Shown here: positions 1-64,000 of the stretch, in pieces
Layout: the number at the start of each line of letters is the position of its first letter
How positions within the stretch are numbered: position 1 is the stretch's first letter
NCBI RefSeq assembly: GCF_025165815.1
Contig: NZ_JAFFZE010000016.1
Span: 124,001-188,000, forward strand
Direction of reading: 5' to 3'
Source: Actinophytocola gossypii
GTDB taxonomy: Bacteria > Actinomycetota > Actinomycetes > Mycobacteriales > Pseudonocardiaceae
Length of the DNA stretch: 64,000 nt
Program-made: the position numbers and the translations under genes
The notes under the pieces: generated by a model
Told to the model about the DNA's origin: nothing
The model's database searches: none
The model's input: the letters and a program-made list of their open reading frames with translations, nothing else

Positions 1-456
1 GTGACCGGGCCGCGCCGGCTGCTCGGCCTCGGCGACCGGGACCGGCCGTGGCACGCGCCGGACCCGCCTGCGCCGCCCGACGAGGCGGGCCTGGACGTCC
101 GGTACCGGCGGGTGCTGTCCCGCCTGCCCCGGCGCGAGGTGCTCGCGGTGGTGCCCGGCGACGACCCGAGCGCGCGCCGCGCCGCCGCCCGGCTCGCCGG
201 GAACGGCTCGGTGCGCGCGGTCGAGGTGTCCGCCGAACGGCCGGTGGTGCCGGACGGGTCCGGCGGCGTGCTCGTGCTCGTCACCGCGGGCACCAGGACG
301 GCGTGGGAGCTGGTCGGCATCGCCGGTGCGTGCGCCGACGCGGGCCAGGACGTCCTCGGCGTCGTGGTCGTCCACCGCACCAGGCCGCTCGACCCCACCG
401 ACCCGGACCCCCGGCCCGAGGTCCCGATCGACGGCGCGCTGGCAGGTTCACCATGA
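1..456 (+). CDS. Small protein resembling the C-terminal (degenerate kinase-like) domain of the adjacent Wzz protein; may begin before the window
   Basis: The frame is open from the first base, where a GTG lies, so the true start may be upstream. The 151-residue product has no membrane segment. Its second half (a run like VLVLVTAG, then W-x-L, then ADA, then GVVVVH) lines up with the C-terminus of the next protein (ILVVRAG, then EW-L, then ADA, then GVVLVD). Both therefore look like degenerate Rossmann/BY-kinase-type tails. No Walker A lysine motif is visible, so ATPase activity is not supported. The stop overlaps the next start as ATGA, so the pair is co-translated. The role in polysaccharide chain-length control is inferred from the neighbours only. 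Confidence 0.6.
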   Translation: MTGPRRLLGLGDRDRPWHAPDPPAPPDEAGLDVRYRRVLSRLPRREVLAVVPGDDPSARRAAARLAGNGSVRAVEVSAERPVVPDGSGGVLVLVTAGTRTAWELVGIAGACADAGQDVLGVVVVHRTRPLDPTDPDPRPEVPIDGALAGSP

Positions 457-2090
457 CCGCGAAACCTCCCGAGAAGCCCGCGGGTGGCCCGCCGCTGCTC
501 GACCTGGCCCGCCTGTTCGTCGCGATCCGCCGCAGGCGCAGGCTGTGGGTGGCGTGCGCGCTGCTCGGCATGATCGGCGGCGGTCTGGTGGCGGTCCTGC
601 TGCCGCCGCCGCCCACCGCGACCACCCGGCTGCTGGTGGTGCACGAGCAGGACCAGCCGTCCGACACCGGCAGCCTGATCCGCACCGACGCGGCGCTGCT
701 GGCAACCACCTCGATCGCCGCCGCCGCGCTGGAGCGGCTCGGCTCCGACCAGCCGCCGGAGCGGTTCGTCGAGGAGTACACGGTCACCGGGCTGACCAAC
801 AACGTGCTGGAGATCAGCGTCGAGGGCCCGACCGAGGCCGAGGCGACCCGGCGCGCGCAGGCCCTCGCCGACGCGTTCATCGCCGACCACGTCGGCCGTA
901 TCCAGGCCGCCGCGTCCGCCCAGGCCAAGGCCCTGATCGAGCAGCGGGACCGGATCCAGGGCGAGCTGAACCGGGTCAACCGGGACATCAACGGCGCCGA
1001 GGCCGCCATCGAGGACACCGAGGACGCCGCCCCGGCCAACGCGGCCGCGCTGGACTCCCTCTACGCCCGCCGCGCCGAGCTGACCTCCCGGATCTCGGAC
1101 CTGACCCAGCAGGCCGAGGAGGCCGGCATCGGCGCGCCCCAGGTGGCCGCCAACACCCAGATCGTCGACGCGCCGCGCCCGGTCCGGACCTCGATCCTGA
1201 TGAGCGGTGCGACGAACTCCGTGATCGGGTTAGTGCTCGGGCTCGTCGCGGGCGTCGCGCTGGCCGCCGTCACCGGTGTGGTGAAGGACAAGCCGGTGCT
1301 GCGCAAGGACATCGCCGAGCACCTCGGGGCGTCGGTGATCGCCCAGCTGCCGGCGCCGCGCCGGGGGCCGAGCCGGCTGTGGCGCGGCGGCCGGGCGGCG
1401 CGGGAACGCGGCCGGGTGGCGGCCACGCTCGTGCGGCTGCTGCGTACCGGCCCCGGTCCGGTGTCGGTGCTGGAGCTGGGCTCGCCGAGGGTCGCCGCCG
1501 CGCTCACCCTCGACCTCGCCACCGGCCTGGCCGCCGACCGGAACGTGGTGATCGTCGAGGACCCGGTCGGCCGGGTGGTCGCCGACGACCTGCCGGGCCG
1601 AAGGCTCGACCAGGACCCCGAGCGACCGGTCCGGATCGTGGGCGCCGAGGACACCGGCGCCAGCACGCCGGACGAGACCCGGCTGGGCATCGGCTCGGTG
1701 GCGCCCGGGACGGCGTGGACCGACCTCACCCACCTCGGCGCGGAGACGATCCTGGTGGTGCGGGCCGGGTTCGCGCACACCGAGTGGCTGCACACGGTCG
1801 CCCGCCAGCTGGCCGACGCGCGGATCCCGATCATCGGCGTCGTCCTGGTCGACCCGGACCCGAGGGACCGGTCCGACGGCACCCTGTGGGACGGCCTGCA
1901 CACCGCCCTGCGCGGCCGCGGCCGAACGCCAGAACCGCCGAAGGTCAACGGCACCAACGGAACCAACGGCACCGAGCCGTCGACGCACCGGTTCGCGCCC
2001 GTGCAACCACACCTGCGCCGGCACGAACCGTCGGTGCACGACCTGCCCACCAAGCGGTTCGCGCCGGTCGAGCGCGGGACCAAGGGCTGA
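453..2090 (+). CDS. Wzz-like polysaccharide chain-length determinant with degenerate kinase-like C-terminus
   Basis: 545 residues. The basic patch RRRRR precedes a first membrane helix (about residues 31-50, then PPPP). A periplasmic part with a coiled-coil/TPR-like stretch (EQRDRIQGELNRVNRDI) follows, and a second helix lies at about 250-277. This is the standard Wzz/co-polymerase topology that sets chain length in Wzy-dependent export. A cytoplasmic domain of about 200 residues follows; it is shaped like a BY-kinase but has no GKS/T P-loop, so it is probably catalytically dead. The tail has a short NGT repeat and two copies of RFAPV. ATG at 453 overlaps the previous stop (ATGA) and lies in a longer open frame without a better start. 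The neighbours are polysaccharide genes. Confidence 0.8.
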   Translation: MTAKPPEKPAGGPPLLDLARLFVAIRRRRRLWVACALLGMIGGGLVAVLLPPPPTATTRLLVVHEQDQPSDTGSLIRTDAALLATTSIAAAALERLGSDQPPERFVEEYTVTGLTNNVLEISVEGPTEAEATRRAQALADAFIADHVGRIQAAASAQAKALIEQRDRIQGELNRVNRDINGAEAAIEDTEDAAPANAAALDSLYARRAELTSRISDLTQQAEEAGIGAPQVAANTQIVDAPRPVRTSILMSGATNSVIGLVLGLVAGVALAAVTGVVKDKPVLRKDIAEHLGASVIAQLPAPRRGPSRLWRGGRAARERGRVAATLVRLLRTGPGPVSVLELGSPRVAAALTLDLATGLAADRNVVIVEDPVGRVVADDLPGRRLDQDPERPVRIVGAEDTGASTPDETRLGIGSVAPGTAWTDLTHLGAETILVVRAGFAHTEWLHTVARQLADARIPIIGVVLVDPDPRDRSDGTLWDGLHTALRGRGRTPEPPKVNGTNGTNGTEPSTHRFAPVQPHLRRHEPSVHDLPTKRFAPVERGTKG

Positions 2091-2100
2091 GAGGGCACCC

Positions 2101-4014
2101 ATGTGCGGCATCGCAGGCACCTACCACTGGCCGGACGGCGGCCCGCTGACCGACCGGCTGACCAAGACCCTCGCGCACCGCGGCCCGGACGGCTCCGGCC
2201 GCTACACGCACGCCGCCGGCACCGGTGAGGTCCACTTCGGACACCGGAGGCTCTCGATCATCGACCTGTCCGAGACCGGCGCGCAGCCGATGGCCGCCGG
2301 CGGGCTGGCGATCACCTACAACGGCGAGCTGTACAACGCGCCGGAGCTGCGCCGGGAGCTGGAGTCGGCCGGGGTGCGGTTCCGCGGCACCAGCGACACC
2401 GAGGTGCTGCTGGAGGCGTGGCGGCGCTGGGGCACGGACTGCCTGCCCCGGCTGCGCGGGATGTTCGCGTTCGGTGTGTTCGACGAGCGCACCGGCGAGC
2501 TGACGCTGGTGCGGGACCAGCTGGGGATCAAGCCGCTGTTCCTGGTGCGGCGCGGCGGCGGCCTGGTGTTCTCCTCGGAGCTGAAGGCCCTGGCCGCCGA
2601 GCTGGGCGGCTCGCTGCGGGTCGACGACGGCGCGCTGGTGGCGTCGCTGCTGTACTACTGGGTGCCGGACGGCCGGTGCGCGTACCGGGAGGCGGAGAAG
2701 CTGCCGCCGGGCAGTTGGCTGCGGATCCGCCCGGACGGGCAGGTCACCCGCGGCGTGTACTGGTCGATCAGGGACGTCGCCGCCGAGGCCGCGGACGCCC
2801 CGGCGCCTGACCTGGCCGAGGTCGTCGCGGACTCGACGCGCGCGCACCTGCTCGCGGACGTGCCGGTGGCCACGTTCCTCTCCGGCGGGCTGGACTCCAG
2901 CTACCTGACCGCGCTCGCCGCCCGCTCCCGGCCGGGGATCTCCGCGTACACCATCGGTTTCCGCGCCGAGGACGCGAAGTTCGAGGCGATGCCGGACGAC
3001 CTGCGCTACGCCAGGCAGGTCGCGGCCCGGTTCGGGGTGGACCTGCACGAGATCGAGATCGCGCCCCGGGTGCGCGAGCTGCTGCCGGCGATGACGTACC
3101 ACCTGGACGAGCCGATCGGCGACCCGGCCGCGATCAACACGTACCTGATCTGCACCGCCGCCCGCGAGGCCGGCGTGAAGGTGATGCTGTCCGGGATGGG
3201 CGCCGACGAGCTGTTCGCCGGCTACCGCAAGCACGTGGCGAACCTGCTCGCGCTGCGCTACCAGCGGGTGCCGGGCGCGCTGCGCCGTCCGATCGAGACG
3301 GTGGTGGACCGGCTGCCGGTGGCGAGCGCGAACCGGGGGTACCGGTCGGTGCGGTTCGCCAAGCGGTTCCTGTCGTTCGCCGGAATGCCGGAGGAGACCG
3401 CGTTCCGCCGCAGCTACACCATGTACGACCGGGCCGAGCTGCTCGACCTCGTACACCCCGACCTGGCGTCCACCGTGGACGACGTACTGGCCGAGCACGC
3501 GGACACGTACCACGACAACGCGCTCGCCGACCACGTGAACCGGATGTGCCTGACCGACGCGCGGATGTTCCTGCCCGGCCTGAACCTCGCCTACACCGAC
3601 CGCTCCAGCATGGCCGCGTCCACCGAGGTCCGGGTGCCGTTCGTCGACGTCGAGGTGGTGAAGGCCGCGTTCGCGTTGTCCGGCCGGGAGAAGATCGCCG
3701 GCCGCCAGGGCAAGGCGGCGCTGAAGAAGGCGGCCCTGTCGATCCTGCCGAAGGAGATCGTGTACCGGCCCAAGGGGTTGTTCTCGGCGCCGCTGCGCGC
3801 GTGGATGAGCCGCGACCTGGCGCCGCTGGTCCGCGAGGTCGTCGAGGACGGGCTGGTCGTGCGCGACGGGCTGCTGCGCCGGGACGCCCTGCGCCGGCTG
3901 GTCGCCGAGGACGCCGCCGGGCAACAGGACCGGGCCAAACACCTGTGGCACGTACTGACGTTGGAGCACTGGTACCGCGGCGCGACCGCGTCCGAGCAGA
4001 GGGAAATCTCTTGA
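2101..4014 (+). CDS. Glutamine-hydrolysing asparagine synthase-like amidotransferase (AsnB family)
   Basis: 637 residues, the usual AsnB length. The N-terminus is MCGIAG, giving Cys2 as the glutaminase nucleophile, followed by HRGPDGSG. The synthetase domain has the PP-loop LSGGLDSS (about 261-267) and SGMGADELFAGYRKH (about 364). Enzymes of this family transfer glutamine nitrogen to an ATP-activated carboxylate. In surface-polysaccharide loci they usually amidate uronic acids or similar sugars rather than make asparagine. The gene starts 10 bases after the Wzz gene and ends in a TTGA overlap with the oxidoreductase, so an operon role in glycan modification is likely. It is not the lasso cyclase: it has an intact glutaminase domain and no precursor beside it. 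Confidence 0.88.
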   Translation: MCGIAGTYHWPDGGPLTDRLTKTLAHRGPDGSGRYTHAAGTGEVHFGHRRLSIIDLSETGAQPMAAGGLAITYNGELYNAPELRRELESAGVRFRGTSDTEVLLEAWRRWGTDCLPRLRGMFAFGVFDERTGELTLVRDQLGIKPLFLVRRGGGLVFSSELKALAAELGGSLRVDDGALVASLLYYWVPDGRCAYREAEKLPPGSWLRIRPDGQVTRGVYWSIRDVAAEAADAPAPDLAEVVADSTRAHLLADVPVATFLSGGLDSSYLTALAARSRPGISAYTIGFRAEDAKFEAMPDDLRYARQVAARFGVDLHEIEIAPRVRELLPAMTYHLDEPIGDPAAINTYLICTAAREAGVKVMLSGMGADELFAGYRKHVANLLALRYQRVPGALRRPIETVVDRLPVASANRGYRSVRFAKRFLSFAGMPEETAFRRSYTMYDRAELLDLVHPDLASTVDDVLAEHADTYHDNALADHVNRMCLTDARMFLPGLNLAYTDRSSMAASTEVRVPFVDVEVVKAAFALSGREKIAGRQGKAALKKAALSILPKEIVYRPKGLFSAPLRAWMSRDLAPLVREVVEDGLVVRDGLLRRDALRRLVAEDAAGQQDRAKHLWHVLTLEHWYRGATASEQREIS

Positions 4015-6200
4015 AGCAGGTCGTACAGAACTACAAGTCGGGCGAGCTGGCGTTGCTGGACGTGCCGGAACCCGCGTGCAAGCCGGGTGGCGTGCTCGTT
4101 CGCACCGCGTTCTCGCTGATCTCCACCGGCACCGAGCTGATGAAGGTGTCCGAGGCGAGCATGTCGTTGCTGGGCAAGGCCAAGGCCCGCCCGGACCAGG
4201 TCGCCAAGGTGGTGCAGAGCGTCGCCACCAACGGCCTTGCCGCCACCTACCGCAAGGTCACCAGCAAGCTCGACTCCTACACCCCGCTCGGCTACTCGCT
4301 CGCCGGGGTGGTCGCCGAGGTCGGCGCCGGGATCGACGACGTCGCGGTCGGTGACCTGGTGGCCTGTGCCGGCAACGAGCACGCGCTGCACGCCGAGCTG
4401 AACTGGGTGCCGAAGAACCTCTACGCCCGCGTTCCGTCCGGGGTGGACCCCCGGCACGCCGCGTTCGGCACCGTCGGGTCCATCGCCATGCAGGGGGTCC
4501 GGCGGGGCGAGCCGCAGCTCGGCGACGTCGCCCTGGTGATCGGGCTCGGGCTGATCGGGCAGCTCGTGGTGCAGCTGCTGGTCGCCTCCGGGGTGCGGGT
4601 GGTCGGGGTCGACCCGGACCCGGCGCGGTGCGAGCTGGCCGAGGGGTCCGGCGCGCTGGTGTGCGCGCACCCTGACTCGGGCGTCGTCGACACCGCGGTC
4701 GGCGAGCTGACCGGCGGGCACGGCGTCGACCAGGTGTACCTCGCCGCGGGCGGCAGCTCGAACGGGCCGGTGGAGCTGGCCGCGAAGCTGGCCCGCGACC
4801 GGGGCACGGTCGTCGACATCGGCAAGTGCTCGCTGAACCTGCCGTGGAACGCGTACTACGAGAAGGAGCTGGACGTCCGGTTCTCCCGGTCCTACGGGCC
4901 CGGCCGGTACGACCCGTCCTACGAGCTGGAGGGCCGCGACTACCCGATCGGCTACGTGCGCTGGACGGAGCGGCGCAACCTGGAGTGCTTCCTGGACCTC
5001 GCCGGCCGCGGCCAGGTCGACGTGGAGCCGCTGATCTCGCACGTCGCCGACTTCGCCGACGCCGCCCCGACGTACCAGGCGCTCAACGACGGCGAGCTGA
5101 AGGCAGTCGCGGTGCTGTTCCGCTACCCGGACGCCACCGCGACCCCCGAACCGACCACGCTCACGATCCCGGTGTCCAGCAACGGATCCGCGCCGCGCCG
5201 TCGGCTCGGTCGGGTCCGGATCGGGTTCGTCGGCGCCGGGAACTACGCCTCGTCGATGCTGCTGCCGCACCTGGCCGAGCGGGAGGACGTGCGGCTGTCC
5301 CACGTGGTCACCACCTCCGCGCTGTCCGCGGCCAACGCGCGCCGCAAGTTCGGGTTCGCCGGCGCCTCCACCGACCTCGACGACGTGCTGGGCGACGACG
5401 ACATCGACGCGGTGTTCGTGGTGACCCGGCACAGCTCGCACGCCGAACTGACCGCGCGGGCCCTGCGCGCCGGCAAGACCGTGTTCGTGGAGAAGCCGCT
5501 CGCGCTGTCCGAGGCCGAGCTGACGACCGTGCTGGACGCGATCCGGGAGTCCGGCAACGACCGGCTGCAGGTCGGCTTCAACCGCCGGTTCGCGCCGCTG
5601 CTGCGGGAGGCCCGCGGCCGGTTCGGCACCCGGGTCGGCGCGGCGACCGTGCGGTACCTGGTCAACGCCGGCACCCTCGACGCCGGCTCCTGGTACAACC
5701 GGGCCGCCGCCGAGGGCACCCGGTTCGCCGGCGAGGGCGGGCACTTCGTCGACACCGTGAGCTGGCTGCTCGGCGCCGACCCGGTGTCGGTGTACGCCTG
5801 CGCCACCCCGGGCAACGCCGACCTGCAGGTCGTACTGCGCTACCCGGACGGCTCCACCGCGACCATCACCTACGCCACCTCCGGCGCGTCGAGCTTCCCC
5901 AAGGAGACCCTCGACCTGGTCGCCGACCGCAAGGTGCTGCGCCTGGACGACTTCCTGCGCGCGTCCGTGCACGCCCGCAAGCGCTGGGCCAGCCCGAGGC
6001 TGCCGCGCGGCCGGGACAAGGGCCAGCGCGCCGAGCTGACCGCGTTCCTGGCCGCCGTGGCGACCGGCGGGCCGATGCCGGTGCCGGTCGACTCGCTGGT
6101 GTCGACCACGCTCGCCACGCTGGCGGTGGAGACGAGCCTCGGCACGGGCGCCCCGGTCCGCCTTGAGCTGCCGGCCCGGGAGCCGGTGGTGACCCGATGA
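4011..6200 (+). CDS. Bi-domain oxidoreductase: zinc-type alcohol dehydrogenase fused to Gfo/Idh/MocA domain
   Basis: 729 residues starting at TTG 4011, which overlaps the AsnB-like stop (TTGA). The first half (about 1-380) is a medium-chain dehydrogenase with a Rossmann GLGLIG motif followed by GVDPD. The second half, from about residue 402, begins RIGFVGAGNY and carries EKPLALS (about 494), the hallmark of the MocA family. This fusion, with an AsnB-like enzyme and a heparinase II/III-like protein, recurs in O-antigen and exopolysaccharide clusters. It is thought to act on a nucleotide or lipid-linked sugar, but its substrate is not established. A start in the upstream part of the same frame would lie inside the AsnB-like gene and is rejected. 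Confidence 0.85.
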   Translation: MKQVVQNYKSGELALLDVPEPACKPGGVLVRTAFSLISTGTELMKVSEASMSLLGKAKARPDQVAKVVQSVATNGLAATYRKVTSKLDSYTPLGYSLAGVVAEVGAGIDDVAVGDLVACAGNEHALHAELNWVPKNLYARVPSGVDPRHAAFGTVGSIAMQGVRRGEPQLGDVALVIGLGLIGQLVVQLLVASGVRVVGVDPDPARCELAEGSGALVCAHPDSGVVDTAVGELTGGHGVDQVYLAAGGSSNGPVELAAKLARDRGTVVDIGKCSLNLPWNAYYEKELDVRFSRSYGPGRYDPSYELEGRDYPIGYVRWTERRNLECFLDLAGRGQVDVEPLISHVADFADAAPTYQALNDGELKAVAVLFRYPDATATPEPTTLTIPVSSNGSAPRRRLGRVRIGFVGAGNYASSMLLPHLAEREDVRLSHVVTTSALSAANARRKFGFAGASTDLDDVLGDDDIDAVFVVTRHSSHAELTARALRAGKTVFVEKPLALSEAELTTVLDAIRESGNDRLQVGFNRRFAPLLREARGRFGTRVGAATVRYLVNAGTLDAGSWYNRAAAEGTRFAGEGGHFVDTVSWLLGADPVSVYACATPGNADLQVVLRYPDGSTATITYATSGASSFPKETLDLVADRKVLRLDDFLRASVHARKRWASPRLPRGRDKGQRAELTAFLAAVATGGPMPVPVDSLVSTTLATLAVETSLGTGAPVRLELPAREPVVTR

Positions 6201-8146
6201 CCTCGCCCGGTTGGTACCTGCGCCGCCTGTCCAGGATGGGGCCGGCGGAGATCGTCGGCCGCGCGGGCGACACGCTGCGCAGGCGCCGCTGGCGGCGGGT
6301 GCTCACCGAGCCCGTGCGGCAGACCTGGCGTGCCGACCGTTCGGCGCCGCCGGTGCTGCCGGCCGGCACGCTGGACCGGGTGCCGGCGGACGCGGCGGCG
6401 CGGCTGACCGCGACCGCCGAGGAGCTGATGTCCGGCAAGGCCGAGTACTTCGGCGTGTGGCGCGACGACCTGGTGGCGCCGGACTGGTCGTTCGACCCGA
6501 AGACCGGGCGGTCGGCACCGGCGGACGCCTACGCGTTCGACATCGCCTACCGCAGCGAGGACACCGTCGGCGACATCAAGCAGCTCTGGGAGCCGTCCCG
6601 GCACCAGCACCTGACCGTGCTGGCCGCGGCGTACGCGCTGACCGGGGAGGACCGGTACGCCGAGCGGGTCGCCGAGCACCTGCGGTCGTGGTGGGCGGCG
6701 AACCCGCCGCTGCGCGGGGTGCACTGGGTGAGCGGGATCGAGCTGGGCATCCGGCTGATCTCCTGGGTCTGGGTACGCCGGTTGCTCGACGGCTGGCCGG
6801 GCGCGCCCGCGCTGTTCGAGGACAACCCGGTGGCCCTGCACCAGGTCTGGCACCACCAGCGGTGGCTGGCCGGGTTCCGCAGCCGGGGCTCGTCGGCCAA
6901 CAACCACGTGATCGCCGAGGCCGCCGGGCAGGTGGCGGCGTCGGCCGCGTTCGACTGGTTCCCCGAGTCCGGTACCTGGGGTCCCGAGGCCCTGCGGGTG
7001 CTCGACGAGCAGCTGCGGCGCAACACGTTCGGCTCCGGGCTGAACCGGGAGCTGGCGACCGAGTACCACGGCCTGGTGCTGGAGCTGGGGCTCGCCGCCG
7101 CGCTGGAGGCACACGCCGGCGGGATCGCGGTGCCGGACTCGACGTGGCTGGTGCTGCTGCGGATGTGCGACGCGCTCGCCGCGGTCGTCGACGTCCGGCT
7201 GCGGCCACCCCGGCAGGGCGACGCCGACGACGGGCACGGACTGGTCCTCGACGGCGCCGGCACCGACCGGTGGGGCTCGCTGCTGGCGACCGGCGCCGCG
7301 CTGTTCGGTCGCCGCGACTGGTGGCCCGAGGTGCCCGGCACCGACGTGCGCACCCCGCTGCTCGCCGCGTTCGCCGGCGGCGTGGCGGTCGAGGCGGCGC
7401 GCCCGGAGCGGCGGGCCGCGCACTTCGCCGACGCCGGGCTGACCGTGCTCCGCGCGTCCACTCCGGACGGTGAGCTGTGGTGCCGCTGCGACGGCGGGCC
7501 GCACGGGTTCCTGTCGATCGCCGCGCACGCGCACGCCGACGCGCTGTCGGTCGAGATCCGGCACGACGGCGTCGACATCCTCGCCGACCCCGGCACGTAC
7601 TGCTACCACGGCCAACCGGAGTGGCGGTCGTACTTCCGCTCCACGCTCGCGCACAACACCCTGGAACTGCACGGCGCCGACCAGTCCAGCAGCGGCGGCC
7701 CGTTCCTGTGGACCAGGCACGCCCGCACCACCGTGCTCGCCGCCGAGCCGACCCGCTGGAGCGCCGAACACGACGGCTACGCGCTCGGCGTGCAGCCCGC
7801 GATCCACCGCCGCACCGTCGACCTCGACGCCGAACGCCGCGAGTACCGGATCCACGACGAGGTGCACACCCAGGGCCGCCACCCGGCCCGGCTCGCGTTC
7901 CACCTCGGCCCGGAGGTGACCGCCACCCTCGACGGCCACACCGTGCGGCTGACCTGGACCACCGCCCAGGGCGAGCGCGGCGCCGTGCTGGAGCTGCCGG
8001 CGGAGCTGTCCTGGCGCGCGCACCGGGGCGAGACCGACCCGCCGCTCGGCTGGTACTCGTCCGGCTTCGGCCGGATCGAGCCCGCCACCACCCTCGTCGG
8101 CACCGGCATGACCGGCGTCTTCACCACCCTGCTGCGCTTCGACTAG
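6197..8146 (+). CDS. Heparinase II/III family protein (polysaccharide cluster type)
   Basis: 649 residues. An alpha-helical N-terminal half with W-rich repeats contains SANNHVIAEAAGQ. It is followed by a beta-sandwich half with HAHADALSVEIRHDG and LADPGTYCYHG, both typical of the heparinase II/III superfamily. ATG at 6197 overlaps the preceding stop (ATGA). I see no convincing secretion signal, so the protein is probably cytoplasmic, which is usual for the cluster-linked group. Canonical family members are polysaccharide lyases. Members next to AsnB-like and ADH/MocA proteins are thought to act in synthesis or modification of acidic glycans. The exact reaction is unknown. Confidence 0.85.
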   Translation: MTSPGWYLRRLSRMGPAEIVGRAGDTLRRRRWRRVLTEPVRQTWRADRSAPPVLPAGTLDRVPADAAARLTATAEELMSGKAEYFGVWRDDLVAPDWSFDPKTGRSAPADAYAFDIAYRSEDTVGDIKQLWEPSRHQHLTVLAAAYALTGEDRYAERVAEHLRSWWAANPPLRGVHWVSGIELGIRLISWVWVRRLLDGWPGAPALFEDNPVALHQVWHHQRWLAGFRSRGSSANNHVIAEAAGQVAASAAFDWFPESGTWGPEALRVLDEQLRRNTFGSGLNRELATEYHGLVLELGLAAALEAHAGGIAVPDSTWLVLLRMCDALAAVVDVRLRPPRQGDADDGHGLVLDGAGTDRWGSLLATGAALFGRRDWWPEVPGTDVRTPLLAAFAGGVAVEAARPERRAAHFADAGLTVLRASTPDGELWCRCDGGPHGFLSIAAHAHADALSVEIRHDGVDILADPGTYCYHGQPEWRSYFRSTLAHNTLELHGADQSSSGGPFLWTRHARTTVLAAEPTRWSAEHDGYALGVQPAIHRRTVDLDAERREYRIHDEVHTQGRHPARLAFHLGPEVTATLDGHTVRLTWTTAQGERGAVLELPAELSWRAHRGETDPPLGWYSSGFGRIEPATTLVGTGMTGVFTTLLRFD

Positions 8147-8155
8147 AGGACCGCC

Positions 8156-9658
8156 GTGACCAGTCGACTGTGGACCGCCGTGGGGCTGTCGGCCGCGCTG
8201 CTGCTGGCCGGCTGCACCTCGACCCCGGTCGACGAGAGGCCGGTCGAGGAGGGCCCGGCCGGCTCGGTGCCCGCGGTCTGCGACCACGTGCGGCCCGGCC
8301 CGGCCGAGGCCCCCGCCGGCGCGGTGACCGTCGACCCGGCGGTGGACGGCGACCTGACCGACAAGACCATGGCCAACCCGCCCGGCACCACGTTCTGGCT
8401 CGCGCCCGGCACGCACACGCTCACCACGGACCTGTACGGGCAGGTGATCCCCAAGGACGGCAACACCTACCTCGGTGCGCCCGGCGCGGTGCTCGACGGG
8501 CAGGGCAGGAACCTGTTCGCGTTCACCCAGCCGGCGAGCCACGTGACGATCCGGCACCTGACGATCCAGGGCTTCGCGGCCCCGCACAACCAGGGCGTGG
8601 TCAACCACGACTCCGGCGACGACTGGGTGATCGAGCACAACACGATCCAGTACAACGACGGCGCCGGGATGATGGCCGGCGCCCGTCAGCGAATCCGGGG
8701 GAACTGCCTGCGGGAGAACGGCCAGTACGGCATCAACGCGTTCTCCGCCGGCAACACGATCACCGGGCTCGTGGTGGAGGGCAACGAGATCGTCGGCAAC
8801 AACACCGACGACTGGGAGACCCAGCGGCCCGGCTGCGGCTGTACCGGCGGCGTCAAGTTCTGGGCGGTCGACGGCGCCGACGTGCGCGGCAACTGGGTGC
8901 ACGACAACCGGGGCCCCGGCCTGTGGGGCGACATCAACAACAACGACTTCCTGATCGAGCACAACCTGATCGAGCACAACGACGGCGCCGCGATCGTCTA
9001 CGAGGCCAGCTACAACGCGATCATCCGGGACAACACGATCCGCGGGAACAACATGGTCGAGGGCAGGATGTTCGCCGGCCGGGGCGATCCGTTCCCGGCC
9101 GCCACCATCTACGTCTCCGAGTCCGGTGGCGAGCCGAGGATTCCGGCCCGCACCGACCGGATCGAGATCCACGGGAACCTGCTGGAGAACAACTGGTCCG
9201 GGATCACCGCGTGGGAGAACGCGGACCGGTTCTGCAACAGCCCCGCCAACCCGAGCGGCGACTGCACCCTGCTGGCCGAAACCGGGGAGTGCGCCCAGCC
9301 GGGCATCGCCGAGCAGCCGCACTACGACGACTGCCGGTGGAAGACCCAGCGCCTCGACGTGCACCACAACAGGTTCGTGCTCGACCCGACGGTGGTGGAG
9401 TGCAGCAACTCGCTGTGCACCAGGATGGCGGTGCTGGCGAACTACGGCACGTTCCCGAACTGGTCGCCGTACACCGGCGACGTGGTGCAGGAGGCGGTCA
9501 CGTTCGGCCAGGACAACCGCTGGCACCACAACGAGTACTCCGGCCCGTGGACGTTCATGGCCTACGACACCAGCGGGGTGCTGACCCAGACCAAGTGGCA
9601 GAGCGAGCCGTACCGGCAGGACGAGGGCAGCACGTTCGTCGTCCAGGAAGCCGGCTGA
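8156..9658 (+). CDS. Lipoprotein with right-handed parallel beta-helix (pectate lyase/NosD-like fold)
   Basis: 500 residues. GTG at 8156 follows the heparinase stop by 9 bases with a GAGGA motif. The N-terminus is a lipoprotein signal peptide with lipobox LLAGC (Cys20), so the protein is exported and lipid-anchored. The body has repeated coils of the type V-x-I-x-x-N-x-I (IEHNTIQYNDGAG, IEHNLIEHNDGAA, IRDNTIRGNN), diagnostic of a right-handed beta-helix. This fold is shared by polysaccharide lyases, epimerases and carbohydrate-binding proteins. I cannot identify catalytic residues with confidence. Its place between the heparinase-like protein and the O-antigen ligase suggests it handles the exported glycan outside the cell. 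Confidence 0.8.
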   Translation: MTSRLWTAVGLSAALLLAGCTSTPVDERPVEEGPAGSVPAVCDHVRPGPAEAPAGAVTVDPAVDGDLTDKTMANPPGTTFWLAPGTHTLTTDLYGQVIPKDGNTYLGAPGAVLDGQGRNLFAFTQPASHVTIRHLTIQGFAAPHNQGVVNHDSGDDWVIEHNTIQYNDGAGMMAGARQRIRGNCLRENGQYGINAFSAGNTITGLVVEGNEIVGNNTDDWETQRPGCGCTGGVKFWAVDGADVRGNWVHDNRGPGLWGDINNNDFLIEHNLIEHNDGAAIVYEASYNAIIRDNTIRGNNMVEGRMFAGRGDPFPAATIYVSESGGEPRIPARTDRIEIHGNLLENNWSGITAWENADRFCNSPANPSGDCTLLAETGECAQPGIAEQPHYDDCRWKTQRLDVHHNRFVLDPTVVECSNSLCTRMAVLANYGTFPNWSPYTGDVVQEAVTFGQDNRWHHNEYSGPWTFMAYDTSGVLTQTKWQSEPYRQDEGSTFVVQEAG

Positions 9659-9659
9659 C

Positions 9660-10868
9660 GTGACCCGCCTCGACCCGGCCCCGCCGACCGCGTCCGTCGG
9701 CGCCGAGCACCGCCCGCCGAAGCTGGTCGGCGCGGTGTGGGCGCTGCTGGTGGTCAACGTACTCGGCTCGCAGGGCGCGCAGACGTTCGTGCCGGTGCCG
9801 CAGCCGGTGTACCAGCTGGTCACGATGGGCTCGCTGGTCGCCGCGTTCGTGCTGGCGCTCGCGCTCAACCCGCGCATCCGGTTGCGCCCCAACGCGTTCC
9901 TGCTGATGCTCAGCCTGCTGCTGGTGACCAGCCTGGTGGCCACCGTCCAGCTGGAGACCGGGGTCGGCGGCGGCCTGTTCCGCTGCTGGCGGCTGGCCAT
10001 GTTCCTCGCCACCCTGTGGCTGCTGACCTGCTGGTGGGACGGCACGGTCGCGTTCGCCAGGTACCACATCCGGTCCTACGCGGCGGTGCTGGTGACCGTC
10101 GTGCTCGGCCTCGCGGTCGCCCCCGGCCTGGCCATGCCGGAGACCTACGGCGGCCGGCTGACCGGCGCGATCTGGCCGCTCACCCCGCCGCAGGTCGGCC
10201 AGTACGCCGCGGTGGTCGCCGGGCTCACGCTGGTGCTGTGGCTGGCGCGGCGCACCGACCACCGCAGCACGCTGGCGATCGCGGTGCCGGCGCTCGTGCT
10301 GGTGTTCATGTCCTACACCCGCACCGCGACGCTCGGGCTGGCGGTGGCGCTGGTGGTGGCCGGGATCAGCCTGGCGCTGACCACCGCGCGGGCCCGCCGG
10401 TTCATCGCCGGGACCGCCGCCGCGGCCACGCTCGCCGCGGTGGCGTTCGCCCCGGCCATCGAGACGTGGTTCCGCCGGGGACAGACCGAGGAGAACTTCG
10501 CCAACCTGACCGGGCGGCAGAAGGTCTGGGACGCGCTGCTGGCCGCGCCGCGCTCGCCGAGCGAGCTGTGGTTCGGCGTCGGCCTGGGCAACAAGTCGTT
10601 CGACGGCCTGCCGATCGACAGCGGCTGGCTCGCGGTCTACCAGGAACAGGGTCTGATCGGCGTCGGCATCGTCGCGGTGTTCCTGGCGACGCTGCTCGCG
10701 GTGGCGTTCCTGCGGCCGCCGTCGCCGGCGCGGGCGTGCGCGGTGTTCCTGATCGTGTACTGCCTCATCGCCTCCTACACCGAGGTCGGCCTCGGCGACG
10801 CCTCGCCGTACCTGCTGCACCTCGCCGCCGCCGCGTCCTTGCTCGTTCCACGACAGGAGACAACATGA
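9660..10868 (+). CDS. O-antigen ligase/Wzy-type polymerase membrane protein
   Basis: 402 residues with about ten hydrophobic helices. It has the Wzy_C/O-antigen ligase landmarks: a helix pair with SYTRTATLGLAVAL, then a longer loop containing FRRGQTEENFANLTGRQKVW. This is followed by GVGLGNKSF and DSGWLAVYQEQGLIGVGI. The family joins lipid-linked repeat units to each other (polymerase) or to an acceptor (ligase). With the Wzz-like protein and the flippase at 26.3-27.6 kb it completes a Wzx/Wzy-type system. GTG 9660 lies one base after the preceding stop, and the stop overlaps the next ATG (ATGA). Confidence 0.85.
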   Translation: MTRLDPAPPTASVGAEHRPPKLVGAVWALLVVNVLGSQGAQTFVPVPQPVYQLVTMGSLVAAFVLALALNPRIRLRPNAFLLMLSLLLVTSLVATVQLETGVGGGLFRCWRLAMFLATLWLLTCWWDGTVAFARYHIRSYAAVLVTVVLGLAVAPGLAMPETYGGRLTGAIWPLTPPQVGQYAAVVAGLTLVLWLARRTDHRSTLAIAVPALVLVFMSYTRTATLGLAVALVVAGISLALTTARARRFIAGTAAAATLAAVAFAPAIETWFRRGQTEENFANLTGRQKVWDALLAAPRSPSELWFGVGLGNKSFDGLPIDSGWLAVYQEQGLIGVGIVAVFLATLLAVAFLRPPSPARACAVFLIVYCLIASYTEVGLGDASPYLLHLAAAASLLVPRQETT

Positions 10869-11536
10869 CCAAACTCGCTCGGTGGGTGCACCACAAGCTG
10901 GGCGACCCGGACCAGCGGAACTCGTTCTCCAGCCGGCGGCGTTCGGTGCGGTTCGCCGAGCTGATGCGGCGGTTCCCGAACCTGGACGCGATGCGGGTGC
11001 TCGACCTCGGCGGCACCCCGGAGTTCTGGCGCGCGACGCCGGTCCAGCCGAAGTACGTGACGACGGTCAACCTCGACCCCAAGTACGACCCCGAGGAGCC
11101 GTGGCTGGACCACGTGGTCGCCGACGCCTGCGAGCTGTCCACACTGGACAAGTGCCCCGGCGACTACGACCTGGTGGTGTCCAACAGCCTGATCGAGCAC
11201 GTCGGCGGCTACCAGCGCCGCCGGGACTTCGCCGAGGTCGTCACCTCGGCCGCGCCGGCGCACTGGGTGCAGACGCCCAACCGGTACTTCCCGGTCGAGC
11301 CGCACTACGTCGCGCCCGGGTTCCAGTTCCTGCCGGTGCGGACCCGCGCCCGGCTGGTGAGCCGGTGGCCGCTCGCGCACGAGCGGGTCTACACGGTGCC
11401 GGACGCGCTGGCCCAGGTACTCACCATCGACCTGGTCAGCACGGCCGAGCTGCGGCACCTGTTCCCCGGCTCGGACATCTGGCACGAGCGGCTGGCCGGG
11501 CTGTCGAAGTCGATCGTCGCGGTGCGGGCGGGCTGA
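10865..11536 (+). CDS. SAM-dependent methyltransferase (class I-like)
   Basis: 223 residues. The SAM-binding motif I appears as RVLDLGGTPEFW and an acidic motif II as NLDPKYDPEEPW. The stretch YDLVVSNSLIEHVGG is the usual post-motif segment of Methyltransf_11-like enzymes. It has no transmembrane segment. ATG 10865 overlaps the ligase stop (ATGA). In this operon the likely acceptor is a sugar or lipid-linked oligosaccharide, but that is inference from position. The short length and the position just before a glycosyltransferase match capping or decorating methyltransferases of glycan loci. Confidence 0.8.
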   Translation: MTKLARWVHHKLGDPDQRNSFSSRRRSVRFAELMRRFPNLDAMRVLDLGGTPEFWRATPVQPKYVTTVNLDPKYDPEEPWLDHVVADACELSTLDKCPGDYDLVVSNSLIEHVGGYQRRRDFAEVVTSAAPAHWVQTPNRYFPVEPHYVAPGFQFLPVRTRARLVSRWPLAHERVYTVPDALAQVLTIDLVSTAELRHLFPGSDIWHERLAGLSKSIVAVRAG

Positions 11537-11539
11537 GCC

Positions 11540-12733
11540 GTGCGGGTGCTCGTCGTGCACAACCGGTACCGCTCGGGGCAGCCGAGCGGGGAGAACGCGG
11601 TGGTCGACCAGGAACGCGCGCTGCTGACCGCCGCCGGCCACGAGGTGCTCCGGTTCGAGCGGCACAGCGACGACATCGCCGGGATGTCCCTGCCGGGCAA
11701 GGTGTCGGTGCCGCTGCGGGTGCCGTGGAACCCGTCGGTGCGCCGCGAGCTGGCCGCGCGGCTGCTGGCGGAGCGCCCGGACGTGGTGCACGTGCACAAC
11801 ACGTTCCCGCTGCTGTCACCGTCGGTGTTGGCGGCGTGCGCCGACGCCGGCGTGCCCGCGGTGGCGACGCTGCACAACTACACGCCGGTGTGCGTGCCGG
11901 GGACGCTGTTCCGCAACGGGCGGGTGTGCGTCGACTGTGTCGGCGGCCCGCCGCTGCCGGCCGTGCGGCACGGCTGCTACCGGGGTTCGGCGGCGGCGAC
12001 GGTGCCCGGGGCGGCGAGTCAGGTGCTGAACCGGAGCCGGTGGCGGACCGGGGTGGCGCGGCTGTTCTGCATCTCGGGCGCGCAGCGGGAGCTGCTGGTG
12101 CGGGCGGGGATGCCGGCGGACCGGTTGGTGGTCAAGCACAACTTCGTGCCGGATCCCGGGGTGCGGCGCACGGGGGCCGGCGAGCACGTGCTGTTCCTCG
12201 GGCGGCTGGCCGAGGAGAAGGGCGTGCGGCTGCTGATGTCGGCGTGGGACCGGCTCGCGGGGTCGCTCGGGGTGCCGCTGGTGCTGGCCGGCACGGGTCC
12301 GCTCGAGACCGAGGTGGCGGCGTGGGCGGCGGGCCGGGGCGACGTGCGGTACGCGGGGCTGCTGGACCGGGCCGGGTGCCGGGAGCTGACCGCGCGGGCG
12401 GCGGTGGTGGCGGCGCCGTCGACCTGGCTGGAGACGTTCGGGCTGGTGGTGGTTGAGGCGATGGCCGCCGGGGTGCCGGCGGTCGCGCCCGCGCACGGCG
12501 CGTTCCCCGAGCTGGTCGACGACGGGGAGACGGGCCTGCTGCACCGCCCGGGCGACGCGGAGTCGCTGGCGGCGGCGCTGCGGGCCGTGCTGGTGCCCGG
12601 CCGGAACGCGGCGATGGGGGCCGCGGCGCGGCGGCGGTACGAGCGCGGCTTCACCCCCGAGGTGGGGCTGGCGAACCTGCTGGCCGGGTACCGGTCCGTC
12701 ACGGAGGATCGCGGTGCGCAGGCTGTGCGGTGA
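11540..12733 (+). CDS. Glycosyltransferase family 4
   Basis: 397 residues of the GT-B fold. The N-terminal domain begins VRVLVVHNRYRSGQPSGEN and holds a cysteine-bearing loop with CVDCVGG then HGCYRGS, a signature of one GT4 subgroup. The C-terminal domain has FLGRLAEEKGVRLL and the catalytic E-x7-E as ETFGLVVVE (about 297-305), then AVAPAHGAFPELV. The enzyme should transfer a nucleotide-activated sugar to a lipid-linked acceptor at the inner membrane face. GTG 11540 follows the methyltransferase stop closely. The 3' end overlaps the next gene by 20 bases. Confidence 0.88.
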   Translation: MRVLVVHNRYRSGQPSGENAVVDQERALLTAAGHEVLRFERHSDDIAGMSLPGKVSVPLRVPWNPSVRRELAARLLAERPDVVHVHNTFPLLSPSVLAACADAGVPAVATLHNYTPVCVPGTLFRNGRVCVDCVGGPPLPAVRHGCYRGSAAATVPGAASQVLNRSRWRTGVARLFCISGAQRELLVRAGMPADRLVVKHNFVPDPGVRRTGAGEHVLFLGRLAEEKGVRLLMSAWDRLAGSLGVPLVLAGTGPLETEVAAWAAGRGDVRYAGLLDRAGCRELTARAAVVAAPSTWLETFGLVVVEAMAAGVPAVAPAHGAFPELVDDGETGLLHRPGDAESLAAALRAVLVPGRNAAMGAAARRRYERGFTPEVGLANLLAGYRSVTEDRGAQAVR

Positions 12734-13820
12734 GGCGAGCTACCCGGCGCCGCTGCTGGCGGTGGCGGCGTACGGGCTCGCCGGAACGCGCCCGATGCCG
12801 AAGGAGCCGCTGGACGACGAGGTGTGGAACGCGCTGCTGACCGGGGCGCGGAAGCACCGGGTGCTCGGGCACCTGCGGGCGGCGGTGTCGTCGGGCGCGC
12901 TGCCGGCCACGGACGGGCAGGTGGCGCGGGTACGGGCGGTGCACCGGGCGCTGCTGGTGCGGATGCTGTCGCTGGAGAGCCAGCTGGTGCGGGTGGTGGA
13001 CCTGCTGGCACGGGCCGGCCTGGACACGCGGGTGCTGAAGGGCAGCGCGTACGCGCACCTGGACTACCCGGACCCGGCGCTGCGCTCGTTCATCGACCTG
13101 GACCTGCTGTTCCGGCCGTCCGAGGTGGAGGGCGCGGTGGCGGTGCTCACCTCGGCCGGGTTCACCAGGACGTTGGCCGAACCGCGCCCCGGCTTCGACC
13201 GGCGGTTCGACAAGGGCACGACGTTGCGCGCGGCGGACTTCGAGCTGGACCTGCACCGGACGTTCGTGCTCGGCCCGTGGGGGTTCCGGGTGGACCTCGA
13301 CGCGCTGTGGGCCGACTCGGCGACGTTCGAGCTGGCCGGGCGCCCGGTGACCGCGTTGTCCGCCCCGGACCGGTTCCTGCACGCCTGCTACCACGCCGCC
13401 CTCGGCGACTGGCCGCTGCGGCTCGGCTCCCTGCGGGACGTGGCCCAGCTGCACCCGCGCGACGAGGCCGCCGTACTGGCCCGGGCGCGGTCGTGGGGCG
13501 TCGAGGCGGTGGTCGCCGCGGCGGTGGCCGACTCGACGCGCCTGCTCGGGCTGCCGGTGACCGGGGAGCTGCGCACCTGGGCCCGCGACCACGTGCCGAC
13601 CCGCCGCGAGGAGTCGTGGCTGGCACTGCACACGCACGAGCACAAGACGTTCGCCGCGCAGGCGGTGGCGACCCTGCCGGTGCTCCCCGGCCTGCGTGAC
13701 AAGGCCGCCTACCTGCGGGCCCTGCTGTTCCCGGACAGCGGGTACACGGCCGGGCGGCACGCGTCGCCGCTGTCCCGGTTCCGGCACGGTCTCCGCGACG
13801 CCCGCCGCGGTCACGGCTGA
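12714..13820 (+). CDS. Nucleotidyltransferase-fold protein (NTP_transf_5/PF14907-like)
   Basis: 368 residues from GTG 12714, chosen because GGAGG lies 8 bases upstream (12702-12706); it overlaps the GT4 gene by 20 bases. The central part has LKGSAYAHLDYPDP, then FIDLDLLF (D-x-D about 128-130), then ELDLHRTF, matching the metal-binding layout of nucleotidyltransferase-fold proteins. A helical C-terminus follows (FLHACYHAALGDWPLRL). Proteins of this family occur in RiPP and lasso-peptide clusters, for example beside the kinase in the pseudomycoidin cluster. Here it lies 3 kb from a lasso cluster with an apparent insertion between. It may be a lasso tailoring enzyme or may serve the glycan operon. 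It converges with the next gene, and the two ends overlap by 10 bases. Confidence 0.7.
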   Translation: MRRLCGEASYPAPLLAVAAYGLAGTRPMPKEPLDDEVWNALLTGARKHRVLGHLRAAVSSGALPATDGQVARVRAVHRALLVRMLSLESQLVRVVDLLARAGLDTRVLKGSAYAHLDYPDPALRSFIDLDLLFRPSEVEGAVAVLTSAGFTRTLAEPRPGFDRRFDKGTTLRAADFELDLHRTFVLGPWGFRVDLDALWADSATFELAGRPVTALSAPDRFLHACYHAALGDWPLRLGSLRDVAQLHPRDEAAVLARARSWGVEAVVAAAVADSTRLLGLPVTGELRTWARDHVPTRREESWLALHTHEHKTFAAQAVATLPVLPGLRDKAAYLRALLFPDSGYTAGRHASPLSRFRHGLRDARRGHG

Positions 13821-14599
13821 CGCGCGGCCCACACGGTGCGTTCGGTGCGGACGCCGAGGTCGTCGCGGTTCGGGAGACCGTCGAGCAGGCGGTCCAGCGC
13901 GGCGAGGTCCTCGGCCGGGAGCAGGTCGGCGACGGCGCCGCGGATGCGCCGGAAGCTGGTGAGCGCGTAGCGGCCGACCGCGTCGGAGCGGTCGAGGTCG
14001 ACGGTGACCGTGCGTTCCCCGTCGAGGGTGAACCCGGCCGCGACCAGCTTGACGCCCCAGTCGGCGCCGCGGTGGGGCATGTGCTCGGTGTGGTGGTGCT
14101 CGACCGCGGCGTGGCAGCGTTCCTCCAGGGCGCTCTCCGGGGTGCCCGCCGGCAGGAACCGGGGGAAGCCGGCGAGCTCGACGACGGCGAACAACCCACC
14201 GGGGGCGAGCAGGTCGCGGACGCGGCGCAGCGCGTGGTCGGGGTCGGCCAGGTGGTGCAGGGACGCCGACGCCCAGACCAGGTCGGGGGTGCCGAGGTCC
14301 GGCCAGGTGCCGTCGAGGTCGGCCTGGACGGTCCGCACCCGGTCGGCCACCCCCAGCTCGCCGGCCTTCTCGGCCAGGCGGCGCAGGTGCTCGGCGGACG
14401 AGTCGACGGCCGTGACGTGGGCGTCGGGGAAGCGGGTGAGCAGGGCGAAGGTGCCGGTGCCGGTCCCGGCACCGAAGTCGACGATGTGGCGCGGGCGCGC
14501 GTCGACGGGCAGCCACGCGGTGATGGCCGCGATGTGCTCGGCGAGCACCTCCGCGTCGAGGTCGAGGATGTCCGTCTGGTCGTGCGTGGTGTCGGTCAT
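13811..14599 (-). CDS. Class I SAM-dependent methyltransferase
   Basis: 262 residues from ATG at 14599. Motif I is VDFGAGTGTGTF (residues 40-51), motif II VTAVDSS, and the ASASLHHLADPD segment is typical of Methyltransf_11/25 small-molecule methyltransferases. It is soluble. Longer in-frame extensions upstream run through the intergenic region and are not supported. It lies on the minus strand behind the XRE-cupin regulator with a 94-base gap. It may belong to the same regulator-exporter block and modify or detoxify a small molecule. Its end overlaps the NTP_transf_5 gene by 10 bases in convergent orientation. The substrate is unknown. Confidence 0.8.
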   Translation of the reverse strand: MTDTTHDQTDILDLDAEVLAEHIAAITAWLPVDARPRHIVDFGAGTGTGTFALLTRFPDAHVTAVDSSAEHLRRLAEKAGELGVADRVRTVQADLDGTWPDLGTPDLVWASASLHHLADPDHALRRVRDLLAPGGLFAVVELAGFPRFLPAGTPESALEERCHAAVEHHHTEHMPHRGADWGVKLVAAGFTLDGERTVTVDLDRSDAVGRYALTSFRRIRGAVADLLPAEDLAALDRLLDGLPNRDDLGVRTERTVWAARQP

Positions 14600-14693
14600 G
14601 GCCTCACGGTAGGTCGACCGTGCGCCTCGTGCACGAACCCTTGCCTGTTTGGCAAGGAGGTCACGTGCTGGGCTGCCGAACACGCAAAACCGG

Positions 14694-15251
14694 TCACTCC
14701 TTGTGCCCCCGGCGGGCGTCCCGGTCGAAGATGCCGAGCACGTCGCACGGTCCTCCTTCGACGCCGATCGCGTGCGGGAGCATGGTGGGGAACTCGGCGG
14801 CCTGGTTGGTCTCGATGCGGAGCCGGCGGTTGCCCAGCAGCAGGACGGCGGTACCGGAGAGCACGACCATCCACTCGCGACCCGGGTGAGCACGCATGCG
14901 CGCCGGGTTGTCCGGCGGCGGTTCCGTCATCCGCTGGCGAATGACGATCATGCCGGGCTCGGCCTTGATGGGCCACTGCATGCGCCCGTGCGCGTTGTCG
15001 ATCAGCGGGCTGACGATCACGTCGTCGGTGTCCGTCTCGACGAGCTGGTCGAGCGAGGTGTCCAGGGCCCTGGCGAGGGTGACGAGCTGGTCCAGCGCGA
15101 GACGGCGCTGACCGTTCTCGATCCGGCTCAGCGACGACGGACTGAGCCGCGCGCGCGTCGCCAGTTCCTCCAGCGACCACCCCTGCGCCACCCGGAGAGC
15201 GCGGACGCGTTTGCGCACCAGGCTGTCCAGCTCGTCATCTTCTTGCTTCAT
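14694..15251 (-). CDS. XRE-family transcriptional regulator with C-terminal cupin domain
   Basis: 185 residues. ATG at 15251 gives MKQEDDEL, then a helix-turn-helix (VRALRVAQGWSLEELATRA and LSPSSLSRIENGQRRL). From about residue 105 to 175 a cupin fold follows (HPGREWMVVLSGTAVLLLG, then PTMLPHAIG). Such HTH_3-cupin regulators usually repress a divergent gene and respond to a small ligand. Here the divergent gene is a DHA2-type exporter 72 bases away, and a perfect inverted repeat lies between them and touches this start codon. Autoregulation is therefore likely. The longer frame upstream would include the repeat and is rejected. Confidence 0.85.
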   Translation of the reverse strand: MKQEDDELDSLVRKRVRALRVAQGWSLEELATRARLSPSSLSRIENGQRRLALDQLVTLARALDTSLDQLVETDTDDVIVSPLIDNAHGRMQWPIKAEPGMIVIRQRMTEPPPDNPARMRAHPGREWMVVLSGTAVLLLGNRRLRIETNQAAEFPTMLPHAIGVEGGPCDVLGIFDRDARRGHKE

Positions 15252-15288
15252 AGGCACGAGTGTATGCCCGAGCCGCAAGACGTGCCTA
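15251..15288. promoter_or_regulatory. Perfect 8-bp inverted repeat in the XRE-cupin / MFS divergent promoter (candidate operator)
   Basis: TAGGCACG at 15251-15258 is repeated as its exact reverse complement CGTGCCTA at 15281-15288, with a 22-base spacer. The left arm includes the first base of the regulator's start codon. The right arm lies about 35 bases before the exporter ATG. The spacing puts the arm centres about 30 bp (three helical turns) apart. Binding by the XRE-cupin protein is an inference from position. Confidence 0.5.
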
Positions 15289-15323
15289 GCGTCGTGCCGC
15301 ACGGTCCTACTCGAGAGGAAGAC

Positions 15324-16859
15324 ATGAGCACGATCTCGGACGCGCGTCAACGCCGCTCGACCCTGGTGGCGGTCTGTATCGCCCTGATGGCGGTCATCGC
15401 CTCGGTGACCGGACTGAACGTCGCCCAGCCGGATCTCGCCCTGGCCTTCGGCGCCGGGCAGAGCACGATCCTGTGGATCATCAACAGCTACACCCTCACC
15501 CTCGCCGCGCTGCTGCTGCCGCTCGGCGCGCTCGGCGACCGGCTGGGCCGCAAGCCCGTGCTCCTCGCCGGCCTGGCCGCGTTCGGGGCCGCGAACGTCG
15601 TCGCGAGCCTGGCCCCGTCGGCGGAGGTCCTGCTGGCGGCGCGGGTGCTCAGCGGCGTCGGCGCGGCGATGATCATGCCCGTCACGCTCGCCGTCATCAC
15701 CTCGACCTTCCCCGATGAGGAACGCGGCCGGGCGATCGGCGTGTGGACCGGGGTGGCCGGGGGCGGCGGCATCCTGGGCATGTTCCTCTCGGCCGTGCTA
15801 GTGGACGTGGCGAGCTGGCGCTACCTGTTCGTGCTGCCGGTGGCCCTCGTCGTCGTCGCGTTCGCCATGGCGCGGCGTTCCGTTCCCGACTCGCGCGAGC
15901 GGGCGGGGCGCTCCTTCGACACCGTCGGCTCGCTGACGTCGCTGGTCGCCGTGGTCGGGCTGATCTTCTTCCTCCAGGATGGCCCCGAGCGGGGCTGGAG
16001 CGCGCCGGCGACCCTGGCCGGGCTGCTCGTCGGCGGCCTGGGCACCGTCGGCTTCGTGGTCTGGGAGCTGCGTCACCGGTCCCCGCTGCTGGACGTTCGG
16101 CTCTTCCGCGAGCGCGGCCTGGCGAGCGGGTCCGTGGTGCTCCTGGCGGTCTTCGGCGTCCAGGCGGGGATCTCGGTGGTCCTCTACCCGTTCTTCCAGA
16201 CGGTCTTCGGCTGGTCGGGGCTACTGTCCACGGTGGCGCTGATGCCGATGGCCCTGCTGATGATGGTGACCTCCGGACTCGCCCCTCGGCTGGCCGAGCG
16301 CGTCGGAGCGCGCGCGACCATGGCGGCCGGCGTCGCGCTCGCCGGAGCCGGCCTCGGTCTGATGGCCACCCTCGTCTCCGTCGACGGGGGCTACCTCGCG
16401 ATCCTGCCCGGCGTGCTCGCCATGGGCGTCGGCATGGGCCTGTCCATGCCGCCCGCCACCGAGGCGATCACCGGCGCGCTGCCCCGGGAACGGCAGGGCG
16501 TCGCCTCCGCGCTCAACGACGTCACCCGCGAGTTCGGCACCGCGCTCGGCGTCGCGCTGCTGGGTGCGCTGCTGTCCGCCGGCTACCGGGGCGCCATCGG
16601 CCCTCGGCTCGACGGCTATCCGGACGAGATCGCCGGCCCCGCCCGCGAGGGCATCGCCAACGCCATCAGGGTCGCCGACGGGCCGGAACTGGTCCTGGCC
16701 GCGCAGCAGTCCTTCGTCGACGGGTGGCGGACGGCGATGTGGACCGGGGTCGCCCTGATGGCGGCCCTCCTCGCCTACGTCCTGAGCCGCGGCCCCAGGC
16801 CGCCGGCTCAGCCACGCCTGCTGGAGCAGGGACATCGAGGGGGCGTGCGGGGTGGGTGA
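15324..16859 (+). CDS. DHA2-family MFS drug exporter (14-helix EmrB/QacA type) with altered C-terminus
   Basis: 511 residues; ATG 15324 is preceded by GAGAGGAAG. MFS motif A appears as GDRLGRKPVLLAG, and motif C-like glycines lie in TGVAGGGGILG. About 14 hydrophobic helices place it in the drug:H+ antiporter-2 group. It is divergent from the XRE-cupin regulator, which probably controls it. The last roughly 20 codons, after YVLSRGP, read the antisense strand of the lasso cyclase gene (PPAQPRLLEQGHRGG), and the stop lies inside that gene. The native C-terminus therefore seems to have been replaced at a recombination joint near 16800. This should not affect the transmembrane core. Confidence 0.85.
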   Translation: MSTISDARQRRSTLVAVCIALMAVIASVTGLNVAQPDLALAFGAGQSTILWIINSYTLTLAALLLPLGALGDRLGRKPVLLAGLAAFGAANVVASLAPSAEVLLAARVLSGVGAAMIMPVTLAVITSTFPDEERGRAIGVWTGVAGGGGILGMFLSAVLVDVASWRYLFVLPVALVVVAFAMARRSVPDSRERAGRSFDTVGSLTSLVAVVGLIFFLQDGPERGWSAPATLAGLLVGGLGTVGFVVWELRHRSPLLDVRLFRERGLASGSVVLLAVFGVQAGISVVLYPFFQTVFGWSGLLSTVALMPMALLMMVTSGLAPRLAERVGARATMAAGVALAGAGLGLMATLVSVDGGYLAILPGVLAMGVGMGLSMPPATEAITGALPRERQGVASALNDVTREFGTALGVALLGALLSAGYRGAIGPRLDGYPDEIAGPAREGIANAIRVADGPELVLAAQQSFVDGWRTAMWTGVALMAALLAYVLSRGPRPPAQPRLLEQGHRGGVRGG

Positions 16860-17918
16860 GAGCCAGTTGGCGCGGAGGGCGTCGGGGTCGACGAGGTCGG
16901 GGTCGACGCCGGTGCCGTCCCAGGTGCGGGCGAACTCGCGGGTGTGGCCGCGGAAGACGGCGTTCGCGAACCGGGCCTTGGTGCGGCGCTCCAGCACCTC
17001 GCGGGGCAGCAGGTCGCCGAACAGGGCGCGCATGGCGGAGGTGCGGCCGGTCCAGCCCCAGCGGCCGGCGGCGTGCGCGACGGACGCGACGACGGCCGGC
17101 TCGGCGAACGCCTGGACGTACTCGGCGTCCAGTTCGGACGCCAGGGCCCGCATGGTCGCGTAGCCGATCGTGGCGCAGCGGCGGGTGGCGAACTGCCAGG
17201 TGTTCCGGCCGGCGTGCAGCGCGTACGCGGCCAGGTCGTCGGCGTCGCGGCGGGCCAGGAGTTCCTCGACCTCGGGGCGTAGCCACGGGCGGCGGTAGCG
17301 GGTGCGCAACGCGCCGCGGCGGCGGAACGCGGCCGGGGCGAGCGCGCGGAGGGCGTCGCGGTGGACGGCCGCCGGCACGCGGGTGCGGGCGGCGAGGAGC
17401 TTGGTCAGCGGCGTGATCCGCTTGAGCCCGAACGCCTCGTCGCCGCCCTCGCCGGTGAGCAGGGCGCCGCCGCGGGCCTGGGTCAGCATCCGGTACGTGG
17501 GTGTGAAGTTCGGCGGCCAGACCAGGCCGTGGCGGCGCAGCACACCGGTGCCGACCGGGCCGAGGGGGTCGTGTTCGTCGTGCACGGTCAGCACGATCCG
17601 GTCGGTGACGCCGAGGTGGGACAGCACCCTCCGCTGCCACGCGGACTCGTCGGTGTCGGCGGCGTCCGGATAGGACAGGGTGACCGGGATCGGCGGCGGC
17701 AGGGACTCGCGGCGGGCCAGGGCCACGGCGGCGGCCAGCAGTACCGAGGAGTCGCGGCCGCCGGAGAAGGCCACCAGGCACGGGGTCCTCGCCAGGTGTG
17801 GCAACAGGACGCTGTCGAGCACCTGGCGGGGTGCCGGGTGCTGGCCCGACGGCGGGGGGACCGGGTCGTAGCCGTTGACCCAGCCGCCGGCCACCTCCAG
17901 GGGGTCCATTGTGTACAC
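16221..17918 (-). CDS. Lasso peptide cyclase (asparagine-synthetase-like macrolactam synthetase), read-through C-terminus
   Basis: Lies 56 bases downstream of the lasso precursor. GTG 17918 has GGAG nine bases upstream; ATG 17909 is the alternative. The PP-loop LVAFSGGRDSSVLL (about residue 51) and LTGEGGDEAFG are the AMP-forming asparagine-synthetase motifs that lasso cyclases use to activate the ring Asp/Glu. The family-like sequence ends near SMSLLQQAWLSRR (about residue 369, nucleotide 16810). The frame then runs on for about 196 codons through the antisense of the exporter, to a stop at 16221. The N-terminal glutaminase-like domain (about 200 residues in most cyclases) is essentially absent. 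Whether this shortened, tailed protein is active is uncertain. Confidence 0.72.
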   Translation of the reverse strand: MYTMDPLEVAGGWVNGYDPVPPPSGQHPAPRQVLDSVLLPHLARTPCLVAFSGGRDSSVLLAAAVALARRESLPPPIPVTLSYPDAADTDESAWQRRVLSHLGVTDRIVLTVHDEHDPLGPVGTGVLRRHGLVWPPNFTPTYRMLTQARGGALLTGEGGDEAFGLKRITPLTKLLAARTRVPAAVHRDALRALAPAAFRRRGALRTRYRRPWLRPEVEELLARRDADDLAAYALHAGRNTWQFATRRCATIGYATMRALASELDAEYVQAFAEPAVVASVAHAAGRWGWTGRTSAMRALFGDLLPREVLERRTKARFANAVFRGHTREFARTWDGTGVDPDLVDPDALRANWLSPTPHAPSMSLLQQAWLSRRPGAAAQDVGEEGRHQGDPGPHRRPPPVDEGLLRGQDQFRPVGDPDGVGDALAGGAGDLVRIAVEPRADGAPVAGGQQRTQQRDAERGAELAGDVVERGGDALPFPGQRAGDRLGGGRHGQAHADAHGEHAGQDREVAPVDGDEGGHQTEAGSGERDAGRHGRARSDALGQPRGESGGHHHQQGHRHQRHRGQ

Positions 17919-17974
17919 GGAGACTCCTGCCGGGGCCACGGACCGCTCCAGGGTCGATCCGTGGCCCCTGACGA

Positions 17975-18115
17975 TCACGAGTAGTTGTCGTCGTCGCCGA
18001 AGATCGGCAGGATCCAGGTCAGGTTGTCGGAGGACTCCCCGAACAGGTTGGCCTGGGTCACGTCGGTGAGCGAGCCGAGCGCGGTGAGCTCCGGTGCCTC
18101 GTACGGCTGCCGCAT
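17975..18115 (-). CDS. Lasso peptide precursor (46 residues; predicted paeninodin-like core)
   Basis: ATG 18115 has a strong ribosome site (AAGGAGGTGACC directly before it). An in-frame ATG at 18130 overlaps that site and is less likely. The leader (1-21) fits Y-x2-P-x-L-x3-G-x5-T exactly: Tyr5, Pro8, Leu10, Gly14, Thr20. With Thr at -2 the core is residues 22-46. It starts ANLFGESSD, so Ala1 and Asp9 can form a nine-residue ring, and it continues NLTWILPIF. It ends GDDDNYS, an acidic tail with C-terminal Ser. Paeninodin has the same plan (Ala1-Asp9 ring, acidic tail, C-terminal Ser phosphorylated by a dedicated kinase), and a kinase gene is present 1.8 kb away. The hand-summed monoisotopic mass of the cyclised core is about 2784.3 Da. 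Confidence 0.88.
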   Translation of the reverse strand: MRQPYEAPELTALGSLTDVTQANLFGESSDNLTWILPIFGDDDNYS

Positions 18116-18235
18116 GGTCACCTCCTTCATGGCCGTCGCAGCTGATGCAGGGCCGTTGTCCTGTAGGTCGCCCGACCGGCCGGATCATTACCCTTTTCCT
18201 GTAACGAAAACGGTGGGTGATCGGACGTTCCAGTC

Positions 18236-19975
18236 GTGCGACTGCGACGGTTGGCGACCACTCCGCGCCTGCTCGCGGCCGCCGCCCGCGAGGTCCGCCT
18301 GGCCGACCGGGCCGGCACCGCGGTCGCGTCGGTCTACCAGCTCGTGGGGGCCGTCGCGGCGCTCGGCGTGGTGGCCGCCGGCAAGCTCACCTTCGACGCG
18401 CTGCTGACCCCGGACACCGCCGCGCTCGGGCTCACGCCGGCGCTGCTGCTGCTCGCGCTCGCCACCGCGCTCACCGGGTCGGTCGGTCCACTGCAGACCC
18501 AACAGCACCGGGTGCTCGGCGAGCGGGTGGCGCAGCGGGTGTGGGACCGGCTGCTGGACACCACCGCGCGGGCGGACCTCGTCACCTACGAGTCGACCGG
18601 ATTCGCGACCGCGCTGGAGCGGGTCCAGCAGCACGCGGTGACCCGGCCGTTCACCGTCACCACCTCGCTGCTCGGGCTGACCGGGAGCCTGCTCGGCGTG
18701 GTGGCCATGTCGGCGGTGCTGGTGACCGTTGAGCCGCTGCTGGTGCCGCTGCTGCTGGCCGCCGGGGTGCCGGCGGTGCTGCTGTCCCGGTGGGCGAGCC
18801 GCACCGAGTTCGCGTTCGCGCACCGGCTGACCGCATTGTTCCGCCGCCGCGAGTACCTGCGCCAACTGCTGACCAGGCGGCCCTACGCGGCCGAGGTGCG
18901 GGCGTTCGACGCGGCTCCCGCGCTGCGCGGGCGGCACGAGGAGCTGAACGTCGAGGTCAACGCGGCCCTGCGGGTCCAGGTGCGGCGGCGGCAGGTGATC
19001 GCCGTGCTGTCCACGCTCGGGGTCGCGGCGGCGCTGACCGCGGCGCTGCTGGCGATCGTGCAGCTGGTGCGCTCCGGCCGGATCGGGCTGGCCGACGCCG
19101 GTGCCGCGGCGATCGCCGTGCGGCTGCTGTCCGGGCAGCTCGGGCGGCTGTTCGGCGCGGTCGGCGGGCTGCTGGAGTCGGCGCCGTTCCTGGCCGACCT
19201 GGAGCGGTTCGTCGCGTCCGGACCGGAGCCGGCGCCGAAGGGACGACGGCACCGGCTCGCCGACCGGGTGGCGCTGCGGTCGGTCAGCTTCGCCTACCCC
19301 GGCCAGGACCGGCCCGCGGTCGACGACGTGGACATCGAGGTCCGGGCGGGCGAGGTCGTGGCGCTGGTCGGGGAGAACGGCTCGGGCAAGACGACGCTGG
19401 CGAAGATCGTCGCCGGGCTGTACGACCCGGACTCGGGCGTGCGGGTGTGGGACGGCGAGGCGGTGCCGGCGCCGGACGTGCGGGCGTCGGTCACGGTGGT
19501 CTTCCAGGACTTCGTGCGCTACCAGCTGTCGGTTCGGGACAACATCACCATCAGCGACGCCGGGGCCGACCCGGCCGCGGCGGCGGACGCGGCCCGGCGG
19601 GCCGGCGTGCCGTTGGACCTGGACACCGTGCTCGGCCGCGACCTGGACGAGGGCGTGGACATCTCCGGCGGCCAGTGGCAGCGGGTCGCGCTCGCCCGGG
19701 CGCTGTACCGGGACACGCCGCTGGTCGTGCTGGACGAGCCGACGGCCGCGCTGGACCCGCGCGCGGAGCACGAGCTGTTCACCGACGTGCGCGCGACGCT
19801 GGGCGGGCGGGCCGCGCTGCTGATCTCGCACCGGTTCTCCAGTACCCGGCTGGCGGACCGGATCTACGTGCTGGCCGACGGCCGGGTCGTGGAGTGCGGC
19901 ACGCACGACGAGCTGATGGCCTCGGCCGGCCAGTACGCGGAGCTCTACCGGCTGCAGTCGGCCGCGTACCGCTGA
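18236..19975 (+). CDS. ABC transporter, fused membrane and ATPase domains (probable lasso exporter/immunity, D protein)
   Basis: 579 residues from GTG 18236, divergent from the precursor. The N-terminal half (about 1-330) is an ABC exporter membrane domain of about six helices. The C-terminal half holds Walker A GENGSGKTT, signature ISGGQWQRVALARAL, Walker B LVVLDEPTAALD and the switch ISHRFSS. Lasso clusters normally encode one such half-transporter, which acts as a homodimer to export the mature peptide and protect the producer. It lacks an N-terminal C39 peptidase, as expected because B2 removes the leader. Its end overlaps the kinase gene convergently by 31 bases. Confidence 0.88.
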   Translation: MRLRRLATTPRLLAAAAREVRLADRAGTAVASVYQLVGAVAALGVVAAGKLTFDALLTPDTAALGLTPALLLLALATALTGSVGPLQTQQHRVLGERVAQRVWDRLLDTTARADLVTYESTGFATALERVQQHAVTRPFTVTTSLLGLTGSLLGVVAMSAVLVTVEPLLVPLLLAAGVPAVLLSRWASRTEFAFAHRLTALFRRREYLRQLLTRRPYAAEVRAFDAAPALRGRHEELNVEVNAALRVQVRRRQVIAVLSTLGVAAALTAALLAIVQLVRSGRIGLADAGAAAIAVRLLSGQLGRLFGAVGGLLESAPFLADLERFVASGPEPAPKGRRHRLADRVALRSVSFAYPGQDRPAVDDVDIEVRAGEVVALVGENGSGKTTLAKIVAGLYDPDSGVRVWDGEAVPAPDVRASVTVVFQDFVRYQLSVRDNITISDAGADPAAAADAARRAGVPLDLDTVLGRDLDEGVDISGGQWQRVALARALYRDTPLVVLDEPTAALDPRAEHELFTDVRATLGGRAALLISHRFSSTRLADRIYVLADGRVVECGTHDELMASAGQYAELYRLQSAAYR

Positions 19976-20865
19976 GGCGCCAGCACGGCGTCCAGCAGGT
20001 CGGCGAGCACGCCGTCGGCGAACGGGAGCCCCCACGGGATCGTGGCCTCGAACACCGGGACCCGCTCGACCAGGTCGGCCAGCGACTGGAACGCCGACGC
20101 GGCCGTTGGGCCGTCGGTCCAGCCGAGCACGCGCGGGTAGCGGCTCAGGCCCAGCAGCGCGACCGCCGGACGCAGGCGCCGCACGGCCACCCCCGCCGCC
20201 GCCCGGTCCGGGCGGGGGACGACGCAGGCCGCCAGCGGGAGCGGGCCGCCGGTCCACACCCGAGGGGCCACCGCCAGGCGGCCGTCGGCGGTCTCCCGGA
20301 CGGCGGCGGTCTCGGCCAGGGCGCTGGCGGCCGGCCGCAGGCGGCTCTCGGTGGCGCCCGGGTGCACGACGCCGCCGTCCACCCGGAGCAGGTCGTCGGA
20401 GACGAGCGCGTGGCCGGCCGCGCACAGTGCGGCGGAGAGGGTCGACTTGCCCATGCCGGACGCGCCGACGAACGCCACCGCCCGGCCGTCGACCTCGACC
20501 GCGCTGGCGTGCAGCACGTGCGCGTGCCGCAGCGTCAGGTGCACGGCGAGCAGGGTGCCGGCGATCAGCACCGGCAGCAGGCCCGCGTCGGCGCCGGGGT
20601 GCAGGTGGATGGTCACCTCGGCATCGCCGACGAAGTCGCACAGACCGGGGTAGCGGAGCACGGTCGTGTCCCCGACGCGGGCGAGGGTGTAGAAGACCGA
20701 GCCGTCGGGCCGCAGCACCTCGGCCAGCGGCGGCCCGGGGCGCTCGGCGGGCACCGGACGGTCGGGGCCGCGGCGCAGGACCAGGTCGGGGTGGCCGGAG
20801 CCGGGTGGCAGCGGCAGCTCGACGTCGCTGGCGATCCGCAGGCCGTAGGCGTGGTAGCCGGGCAT
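19945..20865 (-). CDS. HPr-kinase-like lasso peptide kinase (PadeK/ThcoK type)
   Basis: 306 residues; ATG 20865 lies one base after the B2 stop. The N-terminal half (YHAYGLRIASDVELPLP, then D-G-S-V-F-Y) matches the lead-in of HprK-related proteins found in RiPP clusters. The P-loop is VGASGMGKSTLSAAL (about 134-142), followed by HALVSDDLLRVD, the HPr-kinase-like acidic motif. Characterised relatives (PadeK, ThcoK, SyanK) phosphorylate the hydroxyl of a C-terminal Ser on a lasso precursor. The precursor in this cluster ends in Ser after an acidic run, so it is the obvious substrate. The assignment of reaction is by family and context. An unrelated HprK-like function is the main alternative. 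Confidence 0.82.
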   Translation of the reverse strand: MPGYHAYGLRIASDVELPLPPGSGHPDLVLRRGPDRPVPAERPGPPLAEVLRPDGSVFYTLARVGDTTVLRYPGLCDFVGDAEVTIHLHPGADAGLLPVLIAGTLLAVHLTLRHAHVLHASAVEVDGRAVAFVGASGMGKSTLSAALCAAGHALVSDDLLRVDGGVVHPGATESRLRPAASALAETAAVRETADGRLAVAPRVWTGGPLPLAACVVPRPDRAAAGVAVRRLRPAVALLGLSRYPRVLGWTDGPTAASAFQSLADLVERVPVFEATIPWGLPFADGVLADLLDAVLAPQRYAADCSR

Positions 20866-20866
20866 G

Positions 20867-21268
20867 TCAGCGGCCGAGCGGGGCGAAGTCGACGGCGGTG
20901 GGATCGAGCGTGCGGCCGTCGACCTCCAGCCACGAGTGCGCCAGGATCCCGTCCCCGTCACGGCGGACGCCGATGCGCAGGACCGGGGACAGGTGCCGCA
21001 GCCGGTTGCCGACGAGCAGGCAGCGGCGCAGGCAGGTGTCGCCGTGGCGCCAGCGGCGGGTGGCCGCCGAGCAGGCCCGGATCGCGGTCCTGGCGCGGCC
21101 GGGGAGCACCGCGGGCCCGGTCGCCGGCGGATCGCCGCTGTCCAGGTCGGGCACGATGCCGAGGCGGGCGCACACGGTCGGCAGGTCGTGGCGGCGCAGC
21201 ATGGCCTCGACGCGGGCCAGCCGGCAGCAGGCGAGGGCCACCTCGGCCAGGTACCGCGCGCGTCTCAC
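20867..21268 (-). CDS. Lasso peptide leader peptidase B2 (transglutaminase-like cysteine protease)
   Basis: 133 residues. GTG 21268 overlaps the B1 stop (GTGA), which fixes the start; the longer open frame upstream is B1 shadow. GDTCLRRCLLVGNRLR supplies the catalytic Cys (about residue 79) in the context expected for PF13471. LAHSWLEVDG supplies the catalytic His, and the downstream LDPTAVDF carries the Asp. B2 cleaves the leader after the Thr-x motif when guided by B1. The spacing (one base before the kinase) indicates a single B1-B2-K transcript. Confidence 0.88.
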   Translation of the reverse strand: MRRARYLAEVALACCRLARVEAMLRRHDLPTVCARLGIVPDLDSGDPPATGPAVLPGRARTAIRACSAATRRWRHGDTCLRRCLLVGNRLRHLSPVLRIGVRRDGDGILAHSWLEVDGRTLDPTAVDFAPLGR

Positions 21269-21516
21269 CGGACCAGCCGTGCTTCGGTGAGCCGGCCGAC
21301 GAACGCCTCGACGTCCCGGCGGGCGACGTCCGCGTCGACCTCGTACTCGCCGACGATCGTGTCGACGAGCTCGTCGATGGTGCGTTCCTCGCCGAGCAGC
21401 TCGACGATCCGGGTGCCGATGCCGGTGACGGAGAAGTACCGGGAGTCGGGGAGGCTCAGGATGATGGTCTCGTCGCCGATGGTTCTGGCCGAGAGTTCGG
21501 TCGATCGCAGGCGCAT
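21265..21516 (-). CDS. Lasso B1 protein (PqqD-like RiPP recognition element)
   Basis: 83 residues from ATG 21516 (AAAGGA upstream). The PqqD-like winged-helix pattern is clear: an N-terminal strand pair (DETIILSLPDSRYFSVTGIGTRIVELL) and helices EERTIDELVDTIVGEYEVD and RRDVEAFVGRLTEARLV. Discrete B1 proteins bind the leader through its Y-x2-P-x-L motif and present it to B2. It is the first gene of the minus-strand B1-B2-kinase group and lies 20 bases from the divergent PAP2-like frame. Confidence 0.88.
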   Translation of the reverse strand: MRLRSTELSARTIGDETIILSLPDSRYFSVTGIGTRIVELLGEERTIDELVDTIVGEYEVDADVARRDVEAFVGRLTEARLVR

Positions 21517-21536
21517 GGCGGATTCCTTTCTCCATA

Positions 21537-22235
21537 GTGGATTCGGTGGCGCCGCGGCACCCGTTACCGCTGGGAAACGATCGTGACCAGGGCGGCGATT
21601 CACCAGGTGTGCGCACCGACTCGGAACCCACTGCCCGGCCGGTCCCGCTGGCCCGGGTTCCGCTCGCCGTGGTCGCGGTCTGCGCGGCGATCGGGCTCGC
21701 GGTGCTCTGCGTGCTGTTCGCCGGCGAGACGGCCGGGACCTGGTTCGACGCCTGGCTCAGCGCGCGGCTGGTGGAGCTGGGGTCGCCATGGCGTCAGCTC
21801 GCGCTCGTCGTGGACTACACCGCCGAGCCCGTGGGCGGCGCGCTGACGCTCGGCGCGCTCGTCCTGGTGTGCCTGCGGCTCGGGCACCGCAGGGCCGCGG
21901 TACTGGCCGTACTGGGCACGGGCGGCAGCATCGCGTGCACGACGGTACTGAAACCGTTGGTGGGGCGGGAGATCAACGGCGGGTTCCTCGCGTTCCCCAG
22001 TGGGCACACGGCGGCCGCGACCGCCATGGCGCTGGTCGTGATGCTCGTGGTCGCGCGCCGGCTGGTGCCGATCCTGGTCGTCACCGTGGCGGCCGGTACG
22101 GCGATGGCCTGGTCGCAGGTGCTGCTGAACGCGCACTACGCCACCGACACCCTCGGCGGCTTCTGCGCCGCGCTCGCCGTGGTGCCGGCGGTGGCCTGGA
22201 CGATGGACCGGGTCGCCGGCGCGTCTCAGGCGTAG
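21537..22235 (+). CDS. PAP2-superfamily membrane phosphatase-like protein
   Basis: 232 residues if GTG 21537 is used; GTG 21609 is a plausible later start because the first 24 residues lack a family pattern. Five to six helices are visible. The PAP2 motifs are recognisable but weakened: KPLVGREINGG (motif 1, normally K-x6-RP), PSGHTAA (motif 2, intact) and SQVLLNAHYATD (motif 3, normally SR-x5-H-x3-D, here SQ). The acid-base His are present, but two phosphate-binding Arg are changed. It could recycle undecaprenyl pyrophosphate for the glycan pathway, or be unrelated to it. It diverges from lasso B1 and converges on the aminotransferase with a 10-base overlap. Confidence 0.72.
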   Translation: MDSVAPRHPLPLGNDRDQGGDSPGVRTDSEPTARPVPLARVPLAVVAVCAAIGLAVLCVLFAGETAGTWFDAWLSARLVELGSPWRQLALVVDYTAEPVGGALTLGALVLVCLRLGHRRAAVLAVLGTGGSIACTTVLKPLVGREINGGFLAFPSGHTAAATAMALVVMLVVARRLVPILVVTVAAGTAMAWSQVLLNAHYATDTLGGFCAALAVVPAVAWTMDRVAGASQA

Positions 22236-23518
22236 CGGCGGAACACCGGCCGCACCGGGCGGCCGCCCAGCCACGGGGTCGGGTCGTCCGCGTCGAGTGC
22301 CCGCCGGTACACCGCGCACGCGCCGGCCACCACCTCGACGGTGCGGTCGACGTCCTGTTCGGACAGCGCCGCGCTGACCACGAACGACGGCCCCAGCACC
22401 CCGCCGGTGACCAGCTGGCGCAGGAACAGCGTGCGGTACTCCTGGGACGGGCGGCCCGCGTTGTCCAGGGTGGCGAACACGAGGTTGCTCTCCCGCCCGC
22501 GCACCACCACGTGCTCGCCCACGCCGGCGTCGGCGGCCACCGCCCGCACCCCGGCGGCGAGCCGGGCACCCAGCTCGTGCAGCCGCGCGGTGACGCCCTC
22601 GGCGGTGTACGTCTCCTGCACGGCCATCGCGGCGGCCAGCGCGTGGGTCTCGGCGCCGTGCGTGGTGGACAGCAGGAACACCCGCTCCCGGCTGTCCCGC
22701 AGGCCGCCCAGCTCCATCAGGTCGCGGCGGCCGGCGAGCGCCGACACGGCGAACCCGTTGCCGAGCGCCTTGCCGAACGTCGACAGGTCCGGAACCACCC
22801 CGTACAGGCCCTGCGCGCCGGCCTCCGACCAGCGGAACCCGGTGATCATCTCGTCGAAGACGAGCACCACGCCGTGCCGGGTGCACAGCTCGCGCAGGCC
22901 GCGCAGGTAGTCCGGCCGGCCGGTGGCTTCCAGCACCAGGCAGGCGAGGTCGTGGCGGGTGATCAGTTCCTCGGCCGCGGGCAGGTCGCCGTAGGGGAAC
23001 GTGACGGTCAGCTCCGCGACCGCCGACGGGATCCCGGCCGGCATCGCGGTGAGGCCGATGAACCAGTCGTCGGTGGAGAAGAACGGCTGGTCCCGGCAGA
23101 TCCCGACCAGCGCGCGGCCGGTCGCGGCCCTGGCGAGGCGTACGGCGGCGGTGGTGACGTCCGAGCCGTTCTTGGCGAACTTCACCATCTCGGCGGTCGG
23201 CACGGTGGCCAGGAACCGTTGCGCGGCCTCCAGCTCGACCACGCTCGGGCGCACGAAGTTGGCGCCGAGGTCGAGCTGGGCGCGCACGGCCTCGGTGACC
23301 CGCGGGTGCGCGTGCCCGAGGCTGACCGAGCGCAGACCGGAGCCGTACTCGAGGTAGGAGTTGCCGTCGACGTCCCACACGTACGCGCCGCGCCCGTGCG
23401 TGATGACCGGCGCCATGCCCTCCGGGTACTGGTCCTCGCCCTTGGCGTAGGTGTGCGCGCCGCCGGGGACCAGGTCGTGCAGGCGCTTGTTGGCCTCGCG
23501 CGAGTTCGTGAAGTCCAT
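22226..23518 (-). CDS. Class III PLP aminotransferase, glutamate-1-semialdehyde aminomutase-like
   Basis: 430 residues; ATG 23518. Landmarks are VPGGAHTYAKG near the start, GSDVTTAAVRLARAATGR, LVFDEMITGFR (PLP-pyridine Asp), and STFGKALGNG with the Schiff-base Lys. The sequence is GSA-aminomutase-like, but it ends an operon of sugar-nucleotide and glycan genes rather than heme genes. Such enzymes in glycan loci aminate a keto-sugar or a carbonyl side chain. It is the last gene of the eleven-gene minus-strand operon and lies two bases after the epimerase-like gene. Confidence 0.82.
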   Translation of the reverse strand: MDFTNSREANKRLHDLVPGGAHTYAKGEDQYPEGMAPVITHGRGAYVWDVDGNSYLEYGSGLRSVSLGHAHPRVTEAVRAQLDLGANFVRPSVVELEAAQRFLATVPTAEMVKFAKNGSDVTTAAVRLARAATGRALVGICRDQPFFSTDDWFIGLTAMPAGIPSAVAELTVTFPYGDLPAAEELITRHDLACLVLEATGRPDYLRGLRELCTRHGVVLVFDEMITGFRWSEAGAQGLYGVVPDLSTFGKALGNGFAVSALAGRRDLMELGGLRDSRERVFLLSTTHGAETHALAAAMAVQETYTAEGVTARLHELGARLAAGVRAVAADAGVGEHVVVRGRESNLVFATLDNAGRPSQEYRTLFLRQLVTGGVLGPSFVVSAALSEQDVDRTVEVVAGACAVYRRALDADDPTPWLGGRPVRPVFRRYA

Positions 23519-23520
23519 GT

Positions 23521-24066
23521 CTACGAGCCTTTCAGCGCGTCGGCGAGGGTCGGCGCCCGGTTGTCCCGTTCGGACAGCAGGGCGACCGGCAGCGGCCACG
23601 GGATGGCCAGCTCGGGGTCGTCGAACGCGATCGCCACGTCCTCGGCCGGGTCGTGCGGGCGGTCGATCCGGTAGGACACGTCGGCCGGGTCGGTGAGCGC
23701 CTGGAAGCCGTGCGCGCAGCCGGCCGGGACGTACAGGGACACCTGGGTGTCGCCGGACAGCTCGACGTGCAGCTGGTTGCGGTGGGTCGGCGACCCGGGC
23801 CGCAGGTCGACGACGACGTCGAACACGCGACCGGACGAGCAGCGGACGAGCTTGGCCTCGCCGCGCCCGGACCTCAGGTGCATGCCGCGCAGCACGCCGC
23901 GCCGGGAGCGGGACACGCTGTCCTGCGCGAACGCGTCCGGGTCGAGGCCGACCGAGGCGAACACGTCGCGGTCGAAGGTACGGGAGAAGAACCCGCGCTC
24001 GTCGGCGTGCGGGGTCGGCTCGAACAGGAACGCCCCGGCGATCTCGGGCACCGGCCTGGCCTTCAC
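23521..24066 (-). CDS. dTDP-4-dehydrorhamnose 3,5-epimerase-like (RmlC family) sugar epimerase
   Basis: 181 residues, the usual RmlC length. The cupin fold begins with FLFEPTPHADERGFFSRTF. It has the conserved Q-D-S-V-S-x-S-x-x-G-V-L-R-G-M-H pattern, giving the catalytic His, then LYVPAGCAHGFQAL. Enzymes of this family epimerise C3 and/or C5 of a 4-keto nucleotide sugar. ATG 24066 overlaps the pyruvyl-transferase stop (ATGA). No RmlB/RmlD partners are next to it, so it probably works on the product of the NAD-dependent epimerase at 28.8-29.8 kb. Confidence 0.85.
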   Translation of the reverse strand: MKARPVPEIAGAFLFEPTPHADERGFFSRTFDRDVFASVGLDPDAFAQDSVSRSRRGVLRGMHLRSGRGEAKLVRCSSGRVFDVVVDLRPGSPTHRNQLHVELSGDTQVSLYVPAGCAHGFQALTDPADVSYRIDRPHDPAEDVAIAFDDPELAIPWPLPVALLSERDNRAPTLADALKGS

Positions 24067-25229
24067 GCGCGCACCTCCGTCGGCAGGAGCGTGGCCAGGT
24101 GGGCGAACTGCTCGTCGAGCAGCTCACGTTGTTCCTTGGCCCGGACCAGGAGCGTCCCGGTGACCTCGGGCGCGCGCCGCTCCAACTCGGCGACCTGGCC
24201 GAGGACCCGGTCGACGTCGAAGTCGCGGATCGAGTGGCAGTACGCCCCGAGGCCCATGGTGTCCATGAGGACGTCGTTCTTCGCGGCGTAGCCGAGCGAC
24301 ACGGTCGGCCGGCCGAGCTTGAGCGCGCACAGCACGTTGTGGAAACGGCTGGCGACCACCACGTCCACCCCGGCCAGCTCGCCCAGCAGCTCGTCCAGGG
24401 TGGACACCTCGGCGGCGGTGACCGGCAGGTCGGCCATGACCTCGTCGACCACCGCCGAGTCGAGCCGGTCCCCGACGAACAGCCGCACGCTCCGGCCGTC
24501 CTCGACCAGCCGCCGCACCAGCGCCTTGACCTTCGCCAGGTAGTCGGCGTGGATCTCCTCGGCCCGCGCCCGGTCGTCCGGCCCGCCCCGGTAGGCCATC
24601 ACGCCGACCCCGACGCACCCGGTGTCGGCCCGGCCGTCCGGGGTGGGCAGCGCGAACGCGAGGTCCGGGTAGACGCGGTCGCGGGACACGTCGACGCCCA
24701 TGGCGGCCAGCGCGTCCCGGGACCGGGCGTCCCGATAGGACCGGAACGCGGCCAGCCGGGCGGCGCGGGTGACCAGCCAGCGGATGGCGCGGTCGCGGAT
24801 CGGCCCGGCACCGACGCTGACCAGCGCCACCGGTGTGCCGAACAGCCGCCCGGACAGGCACAGCAGGAACAGGGAGTACGGGAACCCCCAGGGCCGCAAC
24901 GGAAGCGTGGCCTCCAACACGCCCATGCCGGGCACGATCACCAGGTCGTGCCGGCGTACCCAGGCCGCGGTGCGCACCACCTCGCCCAGCTTCCCGGCGA
25001 CCTTCGCCACGGCCGAGCGGACCCCGGACGCGGTGCGGAACTCGGTGTCCCGGTACAGCGCGGTGGCCTCGATCCCGTAGGTGGCCCGCACCCACTCCGG
25101 GCCGCCGCACAGCGCGTCGATCCGCGCGTCCGGGTGGGCGGCGCCCAGGTGGTCCAGCATGGCGCGCAGGGAGCCGTCGTTGCCGAGGTTGCCGGAGCCG
25201 AGCAGCCCGAACAGGCCGATCCGGGTCAC
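24063..25229 (-). CDS. Polysaccharide pyruvyl transferase family protein
   Basis: 388 residues from GTG 25229, which overlaps the GT2 stop (GTGA). The N-terminus VTRIGLFGLLGSGNLGNDGSL and the later VVASRFHNVLCALKLGRPTVSLGYAAKND are the two diagnostic blocks of the PS_pyruv_trans family. These enzymes add a pyruvate ketal from phosphoenolpyruvate to a sugar, giving an acidic glycan; some relatives are structural paralogues with other jobs. It has no membrane helix. The operon context agrees with decoration of the repeat unit. Confidence 0.85.
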   Translation of the reverse strand: MTRIGLFGLLGSGNLGNDGSLRAMLDHLGAAHPDARIDALCGGPEWVRATYGIEATALYRDTEFRTASGVRSAVAKVAGKLGEVVRTAAWVRRHDLVIVPGMGVLEATLPLRPWGFPYSLFLLCLSGRLFGTPVALVSVGAGPIRDRAIRWLVTRAARLAAFRSYRDARSRDALAAMGVDVSRDRVYPDLAFALPTPDGRADTGCVGVGVMAYRGGPDDRARAEEIHADYLAKVKALVRRLVEDGRSVRLFVGDRLDSAVVDEVMADLPVTAAEVSTLDELLGELAGVDVVVASRFHNVLCALKLGRPTVSLGYAAKNDVLMDTMGLGAYCHSIRDFDVDRVLGQVAELERRAPEVTGTLLVRAKEQRELLDEQFAHLATLLPTEVRA

Positions 25230-26299
25230 CCCAGCCGCCCTTCCCGCCCGGCGACGATCGTGTTCACCACGAACGACTCCGCGCGGGTGTCGACCGGGGC
25301 GCGGTCCTCGACCCGGTGCGTGCGGTGCGGGCGGGCGCGGCTGGCCAGCCAGGCGGCCAGGTGCCGGAAGCACTCGCGGCGCTCGGCCGGGGTCAGCGGC
25401 GCGCGGCGGATCGCGCCGACGAACCCGAGCACGTAGTCACCGAGCAGCCGGACCGTGGGGTGGCGCCACGGGTTGGCGCGGCGCGGGTCCAGGTTCGCGC
25501 AGCGGGTGCGGATCGTCGGGTTGGCGCGCTCGGCACGAGTGGGGTGGTCGCGGCGGAAGAACAGCAGCTCCGGCACCTGGCGGAACGGCCCGTGCAGCGC
25601 GATCTCGGCGACGAACGTGCGATCGGCGTGGTGGTAGCTGTCGTGCGGGCGGACCCGGCGCAGCACGTCGGTGCGGATCACGCCGTAGAAGTCGTCGCCG
25701 CCGGGCTCGAACAGCAGGCTGCGGAACCGTTCCGGCGCGCGGGGCGCGGCGGTGTCGAGCCGGTAGTCGAACGGCACGGTCACCGCGCCGTCGCCGTCGA
25801 TGATGGCCTGGCCGACGTGCGCGAGCACGGCCTCGGGGTGCGCGTCCAGGGTCTCCACGCAGCGGCGCAGCAGGTCGCGGCCGTACAGGTCGTCGTGCGA
25901 GGCCCACTTGAACAGCTCGCCGCGGGCGAGGGTGAACACGTGGTTGTGGTTGGGCGCGGCGCCGATGTTGCGGTCCAGTCGCACGTACCGGATCCGGGAG
26001 TCCTTGGCGGCGTAGCGCCGGCTGATCTCCTCGGTGGCGTCGGTCGAGGCGTTGTCGGTGATGATCAGCTCGTAGTCGGTGAAGGACTGGCCGAGCAGCG
26101 CGTCCAGCGACTCCGCGAGGTACTCCTCGCCGTTGTAGACCGGCAAGCCGATGCTCAACCTGGGTGGCCGTTCCGCCTCTCCGAATTTTTGCGTGGTAGT
26201 CACGTTGGCGAACGAAAGGTCACGTTTGGTCACATGCTTGTGGCTGGGTTGCGTCACGTTCCCCTGGGATGCGGTTGGCAAACCCTCAGGTTGTGTCAT
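25226..26299 (-). CDS. Glycosyltransferase family 2 with unusual N-terminal extension
   Basis: 357 residues if translation starts at ATG 26299, which overlaps the flippase stop (ATGA). The GT-A core starts at about residue 48 with RLSIGLPVYNGEEYLAESLDALLGQ. It continues with IITDNASTD and WASHDDLYGRDLL (the D-x-D equivalent) and later PFRQVPELLFFRRDH. The first roughly 47 residues are Thr/Gln/Asn-rich and encoded by clearly less GC-rich DNA with repeated GTCACGTT blocks. GTG at about 26202 (VTTTQKF) is an alternative start that would drop the extension. It should transfer one sugar of the repeat unit at the inner face of the membrane. Confidence 0.83.
   Translation of the reverse strand: MTQPEGLPTASQGNVTQPSHKHVTKRDLSFANVTTTQKFGEAERPPRLSIGLPVYNGEEYLAESLDALLGQSFTDYELIITDNASTDATEEISRRYAAKDSRIRYVRLDRNIGAAPNHNHVFTLARGELFKWASHDDLYGRDLLRRCVETLDAHPEAVLAHVGQAIIDGDGAVTVPFDYRLDTAAPRAPERFRSLLFEPGGDDFYGVIRTDVLRRVRPHDSYHHADRTFVAEIALHGPFRQVPELLFFRRDHPTRAERANPTIRTRCANLDPRRANPWRHPTVRLLGDYVLGFVGAIRRAPLTPAERRECFRHLAAWLASRARPHRTHRVEDRAPVDTRAESFVVNTIVAGREGRLG
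26199..26260. repeat. Three GTCACGTT direct repeats plus one GTCACATG
   Basis: GTCACGTT occurs at 26199-26206, 26219-26226 and 26253-26260, and GTCACATG at 26229-26236. The spacings are 20, 10 and 24 bases. They fall in the 5' part of the GT2 gene, in the least GC-rich stretch of this operon. They could be binding sites, or the trace of a short duplicated peptide-coding unit. Confidence 0.45.
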
Positions 26300-27552
26300 G
26301 TCGTCACTCCGGTGAGATTCTCGGTGCGAGGTTCCGGGTGGTGTGCGCGCAGGGCCGCCCGCAGCTGCCACCACCACACGGCGGCGCCGCACCACATGGC
26401 GACGGCCGAGCCCCAGCTCGCGCCCTCCGCGCCGGCGGCGAACGCACCGGCGAGGCCGGCGCCGAGGTAGCCGGCGGAGGCGATCAGCTGGGCACGCAGG
26501 CTGCGACGAGCGGCGCCGAGCGCGCGCAGGCCGGCGGTGGCCCCGGCGACCACACCGGCGCCGGTGACCGACAGGGTGACCGGCACGATCAGCTCCGACG
26601 CCGGCCCCCACACGTCGTCGAGCGCGAGCCGGCCGAGGGCGTCCGGCACCGCGAACAGCAGGAGCACGCCCCAGGCGGCCGCGGCGACCGCCTGGCCGCC
26701 GCCGAGCAGCAGGCAGAACCGGGCCAGCCGGTGCGGGGCGCGGCGCAGTACCCGGGCCGCCTCCGGCACGGCGACCAGGTTCACGCCCATGAGCAGCGCG
26801 AGGAACGGGCCGAGCAGCAGTTCCGCCCCGCGCAGCGCGCCGACCTCGGACAGGCCGGCGATCGCACCGAGCCCGTACATCCGCAGCTGGGACGCGCCGG
26901 AGTTGCTGACGTTCTCCACCAGGTACCGGGAACCCAGCTCCCGGTGGTGCCGCAGCCACTCCAGCACCCCGCCAAGGCGCGGGGTGATGCCGCTCTGCAG
27001 CCAGCCGCAGCCGGCGCCGAGCAGCGACGACCCGCCCCAGGCCAGTACGAACGCCCACACGCCACCGTGCCCGGCGGCCAGCAGCAGCGCCGGGACCATC
27101 GCCGCCGCCCAGACGACGTCGTTGACCAGCGCGTGCTGGCCCCGGCCGGCGGCGAAGAACGCGAACCGCCAGCTGTCCTGCAGCAGCATGGCGGGGGCGA
27201 CCACACCGAGCGCGACGAACGCCATGCCGAGCTCGTCGCCGATGGCCAGGCCGGCGGCCACGCTGAGCACGCCGAACGCCGTGCCGACGGCGACCGCGGT
27301 GCCCGCCGCCCGAGCGGTCGCGGTGCGCCAGCGGTCGGCCGGGACGCCGGAGAACCGGACCACCAGCGGGTCGGTGGCCAGGCCGCGGGAGACGTTGAGC
27401 AGCACGCCGTAGGTGACCCACGCCAGGCTGAACACGCCGAACCCGGCCACCCCGAGCTCGCGGGCGACGACCAGCCCGACCGCGAAGTTCGTCATGCTCG
27501 ACACGGCCTGGTCGCCGAGCCCCCAGCTGAGGCGTCCCGCGAGTCCCCGCAC
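26296..27552 (-). CDS. Wzx-type polysaccharide flippase (MATE/MOP superfamily)
   Basis: 418 residues with about twelve hydrophobic helices. The N-terminus [30 protein letters not shown] has the LSWGLGDQ helix start seen in oligosaccharide flippases. GTG 27552 shares one base with the preceding stop (TAGTG), so longer frame extensions are shadow. It should move lipid-linked repeat units across the membrane, feeding the Wzy-like protein encoded at 9.7-10.9 kb. It is the only flippase candidate in the window. Confidence 0.85.
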   Translation of the reverse strand: MRGLAGRLSWGLGDQAVSSMTNFAVGLVVARELGVAGFGVFSLAWVTYGVLLNVSRGLATDPLVVRFSGVPADRWRTATARAAGTAVAVGTAFGVLSVAAGLAIGDELGMAFVALGVVAPAMLLQDSWRFAFFAAGRGQHALVNDVVWAAAMVPALLLAAGHGGVWAFVLAWGGSSLLGAGCGWLQSGITPRLGGVLEWLRHHRELGSRYLVENVSNSGASQLRMYGLGAIAGLSEVGALRGAELLLGPFLALLMGVNLVAVPEAARVLRRAPHRLARFCLLLGGGQAVAAAAWGVLLLFAVPDALGRLALDDVWGPASELIVPVTLSVTGAGVVAGATAGLRALGAARRSLRAQLIASAGYLGAGLAGAFAAGAEGASWGSAVAMWCGAAVWWWQLRAALRAHHPEPRTENLTGVTT

Positions 27553-28817
27553 TACGCCTCCTTCAGCAGCCCGGCGTCGCGCAGCGCGTCGGCCGCGGTG
27601 GCGACGGCGCCGAACGGGAGGCCGGCGCGCTCGGCGACGTCGAGGAGGCTGTGCGTGCCGTCGGACAGGTTCAGCACCCACAGCATCGCGAGCTGGGCGT
27701 CATGCGCGTCGCTGCGGCCGCCGAGCGAGTCGTACAGGCCGCGCCGGCCGAGCTGCGGTTCGCCGTAGGGGCTGAGGTTGACGTAGGCGCGGTCGCGGTC
27801 GAGCACGGCGAACGCCTCCTGGAGGACGCGCAGGGTGTCCACCATGGACTCGCCGGTGACGAAGTCGGGGTCGTCGCCGGAGGTGTGGTACTCGGGGTAG
27901 CCGGCGTAGGGGGTGCGGGTGAGCGAGCCGACGCCGAGGTCGAAGCCGGGCGAGCAGTACTGGCGCTCGTCGTAGCCGTACGGGGAGAACGCGCGGATCT
28001 CGTGTGGACGACCGGCCAGGACGTGCCGGAACACGCGGTCGACCGGGGCGTCGCCGCGGCGGCTCTGCTTGTAGGTCAACGACCCCCGGTCGCCGGCGCA
28101 GGCGAGCACGACGCCGTGCCGCACGCGCTCGATCCGGCCGCGGTTGCGGGCGAGCCAGGTGATCGCGCCGATCGTGCCGGGGGCGAACACGAACCGGTAC
28201 GTGTGGTACGGGTTCTCCAGCGAGAGCGCGAGCTGGACGGCGACCGCGATGCCGGCCAGGTTGTCGTTGGCCAGCGACGGGTGGCACACGTGGCAGCTGA
28301 CCAGCACCTCGTCCTCGACCTGGCCGGGCACGACGTGCTCGGCGTAGGTCAGCGAGCCGTCGGCCAGGGTGGCGTCGATGAACACCTCGTACTCGCCGTC
28401 CGGCAACGCGTCCAGTGTGGACTGGGCGAGGCAGAAGCCCCACGTCGGCGCGTAGTAGCTGGTGCGGTACGGCACCAGGTCCGGCTGGTCGGGCAGCGTG
28501 TGCAGGTGCCGGCGCAGCTCGGTGAGCGGCATCCTGGTGTGCACCGGAACGCTGTAGCCGACGACGTGCAGGTTCGACTCGCGGAAGTCGACCACCCGGC
28601 GGCCGGTGGCGTCGGCGACGTAGGCGTCGCGGATGTTCCACTCCCGGGGCACGGTCCAGTCGAGTACCCGGGTGCCGGTGGGCACCTCGTGCACGGTCAG
28701 CGGCAGCTGCTCACCGACGACCGCGAGCGTCTCGCGCACGCCGTCGCCGGTGATGCTCCGGCACAGCGGGTACAGCCGCCGCACCAGCGCGTGCATCCGC
28801 TCGCCGAGGTCGGTCAT
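27552..28817 (-). CDS. DUF4910-type aminopeptidase-like protein with C-terminal winged helix
   Basis: 421 residues; ATG 28817 overlaps the epimerase stop. It has an N-terminal helical part ([17 protein letters not shown]), then a DUF4910/M28-like core. The core has [17 protein letters not shown], an M28-type metal-ligand block, and [14 protein letters not shown] near its end. A winged-helix segment closes the protein ([29 protein letters not shown]). Such proteins recur in sugar-biosynthesis clusters beside PIG-L deacetylases, cytidylyltransferases and C-methyltransferases. Their reaction in those pathways is not known to me. Hydrolysis of an amide on a sugar or lipid intermediate is a reasonable guess only. 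Confidence 0.8.
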
Positions 28818-29830
28818 CTCGGCTGCCGCAGGGTGTCGTCGACGCCGGAGTGCCCGCGCAGCCACGCCAGCCTGGTGAACCGCTGCTCGAAGGTCTCCCT
28901 GGTCAGACCGTGCTTCTGGTAGGCATCGATCAGCTCGACGGCGCCGTCCTTGACCGTCCACCCGCACTCGAAGCCGGGGACGGCCTCGCGGAAGCGGGAG
29001 AAGTCGACCCGGTAGGAGCGCGGGTCGGCGCCGGCCTCGCCGGTGATCCGCAGCGTCGAGCCGGGCACCGCCTCGACGACCTCGGCGGCGATCTCCGCGA
29101 CCGTGACGTTGTTGCGCTCGGTGCCGATGTTGAACGCCCGGTCGTGCACGGCGTCGCGCGGCGCCGCCAGGGCGGCGAGGAACGCGGCGGCGATGTCGCG
29201 GGCGTGTACCAGGGGCCGCCACGGGGTGCCGTCGGAGAGCACCAGCACCTCGCCGGACAGGTGCGCGTGGCCGACCAGGTTGTTCAGCACGATGTCCGCG
29301 CGCAGCCGGGGCGAGAACCCGAACGCGGTGGCGTTGCGCAGGTAGACCGGGGTGAAGTCGGCGTCGGCCAGCTCGTGCAGGTCGTCCTCGACCCGCACCT
29401 TGGACTCGGCGTACGGGGTGACCGGGCGCAGCGGCGCGTCCTCGCCGACCAGCTCGTCGCCACCGGCCGCGCCGTACACCGAACAGGTGGAGGCGTACAG
29501 GAACCGCTCGACGCCGGCGTCGCGGGCCAGCCGGGCGAGCCGCACGGCGGCGTGGTGGTTGATGTCGTAGGTCAACTCGGGGGCGAGCGCGCCGAGCGGG
29601 TCGTTGGACAGCGCGGCCAGGTGGATCACGGCGTCCACATCGGACACGTGCGCGGCGGTGACGTCGCGCAGGTCGACGGTGTGGCCGGGCGGATCGTCCG
29701 GCGCCGGGCCGAGCACGCAGCCGTCGAACAGGCCCGAGTCCAGGCCCACCACCTCGTGCCCCGCGTCGCGGAGCACCGGCGCCATCACGGTGCCCAGGTA
29801 GCCCTTGTGGCCGGTCAACAGGACTCTCAT
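28814..29830 (-). CDS. NAD-dependent epimerase/dehydratase (extended SDR)
   Basis: 338 residues. The N-terminal [13 protein letters not shown] gives the G-x2-G-x2-G dinucleotide motif, and the catalytic Tyr-Lys pair lies in TPYAESK. The preceding STCSVYG and the later [13 protein letters not shown] are typical of nucleotide-sugar 4,6-dehydratases and 4-epimerases. It ends in an ATGA overlap with the DUF4910 gene. With the cytidylyltransferase-like protein and C-methyltransferase of the same operon it probably acts on a CDP- or other NDP-sugar. The exact reaction cannot be read from sequence. Confidence 0.85.
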
Positions 29831-29833
29831 GGC

Positions 29834-30478
29834 TCAGCCTTCCAGGTCGAGGGTCAGCTTGGTGACGTGGAAGGCTTCGGCGTAGCGGGACTGGCACTCG
29901 ATCCCGCGGATCCTGGCCAGCCCGAGGAACGCCTCCCGGTCGTACCACGGACGGTGTCGCTGCGAGGCGTAGTGCCGTTGCAGCAGTTCCACCTTTTTCT
30001 CCGCCAGTTCCACCGACAGCGGCCGGTAGGCGTTCGGGCGGCCCAGGTCGCCGTCCCACTTGACGATCTCGTAGCCCAGCACCAGGTGGTCGCGGAACGC
30101 GGTCGGCACCAGCTGGGCGAGCCCGCGGTGGTCCTGGTGCGCGTCCTCGGTACGGGGGGCCAGGACCAGGTCCGGGTCGGTGCGGGCGCGCAGCTCCTCC
30201 AGGGCGGACTTGGCCTCGTCCCAGTGCGCGGGCAGCCGCCCGTCGGGGAGCTTGAGCACGGTCACGTCGAGGTCCGCGCCGGGGCAGAACGCGGCCAGCG
30301 CGGCGCGTTCCTCGTCCTCCCGCCCGGTGCCGCCGCCGGAGAGCACGAGCGCGTCGACCCGCGTCCCCGGCCGGGCGGCGCACAGCCCGTACAGGGTTCC
30401 GCCGGCGCCGATGGCGATGTCGTCGCAGTGCGCGCCGAGCGCCACCACCCGCCGGACCGCACCGGCGAGAGGGATCAC
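29834..30478 (-). CDS. PIG-L family deacetylase
   Basis: 214 residues from GTG 30478, which overlaps the nucleotidyltransferase stop (GTGA); the longer frame is not needed. The metal site is ALGAHCDDIAIGAGG (AHxDD-type, with Cys where Pro is usual) and RTEDAHQDHRGLAQL. The family is zinc-dependent N-acetyl-sugar deacetylases (GlcNAc-PI, mycothiol and antibiotic pathways). Within this operon a role in removing an acetyl group from an aminosugar intermediate is likely. It lies three bases before the epimerase gene. Confidence 0.83.
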   Translation of the reverse strand: MIPLAGAVRRVVALGAHCDDIAIGAGGTLYGLCAARPGTRVDALVLSGGGTGREDEERAALAAFCPGADLDVTVLKLPDGRLPAHWDEAKSALEELRARTDPDLVLAPRTEDAHQDHRGLAQLVPTAFRDHLVLGYEIVKWDGDLGRPNAYRPLSVELAEKKVELLQRHYASQRHRPWYDREAFLGLARIRGIECQSRYAEAFHVTKLTLDLEG

Positions 30479-31263
30479 GCGGGCACCCGCGCGTGCTCCC
30501 ACAGCGCCCACGGCCGCTCGCCGCGCGCGTACCCGTCGTCGAGGGCGAACCGCTCCTTGACGGTGTCGGTCGGCTTCCAGAACCCTCGGTACGGGTAGGC
30601 GAGCAGCCGGCCGCGCTTGGCCAGCTCCGCGCAGCCGTCCGCGACCAGGTCACCGCCGGCCGGGATGTGGTCGAAGACCTCCTGGCGCAGCACGAAGTAG
30701 CCGCCGTTCTCCCACAGCGGCATCTCGCTGACCGCGGTGATCGCGCCCACCCGGTTGTCCTCGCCCATCTCCACGCAGTGGAACGAGGACTGCGGCGGCA
30801 CCACCATCATCGAGGCGCCCGCGTCGGAGGCGGCGAACCGCTCGACCATCAGGTCCAGCGGGGCGTCGGTGAGCACGTCGGCGTAGTTGGCGAGGAACAT
30901 CTCGTCGCCGTCCAGGTGCTCGCGCACCCGGCGCAGCCGCTCCCCGATGGCGGACTCGATCCCGGTCTGGATGAACGAGATCGACCAGTCTGCGATGTCG
31001 GTGGACAGCAGCTCCGGCTTGCCGCCGCGGAGCACGAAGTCGTTGGACGTGGTCTCCTCGTAGTTGAGGAAGAAGTTCTTGATGTGGTGGGCGCCGTAAC
31101 CGAGGCACAGCACGAACTCGGTGTGCCCGAAGTGCGCGTAGTAGCGCATCACGTGCCAGATCAGCGGCCGGGGCCCGACCATGGCCATCGGTTTCGGCAC
31201 GTCGTCGGCGGCGCCGTTGCGCATGCGCATCCCGTAGCCGCCGCAGAAGAGAACGACCTTCAT
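30475..31263 (-). CDS. Glucose-1-phosphate cytidylyltransferase-like sugar nucleotidyltransferase (RfbF type)
   Basis: 262 residues. The N-terminus VVLFCGGYGMRMR is a G-G-x-G-x-R-type nucleotide loop. It is followed by KPMAMVGPRPLIWHVMRYYAHFGHTEFVLCLGYGAHHIKNFF, the block typical of RfbF-like enzymes (CDP-glucose formation). In the first loop FCGG replaces the usual LAGG. The stop of the downstream PIG-L gene's partner overlap (GTGA) and the ATGA with the upstream methyltransferase tie it into the operon. CTP use is inferred by similarity; UTP or dTTP cannot be excluded. Confidence 0.83.
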   Translation of the reverse strand: MKVVLFCGGYGMRMRNGAADDVPKPMAMVGPRPLIWHVMRYYAHFGHTEFVLCLGYGAHHIKNFFLNYEETTSNDFVLRGGKPELLSTDIADWSISFIQTGIESAIGERLRRVREHLDGDEMFLANYADVLTDAPLDLMVERFAASDAGASMMVVPPQSSFHCVEMGEDNRVGAITAVSEMPLWENGGYFVLRQEVFDHIPAGGDLVADGCAELAKRGRLLAYPYRGFWKPTDTVKERFALDDGYARGERPWALWEHARVPA

Positions 31264-32492
31264 GGCTTCACCTCAACGATCTCGAGACCGGGGATGGGGA
31301 ACACCAGCCGGCCACCCCATTCGCCCACATAGGACAGTTGCTCGGTCAGCTCGGCACGCAGGTTCCACGGCAGGACGAGCACGTAGTCCGGGCGGTCCTC
31401 GGCGATCCGCTCCGGCGACAGGATCGGGATGCGAGTGCCCGGCGTGTACCGGCCGTGCTTGTACGGGTTGCGGTCGACCGTGTACGTCAGCAGGTCCGGC
31501 CGGATGCCGCAGTGGTTGAGCAGCGTGTTGCCCTTGCCGGGCGCGCCGTAGCCGACCACGCTCCGGCCCTGCGCGGCCGCGACGGTCAGGAAGCTCAGCA
31601 GGTCCCGCCGCACGGTGGCGACCCGCTTGGCGAACTCGGCGTACCCGGCCAGCTCGTGCAGCCCGGCCGCCTTCTCCCGGTCCAGCACGTCGGTCACCGC
31701 CCGGCTCGGCTCCCCGGCCGCCTCGGCCGGCCGCGCCCACAGCCGGATCGACCCGCCGTGCGTCGGCAGCAGCTCGACGTCGACGAGCGCGAGCCCGCCG
31801 CTGGCCAGCGCCCGCATGGCGGACGCGACGGTGTAGTACTGGAAGTGCTCGTGGTAGATGGTGTCGTACTGGTTGAGCTCGATCAGCGTCAGCAGGTGCT
31901 GCACCTCGACCGACACCCACCCGTCGTCGGCCACCAGCGCCCGCAGCCCCTTGCTGAACCCGACGACGTCCGGGATGTGCGCGTAGACGTTGTTGGCCAC
32001 CACCAGGTCCGCCGGCCCGTGCTCCGCGCGCACCGCCGCCCCGGTCTCCGGCGACAGGAACTCGGTGACCGTCGGCACGCCCTTCTCCCGCGCGGCCGCG
32101 CCAACGTTCACCGACGGCTCCACCCCCAGACACCGGATGCCGCCCGCGGCCACGTGCTGGAGCAGGTACCCGTCGTTGCTCGCGACCTCGACGACGAACG
32201 AGTCCTGGTCGAGCCCGAGCCGCCCCACCGCCCCCTCGACGAACCGCTTCGCGTGCTCCACCCACGAGGTGGAGTACGAGGAGAAGTACGCGTACTCGGT
32301 GAACGTGTCCTCGGGCGTGATCAGCGGCGGCAGCTGCGCGAGCCAGCAGGAGGTGCACACCCGCAGGTGCAGCGGGTAGGTCATTTCCGGCTCGTCGAGC
32401 TGGGCCTCGGTGAGGAACAGCTCGCACGGCGGCGTCGCGCCGAGGTCGACGACGCTCTGCAGGTCGCCCGACCCGCACAGTCGGCAGGTCAT
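31260..32492 (-). CDS. Sugar C-methyltransferase (NovU/TylCIII-like, zinc-binding N-terminus)
   Basis: 410 residues. Four N-terminal cysteines form a zinc site: CRLCGS at 3/6 and VCTSCWLAQL near 46/49. The SAM domain has VVEVASNDGYLLQH and a central YDTIYHEHFQYYT with the catalytic H-E-H residues. The C-terminal domain begins VVGYGAPGKGNTLLNHC. The family adds a methyl branch at C3 of a 4-keto nucleotide sugar. Its presence implies that the glycan carries a branched-chain sugar. ATG 32492 shares one base with the preceding stop (TGATG). Confidence 0.88.
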   Translation of the reverse strand: MTCRLCGSGDLQSVVDLGATPPCELFLTEAQLDEPEMTYPLHLRVCTSCWLAQLPPLITPEDTFTEYAYFSSYSTSWVEHAKRFVEGAVGRLGLDQDSFVVEVASNDGYLLQHVAAGGIRCLGVEPSVNVGAAAREKGVPTVTEFLSPETGAAVRAEHGPADLVVANNVYAHIPDVVGFSKGLRALVADDGWVSVEVQHLLTLIELNQYDTIYHEHFQYYTVASAMRALASGGLALVDVELLPTHGGSIRLWARPAEAAGEPSRAVTDVLDREKAAGLHELAGYAEFAKRVATVRRDLLSFLTVAAAQGRSVVGYGAPGKGNTLLNHCGIRPDLLTYTVDRNPYKHGRYTPGTRIPILSPERIAEDRPDYVLVLPWNLRAELTEQLSYVGEWGGRLVFPIPGLEIVEVKP

Positions 32493-33964
32493 CAGTACGC
32501 CCCCTGCCCGCCGAGCACGGCGCGGAAGGTCTTCCACAGGATCATCGCGTCCAGCGCGAGCGACCAGTCCTCGACATAGCGCAGGTCCAACCGGACCGCC
32601 TCCTCCCACGGCAGGTCGCTTCGACCGCTGACCTGCCACAATCCGGTCAATCCAGGTTTGACGAGCAGCCGGCGCCGCATGTCCGGCTCGTAGCGCGCGC
32701 TCTCCTCCGGCAGCGGCGGCCGAGGTCCCACCAGGGACATCGACCCGGAGAGCACGTTGATCAGCTGCGGCAGCTCGTCCAGCGAGTACCGCCGCAGGAT
32801 CGCGCCGACCCGGGTCACCCTCGGGTCCTTGCGCATCTTGAACAGCACCCCCGCGCCCTCGTTGGCGTCGGCGAGCTCGGTCTTGCGCCGGTCCGCGTCC
32901 TGGACCATCGTCCGGAACTTCAGGATCGTGAACTCCCGTCCCGACTTCCCCACCCGCCGTTGCCGGTAGAGCACCGCCCCCCGGCTGTCCACCGCGATCG
33001 CCACCGCCGCGAGCACCATCACCGGCGCCGCCATCAGCAGCAGCACGACCGCCCCCACCCGGTCGACCACCCCCTTGACCACCCGGCGCATCCCCGTGAA
33101 CACCGGCGCGGACACCCGCAACAACGGCATCCCCAACACGCTGTTGACGTGCAGCCGCGGCCCGGCGACCTCCATCAGCGTCGGCGCCACGACCATCTCG
33201 GCCCCGCTGCCCTCCAGCCGCCAGGCGAGCTGCTGCAGCCGCTTCGGCGTCCAGTAGGCGTCGGCGGTGATCGCCACGATCCGGTACCCACCCCGCCGCA
33301 CGTGCTCGGCCAGTTCGTCCAGCCGCCCCACCACCGAGACCCCGTCGACCTCGTCCCCAGCCCCGTCGGCCGTGCACACCGCGGCGACCTTCCACCCGAT
33401 GTGCGAGTTGTCCACGGTCCGCCTGATCAGGTCCCGCACCGTCTCCGGGCTCCCCGCCGCCATCACCGGCAGCAGACACTCCCCGACCCGCCGCCGCCGG
33501 TGCAGGACCTGCCGCAACAGGTACCGCGTCAGCAACGCCACCAGCGCGGTGGCCGGAATCACCACGAACACCCAGGGCCGGGTGGAGACCACCCCCGTGG
33601 CCAGCCCGGCCAACGCGAGCGCGACCGCCGCGGCGAACATCGCCCGCCCCAGCCGCACGTACTCCTCGGCCCCCTGCCCCAGCACCACCGGATGCCAGGC
33701 CCGCCCCATGGCCAGTGCGCACAGCACGGCCCCGACAGTGAGGAACCCCAACGTCAGGTCCTTGAACAGAGCGGCGCCGCCGACACTGACCACCCGCCCC
33801 ACCACCAGCGAGGTGACCACGGTGACCAACACGTCGCCGACAATCACCAACCGCCGATACCGGGGTTCCCACGCCGCCACCGGCGGCCGCGAAGGTTCCC
33901 CACGCTGGCCACCCAGCCGGATCATCGGTCTCCGGCGCGGGACCCGTAGCCTCTGGTCACTCAT
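32492..33964 (-). CDS. Polyprenyl-phosphate sugar-1-phosphate transferase (exopolysaccharide initiating enzyme)
   Basis: 490 residues from ATG 33964, with a G-rich ribosome site (GGGGGGAA) just upstream. The next ATG-like start at 33988 is unlikely. The N-terminal half has four membrane helices and a CoA-binding-like domain. The C-terminal PF02397 domain begins RVGAVVLLLMAAPV and has QRRVGKSGREFTILKFRTM, LDELPQLINVL, SLVGPRPPLPEE and KPGLTGLWQVSGR. It transfers the first sugar phosphate to undecaprenyl phosphate. It is the first gene of the minus-strand operon, so its promoter probably controls all eleven genes. Confidence 0.9.
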   Translation of the reverse strand: MSDQRLRVPRRRPMIRLGGQRGEPSRPPVAAWEPRYRRLVIVGDVLVTVVTSLVVGRVVSVGGAALFKDLTLGFLTVGAVLCALAMGRAWHPVVLGQGAEEYVRLGRAMFAAAVALALAGLATGVVSTRPWVFVVIPATALVALLTRYLLRQVLHRRRRVGECLLPVMAAGSPETVRDLIRRTVDNSHIGWKVAAVCTADGAGDEVDGVSVVGRLDELAEHVRRGGYRIVAITADAYWTPKRLQQLAWRLEGSGAEMVVAPTLMEVAGPRLHVNSVLGMPLLRVSAPVFTGMRRVVKGVVDRVGAVVLLLMAAPVMVLAAVAIAVDSRGAVLYRQRRVGKSGREFTILKFRTMVQDADRRKTELADANEGAGVLFKMRKDPRVTRVGAILRRYSLDELPQLINVLSGSMSLVGPRPPLPEESARYEPDMRRRLLVKPGLTGLWQVSGRSDLPWEEAVRLDLRYVEDWSLALDAMILWKTFRAVLGGQGAY

Positions 33965-34046
33965 AGTGGTTCCCCCCCAGCCGCGCACATACCGACGCGG
34001 CGGGTTGAGGGCATCCCCGAGAGCCCGTACCTGTCCGACTCGCCCA

Positions 34047-34088
34047 CGACCTCAACGAATCGGGCTACCCCTGCCGAGCCCGAGGTCG
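34047..34088 (-). promoter_or_regulatory. Nested inverted repeat upstream of the sugar-transferase operon
   Basis: CGACCT (34047-34052) pairs with AGGTCG (34083-34088). Inside it CGGGCT (34061-34066) pairs with AGCCCG (34077-34082), leaving a 10-base loop and a one-sided bulge. It lies about 85-125 bases before the first gene of the eleven-gene operon. It could be an operator or a leader hairpin; sequence alone does not decide. The rest of 33965-34242 shows no gene. A second short stem, CAGCCCG/CGGGCTG at 34176-34191, may end transcription of the 34243 gene. Confidence 0.35.
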
Positions 34089-34242
34089 CGCTGACTGATT
34101 CGCTCAGCCCCACCCCACCGTTACACGCACAGTGAGACCGACACCCCCCGTTAGGGCACCAGTCACCCCAAAGACCAGCCCGAACGGGCTGTCGACAGTG
34201 GACCAGTTATTTTCCGATCACCCACAGCCACCCAAAGCGGCG

Positions 34243-34854
34243 TCACGCCTTGCCCTGGTCCTTGAGATCATCGACCCGAGCCGTGACTTCGGCGATCTTC
34301 GCCGCACGAGCCGCGGCCGCCCGAGGGTCGGCCTTCTTCCACAGCTCGTCCAACTCCCGGCGCGCCCCCTCCTTGGCACTACGCCAAGCAAGCTCATGCA
34401 CCGTGGCGTCCAGCCCCGGATCCCGGGCCAACACCGTGACGATCTGCTCCCTGACCGTGTCAGCCACTGGCCGCGCCCGCCCCGCTACCTTGGCCAGCAA
34501 CCGCTCCGGCCGACGCACACCCTGCACCCGGGTCTGCCGACGCGCCACCAACCCCAGCACGGCGCCACTGACCGGCGTCAACACCAGACCAGCGGTCAAC
34601 CCAGCGGTGAGCCGCCACTCCACCGGGGTGGGAACGAACACCAACCCCACCGCGAGCCCAACGGCGATGCAGACCGCGTACCACCAGTACTTGAGCCGCT
34701 GGACCGCCCGGAACCAACCAGGCACCTTCCCACAGAACCCGGCAACAGCGGCATCCACCAAGACGACCGCGTCACCGACATCGCCCGCACCAGGCGCCGT
34801 GACGATCGATCTCTCCGAGACCTCCCCGGTATACAACCACCCCGGCTGCCCCAC
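34243..34854 (-). CDS. Hypothetical membrane protein with two helices and helical cytoplasmic tail
   Basis: 203 residues from GTG 34854, with GGAGATCTC directly upstream; the open frame further upstream crosses tRNA-Phe and is rejected. A basic/aromatic lead (RLKYWWYAVCIAVGLAVGLVF) forms helix 1. RLTAGLTAGLVLTPVSGAVLGLV forms helix 2. A charged, Ala/Arg/Lys-rich C-terminus follows (WKKADPRAAAARAAKIAEVTARVDDLKDQ), probably helical. I do not recognise the family. It sits beside the tRNA cluster with no obvious operon partner. Confidence 0.65.
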   Translation of the reverse strand: MGQPGWLYTGEVSERSIVTAPGAGDVGDAVVLVDAAVAGFCGKVPGWFRAVQRLKYWWYAVCIAVGLAVGLVFVPTPVEWRLTAGLTAGLVLTPVSGAVLGLVARRQTRVQGVRRPERLLAKVAGRARPVADTVREQIVTVLARDPGLDATVHELAWRSAKEGARRELDELWKKADPRAAAARAAKIAEVTARVDDLKDQGKA

Positions 34855-34878
34855 GAGATCTCCTAGAAGCCCACTATG

Positions 34879-34952
34879 TGGCCAGGGGCGGGATCGAACC
34901 GCCGACCTACCGCTTTTCAGGCGGTCGCTCGTACCAACTGAGCTACCTGGCC
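34879..34952 (-). tRNA. tRNA-Phe (GAA)
   Basis: A 74-base cloverleaf on the minus strand. The acceptor stem is GGCCAGG/CCTGGCC, the D arm is GCTC...GAGC, the anticodon stem is ACCGC/GCGGT with loop CTGAAAA (anticodon GAA), and the T arm is GGCGG-TTCGATC-CCGCC. CCA is not encoded. It is the last member of a Glu-Asp-Phe set. Confidence 0.95.
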
Positions 34953-35089
34953 CAACACCCCCGCACCACACCCACGCCGGGTCCGGTGAAGCTCGCACCG
35001 TGGGGGATTTGGGGGGCTCGACCCCCAAGCATCAGCGCGAAGGTGACATGGTCCGCGTTTCCGCGGACAAGGCTCACCCGGAACCTTCG

Positions 35090-35163
35090 CGACCCAGACG
35101 GGACTCGAACCCGCGACCTTCGCCGTGACAGGGCGACGCGCTAACCAACTGCGCCACTGGGCC
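35090..35163 (-). tRNA. tRNA-Asp (GTC)
   Basis: A 74-base cloverleaf on the minus strand. The acceptor stem GGCCCAG pairs with CTGGGTC (one G-U), the anticodon stem is TCGCC/GGCGA with loop CTGTCAC (anticodon GTC), and the T arm is GCGGG-TTCGAGT-CCCGT. CCA is not encoded. 137 bases separate it from tRNA-Phe; that gap has no gene. Confidence 0.95.
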
Positions 35164-35199
35164 TTGCAACGTCGGGAACTCTAGCAGACCCACGGCACC

Positions 35200-36199
35200 C
35201 GGTTCGCCGGGGCATCCCGGCTCGATCGGTACGCGCTGATCGTCGGGCGGGACGGCGTCCGCGCGGTGCCGCTGCCACGGCTCACCCTCGACAGCGCGCG
35301 ACGCAGAGCCACCGGCCTGCTCGACCCCATTCGCCGAGGCGCGGCACACGCTCACGTCGCTGTCGCGCTGGCTGTGGGACGTGGTCGCCGCACCGGACGC
35401 CGGTGAACCCGGCCGGAGCGCGCCACACCGCGTGTGGTGGTGTCCCGCCGGTCCGCTGACCCTGCCGCCGCTGCCCGCGGCCGGGCCGTTACGGCCGCAC
35501 GACGCCCCGGCGCGGGCGTCGGACGACGGTTCCGGACCGGAACACCACCGACCTAGGTGCCCTGCTGCGTGCCGGCGGGGGCGGCTCCGTCGACCGGCGA
35601 GCCGACCGTCGTGGCGGTCGGCACGCCGCAGACGCCCGGATGGCGGATCTCCCGTCGGTACGCGCGGAACCCGGCCACGTCGCCGGGGCGGTGCCCGGCA
35701 CGGACACCCTGGTCGGCCCCGCGGCGACCCCGGACGCGGTACTCGCCGGACTCGGCCGGTACCGGTGGGCGCGTTTCGCGTGCCACACCACCCAGCACGT
35801 GGCGGAGCCGAGTCGCAGCGCCCGCACCTGACCGGCGGCGACCTGCCGGTCAGGCGGCTCGCCGCGCTCGACCTCGCCTACTGTCCGCGTGCCGGACCGC
35901 GGGCGGCTCGATGGACCTCGCCGACGAGGCGATCAACCTCGCGGCCGCGCTACAGCTGACGGGATACCGCACATGTGGTCGCGACCCTGTGGCCGGTCGC
36001 CGACCGACACGCCACCGCGCTCGCGAAGACCGGGTACGACTCCATCACCGGGCCAGGACGCACGGCCGACTGCGCAGCGGCGCTGCGCTCGACCACCAGC
36101 GCGCTCCGCACACGACACCCCGCCCGGCCGCACATCTGGGCGCCGTTCATCCACCTGGGATCGTCTGCGGGGGAACTGGCCACGAAGCCAGTGCGATGA
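35200..36199 (+). pseudogene. Frameshifted remnant of a CHAT-domain protein
   Basis: Conserved CHAT blocks occur in the right order but in different frames. RYALIVGRDGV (from about 35227) comes first, then RVWWCPAGPLTLPPL (about 35420) and VLAGLGRYRWARFACHTT (about 35740). Then follow PHLTGGDLPVRRLAALDLAYC, MDLADEAINLAAALQLTGYR (about 35911), VATLWPVADRHATALAKTGYDS (about 35980) and HIWAPFIHLGSSAGEL, ending near 36199. At least five frame changes are needed to join them. CHAT proteins are caspase-like peptidases, and the FACH and DLAYC blocks carry the usual His/Cys region. No frame is intact, so no product is expected. It fills the gap between tRNA-Asp and tRNA-Glu on the opposite strand. 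Confidence 0.78.
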
Positions 36200-36206
36200 G
36201 AAGTGG

Positions 36207-36279
36207 TGCTCCCAACGGGATTCGAACCCGCGCTGCCGCCTTGAAAGGGCGGAGTCCTAGGCCGCTAGACGATGGGAGC
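36207..36279 (-). tRNA. tRNA-Glu (TTC)
   Basis: A 73-base cloverleaf on the minus strand. The acceptor stem is GCTCCCA/TGGGAGC, the anticodon stem is CCGCC/GGCGG with loop CTTTCAA (anticodon TTC), and the T arm is GCGGG-TTCGAAT-CCCGT. CCA is not encoded. It is upstream of tRNA-Asp and tRNA-Phe, separated from them by the CHAT pseudogene. Confidence 0.95.
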
Positions 36280-36388
36280 CCGGGTTGCCCGCTCTGGAGC
36301 ACGCAAAGCATAGGACACGCTGCCCGCACCCCACAAAGCGGGTATCGGCAGGCGTCGCGAGCTGGGCGAACCCGGGTTCCGCCGCCGG

Positions 36389-36631
36389 TTACCGCTGGGC
36401 CGGTGGGACGCCGTCGTCGCCCGGCACGAGGCCGAGCATGTCCAGTAGCTCACGGCAGTCCTCGACGTCGCGGGAGCTGCGCGCGACCGCGAGCTGGGCG
36501 CGGCGCACCTGCTCGTCGGTGACCCGGGACGTCTCGCCGCTGCGTGGGGCCGGTACCCCACCGAACCCGAGTGACGCGTCTCGGGTCTCCTGCTGTAGCA
36601 GGAAGTCACGAACTTCGACCGGTCCGCTCAT
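36389..36631 (-). CDS. Small acidic hypothetical protein (80 residues)
   Basis: ATG 36631 is preceded by GGGGAGGCGAC, a good ribosome site. The sequence is soluble, with a helical middle (VTDEQVRRAQLAVARSSRD) and an acidic C-terminal part (EDCRELLDMLGL). There is no membrane segment, signal peptide or recognised domain. It is the first gene upstream of tRNA-Glu on the same strand. It resembles small uncharacterised actinobacterial proteins, but I cannot name a family. Confidence 0.6.
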   Translation of the reverse strand: MSGPVEVRDFLLQQETRDASLGFGGVPAPRSGETSRVTDEQVRRAQLAVARSSRDVEDCRELLDMLGLVPGDDGVPPAQR

Positions 36632-36766
36632 GTCGCCTCCCCGACAGTCCAGGTATTGGCGGAGAGACTATGAGTCCGGGGGCATCGGCCACAGCCCCCC
36701 GAGGAGTGAATCCCGCCCACACGTTCAGTAGTCGCGGCCAGCTCGCGACCCCTCCCGGGAGCGAGA

Positions 36767-36802
36767 CCGTTCGTGTGACGGATCGGGTGATCACTCGAAC
36801 GG
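36767..36802. repeat. 12-base inverted repeat with one mismatch
   Basis: CCGTTCGTGTGA (36767-36778) and TCACTCGAACGG (36791-36802) are reverse complements except at one position, with a 12-base spacer. The centre itself includes GTGATCAC. It is about 136 bases upstream of the small gene ending at 36389. An operator for a dimeric repressor is possible. Confidence 0.45.
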
Positions 36803-36946
36803 GCGTATGGCGATCACCGCAGCCGCGCCCACGCCCACCCAGGTGACCACTGCTCACCTCGGCGGCCACCGCGGAATCGCCGACGACCAGCGGCGACGGC
36901 ATCTCGCTCAACGCGACCCATGTGGGGGACGGCGCGTCCCTCAAGC

Positions 36947-36968
36947 GTTTCGGGTCGCGACCCGAAAC
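36947..36968. promoter_or_regulatory. Perfect 22-bp palindrome upstream of HMA-domain gene
   Basis: The half GTTTCGGGTCG (36947-36957) is followed immediately by its exact reverse complement (36958-36968), 47 bases before the GTG start of the metal-binding protein gene. The inner 14 bases, CGGGTCGCGACCCG, occur again at 49734-49747 upstream of the SARP gene. A protein-binding site is likely; the regulator is unknown. Confidence 0.5.
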
Positions 36969-37015
36969 AACGGAATGGGAGATGGGGAAGCCGTCGAACG
37001 AGGAGGACAACACCA

Positions 37016-37234
37016 GTGCCCATGCACACCGTCTACACCGTGTTCACCGTCGCCGGGATGACCTGCGACCACTGCGCCGCCTCGGTGACCGAGGAGCTCA
37101 CCGAGCTCGACCACGTCACCGACGTCGCGGTCAACCTCTCCACCGGCGCCGTCACCGTCACCAGTGCCGACGAGCTCAGCCGGCCGAGGGTCGAGGCCGC
37201 TCTGGCCCACGCCGGCCACCGCCTGGCCGACTGA
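37016..37234 (+). CDS. Heavy-metal-associated (HMA/CopZ-like) small metallochaperone
   Basis: 72 residues. GTG 37016 lies nine bases after AGGAGG; ATG 37022 is the alternative. It has the classic GMTCDHCAASV motif (M-x-C-x2-C) and the ferredoxin-like beta-alpha-beta-beta-alpha-beta pattern through AVNLSTGAVTVTS and VEAALAHAGHRL. Free-standing HMA proteins bind Cu(I) or similar soft metals and pass them to a P-type ATPase. No ATPase is next to it. Metal regulation through the upstream palindrome is possible but not shown. Confidence 0.88.
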   Translation: MPMHTVYTVFTVAGMTCDHCAASVTEELTELDHVTDVAVNLSTGAVTVTSADELSRPRVEAALAHAGHRLAD

Positions 37235-37589
37235 CGGGCCCGCTTCGCGTGCATCGTTCGTCCTGGTCATCGGGGTCGCCGGTGGAGAACTCAGCGTCCC
37301 CGGATGGAGTAGGTGAAGAGTTCTCTCAATTTTTCCGCTCTACCCACTCCCACGAAGCGCGTGCGCATGCAACAATCGACTCGCTGACACACCCCCGGTC
37401 AGCGCCTGTGGAGATCCCCTCCGGCCCCCGCGTTCCTCCCCCTGGCGCGGGGGCCTCCACATGTCACCAGGCATTTCGCCGAGCTTTCGCGTATTGCTTT
37501 GGGCGCTACTCCGCGTGTCGGCGTGCTTACTTTGCTTTTGCCTGGGTGGGTTGGTAGTCGGAACGCAATCTGTTCGTTATCCTCTTCGC
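37235..37589. promoter_or_regulatory. 355-base intergenic region, less GC-rich, with a hairpin
   Basis: No gene is seen. The first part (about 37300-37390) is unusually AT-rich for this sequence. A perfect 10-bp stem at 37423-37455 is listed separately. Just before the next GTG start there is TATCCT (about ten bases upstream), which could be a -10 element serving a leaderless transcript; this is tentative. Confidence 0.4.
37423..37455. terminator. Stem-loop, 10-bp stem (GGCCCCCGCG), 13-base loop
   Basis: GGCCCCCGCG (37423-37432) pairs with CGCGGGGGCC (37446-37455). Flanking GTGGAG and CTCCAC can add an outer helix. It lies about 190 bases after the HMA gene with no U-tract, as is common for actinobacterial terminators. 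It could also be a leader structure for the next gene. Confidence 0.4.
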
Positions 37590-37937
37590 GTGCTATTCAC
37601 CGGACGTAGTCGGTCGAGTGTCAAGGCGGCGAGCGACGAGCTCGCCAACGCGGGACGTCATCGACCCGAGCCCCAGGGGCAGGCGCAGGACGAGAACCTG
37701 CCGGACCAGGAGCTGGAGTCGTACCTCGCGGCGCTCTCACCAGAGGGAGACCCCGAGACCACGGGGTCCGGGCGTCGGTTCGGCGGGGCGCAGGTCTACC
37801 AGCTGCGACTGCCGCTGATGGCCAACGAGCAGCTCCGCGAACTCGCCGCGCACCACCACACCTCACCCATGGCCCTGGCGCAGGAGTGGGTCCTGCAGCG
37901 ACTCGAGTGGGAGTCGCAGCACCTCCACCGGCGCTGA
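37590..37937 (+). CDS. Small protein with ribbon-helix-helix-like C-terminal half
   Basis: 115 residues from GTG 37590; the longer frame from 37461 adds a hydrophobic stretch not expected for this kind of protein. The N-terminal half is hydrophilic and low-complexity (PEPQGQAQDENLPDQELE). The C-terminal part, YQLRLPLMANEQLRELAAHHHTSPMALAQEWVLQRLEWE, has the strand-helix-helix pattern of CopG/Arc-type DNA-binding proteins. No toxin partner follows. It may be a solitary regulator. Confidence 0.6.
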   Translation: MLFTGRSRSSVKAASDELANAGRHRPEPQGQAQDENLPDQELESYLAALSPEGDPETTGSGRRFGGAQVYQLRLPLMANEQLRELAAHHHTSPMALAQEWVLQRLEWESQHLHRR

Positions 37938-37969
37938 ACCGACACTGAACCGGCGCTGACCTGACGACT

Positions 37970-37997
37970 GGGCCCCGGTCGCTCCCGACCGGGGCCC
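37970..37997. terminator. Bidirectional terminator hairpin, 12-bp perfect stem
   Basis: GGGCCCCGGTCG (37970-37981), loop CTCC, then the exact reverse complement (37986-37997), followed by TTACTCG. It sits between the convergent RHH-like gene (ends 37937) and the cold-shock gene (ends 38017). Confidence 0.8.
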
Positions 37998-38016
37998 TTA
38001 CTCGCGTCGCGAGCCT

Positions 38017-38220
38017 CTAGAGCGCGCGTACGTTCGTGGCCTGGGGGCCCTTGGTGCCCTGCCCGACCTCGAACTCGACACGCTGGTTCTCCTCCAGGGT
38101 GCGGAAGCCCTTGCCCTGGATCTCCGAGTAGTGCACGAAGACATCGGCGCCGCCGTCGTCGACGGCGATGAATCCGAAGCCCTTCTCGGAGTTGAACCAC
38201 TTCACAGTGCCCTGTGCCAT
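38017..38220 (-). CDS. cspA: Cold-shock protein (CspA family)
   Basis: 67 residues, the full family length. [18 protein letters not shown] contains RNP-1 (K-G-F-G-F-I), and DVFVHYSEI is RNP-2. The rest of the OB-fold follows ([19 protein letters not shown]). It binds single-stranded RNA and DNA and acts as an RNA chaperone. ATG 38220 has GGAGG 13 bases upstream. The first Ser of DVFVHFSAI is shifted to Tyr-Ser-Glu, a common actinobacterial variant. Confidence 0.95.
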
Positions 38221-38572
38221 CTACCTGCCTCCGTCGCAGGATCAGCATGGGGTTACACCGTGCAACCCCGGCAGCCCCCGGGCGTTGCCTTCGCCAACCT
38301 CGACGAAAGTGCCACACGCCCGCGTTTTCGTTCCGCGAGCGTGGAAAAGCACGAACACAGAAACTACGGCCTGCGCGGCAAAGCCTAGCGCGAAGAACAC
38401 GCTGTGCACTACCACCTGCACACGACTGATTACACCCGCCGAACGATCTCCGCAGGCCGCGAGGGGGTGATCACATGTGATCCGTACCACATCCGTTCGA
38501 GCCAACGTCACAGCGCTCCGAGGCGTCGAAACAGATGTGGTGTACGGGCAGGGGTATCGACAGGGGGAAACG
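38221..38572. promoter_or_regulatory. 352-base divergent intergenic region between cspA and the L,D-transpeptidase gene
   Basis: No gene is present. It should hold the long 5' leader expected of a cold-shock gene and the promoter of the transpeptidase. A perfect 14-bp palindrome, GATCACATGTGATC, lies at 38469-38482, about 90 bases before the transpeptidase ATG. Open frames crossing the region are short and lack ribosome sites. Confidence 0.5.
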
Positions 38573-39766
38573 ATGAAGGCACGGTCGCGCTGGGTGCTGG
38601 TCGCGGCGGGGCTCGTGGCGGCGCTGGGGCTCACCGCCTGTAGTTCCGACACGTCCGGAACACCGGCGGCACCCGCCACCGGAGCGCACAGTCCGACCGC
38701 GCAGGCCGCGCCCAAACCGTCCGCCGCGGTCGCCTACACGCCGACCGCGGGCGCCACCGACGTCAACCCGGTCGCGCCGGTCTCGGTGAAGGTCACCGAC
38801 GGGACCATCCAGTCGCTGACGCTCACCAACCCCGCCGGCGAGAAGGTGATCGGCAAGCTCTCCGCCGACCACACCACCTGGAACGTCGGCGAGCCGCTCG
38901 GCTTCGGCAAGACCTACACCTGGTCGGGCACCGCGCTCGGGGCGGACGGCGCGACGAAGCCGATCGCCGGCGAGTTCACCACCGTCACCCCGAACGGCAC
39001 GATCGGCACCCGGATCAACACCGGCGACGGCAAGACCTACGGCGTCGCGATGCCGATCGCGGTCACGTTCGACGCGCCGGTCGACGACAAGGCCGCCGCC
39101 GAGCGCGCGATGACCGTGCGCACCTCGGTCCCGGTCGAGGGCTCGTGGGCCTGGCTCGACGACACCCGCGCGCACTGGCGACCGAAGACCTACTGGCCGG
39201 CGGGCACCGAGGTGCACGTGAACCTCAAGCTCTACGGCGTGCACTACGGCGACGGGATCTACGGCGCCGACGACATGACCGCCGACTTCAGCATCGGCCG
39301 CAAGCAGGTGGTGAAGGCGAACACCCAGACCCACCGGCTGAAGGTGTACCGGGACGGCAAGCTGACCGCGGACTTCCCGGCGAGCTTCGGCATGGAGTCC
39401 GACCCCGGCCGGGTCACCAACAGCGGCACCCACGTGGTGATGTCCATGCACGAGTCGTACTCGATGACCAACCCCCAGTACGACTACTACGACGTCGTGG
39501 TCCCGTGGGCCGTCCGGATCTCGAACAACGGCGAGTTCGTGCACGGCTACGCCCCCTCGGTGTGGGCGCAGGGCAGCCAGAACGTGTCCCACGGCTGTGT
39601 GAACCTCTCGCCGGCCGACGCGAAGAAGTACTTCGACAGCGCACTGGTCGGCGACCCGGTGGAGATCACCGGCAGCGACAAGCAGCTCGACGCGGCCGAC
39701 GGCGACTACTACGACTGGACCGTGCCGTGGGACGAGTGGAAGTCGATGTCGGCGCTGGCTCAGTAG
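38573..39766 (+). CDS. L,D-transpeptidase lipoprotein (Ig-like + YkuD domains)
   Basis: 397 residues; ATG 38573 follows AGGGGGAAACG. It has a lipoprotein signal with lipobox LTAC (Cys23), then a Pro/Ala/Thr linker. Two Ig-like domains follow (AGATDVNPVAPVSVKV, and the one starting GKTYGVAMPIAVTF). The catalytic YkuD domain has HGYAPSVW then SHGCVNLS, the Cys nucleophile being about residue 342. This is the actinobacterial Ldt layout; the enzymes form 3-3 peptidoglycan cross-links outside the membrane. It converges with the AraC-type gene with a seven-base overlap. Confidence 0.93.
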   Translation: MKARSRWVLVAAGLVAALGLTACSSDTSGTPAAPATGAHSPTAQAAPKPSAAVAYTPTAGATDVNPVAPVSVKVTDGTIQSLTLTNPAGEKVIGKLSADHTTWNVGEPLGFGKTYTWSGTALGADGATKPIAGEFTTVTPNGTIGTRINTGDGKTYGVAMPIAVTFDAPVDDKAAAERAMTVRTSVPVEGSWAWLDDTRAHWRPKTYWPAGTEVHVNLKLYGVHYGDGIYGADDMTADFSIGRKQVVKANTQTHRLKVYRDGKLTADFPASFGMESDPGRVTNSGTHVVMSMHESYSMTNPQYDYYDVVVPWAVRISNNGEFVHGYAPSVWAQGSQNVSHGCVNLSPADAKKYFDSALVGDPVEITGSDKQLDAADGDYYDWTVPWDEWKSMSALAQ

Positions 39767-40503
39767 CGCCGGGCGTACCAGGTCGGGGACTCGCCGAACA
39801 TCGCGGTGAAGTCGCGGGTGAGGTGCGCCTGGTCGGCGTAGCCGAGGTCGGCGGCGACGGCGGCCCAGTCGACCGGCGTGCCCGCGGCCAGGCGTTCGGT
39901 GACCTCGTGCAGCCGGTAGCGGCGGATCACCCACTTCGGCCCGAGGCCGACGTGCTCGGCGAACAGGCGTTGCAGCTGCCGGACGCTCAGGCCGAGGTCG
40001 CCGGCGAGCGCGTCGACGCGGGTGATGCCGGGGGTGGTGGCGACGGCGTCGACGACGCCGGCGGCCTCCTGCGCCCTCGGGTCCGGCTCGGGCAGCCGGC
40101 GGCGCAGGTACCGCTCGACCTCGGTGACCTCCGGTGCCGGCAGCGCGGGGTCGAACACCGTGGCCGCGTCGACCGTGCGGTCGGTCAGCGTCGAGACCGG
40201 GGCGCCGAGGAACGGGCGGAAGGCGCCGGGGCGGAACGCGACGCCGAACACGTGGCCGCGGCCGGCGAGCACCTTCGTCTGGTGGCCGGCGACGACGCCC
40301 TGCAGTGCGGCGCCGCCGTCGCGGAAGGTCAGCTGCACGTTCGGGTACGGGACGACCTTCTGCCGGTACGGCTCGGCGTAGTCCCAGGTGACCTCCCAGT
40401 ACCGCGCCACCCATGGCGCCAGGTCCGGCGACGGCTGGTGGAACGCGTGCCGCTGGTGCCGCGCCCACGCGCCGGCCAGCTCCCGGCTGTCCCGAACGGT
40501 CAC
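39760..40503 (-). CDS. AraC-family transcriptional regulator
   Basis: 247 residues from GTG 40503. The N-terminal domain (PSPDLAPWVARYWEVTWDY, then VPYPNVQLTF and RGHVFGVAFRPGAF) matches the DUF6597-type sensor of a large AraC subgroup. The C-terminal double helix-turn-helix is RVDALAGDLGLSVRQLQRLF and VAADLGYADQAHLTRDFTAMFGESP. It is divergent from the TIGR03086 gene 63 bases away, so it may control that gene. The ligand is unknown. Confidence 0.88.
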   Translation of the reverse strand: MTVRDSRELAGAWARHQRHAFHQPSPDLAPWVARYWEVTWDYAEPYRQKVVPYPNVQLTFRDGGAALQGVVAGHQTKVLAGRGHVFGVAFRPGAFRPFLGAPVSTLTDRTVDAATVFDPALPAPEVTEVERYLRRRLPEPDPRAQEAAGVVDAVATTPGITRVDALAGDLGLSVRQLQRLFAEHVGLGPKWVIRRYRLHEVTERLAAGTPVDWAAVAADLGYADQAHLTRDFTAMFGESPTWYARRY

Positions 40504-40566
40504 GCGGGCGAGTGTATGTCGCGTTTGTTCAAGACAGCGGTCCGCGCGGGCTGGTGAGCTGGGCGC

Positions 40567-41145
40567 ATGTCCGAGAAGTTCATCGCTCCCGCCGCCGCGA
40601 CCCTGCTGGGGGTCGTCCACGAGATCAAGCCCGACCAGCTGACCGCGCCGACGCCGTGCGCGGAGTACGACGTCCGCGCGCTGGTCCACCACCTGTTGTT
40701 CTGGGGTCCGTCGCTGGTCGGCGCGGGCCGCAAGGAGCTGGTCCGGCCGCCGGCCGCGGCCGAGTCGGATGTCGACCTGGCCGGCGACGACTGGGTGACG
40801 GCGCTGGAGCGGTTGGTCGGCGAGCTGGTCGCGGCGTGGTCCGAGCCGACGGCCTGGCAGGGCGTCACCTGGATGGGTAGCGACCATGAGCTGCCGGCCG
40901 GCCAGGTCGGCGGGATGGTCACCGGTGAACTGGTGCTGCACAGCTGGGATCTCGCGCGGGCGACCGGGCAGCGCCCGGGGTGGGACGAGAGCCTGGCGGA
41001 GTTCGTGCGCGCCGAGGTGGCGCGCAATGCCGACCAGGGCCGCGCGATGGGGGTGTACGGTCCGGCGGTGGCCGTCGGGAGCGACGCGTCCGCACTGGAC
41101 CGGGCACTCGCGCTGTCCGGCCGCGATCCCGCCTGGACCGGCTGA
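40567..41145 (+). CDS. TIGR03086/DinB-like metal-binding protein (mycothiol-dependent isomerase-related)
   Basis: 192 residues. It starts with LTAPTPCAEYDVRALVHHLLFWG, the TPCxxWdVrdLvaHv-like block with a metal-ligand His. A second His is in VTGELVLHSWDLARATGQ. The remainder is a helical bundle. The family belongs to the DinB/YfiT four-helix metalloproteins; characterised relatives include mycothiol-dependent maleylpyruvate isomerase. The substrate here is unknown. It is divergent from the AraC-type regulator. Confidence 0.85.
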   Translation: MSEKFIAPAAATLLGVVHEIKPDQLTAPTPCAEYDVRALVHHLLFWGPSLVGAGRKELVRPPAAAESDVDLAGDDWVTALERLVGELVAAWSEPTAWQGVTWMGSDHELPAGQVGGMVTGELVLHSWDLARATGQRPGWDESLAEFVRAEVARNADQGRAMGVYGPAVAVGSDASALDRALALSGRDPAWTG

Positions 41146-41218
41146 GAATGCTCTCAGCCGGACATCACGGACGTCTGGCTACTCTTGGTCGCGTGAGAAC
41201 CCAGGAGAGGTCCGAGCC

Positions 41219-42439
41219 GTGATCTTCGGCGTGGTCATCAGCGCGTTGGTCGCGCTCATGCACTGGTACCTGTGGAAGCGGCTGATCAAGGACGTCACCC
41301 GGAAGGGGTGGGTGCGACGGGCCGGCTCGCTGGCGTTCGTCGTGCTGTTCCTGCTGGTGTTCGCCACGCTCACGCTCGGGCGCGGGCTGCCGCCGGAGGC
41401 CGCGCGCTGGTTCACCTGGCCGGGGTACATCTGGTTCGCGCTGGCCGTCTACCTGTTCCTGGTCACGGCCGTGCTCGAGCTGCCCCGGCTGGCGCTGCGC
41501 GGCTGGCTGCGCCGGCGGCCGCTGGAGGCGACCGCGACCACGGACGCCGCGCCCCCCGTCACCCCCCAGGCGCCGGAGCGGACGGCGAAGCCCGAGGTCA
41601 ACGAGAGCCGCCGGCTGTTCCTGGCCCGCGGCACCGCGCTGGTCGCCGGCGCGGCGTCCGCGAGCCTGGTCGGGGTGGGCATGGCCAATGCGCTCGGCCC
41701 ACCCGACCTGCTGCGGTTGCCGGTGCCGCTGCGCCGCCTCGACCCGGTGATGTCCGGGTTGCGGATCGCGGTGGTCAGCGACGTCCACCTCAGCTCGCTG
41801 CTCGGCCGGTCGCACACCGAGCGGATCGTCCGGATGATCAACGAGACCGAGCCCGACCTGGTGGCGATCGTCGGCGACCTGGCCGACGGCACCCCGGAGG
41901 ACCTGGGCTCGGCCGCCGCCCCGCTGGCCGACCTGGCCCCGCGCGAGGGCAGCTTCTTCGTGACCGGGAACCACGAGTACTTCGCCGACCCCGAGGCATG
42001 GATCCGCGAGCTGGACCGACTCGGCGTGCACACCCTGCGCAACGAACGCACCACGATCACCCGCGCCGGCGCGACGTTGGACCTGGCCGGCGTCACGGAT
42101 GTCACCGGTGTGAACCAGGGCGACCCGCCGGACTACGACCGCGCCCTGGCCGGCCGGACGTCGAACGGGCCGGTGGTGCTGATGGCCCACCAGCCGGTCC
42201 AGGTCGACGAGGCCACCGCCCGCGGCGTGGACCTGCAACTGTCCGGCCACACCCACGGCGGTCAGATGTACCCGTTCCACCACATCGTGTCGCTGGCGCA
42301 ACCGGGGCTGGCGGGGTTGTCCCGGGTGGACGACACCTGGCTGTACGTGAGCCGGGGTGCCGGCTTCTGGGGCCCACCGGTCCGCGTCGGCGCGCCGCCG
42401 GACATCTCGATCATGGAGCTGCGTCCCGAATCGAGCTGA
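41219..42439 (+). CDS. Membrane-anchored metallophosphoesterase (YkuE-like)
   Basis: 406 residues from GTG 41219, with GGAGAGG upstream. Three to four N-terminal helices (from FGVVISALVALMHWYLW to YIWFALAVYLFLVTAVLEL) are followed by a Pro/Ala linker. A further helix begins SRRLFLARGTALVAGAASASL. The calcineurin-like catalytic domain has all motifs: SDVHLSS, GDLADG, GNHEYF, AHQPV and SGHTHGGQ. Such proteins hydrolyse phosphoesters at the cell surface, possibly a lipid precursor. The gene ends 33 bases before the convergent pknG stop. Confidence 0.9.
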   Translation: MIFGVVISALVALMHWYLWKRLIKDVTRKGWVRRAGSLAFVVLFLLVFATLTLGRGLPPEAARWFTWPGYIWFALAVYLFLVTAVLELPRLALRGWLRRRPLEATATTDAAPPVTPQAPERTAKPEVNESRRLFLARGTALVAGAASASLVGVGMANALGPPDLLRLPVPLRRLDPVMSGLRIAVVSDVHLSSLLGRSHTERIVRMINETEPDLVAIVGDLADGTPEDLGSAAAPLADLAPREGSFFVTGNHEYFADPEAWIRELDRLGVHTLRNERTTITRAGATLDLAGVTDVTGVNQGDPPDYDRALAGRTSNGPVVLMAHQPVQVDEATARGVDLQLSGHTHGGQMYPFHHIVSLAQPGLAGLSRVDDTWLYVSRGAGFWGPPVRVGAPPDISIMELRPESS

Positions 42440-42472
42440 CACCGGGTCCTTCGGAGCGCCCCGGGTCGGCGG

Positions 42473-45400
42473 CTAGGTCAGCGTGCGGGGGCGGATGGCG
42501 TTGGCCTTGTCGACCAGGGTGTGGCGTTGGTCGGGGGTGCTGGCGAGGCGGGCCAGGGCGCGGTAGCAGCGTTCCAGGCCGAAGCGCAGGTCGCGTTCGG
42601 TGAGGCGGCAGCCGAGGACCGTGTTGCCCATGGTGCCCGGCGGGGACGCGCTCGGCCGGCCGGCGCGGACCCACGCGTGCGCGGCCTCCAGTACCTCGAC
42701 CGACAGGATCGTGCGGCGTTCGGCGTCCAGGGAGAGGCGTTCGAGGCGGCGGGCGGCGTCGTGCAGGTCGTGTTCGGCGATTCGGGTGACCTCGGACGGG
42801 CGGATCTTGATCTTGATCGCGGCCACCTGGGCGGCGACGTGGTGGCTGGACGAGTCCGGCACGGCCTCGAGGACCTCGATCGCGCTGGTGCGGGCGCCCT
42901 GGGCGAGGTACACCCTGGCCAGGCCGAACGCGGCGCTCACCCACTGCCGGTCGGTGCGCCACACCAGCTCGTAGTACCTGGCCGCCTGGAAGTAGTTGCC
43001 GGCGTACTCGGCGCTCACCGCCAGCGCGAGCTTGGGGGCGATCTCGCCCGGGACGGCGTCGTAGACGCGTTCGAACGCCGCCGCCGCGTCGGCCGGGCGG
43101 CGGGTCGCCAGGTGGATCAGGCCCTGGTACCAGTCGGGGCGCCAGTCGGCCGGGTCGGTGGACATGCGGCGGGCGGCGTCCAGCTCGGCGATGGCGGCGC
43201 GCAGGTCGCCCAGTTCGAGGCGGGCGCGGACCATCCGCAGCCGGACCTCGATCGAGTCCTGGGGGGCGGACGCGAGCGCGGCCACCAGCTCGCCGGGCTC
43301 GGTGGCGGTGATGCTGGCGAGCGTGCTCGCGGCGTGGTCGTGGGTGTCGACCATCGGCAGCGGCAGGATCGACGCGACCTCCATCGGGTTCGGCGACGGC
43401 AGCGACCCGCGCTCGCCGACGACCATGCCGGAGCCGAAGGTGCGGGTCTCCAGGGCGAACACGGTCGACGTGCCGGGGCGGGGGCGGCCGGTGCCGAGCG
43501 CCATCACCTCGCGCAGCACGCCGGTGAGCTGGTCGGCCATCTCCTCGGCGGAGGTGAACCGCAGCGCGGGGTTCTCGTGCGTGGCGCGCTTGAGCACCCG
43601 GTGGTAGGAGCCGAACAGCGCGAACAGCGGCTCCTCGTCCGGGCCGGGCAGCGTGTACTTGTGCCGCGTGGTGTACCCGGCGAACTCGATCGAGAGCACG
43701 GCGAGCGTGCGGCCGACGGTGTAGATGTCGGAGGCGACGGTGGCGCCCTCGGTGGCCAGCTCGGGTGCGGAGTAGCCGAGGGTGAAGAACAGCGGGCTCT
43801 CGTAGTCGTCGGTCTGCCGGACGGCGCCGAGGTCGATGAGCTTGAGCTGCTCGCCGGACTGGATCACGTTGTCCGGCTTGAGGTCGCAGTACAGCATGTT
43901 GACGCTGTGCAGGTAGCCGATGGCGGGCAGGATCTCCAGCCCGTACGCGATGACCTGCCCGATCGGCAGCGGGTCGGCCTTGCCGGTCTCCCGGTGGTGC
44001 TCGAGCGCGAGCTGGCGCAGCGACTGCCCGCCGACGTACTCCATCACGATGTAGCCGACCAGGTTGCCGGTCTTCGGATCGGGGTGCTGGACGAAGTTGT
44101 AGATGCGGACGACGTTCGGGTGCTCGACCTCGGCGAGGAACCGGCGCTCGGCGACCGCGGAGGCCATCGAGGTCGCGTCGCCGGTGTCGATCATGCCCTT
44201 GAGCACGACCCAGCGGTCGGAGACGTTGTGGTCCTTGGCGAGGTAGATCCAGCCGAGGCCGCCGTAGGCCAGGCAGCCGAGGACCTCGTACTGCCCGGCG
44301 ACCAGGTCACCGTCGAACAGGCGGGGCCGGAAGTTGAACGGGGTGCCGCACTTCTCGCACTCGCCCTCGGTGACGCCGGGCTTGCCGTCCCGGGCGCGGC
44401 CGACCTCGGCGCCGCAGTTGCCGCAGAAGCGCTTGTTCTCGCTGACGGCCGGGTCGCGCAGGACGGCGGAGGCGGGGTCCCTCACCGGGACCACGGGCAC
44501 CTCGACCAACCCCGCGCCGAGCCGCCCCCGCCCCGACGTCCGGGACGAGGTGCGGCGCCCGCTGGTGCCCGGGGAGGACCGGGAGCCGGTGTCGTGCGGT
44601 CCGCCCTGGCTCGCGGCGGGGGCCGGCGGTTCGATGCTCAGGGTGATCGGGGACTCGCCGAGGACGCTGGTGGGCTGCGGGTCGCCGCTGCCCACGGCGG
44701 CCGGGCCGGACCGGCGGGGGGCGACGTCGGGCAGGGGGACACCCTGGTTCCAACGCATCCCGGCCGGCATCGGCTGGCTGCCGGGAACCTGGCTGCTGGA
44801 CGACTGGCCGCCCGGAACCTGACCGGTGGCAGGCCGGCCGCCAGGAACCTGCCCAGACGGAACCTGGCCGCCGGAACCCTGGCTGGAGGGAGAGCGGCCG
44901 GCTGAAGGTTGGCCGCCCGGAGCCTGACCGGCGGAAGGTGCGCCGGCGGGAGCCTGACCGCGGGAACCCTGACCGGCGGGAGGCTGGCCGGGCGAACTCT
45001 GGCTGCCGGTGCCGTGTGGCGGTGGGGCGAAGCGGGTGGCGTGCTGCTGGCTGGAGGTGGGGCGGGCGGCGGCCGGCTGACCCTGGCTCGGGTTCCACGG
45101 CTGCGCCCGGCCGGGCTGGCTCGGCTGGGAATGCTGCGGGGGCTGGCCCTGGCCTGGCTGCTGTGCCTGGCCACGCTGCGGAGGTGGACCTGGCTGCGAC
45201 GGCGGACCCGCGTGGCTCATCCCGGGCTGGCCCGGTCGGGAACGCTGTGGTGCCGAACCCGGCTGGCTCGGCTGGGGTTGGCCCGGGTAGGGCGGCTGTG
45301 GCGGTTGGCCCGGCTGGGACTGCCGCGGTTGACCGGGCTGCGATGGCGCGTTTCCGTGGTTCGGGCCGGGGTGGTTCGCGGGCGCACCCTGTGGGCGCGG

Positions 45401-45775
45401 AAACGGCTGGCCCGGTAGGGGCTGGGACTGCGCGGGCTGGGCCGGGCTGGACTGTGCGGGCTGGGACGCGGGCTGGGCCGGACGGGGCTGGGGCCGGTCG
45501 GCTTGCGGGGGCTGGTGCTGGCTCAGTGGTGCTCCGGTCGGTCGGGGATCCGGTGTCGGGGGCTGCTCGGCTCCGGTCAGTTCGTCGGGTGGGCGGAACC
45601 AGCCGGTGCCGGTCTCCTCCTCCAGTGCCGCGCCGGTGAGGCGTTGGGCCTGTTCCTCGGCCTCGCGGCGTAGTTGGCCGGCGGAGTCGCCGGGAACAGG
45701 CTGGCCGCACACCGTGCAGTTGCCGTCCACCACCTCGCCGGTGCAGCCGGGTCTGGGGCAGCTCGCCATCGCCAT
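42473..45775 (-). CDS. pknG: Serine/threonine protein kinase PknG with very long N-terminal region
   Basis: 1100 residues against about 750 in mycobacterial PknG. The N-terminus has a zinc ribbon (CPRPGCTGEVVDGNCTVCG). Residues about 65-350 are a Pro/Gln/Gly/Ser-rich repeat region (units like QPGQ and SQVPG). The rubredoxin-like motif CGNCG...CEKCG follows. The kinase domain (about 495-770) has YGGLGWIYLA, VVLKG (catalytic Lys), YCDLKPDN (non-RD, as in PknG) and LIDLGAV. TPR repeats fill the C-terminus. PknG controls glutamate metabolism by phosphorylating the GarA/OdhI regulator in response to GlnH-GlnX. ATG 45775 shares one base with the glnH stop. Confidence 0.93.
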   Translation of the reverse strand: MAMASCPRPGCTGEVVDGNCTVCGQPVPGDSAGQLRREAEEQAQRLTGAALEEETGTGWFRPPDELTGAEQPPTPDPRPTGAPLSQHQPPQADRPQPRPAQPASQPAQSSPAQPAQSQPLPGQPFPRPQGAPANHPGPNHGNAPSQPGQPRQSQPGQPPQPPYPGQPQPSQPGSAPQRSRPGQPGMSHAGPPSQPGPPPQRGQAQQPGQGQPPQHSQPSQPGRAQPWNPSQGQPAAARPTSSQQHATRFAPPPHGTGSQSSPGQPPAGQGSRGQAPAGAPSAGQAPGGQPSAGRSPSSQGSGGQVPSGQVPGGRPATGQVPGGQSSSSQVPGSQPMPAGMRWNQGVPLPDVAPRRSGPAAVGSGDPQPTSVLGESPITLSIEPPAPAASQGGPHDTGSRSSPGTSGRRTSSRTSGRGRLGAGLVEVPVVPVRDPASAVLRDPAVSENKRFCGNCGAEVGRARDGKPGVTEGECEKCGTPFNFRPRLFDGDLVAGQYEVLGCLAYGGLGWIYLAKDHNVSDRWVVLKGMIDTGDATSMASAVAERRFLAEVEHPNVVRIYNFVQHPDPKTGNLVGYIVMEYVGGQSLRQLALEHHRETGKADPLPIGQVIAYGLEILPAIGYLHSVNMLYCDLKPDNVIQSGEQLKLIDLGAVRQTDDYESPLFFTLGYSAPELATEGATVASDIYTVGRTLAVLSIEFAGYTTRHKYTLPGPDEEPLFALFGSYHRVLKRATHENPALRFTSAEEMADQLTGVLREVMALGTGRPRPGTSTVFALETRTFGSGMVVGERGSLPSPNPMEVASILPLPMVDTHDHAASTLASITATEPGELVAALASAPQDSIEVRLRMVRARLELGDLRAAIAELDAARRMSTDPADWRPDWYQGLIHLATRRPADAAAAFERVYDAVPGEIAPKLALAVSAEYAGNYFQAARYYELVWRTDRQWVSAAFGLARVYLAQGARTSAIEVLEAVPDSSSHHVAAQVAAIKIKIRPSEVTRIAEHDLHDAARRLERLSLDAERRTILSVEVLEAAHAWVRAGRPSASPPGTMGNTVLGCRLTERDLRFGLERCYRALARLASTPDQRHTLVDKANAIRPRTLT

Positions 45776-46770
45776 CAGTCCCGGTAGGTGGGGGTCGGTG
45801 GGGCGGGGCGCGGGCCGTCGATGCCGCCTAGCCAGCGGTCGTAACTACGGGCCCACTCGCCGCTGGCGATCGTCTGCTCCAGCACCCCGTTGACGAAGCC
45901 GACCATGTCCTCGTTCCCCTTCGGCACCCCGATGCCGTACGGCTCCGGGGTGAACGTCGGGCCGACCATCGTCAGGTTCGGGTCCTGGGCGGCCATTCCG
46001 GCGAGGATCACGTTGTCCGTCGACACCGCGGCCACCTGGCCCTGCTGCAGCATCACCAGGCAGTCGCTCCAGTTCTCCACCTGTACCGGGACCGGCTCCG
46101 CCTCGTGCTCGGCGATCGTCTTGATCGACGTGGACGCCTCTGCCGCACAGACCTTCTCGCCGCCGAGATCGTCCAGGGTGGTCACCTCGGAGCCGCGTTC
46201 GACCAGCAGGCGCTGGCCGGCCATGAAGTACGTCGCCGAGAAGTTCACCTCCTCCCACCGCTGGCAGGTCGCGGTGAACGTGCGGACCACCACGTCCACC
46301 TCCTCGTTCACCAGCGCCGGGATGCGACCGGCGGACGTCATCACCTTGAACTGGATCTTCGTCCGGTCACCGAAGATCGCTTCGGCGATGTCGCGGGCGC
46401 GGTCGATGTCGAAGCCCTCGAGCTGGTTCGTCGTGGGGTCGCGGAAACCGAACAGGTACGTGTTCTGGTCCACCCCGGCGACCAGCTTCCCGGCCTCCTG
46501 GATCTCCCGCATGGTCGAGCCGGACGGCATCGCGCCGGGCGCCGGCATCGGGTCGGGCGGGCGCAGGCTGGCCGTCGGGTCGCAGTCGGGCGCGGGGGCG
46601 GCCGACGTGCTCGGGGGCGCGGGGTTGACCTCCACTCCCACCGGGCTCGGGCGTTCCACACTGTCCACTGTGGCCAGATCGACCGGCTTGGGGACGGACG
46701 CGCACGCGGACAGCGCGACCACCAGCGCGACCGACAGCAGCGCGACTCGGTTCCCTCTGGCCAGCCTCAC
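45775..46770 (-). CDS. glnH: GlnH-type amino-acid-binding lipoprotein of the PknG system
   Basis: 331 residues from GTG 46770, which overlaps the glnX stop (GTGA). It has a lipobox LSAC (Cys23) and a Pro/Ala linker. The periplasmic binding-protein type II domain has KLVAGVDQNTYLFGFRDP, LEGFDIDRARDIAEAIFG and VDVVVRTFT. It also has LLVERGSEVTTLDDLGGEKVC and AVSTDNVILAG. In mycobacteria and corynebacteria GlnH senses aspartate/glutamate outside the cell and signals through GlnX to PknG. No permease gene is present, consistent with a sensory rather than a transport role. Confidence 0.92.
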   Translation of the reverse strand: MRLARGNRVALLSVALVVALSACASVPKPVDLATVDSVERPSPVGVEVNPAPPSTSAAPAPDCDPTASLRPPDPMPAPGAMPSGSTMREIQEAGKLVAGVDQNTYLFGFRDPTTNQLEGFDIDRARDIAEAIFGDRTKIQFKVMTSAGRIPALVNEEVDVVVRTFTATCQRWEEVNFSATYFMAGQRLLVERGSEVTTLDDLGGEKVCAAEASTSIKTIAEHEAEPVPVQVENWSDCLVMLQQGQVAAVSTDNVILAGMAAQDPNLTMVGPTFTPEPYGIGVPKGNEDMVGFVNGVLEQTIASGEWARSYDRWLGGIDGPRPAPPTPTYRD

Positions 46771-48119
46771 CGGTACTCCCGCAGTCGTTCCCTGACCCCC
46801 ATTGTCACCCCGACCGCGGCCACCACGGCCAGCACCGCCACGCCCGGCACCAGGCCGGTGAGCGCGTTGCCGGCGGCACTGGTCTCGGTGACGAACCGGG
46901 TCCGGCCGTTGTTGATCGCCTCCAGCAGCTTGCCGTCCAGCTCGGCGAACGTCGCCGCGGCGCCCTCGGGGCTGTCGCCGATCGCGAGGTCCACCGCCTG
47001 CTGGTAGGCACCGCCGTCGTCGAGCTCCCGCACCTTCTGGTGCACGCCGAGCCAGTCGTCGACGGTCGCCCGCGCGGTCTCGAGCACGTCCCTGGTCTCC
47101 TGGTCGGCCGCCAGCTCCTGCGCGCGGGCCAGCAGGTTGTCCCCGTCGCCGGCGAGCTCGGCGGTCAGGTCCTGCCACTCCGCCTCGTAGTCGGCGCCGT
47201 CGCCTCGGGCCACCAGCGTCAGGGTCTCGTTCGCGCGCATCTTCAGCGCCACGATCCTGGCCTGCACGGCGAGCTCGACCTGCCGGGTGCCGGAGTCGTG
47301 CCCGTCGGCGACGTCGTTCGACGCGATCAGCAGCGACGCCGAGCCCCAGGCGAGCGCGAGCACCACCGACCCGGTGGCGACCACGAGCCCGATGTTGAGC
47401 AGCCGGTTGGTCCGCCGGGTCAGGTACAGCTGGGTGGCGACGAGCGCGCCGAGCAGCGCCAGCACGAGCGCGGCGGTGACCCACGGGAACGCGCGTGCCT
47501 GCGCCTGCGCGTCGGCCAGGCGGCGGAAGTCGATGGAGTACAGCTCCTGCGCGGCCGGCAGCAGCTTGGCCCGCATCAGCCCGGACGCCTCGCGCAGGTA
47601 GGCCGCGCCGGCGGGGAAACCCTGCCGGTTGTAGGCGCGGGCGGTCTCGACGAGTCCGGTGTAGACGGGCAGCTGCTGGGCCAGCTGGTCGACCTGCGCC
47701 TCGGCCTCCGGCACGCCCGCGACGTCGGCGGCCGCCTTGGTGAGGTTCGCGCCGGCCTGGGCGATGTCGAGGTCGTAGCGGTCGCGCAGTTCCTCCGGCA
47801 TGGTGCCGCCGGCGAGGAACGCGCTTGCCGCGGTGGCGTCGGCGTCGGACAGCGAACGGTAGATCTGCTGGGACGCGGCCGCCACCGGTTCGCGGTGCGT
47901 GATGAGGTTGTCGACGGTCGACTGCTTCTGCTGGAGCCCGATGGCGCCGGCCAGCCCGGTCAGCAGCGACAGCAGCACCAGGGCGACACCGATGACGAAC
48001 AGGCGGCCCGGGGTGCTGGCGGCGGAACGCCGGACGTGCCGAACCGCGGTCGCGGGCATCCCCAACACGCCTTTGCGCGGCTGATCGGTACCCGGTTCGG
48101 GTGGCGAAACAGTCACCAT
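46767..48119 (-). CDS. glnX: GlnX membrane signal transducer of the PknG system
   Basis: 450 residues from ATG 48119 (GGGGGAA seven bases upstream); GTG 48143 is a less likely start. Four membrane helices are seen: FVIGVALVLLSLLTGLAGAIGL, WVTAALVLALLGALVATQLYL, IGLVVATGSVVLALAWGSASLL and LVPGVAVLAVVAAVGVTMGV. Two helical extracytoplasmic segments (about 60-210 and 270-410) resemble chemoreceptor sensor bundles. This matches GlnX, which links GlnH to PknG. It is the first gene of the operon glnX-glnH-pknG. Confidence 0.9.
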   Translation of the reverse strand: MVTVSPPEPGTDQPRKGVLGMPATAVRHVRRSAASTPGRLFVIGVALVLLSLLTGLAGAIGLQQKQSTVDNLITHREPVAAASQQIYRSLSDADATAASAFLAGGTMPEELRDRYDLDIAQAGANLTKAAADVAGVPEAEAQVDQLAQQLPVYTGLVETARAYNRQGFPAGAAYLREASGLMRAKLLPAAQELYSIDFRRLADAQAQARAFPWVTAALVLALLGALVATQLYLTRRTNRLLNIGLVVATGSVVLALAWGSASLLIASNDVADGHDSGTRQVELAVQARIVALKMRANETLTLVARGDGADYEAEWQDLTAELAGDGDNLLARAQELAADQETRDVLETARATVDDWLGVHQKVRELDDGGAYQQAVDLAIGDSPEGAAATFAELDGKLLEAINNGRTRFVTETSAAGNALTGLVPGVAVLAVVAAVGVTMGVRERLREYR

Positions 48120-48426
48120 CCGTGATTCCCCCGCAGTGTCCACGTCGACAGAGTCAACACGACCGTGGCCCTCATGGCCGTCGCTTCCTCCTCGCAGTTA
48201 CCCCCATGTGGCCCGCAGGAGAAACCTAGTGCAGCCGGGGCGTGGCGGCCACCGGTTGTCACCACTCGATGAGTCGAAGATCAGTAACGATCCGTGACAA
48301 ACCTGTCCGGTCACGGATTGTCGTTGTTGACGTTTGGGTAATCGCTCGGTTGCGCTATGGAATTCCCGGCGCGCGCCTGCGAATCTCGAAGATGACTGCC
48401 CCGACACCTTGACGTGAGGTGGAAAA
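48120..48426. promoter_or_regulatory. Divergent promoter region of glnX operon and 48427 gene, with inverted repeat
   Basis: No gene. ATCCGTGAC (48290-48298) and GTCACGGAT (48310-48318) form a perfect 9-bp inverted repeat with an 11-base spacer. With one mismatch the arms extend to 12 bases (48287-48321). TTGACG at about 48327 and TATGGA at about 48355 are promoter-like, but their spacing is too long to form one promoter with confidence. The repeat is a candidate operator for the nitrogen-linked glnX operon. Confidence 0.45.
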
Positions 48427-48645
48427 GTGGACAATCGCCCCAATCTCCGGCAGGTGAGAACGTTCTGCGGCACGACCGCCCGCGGTTGTCCCACGCTGTG
48501 GGTCGACCCCGACGCGGTTCCGAGCCAGCGCGTGGAGATCACCGACGATTTCGGCCAGCGCATCCAGATGAGCGTGGCCCAGTTCGCCAACATCGTGGCG
48601 GACGCGAAGGACGGCACCCTGGACGGCCTGCTCCAGTCCCGGTGA
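48427..48645 (+). CDS. Small hypothetical protein with paired cysteines (72 residues)
   Basis: GTG 48427 is preceded by GAGGTGGAAAA. The sequence has VRTFCGTTARGCPTLWVDPDAV, in which two cysteines seven residues apart could bind a metal or form a disulfide. It then continues RVEITDDFGQRIQMSVAQFANIVADAKDG. It is soluble. It looks like a family of short actinobacterial proteins whose function I do not know. It is translationally coupled (GTGA) to the DUF5134 membrane protein. Confidence 0.7.
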   Translation: MDNRPNLRQVRTFCGTTARGCPTLWVDPDAVPSQRVEITDDFGQRIQMSVAQFANIVADAKDGTLDGLLQSR

Positions 48646-49262
48646 GCGCCGACCTCGCGCTGCGCTTGGCCGGCACGGCGGCATTCCTCGCGGTGGCGGG
48701 GTTCTGCGTCGCCCGCCTGGTCGCCGCGCACCGCGCGCCCGGCGGATACCCGGGCCACCACCGGGCCATGGACACCGCGCACGTGCTGATGGGCGTCGGG
48801 ATGGCCGCCATGGTCTCCCCGGTCGGCGGCCCACTGCCGATGGCCGGCTGGCAGACGATCTTCCTGGTGATGACGTTCTGGTTCGTCGGCTCCTGGTGGC
48901 ATTCCCGGCGCGCGGCACCCGCTCCCGGCGACTGGCACGGCGGCGGCCTGCACCACGCGGTGGCCGCGGTCGCGATGCTCTACATGCTGACCGCGATGCC
49001 CGCGCACCATCACGACGCGTCCTCGCCGTGGCTGTCGATGGGAACCACCGGCCACCTGTCCGCCGGCGCGGCGCTGCCGGCGGTCGGCTGGGCGCTCGCC
49101 GGGTACTGCGCGGTGTCGGCCGTACTGCTGGTCGCGACGACGAACTGGCGGCCGGTGCCCGCGCGTGTCCCGTCGATCCTGCTCGCGCCGCGACTCACCG
49201 CGACCTGCCAGGCCACGATGGCGCTGGGCAGCGGCGCGATGCTGGTGGCGATGCTGGCGTGA
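48642..49262 (+). CDS. DUF5134 membrane protein, histidine-rich
   Basis: 206 residues from GTG 48642, overlapping the preceding stop. About six helices are visible. Histidines cluster at helix ends: YPGHHRAMDTAHVLMGVGMAAM, GGLHHAVAAVAMLY and MPAHHHDASSPW. The pattern fits DUF5134, whose function is unknown. The His/Met-rich faces suggest a metal (perhaps copper) site, by inference only. Confidence 0.8.
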   Translation: MSADLALRLAGTAAFLAVAGFCVARLVAAHRAPGGYPGHHRAMDTAHVLMGVGMAAMVSPVGGPLPMAGWQTIFLVMTFWFVGSWWHSRRAAPAPGDWHGGGLHHAVAAVAMLYMLTAMPAHHHDASSPWLSMGTTGHLSAGAALPAVGWALAGYCAVSAVLLVATTNWRPVPARVPSILLAPRLTATCQATMALGSGAMLVAMLA

Positions 49263-49871
49263 GGGTCAACCGCCCTCGGTTCAGGTGAGCTCGCCGGAAC
49301 GCGAATCGGCGACGACGCTCCAACGCGGCTCGGCCTCGCGCCGGTCGACGGGGACGGCGCGTCACGGCGTGCGGATCGGATCAGCCGGCTCGCCGGGCGG
49401 CGCAGGACCGGCACCGGACCAGCCGGGGCCAGCCTTCGGGTCGCCCGCCCCACATCGGCCACGCGACACCGGCCAGGGTGTGCAGCAGGCAGGTGCCGCA
49501 CAGCCGGTTCCGGCGACCGCGCGGCATCAGTTGTACCCGCGGACGAGGTGATCGTCGCGCTCGGAGGTGGTCGTCGGCTGCTGGCCGGTCGCCGGTCGCG
49601 TCGGCGCGGCGGTGGCCGTGCGGGCCTCGCGTTCGTCGGGTGCTGGTGTGGTCATGCCCACACGTTGGGCGCGTGTTCTCGAGAGCCACTCGACAGTGGG
49701 CGGAGCGGACTGGACACGCGGCAGGCCATAGCGCTCGGGTCGCGACCCGGTCGAAGAACGCTGACGACCTCCGTCGCCCGCCGCCGCCGGTGTCACCATG
49801 ATTCGTCGGAGGTCGAAGAACACAGGCAGGACAAGGGGAAACCGGTTCCCGGAACCGATTGGGGAGCTGTC
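49263..49871. other. 609-base region before the SARP gene: possible tiny genes and a palindrome
   Basis: No well-supported gene of normal size is present. Two tiny overlapping frames on the minus strand (49527-49655 and 49381-49527) are listed as one weak candidate pair. CGGGTCGCGACCCG, a perfect 14-bp palindrome, lies at 49734-49747, about 125 bases before the SARP ATG. The SARP promoter should be in the last 150 bases. Confidence 0.45.
49381..49527 (-). CDS. Possible 48-residue zinc-ribbon-like protein
   Basis: ATG 49527 overlaps, as TGATG, the stop of an upstream 42-residue frame (49527-49655). That arrangement would allow coupling. The product carries two C-x2-C pairs, LCGTC and RCRSC, about 26 residues apart, with a WPMWGGRPEGWP middle. 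This could form a zinc ribbon. No clear ribosome site is visible for the upstream frame. The pair may be chance. Confidence 0.3.
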   Translation of the reverse strand: MPRGRRNRLCGTCLLHTLAGVAWPMWGGRPEGWPRLVRCRSCAARRAG

Positions 49872-51854
49872 ATGCACACTGGCCACACCGGAGCGAGCGC
49901 CACCTCGCCACTCCAGCTCACCGACGACCGAACGGTAGCGGACCCGTCGGCGACCCGTGAGCCCGGCCCGATCACACTCGGACTGCTCGGTCCGTTGTTA
50001 CTCATGCGTGGCGAGAAGATCGTGACGCCGTCGGCACCGAAGCTGCGCCAGGTGCTGTCCCTGCTCGCCGTGCAGGCCAACTCCGTCACCCGGGTGGACC
50101 AGCTGGTCGAGGAGCTGTGGGAGGAGAGCCCGCCGCAGAGCGCGCTGACCACCGTGCAGACCTACATCTACCAGCTGCGCAAGCTGCTGCGGCTGGACGA
50201 CAAGCCGCACACCGGTGCCCCGGCGCCGGTGCTGCTCAGCCACCCCGGTGGCTACATCCTCCAGCTGCCCGACCTGGAGTCCATCGACGCGAACCTGTTC
50301 GAACAGCTCGCCAGACGCGGCCGGCAGGAGTTGCTCAGTGTGCGGGTGGAGGCCGCGTCGGAGACCTTCCGCAACGCGATGTCGTTGTGGCGCGGCGGTT
50401 TTCTCGAGGGAGTCGCGACCGGGCCGCTGCTGTACTCGCACGCCACCCGGCTGGAGGAGCTGCGCCGCACGGTGCTCGCGCTGCGCATCGAGACCGACCT
50501 GCAGCTCGGCCGGCACCAGGAGATCATCGGCGAGCTGACCAGCCTGGTGAACGCCGAGCCGACCCGCGAGGACTTCTCCGCGAAGCTGATGATCGCGCTC
50601 TACCGCAGCGGCCGGCGCGCGGACGCTCTCGGGGTGTACCAACGGATCCGGACCGCGCTGGTGGACGAGCTCGGCCTCGACCCGGCGGCCGAGCTGCAAC
50701 GCCTGCACCAGCTGATGCTCGAGGCCGACCCGGAGCTCGACCTGCCCGGGATGCCTGCCGCACAACCGACCGAGCAGCAGCTGACCGTCCACAGCGGACC
50801 GTCCGCGCCGGCGCAGCTACCGGCCGAGCTGCCGGACTTCGTCGGCCGGCAGGCCGAGACCGACACCTTCACCCGGCTGCTGACCGGACCGGACGTGCGC
50901 GGCATGCGCGTGGTCAACGTCGTCGGCCGGCCGGGCATCGGCAAGAGCGCGTTCGTCGCGCGGGTCGGGCGGGCGGTGCGCGCGCACTTCCCCGACGGGC
51001 AGCTCTACGTCGACCTCGCCGGAAGTGACGGCGAGCCGATGCCGACCAGGCAGGTGCTGATCTCCATGCTGAAGGCGATCGGCGCGCACGAGGCGGACGT
51101 GCCGAACAGCGTGGCCGAGGCGGCGCTGATGTTCCGCAGCTGGACCGCCGACCGGCGGCTGCTCGTGGTGCTGGACAACGCGAGCGGCACGAACACCCTG
51201 CGGCACCTGGTGCCCAGCGGATCCGGCTGCGCCCTGGTGGTGCTGAGCCGGGTGCCGGTGGACGCGCTGGCCGGCGCGGTGCGACTGCGGCTGCCGGTGC
51301 TGTCGATGGCGGAGTCGGTGCGGCTGCTGGCGAACACCGTCGGCGAGCAGCGGGTCAGCCAGGAGCTGGACGCGGCCGAGCGGCTCGCCGAGCTGACCGA
51401 CCGGCTGCCGCTCGCGCTGCGCGCGGTCGGCGCCAAGCTCGCCGGGCGCCCCGGCTGGTACCTGTCGCGGATGGTGGCGCGGATGACCGACGAGCGGAAC
51501 CGGTTGACCGAGCTCAGCTACGGCGGCTTCGACGTGTTCGGCCGGCTGGCGGAGGCGTACCAGCGGCTGTCGGCCCGGCAGCGGTGGGTGTTCCGCCGGC
51601 TCGCCGCGGTCGAGGGCGAGCTGCTGACCGCGAGCGAGATCGCCGAGCGGGTGAGCATGGCCCCGGCCGCAGTGCACACGGTGCTGGACGAGCTGGTCGA
51701 CGCGGACCTGGTGGAGGAACTGGCCGGTGAGCCGGACGGTGCCGACCAGGAGCCGCGTCACCACGTGCCGGCGCTGGTCCGGCTGGTCGGGCTGTCCGGC
51801 ACGCTCGGCAGCTCGTGGTGGAAGCGGACGAGAGGTGAGGTCTCCCCGACCTGA
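49872..51854 (+). CDS. SARP/AfsR-family transcriptional regulator (wHTH + BTAD + NB-ARC-like)
   Basis: 660 residues; ATG 49872 follows GGGGAG. An OmpR-like winged helix lies at about 35-120 (LGLLGPLLLMRGEKIVTPSAPKLRQVLSLLAV). A bacterial transcriptional activation domain follows at about 125-275 (ESIDANLFEQLARRG to DALGVYQRIRTALVDELGLDPAAELQRLH). An ATPase domain has Walker A GRPGIGKSAF (about 353) and Walker B RLLVVLDNAS (about 429). The TPR sensor seen in AfsR is missing, so the protein ends after the helical ARC-like region. SARP proteins activate secondary-metabolite clusters. No such cluster adjoins it; the lasso cluster is 28 kb away. Confidence 0.9.
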   Translation: MHTGHTGASATSPLQLTDDRTVADPSATREPGPITLGLLGPLLLMRGEKIVTPSAPKLRQVLSLLAVQANSVTRVDQLVEELWEESPPQSALTTVQTYIYQLRKLLRLDDKPHTGAPAPVLLSHPGGYILQLPDLESIDANLFEQLARRGRQELLSVRVEAASETFRNAMSLWRGGFLEGVATGPLLYSHATRLEELRRTVLALRIETDLQLGRHQEIIGELTSLVNAEPTREDFSAKLMIALYRSGRRADALGVYQRIRTALVDELGLDPAAELQRLHQLMLEADPELDLPGMPAAQPTEQQLTVHSGPSAPAQLPAELPDFVGRQAETDTFTRLLTGPDVRGMRVVNVVGRPGIGKSAFVARVGRAVRAHFPDGQLYVDLAGSDGEPMPTRQVLISMLKAIGAHEADVPNSVAEAALMFRSWTADRRLLVVLDNASGTNTLRHLVPSGSGCALVVLSRVPVDALAGAVRLRLPVLSMAESVRLLANTVGEQRVSQELDAAERLAELTDRLPLALRAVGAKLAGRPGWYLSRMVARMTDERNRLTELSYGGFDVFGRLAEAYQRLSARQRWVFRRLAAVEGELLTASEIAERVSMAPAAVHTVLDELVDADLVEELAGEPDGADQEPRHHVPALVRLVGLSGTLGSSWWKRTRGEVSPT

Positions 51855-51952
51855 CCCGCCCGGCTTCGACCGGTCGTCGAGCGTTTCTCCGGCGTGGTTG
51901 CTTACTGTCGCCCGAGCTGCCACCGAGGGTGAGCGCGGGAGGGGGATCGGCT

Positions 51953-52804
51953 GTGCGGTCCGAGATGCGGGTCCCCGACGAGCGACTCCCCGGAGAAGGG
52001 CACGGCGCGCGGATCTCCGTCCTCGCCGGCGCCCCGGGGTTCCCCCGGCTGGGGGCCAGCGTGTTCCCGCTCGCCCACTGGATGGCCAGGCGGCACGCGC
52101 TGGTCGGCGCCGAGGTCGGGGTCACCGCGGGCCTGCTGGACCGGTTGCCGGTCCCGCCGACCGTGGTGATCGTGGTCGAGCCGGACGTCGACGCCGGCAC
52201 CGTCGTCGACCGGCTGCTGCCGGCCGCGCACGGGATGCTGCCCTCGGCCGGCACGCTGACCCTCGGCATCGCGAGCCCCGCCCCGGTCCGGCCGGGGTCG
52301 GCGGGCGCCCTGGTGATGTACAACCTGCACCTTGACCCGCTGCCGGAGGCGCTGGTGGAGGCCGCCGCGGCGGGCCGCCGGTGCGGGCTGACCACCGTGC
52401 ACGGCAACACCGTCCTGCTGCTGCAACGGTTCGTGCCGGTCACCGCGTCCGCCGTGGTGCACGCGCACCCGGACCGGCGGCGACCGGTGCGGATCGACGG
52501 GCGGTGGGGGCTCACCGAGGCGTCCTCGCCGGCCGACACGTTCGAGGTGCCGGCCGACGGCACCGCCGGGCGGGAGCTGCTCGCCTGGAAGCCGACCGCC
52601 CACGTGCCCGCGCGCGGTGGCACCGGCACGGTGAACCTGCCGCACAACCGGCGGCACCGGTACTCGCTCGGCCGCGCCACCGTCCGGCAGCTGGCCGCGC
52701 TGTCCCGCGACGCGGCGGTCACCGCCCGGCGCCCGCTGTCGCTCGACATCGCGCTCGCCGCGACCGGGCCGGTGGTGCTGCGCTGCCGCCCCGCGGTCGG
52801 CTGA
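51953..52804 (+). CDS. PEP/pyruvate-phosphate-dikinase ATP-grasp-like protein (isolated, degenerate)
   Basis: 283 residues from GTG 51953, chosen for GGAGGGGGA nine bases upstream; GTG 51929 is possible. The segment RIDGRWGLTEASSPADTFEV parallels the WGLGE-x-x-x-G-x-x-x-P-D block of PPDK-N/rifampicin phosphotransferase-type ATP-grasp domains. HNRRHRYSLGRATVRQLAALSRDA is also similar to that region. The His and PEP-utiliser domains of full enzymes are missing. Activity is uncertain. It could be a lone nucleotide-binding subunit. It lies between the SARP gene and a two-component system in the same direction. Confidence 0.55.
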   Translation: MRSEMRVPDERLPGEGHGARISVLAGAPGFPRLGASVFPLAHWMARRHALVGAEVGVTAGLLDRLPVPPTVVIVVEPDVDAGTVVDRLLPAAHGMLPSAGTLTLGIASPAPVRPGSAGALVMYNLHLDPLPEALVEAAAAGRRCGLTTVHGNTVLLLQRFVPVTASAVVHAHPDRRRPVRIDGRWGLTEASSPADTFEVPADGTAGRELLAWKPTAHVPARGGTGTVNLPHNRRHRYSLGRATVRQLAALSRDAAVTARRPLSLDIALAATGPVVLRCRPAVG

Positions 52805-52892
52805 CCCCTGGAACCCGCCCTGCTCCCGTCTCGAGGTGACTTCCAGGCTCGGCGCACACCATCGAGGAGCAACCAAGTCCTCGGAGGTCACC

Positions 52893-53600
52893 GTGCCCCG
52901 CGCGCTCACCGTGGAAGACCAGCACGCACCAGGCTCCGGCACGTGCCGGACGTGCGAGTGCGAGCACTACCGGGAGATGGTCCGGCTGCGGCGGAACCTG
53001 CACGACGGCCTCGGCCCGGGGCTCGCCGGGATCATGATGCGGGCCGACGTGCTCACCCAGCTGCTCAGCGCGGACCAGGGCGCCGTCGAGGAGATGCTGC
53101 GGGAGCTGCGTCGCGAGGCGGCGTCGTTCATGGCCGAGTTCCGCCGCATGCTCGCCGACCAGAGCCCGGTCGAGCTGGACGGCCACGACCTCGACGAGGC
53201 GCTGCGCACCCTGGCCTGGCGGATGAGCCGGGCGAGCGGCAACACGCTGCTGGTCTCCACCGACGTGGAACCCGCGGCGGTCGGCGTTGACCGGGCCGCG
53301 CAGGTCGCCGCGTTCTGGATCGCCAAGGAAGCCCTCACCAACGTGGTCAAGCACGCGAAGGCCCGCACCTGCGCGATCCGGGTGTGGGTCGACGGCGGGC
53401 TGTGGCTGGAGATCGTCGACAACGGCGTCGGCGGCGGACCCGGCGGCGCCCGACTGCGGCGGCGCGGCGTCGGCCTGACCTCGATGGCCAGCCGGGCCAC
53501 GGAGCTCGGCGGCTGGTGCGACGTGTCCGACAACGGCGTCGGCGTCACGGTCACCGCGCACCTGCCGGCCCCGTCGCCAGCGGAGGAGTCCTTGTTGTGA
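52893..53600 (+). CDS. Soluble NarL-type histidine kinase with N-terminal cysteine cluster
   Basis: 235 residues from GTG 52893 (GGAGGTCACC directly before). There is no membrane segment. Residues 18-25 are C-R-T-C-E-C-E-H, a compact Cys3-His cluster. The HisKA_3 dimerisation box RRNLHDGLGPGLAGI carries the phospho-His (His37). HATPase boxes are EALTNVVKHA (N), VDNGVGGG (G1) and RGVGLTSMASRA (G2). The kinase has no PAS or other input domain, so the cysteine cluster is the only candidate sensor (redox or metal). It is coupled to the response regulator by a GTGA overlap. Confidence 0.88.
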   Translation: MPRALTVEDQHAPGSGTCRTCECEHYREMVRLRRNLHDGLGPGLAGIMMRADVLTQLLSADQGAVEEMLRELRREAASFMAEFRRMLADQSPVELDGHDLDEALRTLAWRMSRASGNTLLVSTDVEPAAVGVDRAAQVAAFWIAKEALTNVVKHAKARTCAIRVWVDGGLWLEIVDNGVGGGPGGARLRRRGVGLTSMASRATELGGWCDVSDNGVGVTVTAHLPAPSPAEESLL

Positions 53601-54274
53601 CAGCTGATCTGATAGTGCGGGCCGAGCGGCCGGCGCCCCCGATCCGGGTCGTGATCGCCGACGACCACCCGGTGTACCTGTCCGGGCTGCGGATGCTGCT
53701 GGACACCATCGGCGTGGTCGAGGTGGTCGGCGAGGCGCGGACCGGGCAGGAGGCGCTGGCCGAGATCTACCGGCTGCGCCCGCACCTGGCGCTGATGGAC
53801 GTGAACATGCCGGGTGCCAGCGGCATCGAGGTGACCAAGACGCTCGCCACCCGCTGCCCCGACACGGCCGTGATCATGCTGTCGATGCTGGAGGACCGGG
53901 ACACGTTCCTGGCCGCCATGCGCGCCGGTGCGCGCGGCTACCTGGTCAAGGGCGCGTCCTCGGAGGACATCGGGCAGGCGATCGGGACCGTGCGGCGCGG
54001 CGGCGTCGTGTTCGGTGCCGCGGTGGCGAACTGGGCGCTGGAGTACCTGAACAAGCCCCGCGAGTCGGCCAAGCCGTTCCCGGAGCTGACCGACCGGGAG
54101 CGGGCGGTACTGGAGCTGGTCGCCGACGGGCTGGGCAACGCGTCGATCGCGCGCCGGCTCGGGCTGTCCATCAAGACCGTGCGCAACTACCTGTCGCGGA
54201 TCTTCGCGAAGCTGCAGATCGCCGACCGCACGGAGGCCGCGGTCCAGGCCCGGCGCGCGGGCCTGGGGAACTGA
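53597..54274 (+). CDS. NarL/FixJ response regulator
   Basis: 225 residues. The receiver domain has VVIADDHPVYLSGLRMLL with phospho-acceptor Asp68 in LALMDVNMPG and the conserved Lys in GYLVKGAS. A C-terminal LuxR helix-turn-helix reads LTDRERAVLELVADGLGNASIARRLGLSIKTVRNYLSRIFAKL. GTG 53597 overlaps the kinase stop. It should be the partner of the soluble kinase. A strong terminator follows ten bases after the stop. Confidence 0.92.
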   Translation: MTADLIVRAERPAPPIRVVIADDHPVYLSGLRMLLDTIGVVEVVGEARTGQEALAEIYRLRPHLALMDVNMPGASGIEVTKTLATRCPDTAVIMLSMLEDRDTFLAAMRAGARGYLVKGASSEDIGQAIGTVRRGGVVFGAAVANWALEYLNKPRESAKPFPELTDRERAVLELVADGLGNASIARRLGLSIKTVRNYLSRIFAKLQIADRTEAAVQARRAGLGN

Positions 54275-54283
54275 GCGGAAAGC

Positions 54284-54321
54284 AAGGAGCCCCGGCCGGT
54301 GTGAACCGGCCGGGGCTCCTT
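54284..54321. terminator. Bidirectional terminator, 17-bp perfect stem
   Basis: AAGGAGCCCCGGCCGGT (54284-54300), loop GTGA, then its exact reverse complement ending CTCCTT (54305-54321). The A/T ends give U-rich tails in both directions. It separates the response regulator from the convergent membrane-protein gene ending at 54328. Confidence 0.9.
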
Positions 54322-54327
54322 CTCCGC

Positions 54328-55017
54328 TCACACCTGAGCCGGTTGCTCCACGGTGGGTGCCGCGGCCGGGGCGCGGCGCACCGCCAGCAGCACGGTCAGC
54401 ACGATGATCCAGAGGAACCCGGCGAACCGGCCGATCGGCGTGGCGACGACGAGCGTCGACACGATCGGCGACGCCGCCGCGACCACACCGATCGCGCCGA
54501 TCACCATGCCGCTGATCCGCAGCCAGGCCGGGATGGCCAGGCCGTACGCGGCGGCCAGCATCATGGCGCCGAGCGCGGCGATGTGGATCGGCCCGGCGAG
54601 CCAGAACGACATCTGGTACAGCAGCTGGGCCGACGCGTCGTCGTTCACCAGGTCGGTGGTGCCCAGCGCGACCGTGGCGGCGGTGCCGACCATCAGCGTC
54701 ACCGCGGACGCGACCCCAGCGCCCTGCACCAGCTCCGCCGCGGCGCCGCCCCGCCCGGTGCGGCGCAGGTACGCGGCGAGGATGCCGGCGAAGCACAGCA
54801 GCGCGAACGCGCTCAGGATCTGCAGGCCGGCGCTCTGCCCCATCCGGTCGGCGCCGTCGCGGATGTAGCCGGCGACCGTGGCCATGTCGTCGGTCGGTCT
54901 CGGGAAGCCGGCCCCGGACATGCCCTGCACGATCGTCCCGGCGAACCACAGCACGACGAACAACGAACCCGTCAGCACTCCCCAGTTCCCCCGACGGGCG
55001 TCCTGGTTGGCGGTCAT
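54328..55017 (-). CDS. Hypothetical membrane protein, DUF4386-like
   Basis: 229 residues from ATG 55017. Six hydrophobic helices are visible (from WGVLTGSLFVVLWFAGTIVQG to FAGFLWIIVLTVLLAV). A small extracytoplasmic loop carries PRPTDDMATVAGYIRDG, a pattern common in DUF4386-type proteins. It is transcribed alone. The function is unknown. It ends six bases from the strong bidirectional terminator. Confidence 0.75.
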   Translation of the reverse strand: MTANQDARRGNWGVLTGSLFVVLWFAGTIVQGMSGAGFPRPTDDMATVAGYIRDGADRMGQSAGLQILSAFALLCFAGILAAYLRRTGRGGAAAELVQGAGVASAVTLMVGTAATVALGTTDLVNDDASAQLLYQMSFWLAGPIHIAALGAMMLAAAYGLAIPAWLRISGMVIGAIGVVAAASPIVSTLVVATPIGRFAGFLWIIVLTVLLAVRRAPAAAPTVEQPAQV

Positions 55018-55132
55018 CGCACTCCTTCCCTCGATGGCAGGCGGCCACGACGGTGGCCGGCCCCAGCCTGACAGCGCGCGCTGACACGCGCCTCGGGCCG
55101 AGGGAGGCTTCGCGAGTACCCCAGCGGGCGTA

Positions 55133-55798
55133 CTACTCCGCCCAGCCGGGGCGGACCAACCCGGACTCGTAGGCCAGCACGACGAGCTGCGCCCGGTCGC
55201 GGGCGGCGAGCTTGATCATGGCCCGGCTCACGTGCGTCTTGGCCGTCGCGGGGCTGACCACCAGGCGCTCGGCGATCTCGTCGTTGGTCAGGCCCTCGCC
55301 GACCAGCGCCACCACCTCGCGCTCGCGTTCGGTCAGCACGCCCAGGGTGGACGGCTCGGGCGCCTTCTTCGCGCGGGTGGCGAACTCGCCGATCAGCCGG
55401 CGGGTGACGCCGGGCGAGAGCAGCGCGTCGCCCTGGGCGACCACCCGGACCGCGCGCACCAGCTCCACCGGCTCGGTGTCCTTCACCAGGAACCCGCTGG
55501 CGCCGACCCGGATCGCCTCGAAGACGTACTCGTCCTCCTCGAACGTGGTCAGGATGAGAATGTGCACGTCGGACAGTGCCGGGTCGGCGGAGATCCGGCG
55601 GGTGGCCTCCAGGCCGTCCAGGCCGGGCATCCGGATGTCCATCAGCATCACGTCCGGGCGGTGCTCGCGGGCCGCGGCGACCGCCTCGTTGCCGTCCACC
55701 GCCTCGGCGATCACCTCGACGTCGGGCTGCGCGTTCAGCAGCGCCCCGAAACCGGCCCGGACCAGCGCCTGGTCGTCGGCCAGTACAACTCGAATCAT
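55133..55798 (-). CDS. NarL/FixJ response regulator
   Basis: 221 residues from ATG 55798, overlapping the kinase stop (ATGA). The receiver has VVLADDQALVRAGFGALL, phospho-acceptor Asp54 in VMLMDIRMPGLDG, and the conserved Lys in GFLVKDTEP. The LuxR-type HTH is LTEREREVVALVGEGLTNDEIAERLVVSPATAKTHVSRAM. The closest relatives regulate ABC exporters in actinobacteria. An FtsX-type transporter lies divergently at 58.2-61.5 kb and is a plausible target. Confidence 0.92.
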   Translation of the reverse strand: MIRVVLADDQALVRAGFGALLNAQPDVEVIAEAVDGNEAVAAAREHRPDVMLMDIRMPGLDGLEATRRISADPALSDVHILILTTFEEDEYVFEAIRVGASGFLVKDTEPVELVRAVRVVAQGDALLSPGVTRRLIGEFATRAKKAPEPSTLGVLTEREREVVALVGEGLTNDEIAERLVVSPATAKTHVSRAMIKLAARDRAQLVVLAYESGLVRPGWAE

Positions 55799-56988
55799 GA
55801 CTCGTCCTCGATCCCACCGGTGGAGCCCGTCGGCAACGTCGCGGCGACCAGGAAACCGCCGCCGGGCCGGGGCCCCGCGGTCAGGGTGCCGCCGAGTGCC
55901 TCGGCCCGTTGCCGCATCCCGGTCAGGCCGCTGCCGGTACCCTCCGCCGAGATGGCGTGCGCGCCGCCGCGCCCATTGTCGAGCACCTCGACGGACAGCT
56001 CGCCGGGCAGGTAGCCCAGCCGCACGGTGGCCTGCGTCGGGCCGGCGTGCCGGTAGGTGTTGGTCAGCGACTCCTGCACGATCCGCAGGGCCGCCGCGTC
56101 CACCCCGCTGGGCAGCTGCCGGTGTTCGCCGGTCACCTCCAGCGACACCGGCAGCCCGGCCTCCCGCATCCGCTCCAGCAACCGGTCGAGCTGGTCGAGG
56201 CTGGCGACCGGCTGGCGCGGCGCCGAGCCGTCGGCATCTCCGTTGGCGTCCTTGAGCACCCCCAGGATGTTGCGCAGCTCGACCAGCACCTCCTTGCTGG
56301 ACTGTTTGATCGCCGAGAGCGCCTGCCTGGCCTGCTCCGGCTGCTCGTCGATGAGGTGCAGCGCCACCCCGGACTGCACGTTGATCAGCGACACGTGGTG
56401 GGCGAGCACGTCGTGCACCTCGCGGGCGATCTTGAGCCGTTCCTCGCTGGCCAGGCGGCGGCCCTGTTCCTCGAGCGCCCGCACGGCCTGCTCGGCCCGG
56501 TCGTGCCGGGCCTTGATGATCTCGGCGAGCCCCAGGATCAGCGCCAGCCACGCGACGCCGAACCCGATCCCGGACAGCTCGAGGTCGTAGTACTGGCTGG
56601 TCATGGAGAGGACGACGGTGACCGTGCCGAGCGAGACGGCCGACGAGACCCAGGCCACCAGCCGCGGCGCGTGCAGCCCCGCGTTGAACGCCGCGATGAC
56701 CGCGGACAGGAACACCGGGCCGATCGGGAACCGCAGCGCCGCGTACAGGACGGTGATCGCTACCGTGACGTAGAGCGTGAGCAGCGGCCGGGAGCGGCGC
56801 AGCAGCAGCATCGGTGGCCCGGCCAGCACCAGCACGTAGGTCAGCGCGTTCAGCTGGGCGTGCTCCTGCGGGATCGAGGCCGGGTAGGTTCCGATGACCT
56901 GGACGAACGCGACCGGGATGACGAGGGCGAACGGGGGCAGCCCGCCGAGGGGCCCCTGTGAGGTGCGCTGCGGCCCCGCGGACGTCAT
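55795..56988 (-). CDS. Membrane NarL-type histidine kinase (HisKA_3)
   Basis: 397 residues from ATG 56988 (ATG 57006 adds six residues without a better site). Five membrane helices form the N-terminal third (from FALVIPVAFVQVIGTYP to FGVAWLALILGLAEII). The dimerisation box is LKIAREVHDVLAHHVSLI with the phospho-His. HATPase boxes are ESLTNTYRHA and LDNGRGGAH, with GSGLTGMRQRAEALGG. It has no large sensor loop, as in intramembrane-sensing DesK-like kinases that detect envelope stress or antibiotics. It is co-transcribed with its regulator. Confidence 0.92.
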   Translation of the reverse strand: MTSAGPQRTSQGPLGGLPPFALVIPVAFVQVIGTYPASIPQEHAQLNALTYVLVLAGPPMLLLRRSRPLLTLYVTVAITVLYAALRFPIGPVFLSAVIAAFNAGLHAPRLVAWVSSAVSLGTVTVVLSMTSQYYDLELSGIGFGVAWLALILGLAEIIKARHDRAEQAVRALEEQGRRLASEERLKIAREVHDVLAHHVSLINVQSGVALHLIDEQPEQARQALSAIKQSSKEVLVELRNILGVLKDANGDADGSAPRQPVASLDQLDRLLERMREAGLPVSLEVTGEHRQLPSGVDAAALRIVQESLTNTYRHAGPTQATVRLGYLPGELSVEVLDNGRGGAHAISAEGTGSGLTGMRQRAEALGGTLTAGPRPGGGFLVAATLPTGSTGGIEDES

Positions 56989-57168
56989 GTGCCGACCGTA
57001 GAACAACCCGACCGACCCTGACCTGCTGGCTCGACCCGTTCACGACCCTGACCGGGACGCGTACGCCCCAGGGCGCAGGGACGGCCATCGCGCGTCGCCG
57101 GTCAGGGTAGGCCGGGTTCAGTCGCCCGTCCGACGACGAAACCGCTGCTCGGCGGCACAGTTGACGGT

Positions 57169-57624
57169 ATGAACGAGCCAAGCGAGCGGAAGCGGTCGAA
57201 CTACCCCGTCCGCGCTTCGGACGCCGAGCGGGAACGCGTCGCCACCCTGGTGAGCGACGCCGCCGGCGAGGGCCGACTGACCCTCGCCGAGGCCGAGGAG
57301 CGGATGAACGCCATCTACGCCGCCACCTACCGGTACGAGCTGGACCGGTTCGTGGCCGACCTGCCAGAGCCGGTCGAACGGCCGGCGAACCCGGCGCGCC
57401 GGTTCGCCGGGATGCCGCAGCGGCTGCGCGTGCACGCCACGGTCGCCGCCGTGCTGTCGGTGTTCCTGATCGTGCGCTGGGTCGCCTCCGGGGTGCCGTT
57501 CTTCTGGCCGGCGGGCCCGATGCTCCTGCTGTGGGGCAGCTACTTCGTCCACGCGGCCGTCGTGCGGCGCGGGGGTCGAGGGGTTCGTCAGTGGGGGCCA
57601 CCACCCTGGGGGGTTGAACGGTGA
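57169..57624 (+). CDS. DUF1707 domain protein with 2TM domain
   Basis: 151 residues. The N-terminal DUF1707 domain is unmistakable: VRASDAERERVATLVSDA, then GRLTLAEAEERMNAIYAATYRYELDRFVADLP. A two-helix membrane hairpin follows (VHATVAAVLSVFLIVRW and GPMLLLWGSYFVHAAVV). DUF1707 is an actinobacterial membrane-associated domain of unknown function. It ends with a GTGA overlap to the next gene, so it starts an operon with the DUF2269-like protein and the ABC transporter. It diverges from the kinase gene across 180 bases. Confidence 0.88.
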   Translation: MNEPSERKRSNYPVRASDAERERVATLVSDAAGEGRLTLAEAEERMNAIYAATYRYELDRFVADLPEPVERPANPARRFAGMPQRLRVHATVAAVLSVFLIVRWVASGVPFFWPAGPMLLLWGSYFVHAAVVRRGGRGVRQWGPPPWGVER

Positions 57625-58175
57625 CGCGGACAGAGACGGGTATCGCCATGGCGAACAAGCCGGTCATCAAGCCCCTGCACGGGGTGCCACGCAAGGTCTG
57701 GCAGCTCATCCACATCGTCAGCGCGGTCGGCTGGCTCGGCATCGAGGTCTGCGTGCTCGGGCTGGCAACGATCGGGTTGACCACCGACGACCCCGGCACC
57801 GCGCGCACCGCCCACGACGCGGGGATGCTGCTGGCCGACACGTTCTTCGTCCCGGCGACCGCGCTGATGTTCGTCAGCGGTCTGGTCCTCGGCCTCGGCA
57901 CCCGGTGGGGCCTGGTCAAGTACTACTGGGTCGCGGCGAAGCTGGTGATCGGCATCGCGCTGCTGGTCGCCGCCACCTTCGCGCTCAAGAACGCGGTGGT
58001 CGAGGTGGCCGGACTCTCCGCCGCCGGCGAGCTGACCGACGGCGACGAGATCAGTTTCGTCGGCATGCTGTCGGTGATCGCGCTGCTGACGCTGGTCGCC
58101 GCGCTGCTGTCGGTCGTGAAGCCATGGGGAAGGATCCCCTGGCGCACCCGTACCCCTCAGACCCAGGAGTCGTGA
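57621..58175 (+). CDS. DUF2269-like four-helix membrane protein
   Basis: 184 residues from GTG 57621, which overlaps the preceding stop; ATG 57648 is an alternative. Four helices start with VWQLIHIVSAVGWLGIEVCVLG, whose HIVSAVGWLG block is typical of DUF2269 and related haem-like helical proteins. The third helix carries YYWVAAKLVIG. The function is unknown. It is coupled to the ATPase gene by a TGATG overlap. Confidence 0.78.
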   Translation: MTRTETGIAMANKPVIKPLHGVPRKVWQLIHIVSAVGWLGIEVCVLGLATIGLTTDDPGTARTAHDAGMLLADTFFVPATALMFVSGLVLGLGTRWGLVKYYWVAAKLVIGIALLVAATFALKNAVVEVAGLSAAGELTDGDEISFVGMLSVIALLTLVAALLSVVKPWGRIPWRTRTPQTQES

Positions 58176-58924
58176 TGACGATCATGACCGAGACCGTCAC
58201 GGGCCTGGCGGCCCGCGCGGACGGCGTCACCAAGGCCTACGGCACCGGCGCGGCGGCGGTGACCGCGCTCGACGACCTCAGTGTGGACGTCCAGCGTGGA
58301 CAGTTCACCGCGATCATGGGTCCGTCCGGGTCGGGCAAGTCGACGCTCATGCACTGCCTCGCCGGGCTGGACACGGTGGACTCCGGCGAGGTGTGGATCG
58401 GTGAGACCCGGCTGACCGGGCTGGGCGACAAGGGCCTCGCCGACCTGCGGCGCAACCGGGTCGGGTTCGTCTTCCAGCAGTTCAACCTGCTGCCGACGCT
58501 GTCGGCCGAGGAGAACATCACGCTGCCGCTGGCGATCGCGAACCGCAAGCCGGACCAGGCGTGGTTCGACACCGTGGTCGAGGCGGTCGGCCTCGCGGAC
58601 CGGCTGACCCACCGGCCGAGCGAGCTGTCCGGCGGGCAGCAGCAGCGGGTCGCCTGCGCGCGGGCGCTGCTGCCGAAGCCGGACGTGATCTTCGCCGACG
58701 AGCCGACCGGCAACCTGGACTCCCGCTCCGGCACCGAGATCCTGCGGTTCCTGCGCCGCTCGGTCGAGGAGTTCAACCAGACGATCGTGATGGTCACCCA
58801 CGACGCGGGCGCGGCCGCGTACGCCGACCGGGTGGTGTTCCTGCTCGACGGCCGGCTGGTGCACGAGCTGCGCGACCCGGACGCCGAGACCGTGCTCGAC
58901 ACGATGAAGTCGTTGGACACGTGA
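58175..58924 (+). CDS. ABC transporter ATP-binding protein (LolD/MacB type)
   Basis: 249 residues from ATG 58175 (GTG 58172 also in frame). It has Walker A GPSGSGKST, Q-loop FQQFNLLPTLSAEENI, signature LSGGQQQRVACARAL, Walker B VIFADEPTGNLD and H-loop VTHD. The FQQFNLLP and GNLDSRSG blocks place it in the LolD/MacB-like group that works with FtsX-type permeases in mechanotransmission or peptide efflux. It overlaps the permease gene by one base. Confidence 0.93.
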   Translation: MTIMTETVTGLAARADGVTKAYGTGAAAVTALDDLSVDVQRGQFTAIMGPSGSGKSTLMHCLAGLDTVDSGEVWIGETRLTGLGDKGLADLRRNRVGFVFQQFNLLPTLSAEENITLPLAIANRKPDQAWFDTVVEAVGLADRLTHRPSELSGGQQQRVACARALLPKPDVIFADEPTGNLDSRSGTEILRFLRRSVEEFNQTIVMVTHDAGAAAYADRVVFLLDGRLVHELRDPDAETVLDTMKSLDT

Positions 58925-61497
58925 TGCTCAAGGCGACGCTGAAGGGACTGCTGGCCCGCAAGACCCGGCTGGTGCTGGCCGGGCTGGCGGTGGTGCTCGG
59001 GGTGACCGCGGTGTCGGCCGCGATGGTCACCACGGCCACCATCGGCGACGGGTTCGAGACGATCTTCGCCACCACGACGTCCGAGGTGGACGTGTCGGTC
59101 TCGGCCGAGCCGAACGGCGGCGCGGCGACGTTCGCGCCGCCGGTGCCGGCGTCGGTCGTGGACGAGCTGCGCGGGGTGCGCGGGGCGGAGTCCGTGGCCG
59201 GGGTCGTGTCGGCGGACGGCGCGCGGCCGGTCGGGCCGGACGGCAAGGTCATCTCGGTCCAGGGCCCACCGCGTCTCGGCGTCGCCTGGGCGGGTGAGAC
59301 CGGCATGGCGCGGCTGCGCGAGGGCCGGGGGCCGACCGCGCCGGACGAGGTCGCGATCAACGCCGGCCTGGCCGAGCTGGGCGGGTTCCGGGTCGGCGGC
59401 ACGATCGACGTGCTGACCCTGGAGCCCCGGCAGACCTTCCGCGTCGTCGGCGTCTACGGGTACAGCAACGGGCTCGGCACGCTCGGCGGCAGCACCGAGG
59501 TGGCGTTCACCGAGCCGGTGGCGCAGCGGCTGATGCTCGGCGCGCCGGACGTGTACTCGTCGGTGACGCTCACCGCGGCCGACGGCGTGTCCCCGGAGGC
59601 GTTGCGCGACGAGGTCACCCGCCTGCTCGGCGACGGGTTCGCGGTGCGCACCGGCGACGAGCTGGCGGCGCAGACGGCGTCGGACGGGCGCGCGTTCCTG
59701 GACATCGTGCGGATCGTGCTGCTGGCGTTCTCCGGGCTGTCGCTGCTGGTCGGGATCTTCCTGATCCTCAACACGTTCTCGATCCTGGTCGCGCAGCGGA
59801 CCGGGGAGCTGGCGCTGGTCGCGGCGCTCGGCGCGCGGCGACGACAGATCGTCGGCTCGGTGCTGGTGGAGGCGGTGCTGGTCGGGGTGCTCGCGTCCGC
59901 GGTCGGGGTCGGCCTCGGGATCGCGGTGTCGACCGGGCTGAAGTCGGTGATGGAGGCGCAGAGCGGGGCGCAGCTGCCGGTCGGGCTGGTGGTGCCGATG
60001 CCGGACCTGCTGGTGGCGTTCGGGGTCGGGGTGCTGGTGACGCTGGTGGCGGCGCTGGTCCCGGCGGTCCGGGCGTCGCGGGTCCCGCCGGTGGCGGCGA
60101 TGCGTGCGTCGGCGGCCGAGCAGCGGTCGCTGACCGGGATCACGGTGGCCGGCGCGGTGCCGGCGACCATCGGCGTGGCGGGCATCGCGGCCGCGGTCGC
60201 CGGCTGGGCCGGTGACCTCGAGTTCGTGGCGCTCGGCGGCGGGGTGGCGCTGGCGCTGATCGGGCTGGCGCTGCTCACCCCGTTGGCGAGCCGGGTGCTG
60301 CTGCCGGCGGTCGGCAGGCTGCTGAGCTGGTCGACGCCGGGCAAGCTGGGCCGGCTGAACGCGGCCCGCAACCCGAGGCGCACGGCGATCACGGTGGCGA
60401 CGCTGGTGGTGACGCTCGGCCTGGTCGGCGGCGTCGGCGTGGTGGCCGAGTCGCTGCGCGTGGACGTGTCGACCGCCGTCGCCACGGACCTCCAGGCCGA
60501 CCTGGTGATCTCCGGCGACGGGGTGAGCGCGCGGGCCGGTGGGCAGACCGGCGGTCCGCCGACCGCGGCCGACGGCCGGGTGATGCCGGCGTTCGAGGAG
60601 TCGGTGATCGACCGGGCGCGGGACCTGGACGGCGTGGCGCTGGCGACGGCGCAGTACGTGGACACGGTCGAGATCGACGGCGCCGCGCCGGGCCCGAGCC
60701 CCGCGAACGCCGGCGACCTGTCCCGGCTCGCGCCGGTGCTCGGCCTGGACCCCGGGCTGCCGGACCTCGGCCGGAACGAGGTCGTGCTGGACACCGAGAC
60801 GCTGGCCGAGCAGGGCCTGTCGGTCGGCGGGACCGTGCGCCTGTCCACCCCGCGCGGCGGCTGGCAGGAGTACCGGATCGTGGCGAGCTACGAGCCGAAC
60901 TTCCTGCTGCGCGGGCCGGTGCTGTCCCCCGAGACGGCCAAGGAGCGGTTCGTCTCCGCGCTGCCCGCACTCGGCTACGTCGAGCTGGAGCCGGGCGCGG
61001 ACGTGGCCGGGGTGAAGGCGGCGGTATCGGACCTGGTGGCGGACAACCCGGAGGTGACCGTCGCCGACCAGACCCAGCTCGCGGCGGACTCGGCCGGCCG
61101 GCTCGACCTCGCGGAGATCATGCTCTACGTGCTGCTCGGCCTGTCGGTGGTGATCGGGATCCTGGGCATCATCAACACGATGGCACTGTCCATCATGGAA
61201 CGGACGCGGGAGCTGGGGCTGCTGCGCGCGATCGGCATGCGGCGGTCGCACATGGTGCACATGGTGGTGGCGGAGTCGCTGGTGATGTCGGTGTTCGGCG
61301 GGCTGCTCGGGCTGACGTTCGGCGGGCTGGCCGGCGCGGCGTTCGTGTCGGTGGCCGGGTTGGCGGAGCTGGCGGTGCCGTGGTTGTCGTTGGCGGTGTT
61401 CCTCGGGCTGGCGGTGGCGGCGGGTCTGCTGGCCGCCCTGGCCCCCTCCGCCAGGGCGGCCAGGGTCAACGTGCTGGCCGCGATCGCCTACGAGTGA
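58924..61497 (+). CDS. FtsX-like ABC transporter permease (double unit)
   Basis: 857 residues, the usual size for ten-helix FtsX/MacB-like permeases with two copies of the permease domain. The N-terminal helix ARKTRLVLAGLAVVLGVTAVSAAM is followed by a MacB-like periplasmic domain. The first FtsX core is IVLLAFSGLSLLVGIFLILNTFSILVAQRTGELALVAALGA. The second core, near the C-terminus, is EIMLYVLLGLSVVIGILGIINTMALSIMERTRELGLLRAIGM. With the ATPase it forms a transporter that often exports or senses antimicrobial peptides or lipoproteins. The stop abuts the convergent next gene with no gap. Confidence 0.92.
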   Translation: MLKATLKGLLARKTRLVLAGLAVVLGVTAVSAAMVTTATIGDGFETIFATTTSEVDVSVSAEPNGGAATFAPPVPASVVDELRGVRGAESVAGVVSADGARPVGPDGKVISVQGPPRLGVAWAGETGMARLREGRGPTAPDEVAINAGLAELGGFRVGGTIDVLTLEPRQTFRVVGVYGYSNGLGTLGGSTEVAFTEPVAQRLMLGAPDVYSSVTLTAADGVSPEALRDEVTRLLGDGFAVRTGDELAAQTASDGRAFLDIVRIVLLAFSGLSLLVGIFLILNTFSILVAQRTGELALVAALGARRRQIVGSVLVEAVLVGVLASAVGVGLGIAVSTGLKSVMEAQSGAQLPVGLVVPMPDLLVAFGVGVLVTLVAALVPAVRASRVPPVAAMRASAAEQRSLTGITVAGAVPATIGVAGIAAAVAGWAGDLEFVALGGGVALALIGLALLTPLASRVLLPAVGRLLSWSTPGKLGRLNAARNPRRTAITVATLVVTLGLVGGVGVVAESLRVDVSTAVATDLQADLVISGDGVSARAGGQTGGPPTAADGRVMPAFEESVIDRARDLDGVALATAQYVDTVEIDGAAPGPSPANAGDLSRLAPVLGLDPGLPDLGRNEVVLDTETLAEQGLSVGGTVRLSTPRGGWQEYRIVASYEPNFLLRGPVLSPETAKERFVSALPALGYVELEPGADVAGVKAAVSDLVADNPEVTVADQTQLAADSAGRLDLAEIMLYVLLGLSVVIGILGIINTMALSIMERTRELGLLRAIGMRRSHMVHMVVAESLVMSVFGGLLGLTFGGLAGAAFVSVAGLAELAVPWLSLAVFLGLAVAAGLLAALAPSARAARVNVLAAIAYE

Positions 61498-63051
61498 CTA
61501 CGGGTCGATCACCGGCCGGTAGGCGTCCCGGATGTCCGATGTGGACGACTCGACGTAGTCGGTGGACGGCGGGCCGATGTCGACGCCGTAGGTGGTGTAG
61601 TGGATGACGGCCGGGCAGCTCGTCCCGCCGATCTGCACGGAACCGCCGCGGACCACGCGGCCGGTGCGCACCTCGTAGACCCGCACGGGGATCCTGCGCT
61701 TGTGGAAGGTGACGTAGGTGACGCCGTTCGGGGCGAGACCGCCGGTGTACGGGCAGGTCTGCACCGAGTCGCCGTAGTCGCCCTCCCCGGCGCAGATGAT
61801 CAGGGTGGCGTTGGCCGCGTCCTTGGCCCGCCAGCCGCGGGGCAGGCTGTCGCGCTGGAAGTCCTGCCCGTAGACGAGGGCGCGGTGCGGGCCGGGGCCG
61901 CGGTAGGGCTTGGCCGCGCCGTAGGGCGACGGGTTCCTGCAGTAGGCGGGCTGCTCGTCGGTGTAGGTGGTGCGCAGCCGCTCGCGGAGGGTGTCGAGCT
62001 GGATGGCGTGGGTGGCGCGGGTGACGCCGGCCTTGGCGCGCGGTGCGAGCTGGCTCTTCGGGTACTGCTTGGCGAGCTGTTCGTAGCGCGCGCGGGCGCC
62101 GGTGTGGTTGTCGTGCGCCATCAGGTAGTCCGCGCAACCGACGAGTGCGGTCGGCGCGACCTGCCCGATGATCTCGGCGGCGCGGTCCAGCTCGGCGGTG
62201 CGTTCGCGCTGCTGGTGCATCCAGTCGACGATCTCGGTGGTGTCGCAGGCGTCGTTGTCGGGGAGCTGGCCGAGGAAGTCGTCGAGGACGCGGGTGACGT
62301 CGTCGCGCCGGTCGGGGAACTCGTCACGGACCGTGGCCAGCAGGCCGAACCCGTTGTCCAGGGCGGTGAGCTGCCGGACCAGGCCGTCACCCAGGTCCTC
62401 GGCGGCCTGGTCGAGCAGCAGGTCGGCGCGGTACTGGTGGGCGCCGTCCCAGCGCGCGTCCGGCAGGTCCTCGTAGCGGGCGATGGTGGCCGCGGCGGCT
62501 TCCCGGTCGCCCCTGGCCTCGTCCCGAGCCCGCACGACGAGCCGGCACGCCGCGGCCCCGTCGATCAGCGCGTCGGCGACCGGGCCGTCCCCCACCCGCT
62601 GCCAGAACCCGACCCCCGCCGCGGTGGCCAGTACGGAGTCGCACTCCCCGGCCCGGTGCGCGGCGTCCGCGTCGTCGGCCATCCCGTTCACGTCGACCCG
62701 CACGATGACGAACGTCGCCACCACCGGCACGGCCACCGCGGCCGCGACGATCCGGTGCCTGCGCACGTGTTCCGGCCGGCCCGCCCGCCGACGCGCGACC
62801 AGGAACCCGTGCGCGATCCCCGCCACCCACCAGGCGAACAGCACGTACTGCAACCACCCGACCCGCTCAGTGGTACCCAGAACGACGACGAGCGTGATCG
62901 ATCCGACGGCGGCGAGGGCGGCCGGCACCCGCCGCCCGAGCAGCAGGTAGCCGACACCGAGCAGGGACGCGTTGCCCACCGCCACGGCGAGCGGATCACG
63001 CGGCCGAGGCAGACGAAGCTCGACGGTCGGGGGATCGAACACCGGGTACAT
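61498..63051 (-). CDS. Membrane protein with TPR-like extracytoplasmic region, uncharacterised
   Basis: 517 residues from ATG 63051 (AAGGA seven bases upstream); the longer frame to 63225 has no ribosome site. Three N-terminal helices (LLGVGYLLLGRRVPAALAAVGSITLVVVLG and VAAAVAVPVVATFVIV) are followed by a long helical region with TPR-like repeats (ARYEQLAKQYPKSQLAPRAKAGVTRA). A C-terminal beta-rich part has cysteine pairs (LIICAGEGDYGDSVQTCPYTGG). I do not recognise the family. It converges on the permease with adjacent stops. Confidence 0.72.
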   Translation of the reverse strand: MYPVFDPPTVELRLPRPRDPLAVAVGNASLLGVGYLLLGRRVPAALAAVGSITLVVVLGTTERVGWLQYVLFAWWVAGIAHGFLVARRRAGRPEHVRRHRIVAAAVAVPVVATFVIVRVDVNGMADDADAAHRAGECDSVLATAAGVGFWQRVGDGPVADALIDGAAACRLVVRARDEARGDREAAAATIARYEDLPDARWDGAHQYRADLLLDQAAEDLGDGLVRQLTALDNGFGLLATVRDEFPDRRDDVTRVLDDFLGQLPDNDACDTTEIVDWMHQQRERTAELDRAAEIIGQVAPTALVGCADYLMAHDNHTGARARYEQLAKQYPKSQLAPRAKAGVTRATHAIQLDTLRERLRTTYTDEQPAYCRNPSPYGAAKPYRGPGPHRALVYGQDFQRDSLPRGWRAKDAANATLIICAGEGDYGDSVQTCPYTGGLAPNGVTYVTFHKRRIPVRVYEVRTGRVVRGGSVQIGGTSCPAVIHYTTYGVDIGPPSTDYVESSTSDIRDAYRPVIDP

Positions 63052-63366
63052 CGCGCGATCCTTCGGTTCGACGGTTGTTCCGCCCAGTGTGCGGCCTCCC
63101 GCCGGGACCGGTCCCGGATCCGTCACCAACAGGCCACGCATGACGAAGGCCGCCTCCGCCACTCCCCAGGCGAAGGCGGCCTTCCACCCCCTGTAGGCCC
63201 GAAGACCGCCCCCGCCCCTCCCCAAAGGCGGAGGCCGTCTTCGTCATCCCCCACTGATAAGGAGCGGACCCCTCCGACCCAGATACGTCCGGTTCCAGAA
63301 ATCTTCGAGTGCTACACTGAATCACTGAGACTGGGATTGATTCAATCGCGAGAAGGGGTGGTCACG
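63052..63366. promoter_or_regulatory. 315-base divergent promoter region with inverted repeat
   Basis: No gene. The sequence drops in GC content near 63300-63350. GATTGA-T-TCAATC (63335-63347) is a 6-bp inverted repeat about 20 bases before the XRE start, and TACACT (63313-63318) is -10-like. Both could be the autoregulatory promoter-operator of the XRE gene. The start of the region also feeds the minus-strand gene at 61498-63051. Confidence 0.45.
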
Positions 63367-63702
63367 GTGGTGTCCGGTGTCGGTGAGCTGGTCGAACGTG
63401 CCCGTGTCGCCGCTGGTCTCAGCCAGCGAGCCCTCGCGGACGCGACCGGCATCTCCCAGCCCACCCTGTCGCGGATCATCTCCGGGGACAGGCAGGCGAA
63501 GATGCCGGAAGTAGTGGCGATCGCGTGGGCCACCGGACACACGGTGGCCCAACTCACCGAAGCCGGCACGGTGGCCGACCGGATGCGGTACGCGGCGCGA
63601 GCGACCAACGACTCGGGCCTGGATGGCATGCGCGCGGCGCTGCTGCACTTCGCGGAGCTGAACGACTACCTGGACGACCAGGCCATCCCGGCCACGGTCT
63701 GA
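63367..63702 (+). CDS. XRE-family (Cro/CI-type) helix-turn-helix regulator
   Basis: 111 residues from GTG 63367, about nine bases after AGAAGGGG; GTG 63358 would leave too little spacing. The HTH is LVERARVAAGLSQRALADATGISQPTLSRIISGDRQ. A short helical C-terminus follows (ALLHFAELNDYLDD). The next gene encodes an ImmA/IrrE-type metallopeptidase. The pair resembles ImmR/ImmA modules, in which the protease cleaves the repressor to release gene control. They are usual in mobile elements and some toxin-antitoxin loci. Confidence 0.85.
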   Translation: MVSGVGELVERARVAAGLSQRALADATGISQPTLSRIISGDRQAKMPEVVAIAWATGHTVAQLTEAGTVADRMRYAARATNDSGLDGMRAALLHFAELNDYLDDQAIPATV

Positions 63703-63717
63703 CAGCGGGGACGAGGA

Positions 63718-64000
63718 GTGAACGCCGAGGCCGAGGGCCGCGCCGCCGCCGCACGGTTCCGCCGCGACCACCACCTGGGCACCCAGCCACTGGGTGACCT
63801 GGTGGCGATCATCGAGCAGACGACCGGAATCGACGTCGCCATCCTCGACGTCGGCCCGGACGAGCACGGCCTCACGGTCCGGGATCCGAAGCGCGACGCC
63901 GTGTTCATCGGCGTCGCGCGCACCAGCAGACCGATGCGCCAACGCAGCACGCTCGCCCACGAACTCGCCCACGTGCTGTTCGAGGACTGGACCGACGGCG
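63718..64000 (+). CDS. ImmA/IrrE family metallopeptidase (partial, runs off window)
   Basis: Starts at GTG 63718 (GAGGA upstream), 15 bases after the XRE stop, and is open to the window end. About 94 residues are visible. They include ILDVGPDEHGLTVRDPKRDAVFIGVA, then STLAHELAHVLFEDW, in which HELAH is the HExxH zinc site of ImmA/IrrE (PF06114). The C-terminal half lies outside. It should be a gluzincin-type peptidase acting on the partner XRE repressor or a similar protein. Confidence 0.88.
   Translation, partial: MNAEAEGRAAAARFRRDHHLGTQPLGDLVAIIEQTTGIDVAILDVGPDEHGLTVRDPKRDAVFIGVARTSRPMRQRSTLAHELAHVLFEDWTDG

Follow-up and report, generated by a model that had tools for sequence, protein, structure and literature searches.

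A probable actinobacterial branch of kinase-bearing lasso peptides lodged in a polysaccharide-assembly locus of Actinophytocola gossypii

The lasso gene set and its precursor

Inspection of the window, the 64,000-nucleotide stretch of Actinophytocola gossypii DNA analysed here, revealed a full lasso-peptide gene set composed of a 46-residue precursor (A), B1, B2, an HprK-like peptide kinase (K), an ABC exporter (D) and a cyclase (C). The precursor gene lies at 17975–18115 on the minus strand (leader 18053–18115, core 17978–18052, stop codon 17975–17977), with the cyclase at 16221–17918 (minus), recognised by Pfam PF00733 only, and the exporter at 18236–19975 (plus; NCBIfam and Pfam profiles). 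As the initial annotation had stated, the kinase gene (19945–20865) adjoins those of the transglutaminase-like leader peptidase B2 (20867–21268; NF033537, 49.3 bits, cut-off 33) and the PqqD-type leader-binding protein B1 (21265–21516; Pfam PqqD, 60.9 bits, cut-off 23.4), all on the minus strand, and a PAP2 phosphatase gene is found at 21612–22235 (plus). The profile searches recovered the B1, B2 and ABC exporter of a class II lasso cluster. The span first proposed, 17975–20865, omits B2, B1, the cyclase and N, a nucleotidyltransferase of the NTP_transf_5 family (12732–13820, plus; PF14907, 8.8e-36); a methyltransferase (minus), an HTH-cupin regulator (minus) and an MFS gene (plus) at 13811–16859 lie between N and C.

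The precursor reading frame (17975–18130, minus) encodes 51 residues when counted from its first ATG. The Shine-Dalgarno-like sequence AAGGAGGTGACC (18127–18116, minus), with one match in the window where 0.02 were expected by chance, directly precedes the second ATG (18115), so the 46-residue form proposed initially is the likely one and the longer one was set aside. Its leader fits YxxPxLxxxGxxxxxT, as originally described, and matches the lasso leader profile NF033521 (24.8 bits, cut-off 19); the leader Tyr, Pro, Gly and Thr-Gln are invariant across 16 aligned precursors, and cleavage would follow the T-x. Class II lasso peptides are defined by an acidic residue at ring position 7–9 and a core free of Cys, and the 25-residue core (A1 to S25) has Asp9 and no Cys. 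The assignment of Ala1, Asp9 and a C-terminal Ser is borne out by the alignment, in which Asp9 and the terminal Ser are invariant. The computed monoisotopic mass of the cyclised core is 2784.26 Da, agreeing with an earlier hand-summed 2784.3 Da, and 2864.22 Da with one phosphate. Two other features require correction: the tail, thought to be unusually hydrophobic, follows a family trait with the consensus NLTW..PILGD, and the core, thought to resemble no known lasso peptide, has close relatives encoded in other Pseudonocardiaceae genomes, the occurrence in other genera ruling out a unique core.

The polysaccharide locus and the nucleotidyltransferase

Genes of a conserved Wzy-type polysaccharide locus flank the lasso set on both sides. 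The left arm (2101–12733, plus) encodes an Asn synthase with an amidotransferase domain (2101), an oxidoreductase (4020), a heparinase-like protein (6197), a beta-helix protein (8156), Wzy_C (9660) and a group 1 glycosyltransferase (11540). The right arm (22226–27681, minus) encodes a class-III aminotransferase (22226), a dTDP-sugar epimerase (23521), a polysaccharide pyruvyl transferase (24063), a glycosyltransferase 2 (25226) and a flippase-like membrane protein (26296), which was assigned by inspection and has no Pfam match at 1e-5. Farther out (28814–33970, minus) are an epimerase, a PIG-L deacetylase, a nucleotidyl transferase (20.5 bits, just below the cut-off of 21.2) and a Bac_transf initiating sugar transferase (32492). 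The presence of the kinase and nucleotidyltransferase lasso system in one polysaccharide locus is conserved across Pseudonocardiaceae genera; Alphaproteobacteria, Clostridia and a haloarchaeon likewise have kinase-bearing lasso clusters with polysaccharide genes next to them. Marker genes of the window's locus were missing at 38 kinase-less lasso loci, save for an epimerase at two; the marker profiles represent the window's own polysaccharide genes, and other sugar genes in the controls or distant loci could escape them. The initial annotation named neither the N gene nor this locus, so the final product may exceed a phosphopeptide.

N has a nucleotidyltransferase fold with weak resemblance to FKRP, an enzyme that uses CDP-ribitol to add ribitol-phosphate to a sugar chain bearing a phosphate. 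In 249 genomes N was found in all 21 that have K and in two of the 228 others, a nearly perfect correspondence that includes genera with either gene in only some species. N and K share a contig within 8.1 kb in 19 of the 21; in the other two, the draft genomes G094 and G190, they fall on different contigs. In eight of the 14 relatives with a measured gap, the N match is 0–100 bp from a match to the C1-type cyclase. Among 26 kinase-bearing loci, a set that shares many genomes with the K-genome loci and is thus not independent of them, N was absent from the stretch around five, two stretches reaching a contig end less than 10 kb away on one side. Of three Bacillota plasmid kinase loci, two (L129, L130) had no match to the N profile and the third (L173, Butyrivibrio) carries two PF14907 genes. 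One metagenome-assembled genome (G132) has K, B1, B2 and N; a cyclase of this type was not found genome-wide, nor were A, C and D between K and N.

These data bear on the possibility that the lasso peptide is phosphorylated but N works in polysaccharide synthesis and the two gene sets are merely neighbours, which we regard as a real but lesser prospect. The window's N lies on the strand opposite to A, C and K and comes directly after a glycosyltransferase gene, and genome G113 has a polysaccharide locus with an intact N, no lasso gene in the surrounding 20 kb and no cyclase of this type genome-wide, so N may serve the polysaccharide. Against such a division, N follows K over the 249 genomes; it lies 284–366 bp from K in Tessaracoccus (L105, L111) and Smaragdicoccus (L108), at loci with no polysaccharide marker above 100 bits within 10 kb; and PF14907 genes are found near the kinase-bearing lasso genes of Butyrivibrio, Azospirillum oryzae and Halopiger. 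On balance, N acting on the lasso peptide is somewhat more probable than not.

The cyclase, the kinase and the terminal serine

The 565-residue cyclase is Asn-synthetase-like (PF00733, 62.4 bits, cut-off 21) and short at its N-terminal side, as in the rest of the actinobacterial branch, where there are often two precursor/cyclase pairs per kinase. Its SGGxDS motif is at residue 52, compared to 225–349 preceding residues in kinase-less relatives; the missing N-terminal part is presumably the amidotransferase-like domain. The window copy lacks its usual stop codon, its frame overrunning the expected end by about 190 codons, antisense to the MFS gene, so its activity in A. gossypii is uncertain and the copy may be impaired. 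A decaying cluster that makes nothing is unlikely. It would account for the missing stop beside the methyltransferase-regulator-MFS block, whose methyltransferase and regulator did not turn up in the 8–15.5 kb around 20 relatives, and decay does occur elsewhere: G049 retains B1, a fragment of C and an N interrupted by two stops. Against this, the part of the cyclase common to relatives (about 16791–17918) aligns with six of them through their normal end, the frames of the other lasso genes and N are intact, and K and N retain their invariant residues.

K fell short of the curated cut-offs that Pfam (Hpr_kinase_C, 30.2, cut-off 33.3) and NCBIfam (TIGR00679, 32.6 bits, cut-off 240) set for HprK, making "HprK-like" the correct term and "HprK" not. 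With TIGR00679, five full-length true HPr(Ser) kinases gave 339–373 bits and a sixth, shorter one 203.5. Membership of HprK-related kinase A was likewise rejected (TIGR04352, 45.3 bits, cut-off 200). The fold model has a pLDDT of 95.5, its nearest folds being PEPCK and then HPr kinase. His119, the P-loop (GASGMGKS, 134–141) and Asp157-Asp158 are all present, with H119, G134, GKS 139–141 and D157–D158 invariant in sets of 21 and of 33 sequences, in agreement with the catalytic motif reported for lasso kinases, BsfK among them (PMC10368454). In a tree of 43 rows, the 26 actinobacterial K rows fall on one side of a branch (86/97) and five true HPr(Ser) kinases stand apart (100/100). By sequence, K thus groups with lasso-associated kinases, and profile score and tree together rule out a metabolic HPr kinase.

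We also compared the last residue of precursors at loci with and without the kinase. Ser is terminal in 29 of 29 intact precursors at kinase-bearing loci of this family, a count that excludes the second, frameshifted precursor of L049, as against one of 21 at kinase-less lasso loci, a contrast given Fisher p-values that ignore shared ancestry. The G-type precursors end in Ser in all 10 intact cases, and those retained from further kinase loci in 12 of 13. Precursors were chosen by leader patterns that differ among harvests, none of which fixes the last residue. The main harvest kept 28 of 47 rows, dropping 11 of 39 from L033–L052 and all eight from L053–L061 that had no lasso-like leader or place; the further kinase loci kept 13 of 23. 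For the control, 20 of 38 loci supplied the 21 rows retained out of 28, the other 18 having no usable precursor; the control loci are better-scoring B2 matches and hence non-random, one (L165) being another locus of a kinase-bearing genome and one (L170) spanning only 10.9 kb. The control rules out a terminal Ser by chance. Phosphorylation of another residue or substrate, with the Ser conserved otherwise, is improbable, for while BsfK, a related kinase, acts on core Ser3 (PMC10368454) and the window core offers S7, S8, T12 and Y24, the terminal Ser is the sole invariant Ser of the aligned A-type precursors and recurs in the G-type and further sets.

Relation to known systems and proposed pathway

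According to reviews, PadeK acts on the terminal Ser of its precursor and PsmN adds hexose to the phosphate (PMC9266682, PMC8498205), and the purpose of lasso-peptide phosphorylation is described as unknown (PMC9266682; for paeninodins PMC13381572). The window system resembles paeninodin (PadeA/PadeK, Paenibacillus) and the ThcoK and SyanK systems in its lasso genes, HprK-like kinase and terminal Ser, and paeninodin also in the acidic tail and predicted Ala1-Asp9 ring noted initially. Placement is shared too, since paeninodin-type clusters of Bacilli occur in capsule loci according to a 2026 study, which calls paeninodins restricted to Bacillota and W nearly invariant in the WxxP leader of Bacillota paeninodin-like precursors (PMC13381572). 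The window leader has YxxP and not WxxP, so we do not file the peptide as a paeninodin; the short cyclase and actinobacterial host differ as well, and K forms its own group in a tree that holds two Bacillota plasmid kinases and not PadeK. Pseudomycoidin (PsmK and PsmN, Bacillus), compared here by gene arrangement, likewise has a kinase and a nucleotidyltransferase in one cluster. In Firmicutes, as a review describes it, the nucleotidyltransferase is between B2 and D, whereas N is beyond the cyclase on the other strand. The linear polyphosphorylated peptides of Bacillota share an HprK-like kinase, an NTP transferase, an RRE and polysaccharide loci, but have no cyclase and employ a signal-peptidase-like protease, where the window has a cyclase and B2 (PMC13381572). 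The BsfK cluster of Bradymonas (PMC10368454) combines lasso genes, kinase, nucleotidyltransferase and the same catalytic motif, but its precursor ends in Asp and the window precursor in Ser. The literature searched, mostly titles, abstract openings and passages, yielded no description of an actinobacterial kinase-bearing lasso cluster.

Taken together, we consider it likely that the cluster represents an actinobacterial branch of kinase-bearing, paeninodin/pseudomycoidin-like lasso peptides, lodged in a polysaccharide-assembly locus. The initial reading of a C-terminally phosphorylated nine-ring lasso peptide remains the best and is well supported by the intact kinase motif, the tree separation and the invariant Asp9 and terminal Ser. 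From sequence we infer a pathway in which B1 would bind the YxxP leader, K would phosphorylate the still linear precursor on its C-terminal Ser, B2 would cleave after Thr-Gln, the short cyclase would join Ala1 to Asp9 in a nine-residue ring and D would export the lasso peptide; the terminal-Ser phosphorylation is very probable, and so, to the same degree, is the Ala1-Asp9 ring. Afterwards, or before threading, N may attach a sugar or other NDP-borne group via the phosphate, as reported for PsmN in pseudomycoidin. Far more speculatively, and quite doubtfully, the phosphate could be a handle by which N links the peptide, via a phosphodiester, to a sugar made by the surrounding polysaccharide locus.

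Since the pairing recurs in relatives, the lasso peptide may belong to the sugar coat of the cell or act upon it. If the phosphodiester reading were true, a surface polysaccharide would carry the peptide covalently, as a component or as a cap, and such use may extend to the kinase-bearing lasso clusters of Alphaproteobacteria, Clostridia and a haloarchaeon. The conserved pairing with the polysaccharide locus, the same-family control and the neighbourhoods in other phyla make a link between phosphorylated lasso peptides and cell-surface glycans testable in named Actinophytocola, Amycolatopsis and Prauserella strains.

The lasso cluster and its kinase

The lasso cluster with an adjoining kinase proposed in the initial annotation was borne out, and B1, B2, K, D, A and C are all present in the window. 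The leader-binding protein B1 (21516-21265, minus strand) and the leader peptidase B2 (21268-20867, minus) overlap, the HprK-like kinase K (20865-19945, minus) starts one base after B2, the ABC exporter D is encoded on the plus strand (18236-19975), and the precursor A (18115-17975, minus) is followed by the cyclase C (17918-16221, minus). The precursor was set at 46 amino acids because a Shine-Dalgarno-like stretch lies immediately 5' of its second ATG; its core is ANLFGESSDNLTWILPIFGDDDNYS, with a predicted Ala1-Asp9 ring and a computed mass of 2784.26 Da when cyclised, in agreement with the earlier estimate of about 2784.3 Da.

K scored 30.2 against Pfam Hpr_kinase_C, 45.3 against TIGR04352 and 32.6 against TIGR00679, under the curated cut-offs of 33.3, 200 and 240, respectively. 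A PDB sequence search with K returned HPr kinase over the P-loop region only (E 2e-4), and the top folds for its model (pLDDT 95.5) were PEPCK (E 1e-7) and then HPr kinase (E 2e-4). The motif residues are invariant in sets of 21 and 33 sequences. In the kinase tree (43 rows), the actinobacterial K sequences form a single group (86/97), and a second group (98/97) holds nine kinases of other phyla, encoded at lasso or lasso-like loci that were not all checked for a full lasso set. Five true HPr(Ser) kinases are separate (100/100); the tree does not place K with metabolic HprK, the outcome that the initial annotation gave as refuting its reading.

A search of 249 Pseudonocardiaceae genomes with K gave 21 strong matches (E 6e-59 or better, window included) and 12 weak ones. 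Within the 8-15.5 kb taken round each of the 20 other strong matches, every locus has K, B1 and B2, whereas a cyclase and an exporter were found in 19 each, with neither seen in L034 (the exporter of L050 is partial, at the edge). Nine of the weak matches were opened (11-13 kb) and no B1, B2 or C was seen in any. Three loci of the same family (L054, L055 and L059) encode weakly K-like P-loop proteins (GPRGAGKT), with no B1, B2 or cyclase match in the 13-kb stretches fetched.

Precursors and cyclases

All 29 intact precursors read at kinase-bearing loci of the family end in Ser, 19 of them resembling that of the window (A-type, window included) and 10 being intact representatives of a second type (G-type). 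The control was a set of 38 lasso loci from this family that lack the kinase, and only one of the 21 precursors read at 20 of these ends in Ser (L149). Of the 13 precursors kept from additional K loci (in one Pseudonocardia, other Actinobacteria and other phyla), 12 have a terminal Ser, the exception, L117, ending Ser-Asp. Across 16 aligned A-type precursors, three near-copies (L042, L046 and L047) being left out, the invariant residues are Tyr, Pro, Gly and Thr-Gln in the leader and Asp9, a single Gly of the tail and the C-terminal Ser in the core; an Arg and a Pro close to the start are likewise invariant.

The window-type cyclase, C1, occurs in 18 of the 20 relatives, and the A-type precursor in the same 18. 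A second cyclase type, C2, with 38-45% identity to the window's C, occurs in 11 (L037-L042, L045-L047, L049 and L051), which carry two precursors and two cyclases, except for L051, where only C2 and a G-type precursor are found. The G-type precursor is intact in 10 of these loci and frameshifted in L049, and a pattern search found none in the nine relatives lacking C2. Since C1 tracks the A-type and C2 the G-type across the 20 relatives, each precursor appears to have a cyclase of its own, the single K, B1, B2 and D being common to both pairs. Cores from Erythrobacter and from a Paracoccus plasmid, which likewise end in LTFS, are similar to the G-type cores (e.g. GQSQGSRLDADFAAGTIFGDLTFS).

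In the window's C the SGGxDS motif stands at residue 52, counted from the probable start, and the Pfam match of C is to Asn_synthase only; a separate Asn synthase in the window (at 2101) has amidotransferase and synthase domains. Counted from the farthest upstream start, 46-148 residues precede the motif in 30 of 33 cyclase frames from 28 actinobacterial kinase-bearing loci (138 in the window), and 352-772 in three second cyclases whose frame stays open upstream; the pattern used for this count recognised no cyclase in L087, L103 or L110. With a looser pattern, 225-349 residues were counted in 32 of the 38 kinase-less loci, and no cyclase was recognised in six. Where kinase-associated cyclases were seen in other phyla they are long (L118 and L120; others are annotated at 632-646 amino acids), and the actinobacterial MAG locus L103 also has a long Asn-synthase-like frame. 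A narrow literature search found no report of a short lasso cyclase. The cyclase ends near residue 376 in six relatives, and the window frame overruns this usual end by ~190 codons (16221-16859), antisense to an MFS gene; product formation by this strain is in doubt because the usual stop is missing. A methyltransferase-regulator-MFS block lies between the nucleotidyltransferase gene N and C, and neither the methyltransferase nor the regulator turned up in the sequence fetched round the 20 relatives.

The nucleotidyltransferase gene and the polysaccharide locus

The phospho-lasso reading of the initial annotation is supported as far as sequence goes; it was too narrow in leaving out N (12732-13820, PF14907) and the polysaccharide locus. 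At E 1e-20, N was found in 23 of the 249 genomes, namely all 21 with K, plus G113 and G049. G113 (L153) has an intact N frame and keeps the polysaccharide locus, with no lasso genes seen, and in G049 (L154) N has two stops and B1 and a C fragment remain in the same polysaccharide locus. In 19 of the 21 K genomes N and K share a contig and lie at most 8.1 kb apart (N is on another contig in G094 and G190), and the matched part of N is 0-100 bp from that of C1 in 8 of 14 named loci measured. Among the named loci L086-L111, N is inside the fetched stretch in 21 of 26, the others being L088, L104, L106, L107 and L110; a gap of 284-366 bp separates N and K in Tessaracoccus (L105, L111) and Smaragdicoccus (L108). 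Pfam confirmed PF14907 in all seven distant loci tested (L103, L105, L108, L109, L111, L114 and L120). A Lys-Gly, an Arg, an Asp-x-Asp, one Gly and one His are invariant in 26 N sequences; its fold model (pLDDT 86.6) gave ANT(2'')-Ia, LnuA and MenT1 as top folds and FKRP lower, all at E >0.001, resemblances that we take as a lead only. In a MAG of the family (G132, L087 6500-12330), B1, B2, K and N are present, with no precursor, cyclase or exporter found between K and N and no such cyclase in the whole genome.

Both flanks in the window encode Wzy_C, glycosyltransferases, sugar epimerases, a pyruvyl transferase, an aminotransferase and Bac_transf. Using 11 marker families from this locus, 16 of the 17 named Pseudonocardiaceae loci L086-L102 have at least six above 100 bits in the fetched stretch (two in L099). 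None of the 38 kinase-less loci yielded an N, aminotransferase, pyruvyl transferase, flippase, Wzy, GT1, GT2, heparinase, PAP2, Bac_transf or beta-helix marker, and an epimerase match was found in two (L164 and L167). Outside the Pseudonocardiaceae set, markers above 100 bits are mostly absent (one in L103, none in L104-L111, L104 spanning only 8 kb); L106 has other sugar genes by Pfam, and L109 polysaccharide-export-like ABC genes by weak Pfam matches.

Other phyla and the likely product

K-like matches on plasmids came from 14 records, of which 13 were opened at one place each (flanks 7-12 kb). Lasso genes are annotated in eight of the 13 (L130, L132, L173-L177 and L179); L131, L178 and L180 have no annotated lasso genes, and L129 and L181 no annotation at all. 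Of the eight with lasso genes, seven also have annotated polysaccharide genes in the flank shown, the signal being weak in Priestia L130 (galU and a short polysaccharide protein) and limited to galE in Thalassobaculum L174. Four of the eight (L173, L174, L176 and L177) carry an annotated nucleotidyltransferase, and PF14907 was confirmed in L173 (two genes), L176 and the archaeal L177. The latter, on Halopiger xanaduensis plasmid pHALXA01 (8734-16474), combines archaeal lasso genes and an HprK-like kinase match with PF14907, a flippase and a glycosyltransferase. The alphaproteobacterial kinase-bearing clusters L174, L175, L176 and L179 lie beside annotated sulfotransferase or 2OG-Fe(II) oxygenase genes, possibly for further tailoring.

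In published work, paeninodin-like and LPP clusters with an HprK-like kinase and an NTP transferase are described in capsule loci of Bacilli, paeninodins being called restricted to Bacillota (PMC13381572), and rumen Firmicutes lasso clusters are described with HPr kinase, nucleotidyltransferase and glycosyltransferase genes (PMC7533575; further sources, PMC10368454, PMC9266682, PMC8498205 and PMC9723273). The link between lasso peptides and polysaccharides is thus already known in Bacillota. The features that seem to be new, within the literature searched, are the form that this link takes in Actinobacteria, the short cyclase, and the arrangement in two precursor-cyclase pairs. Judged from the genes, the product is likely a phosphorylated lasso peptide encoded inside a polysaccharide locus, and this predicted phospho-lasso product is probably further decorated.
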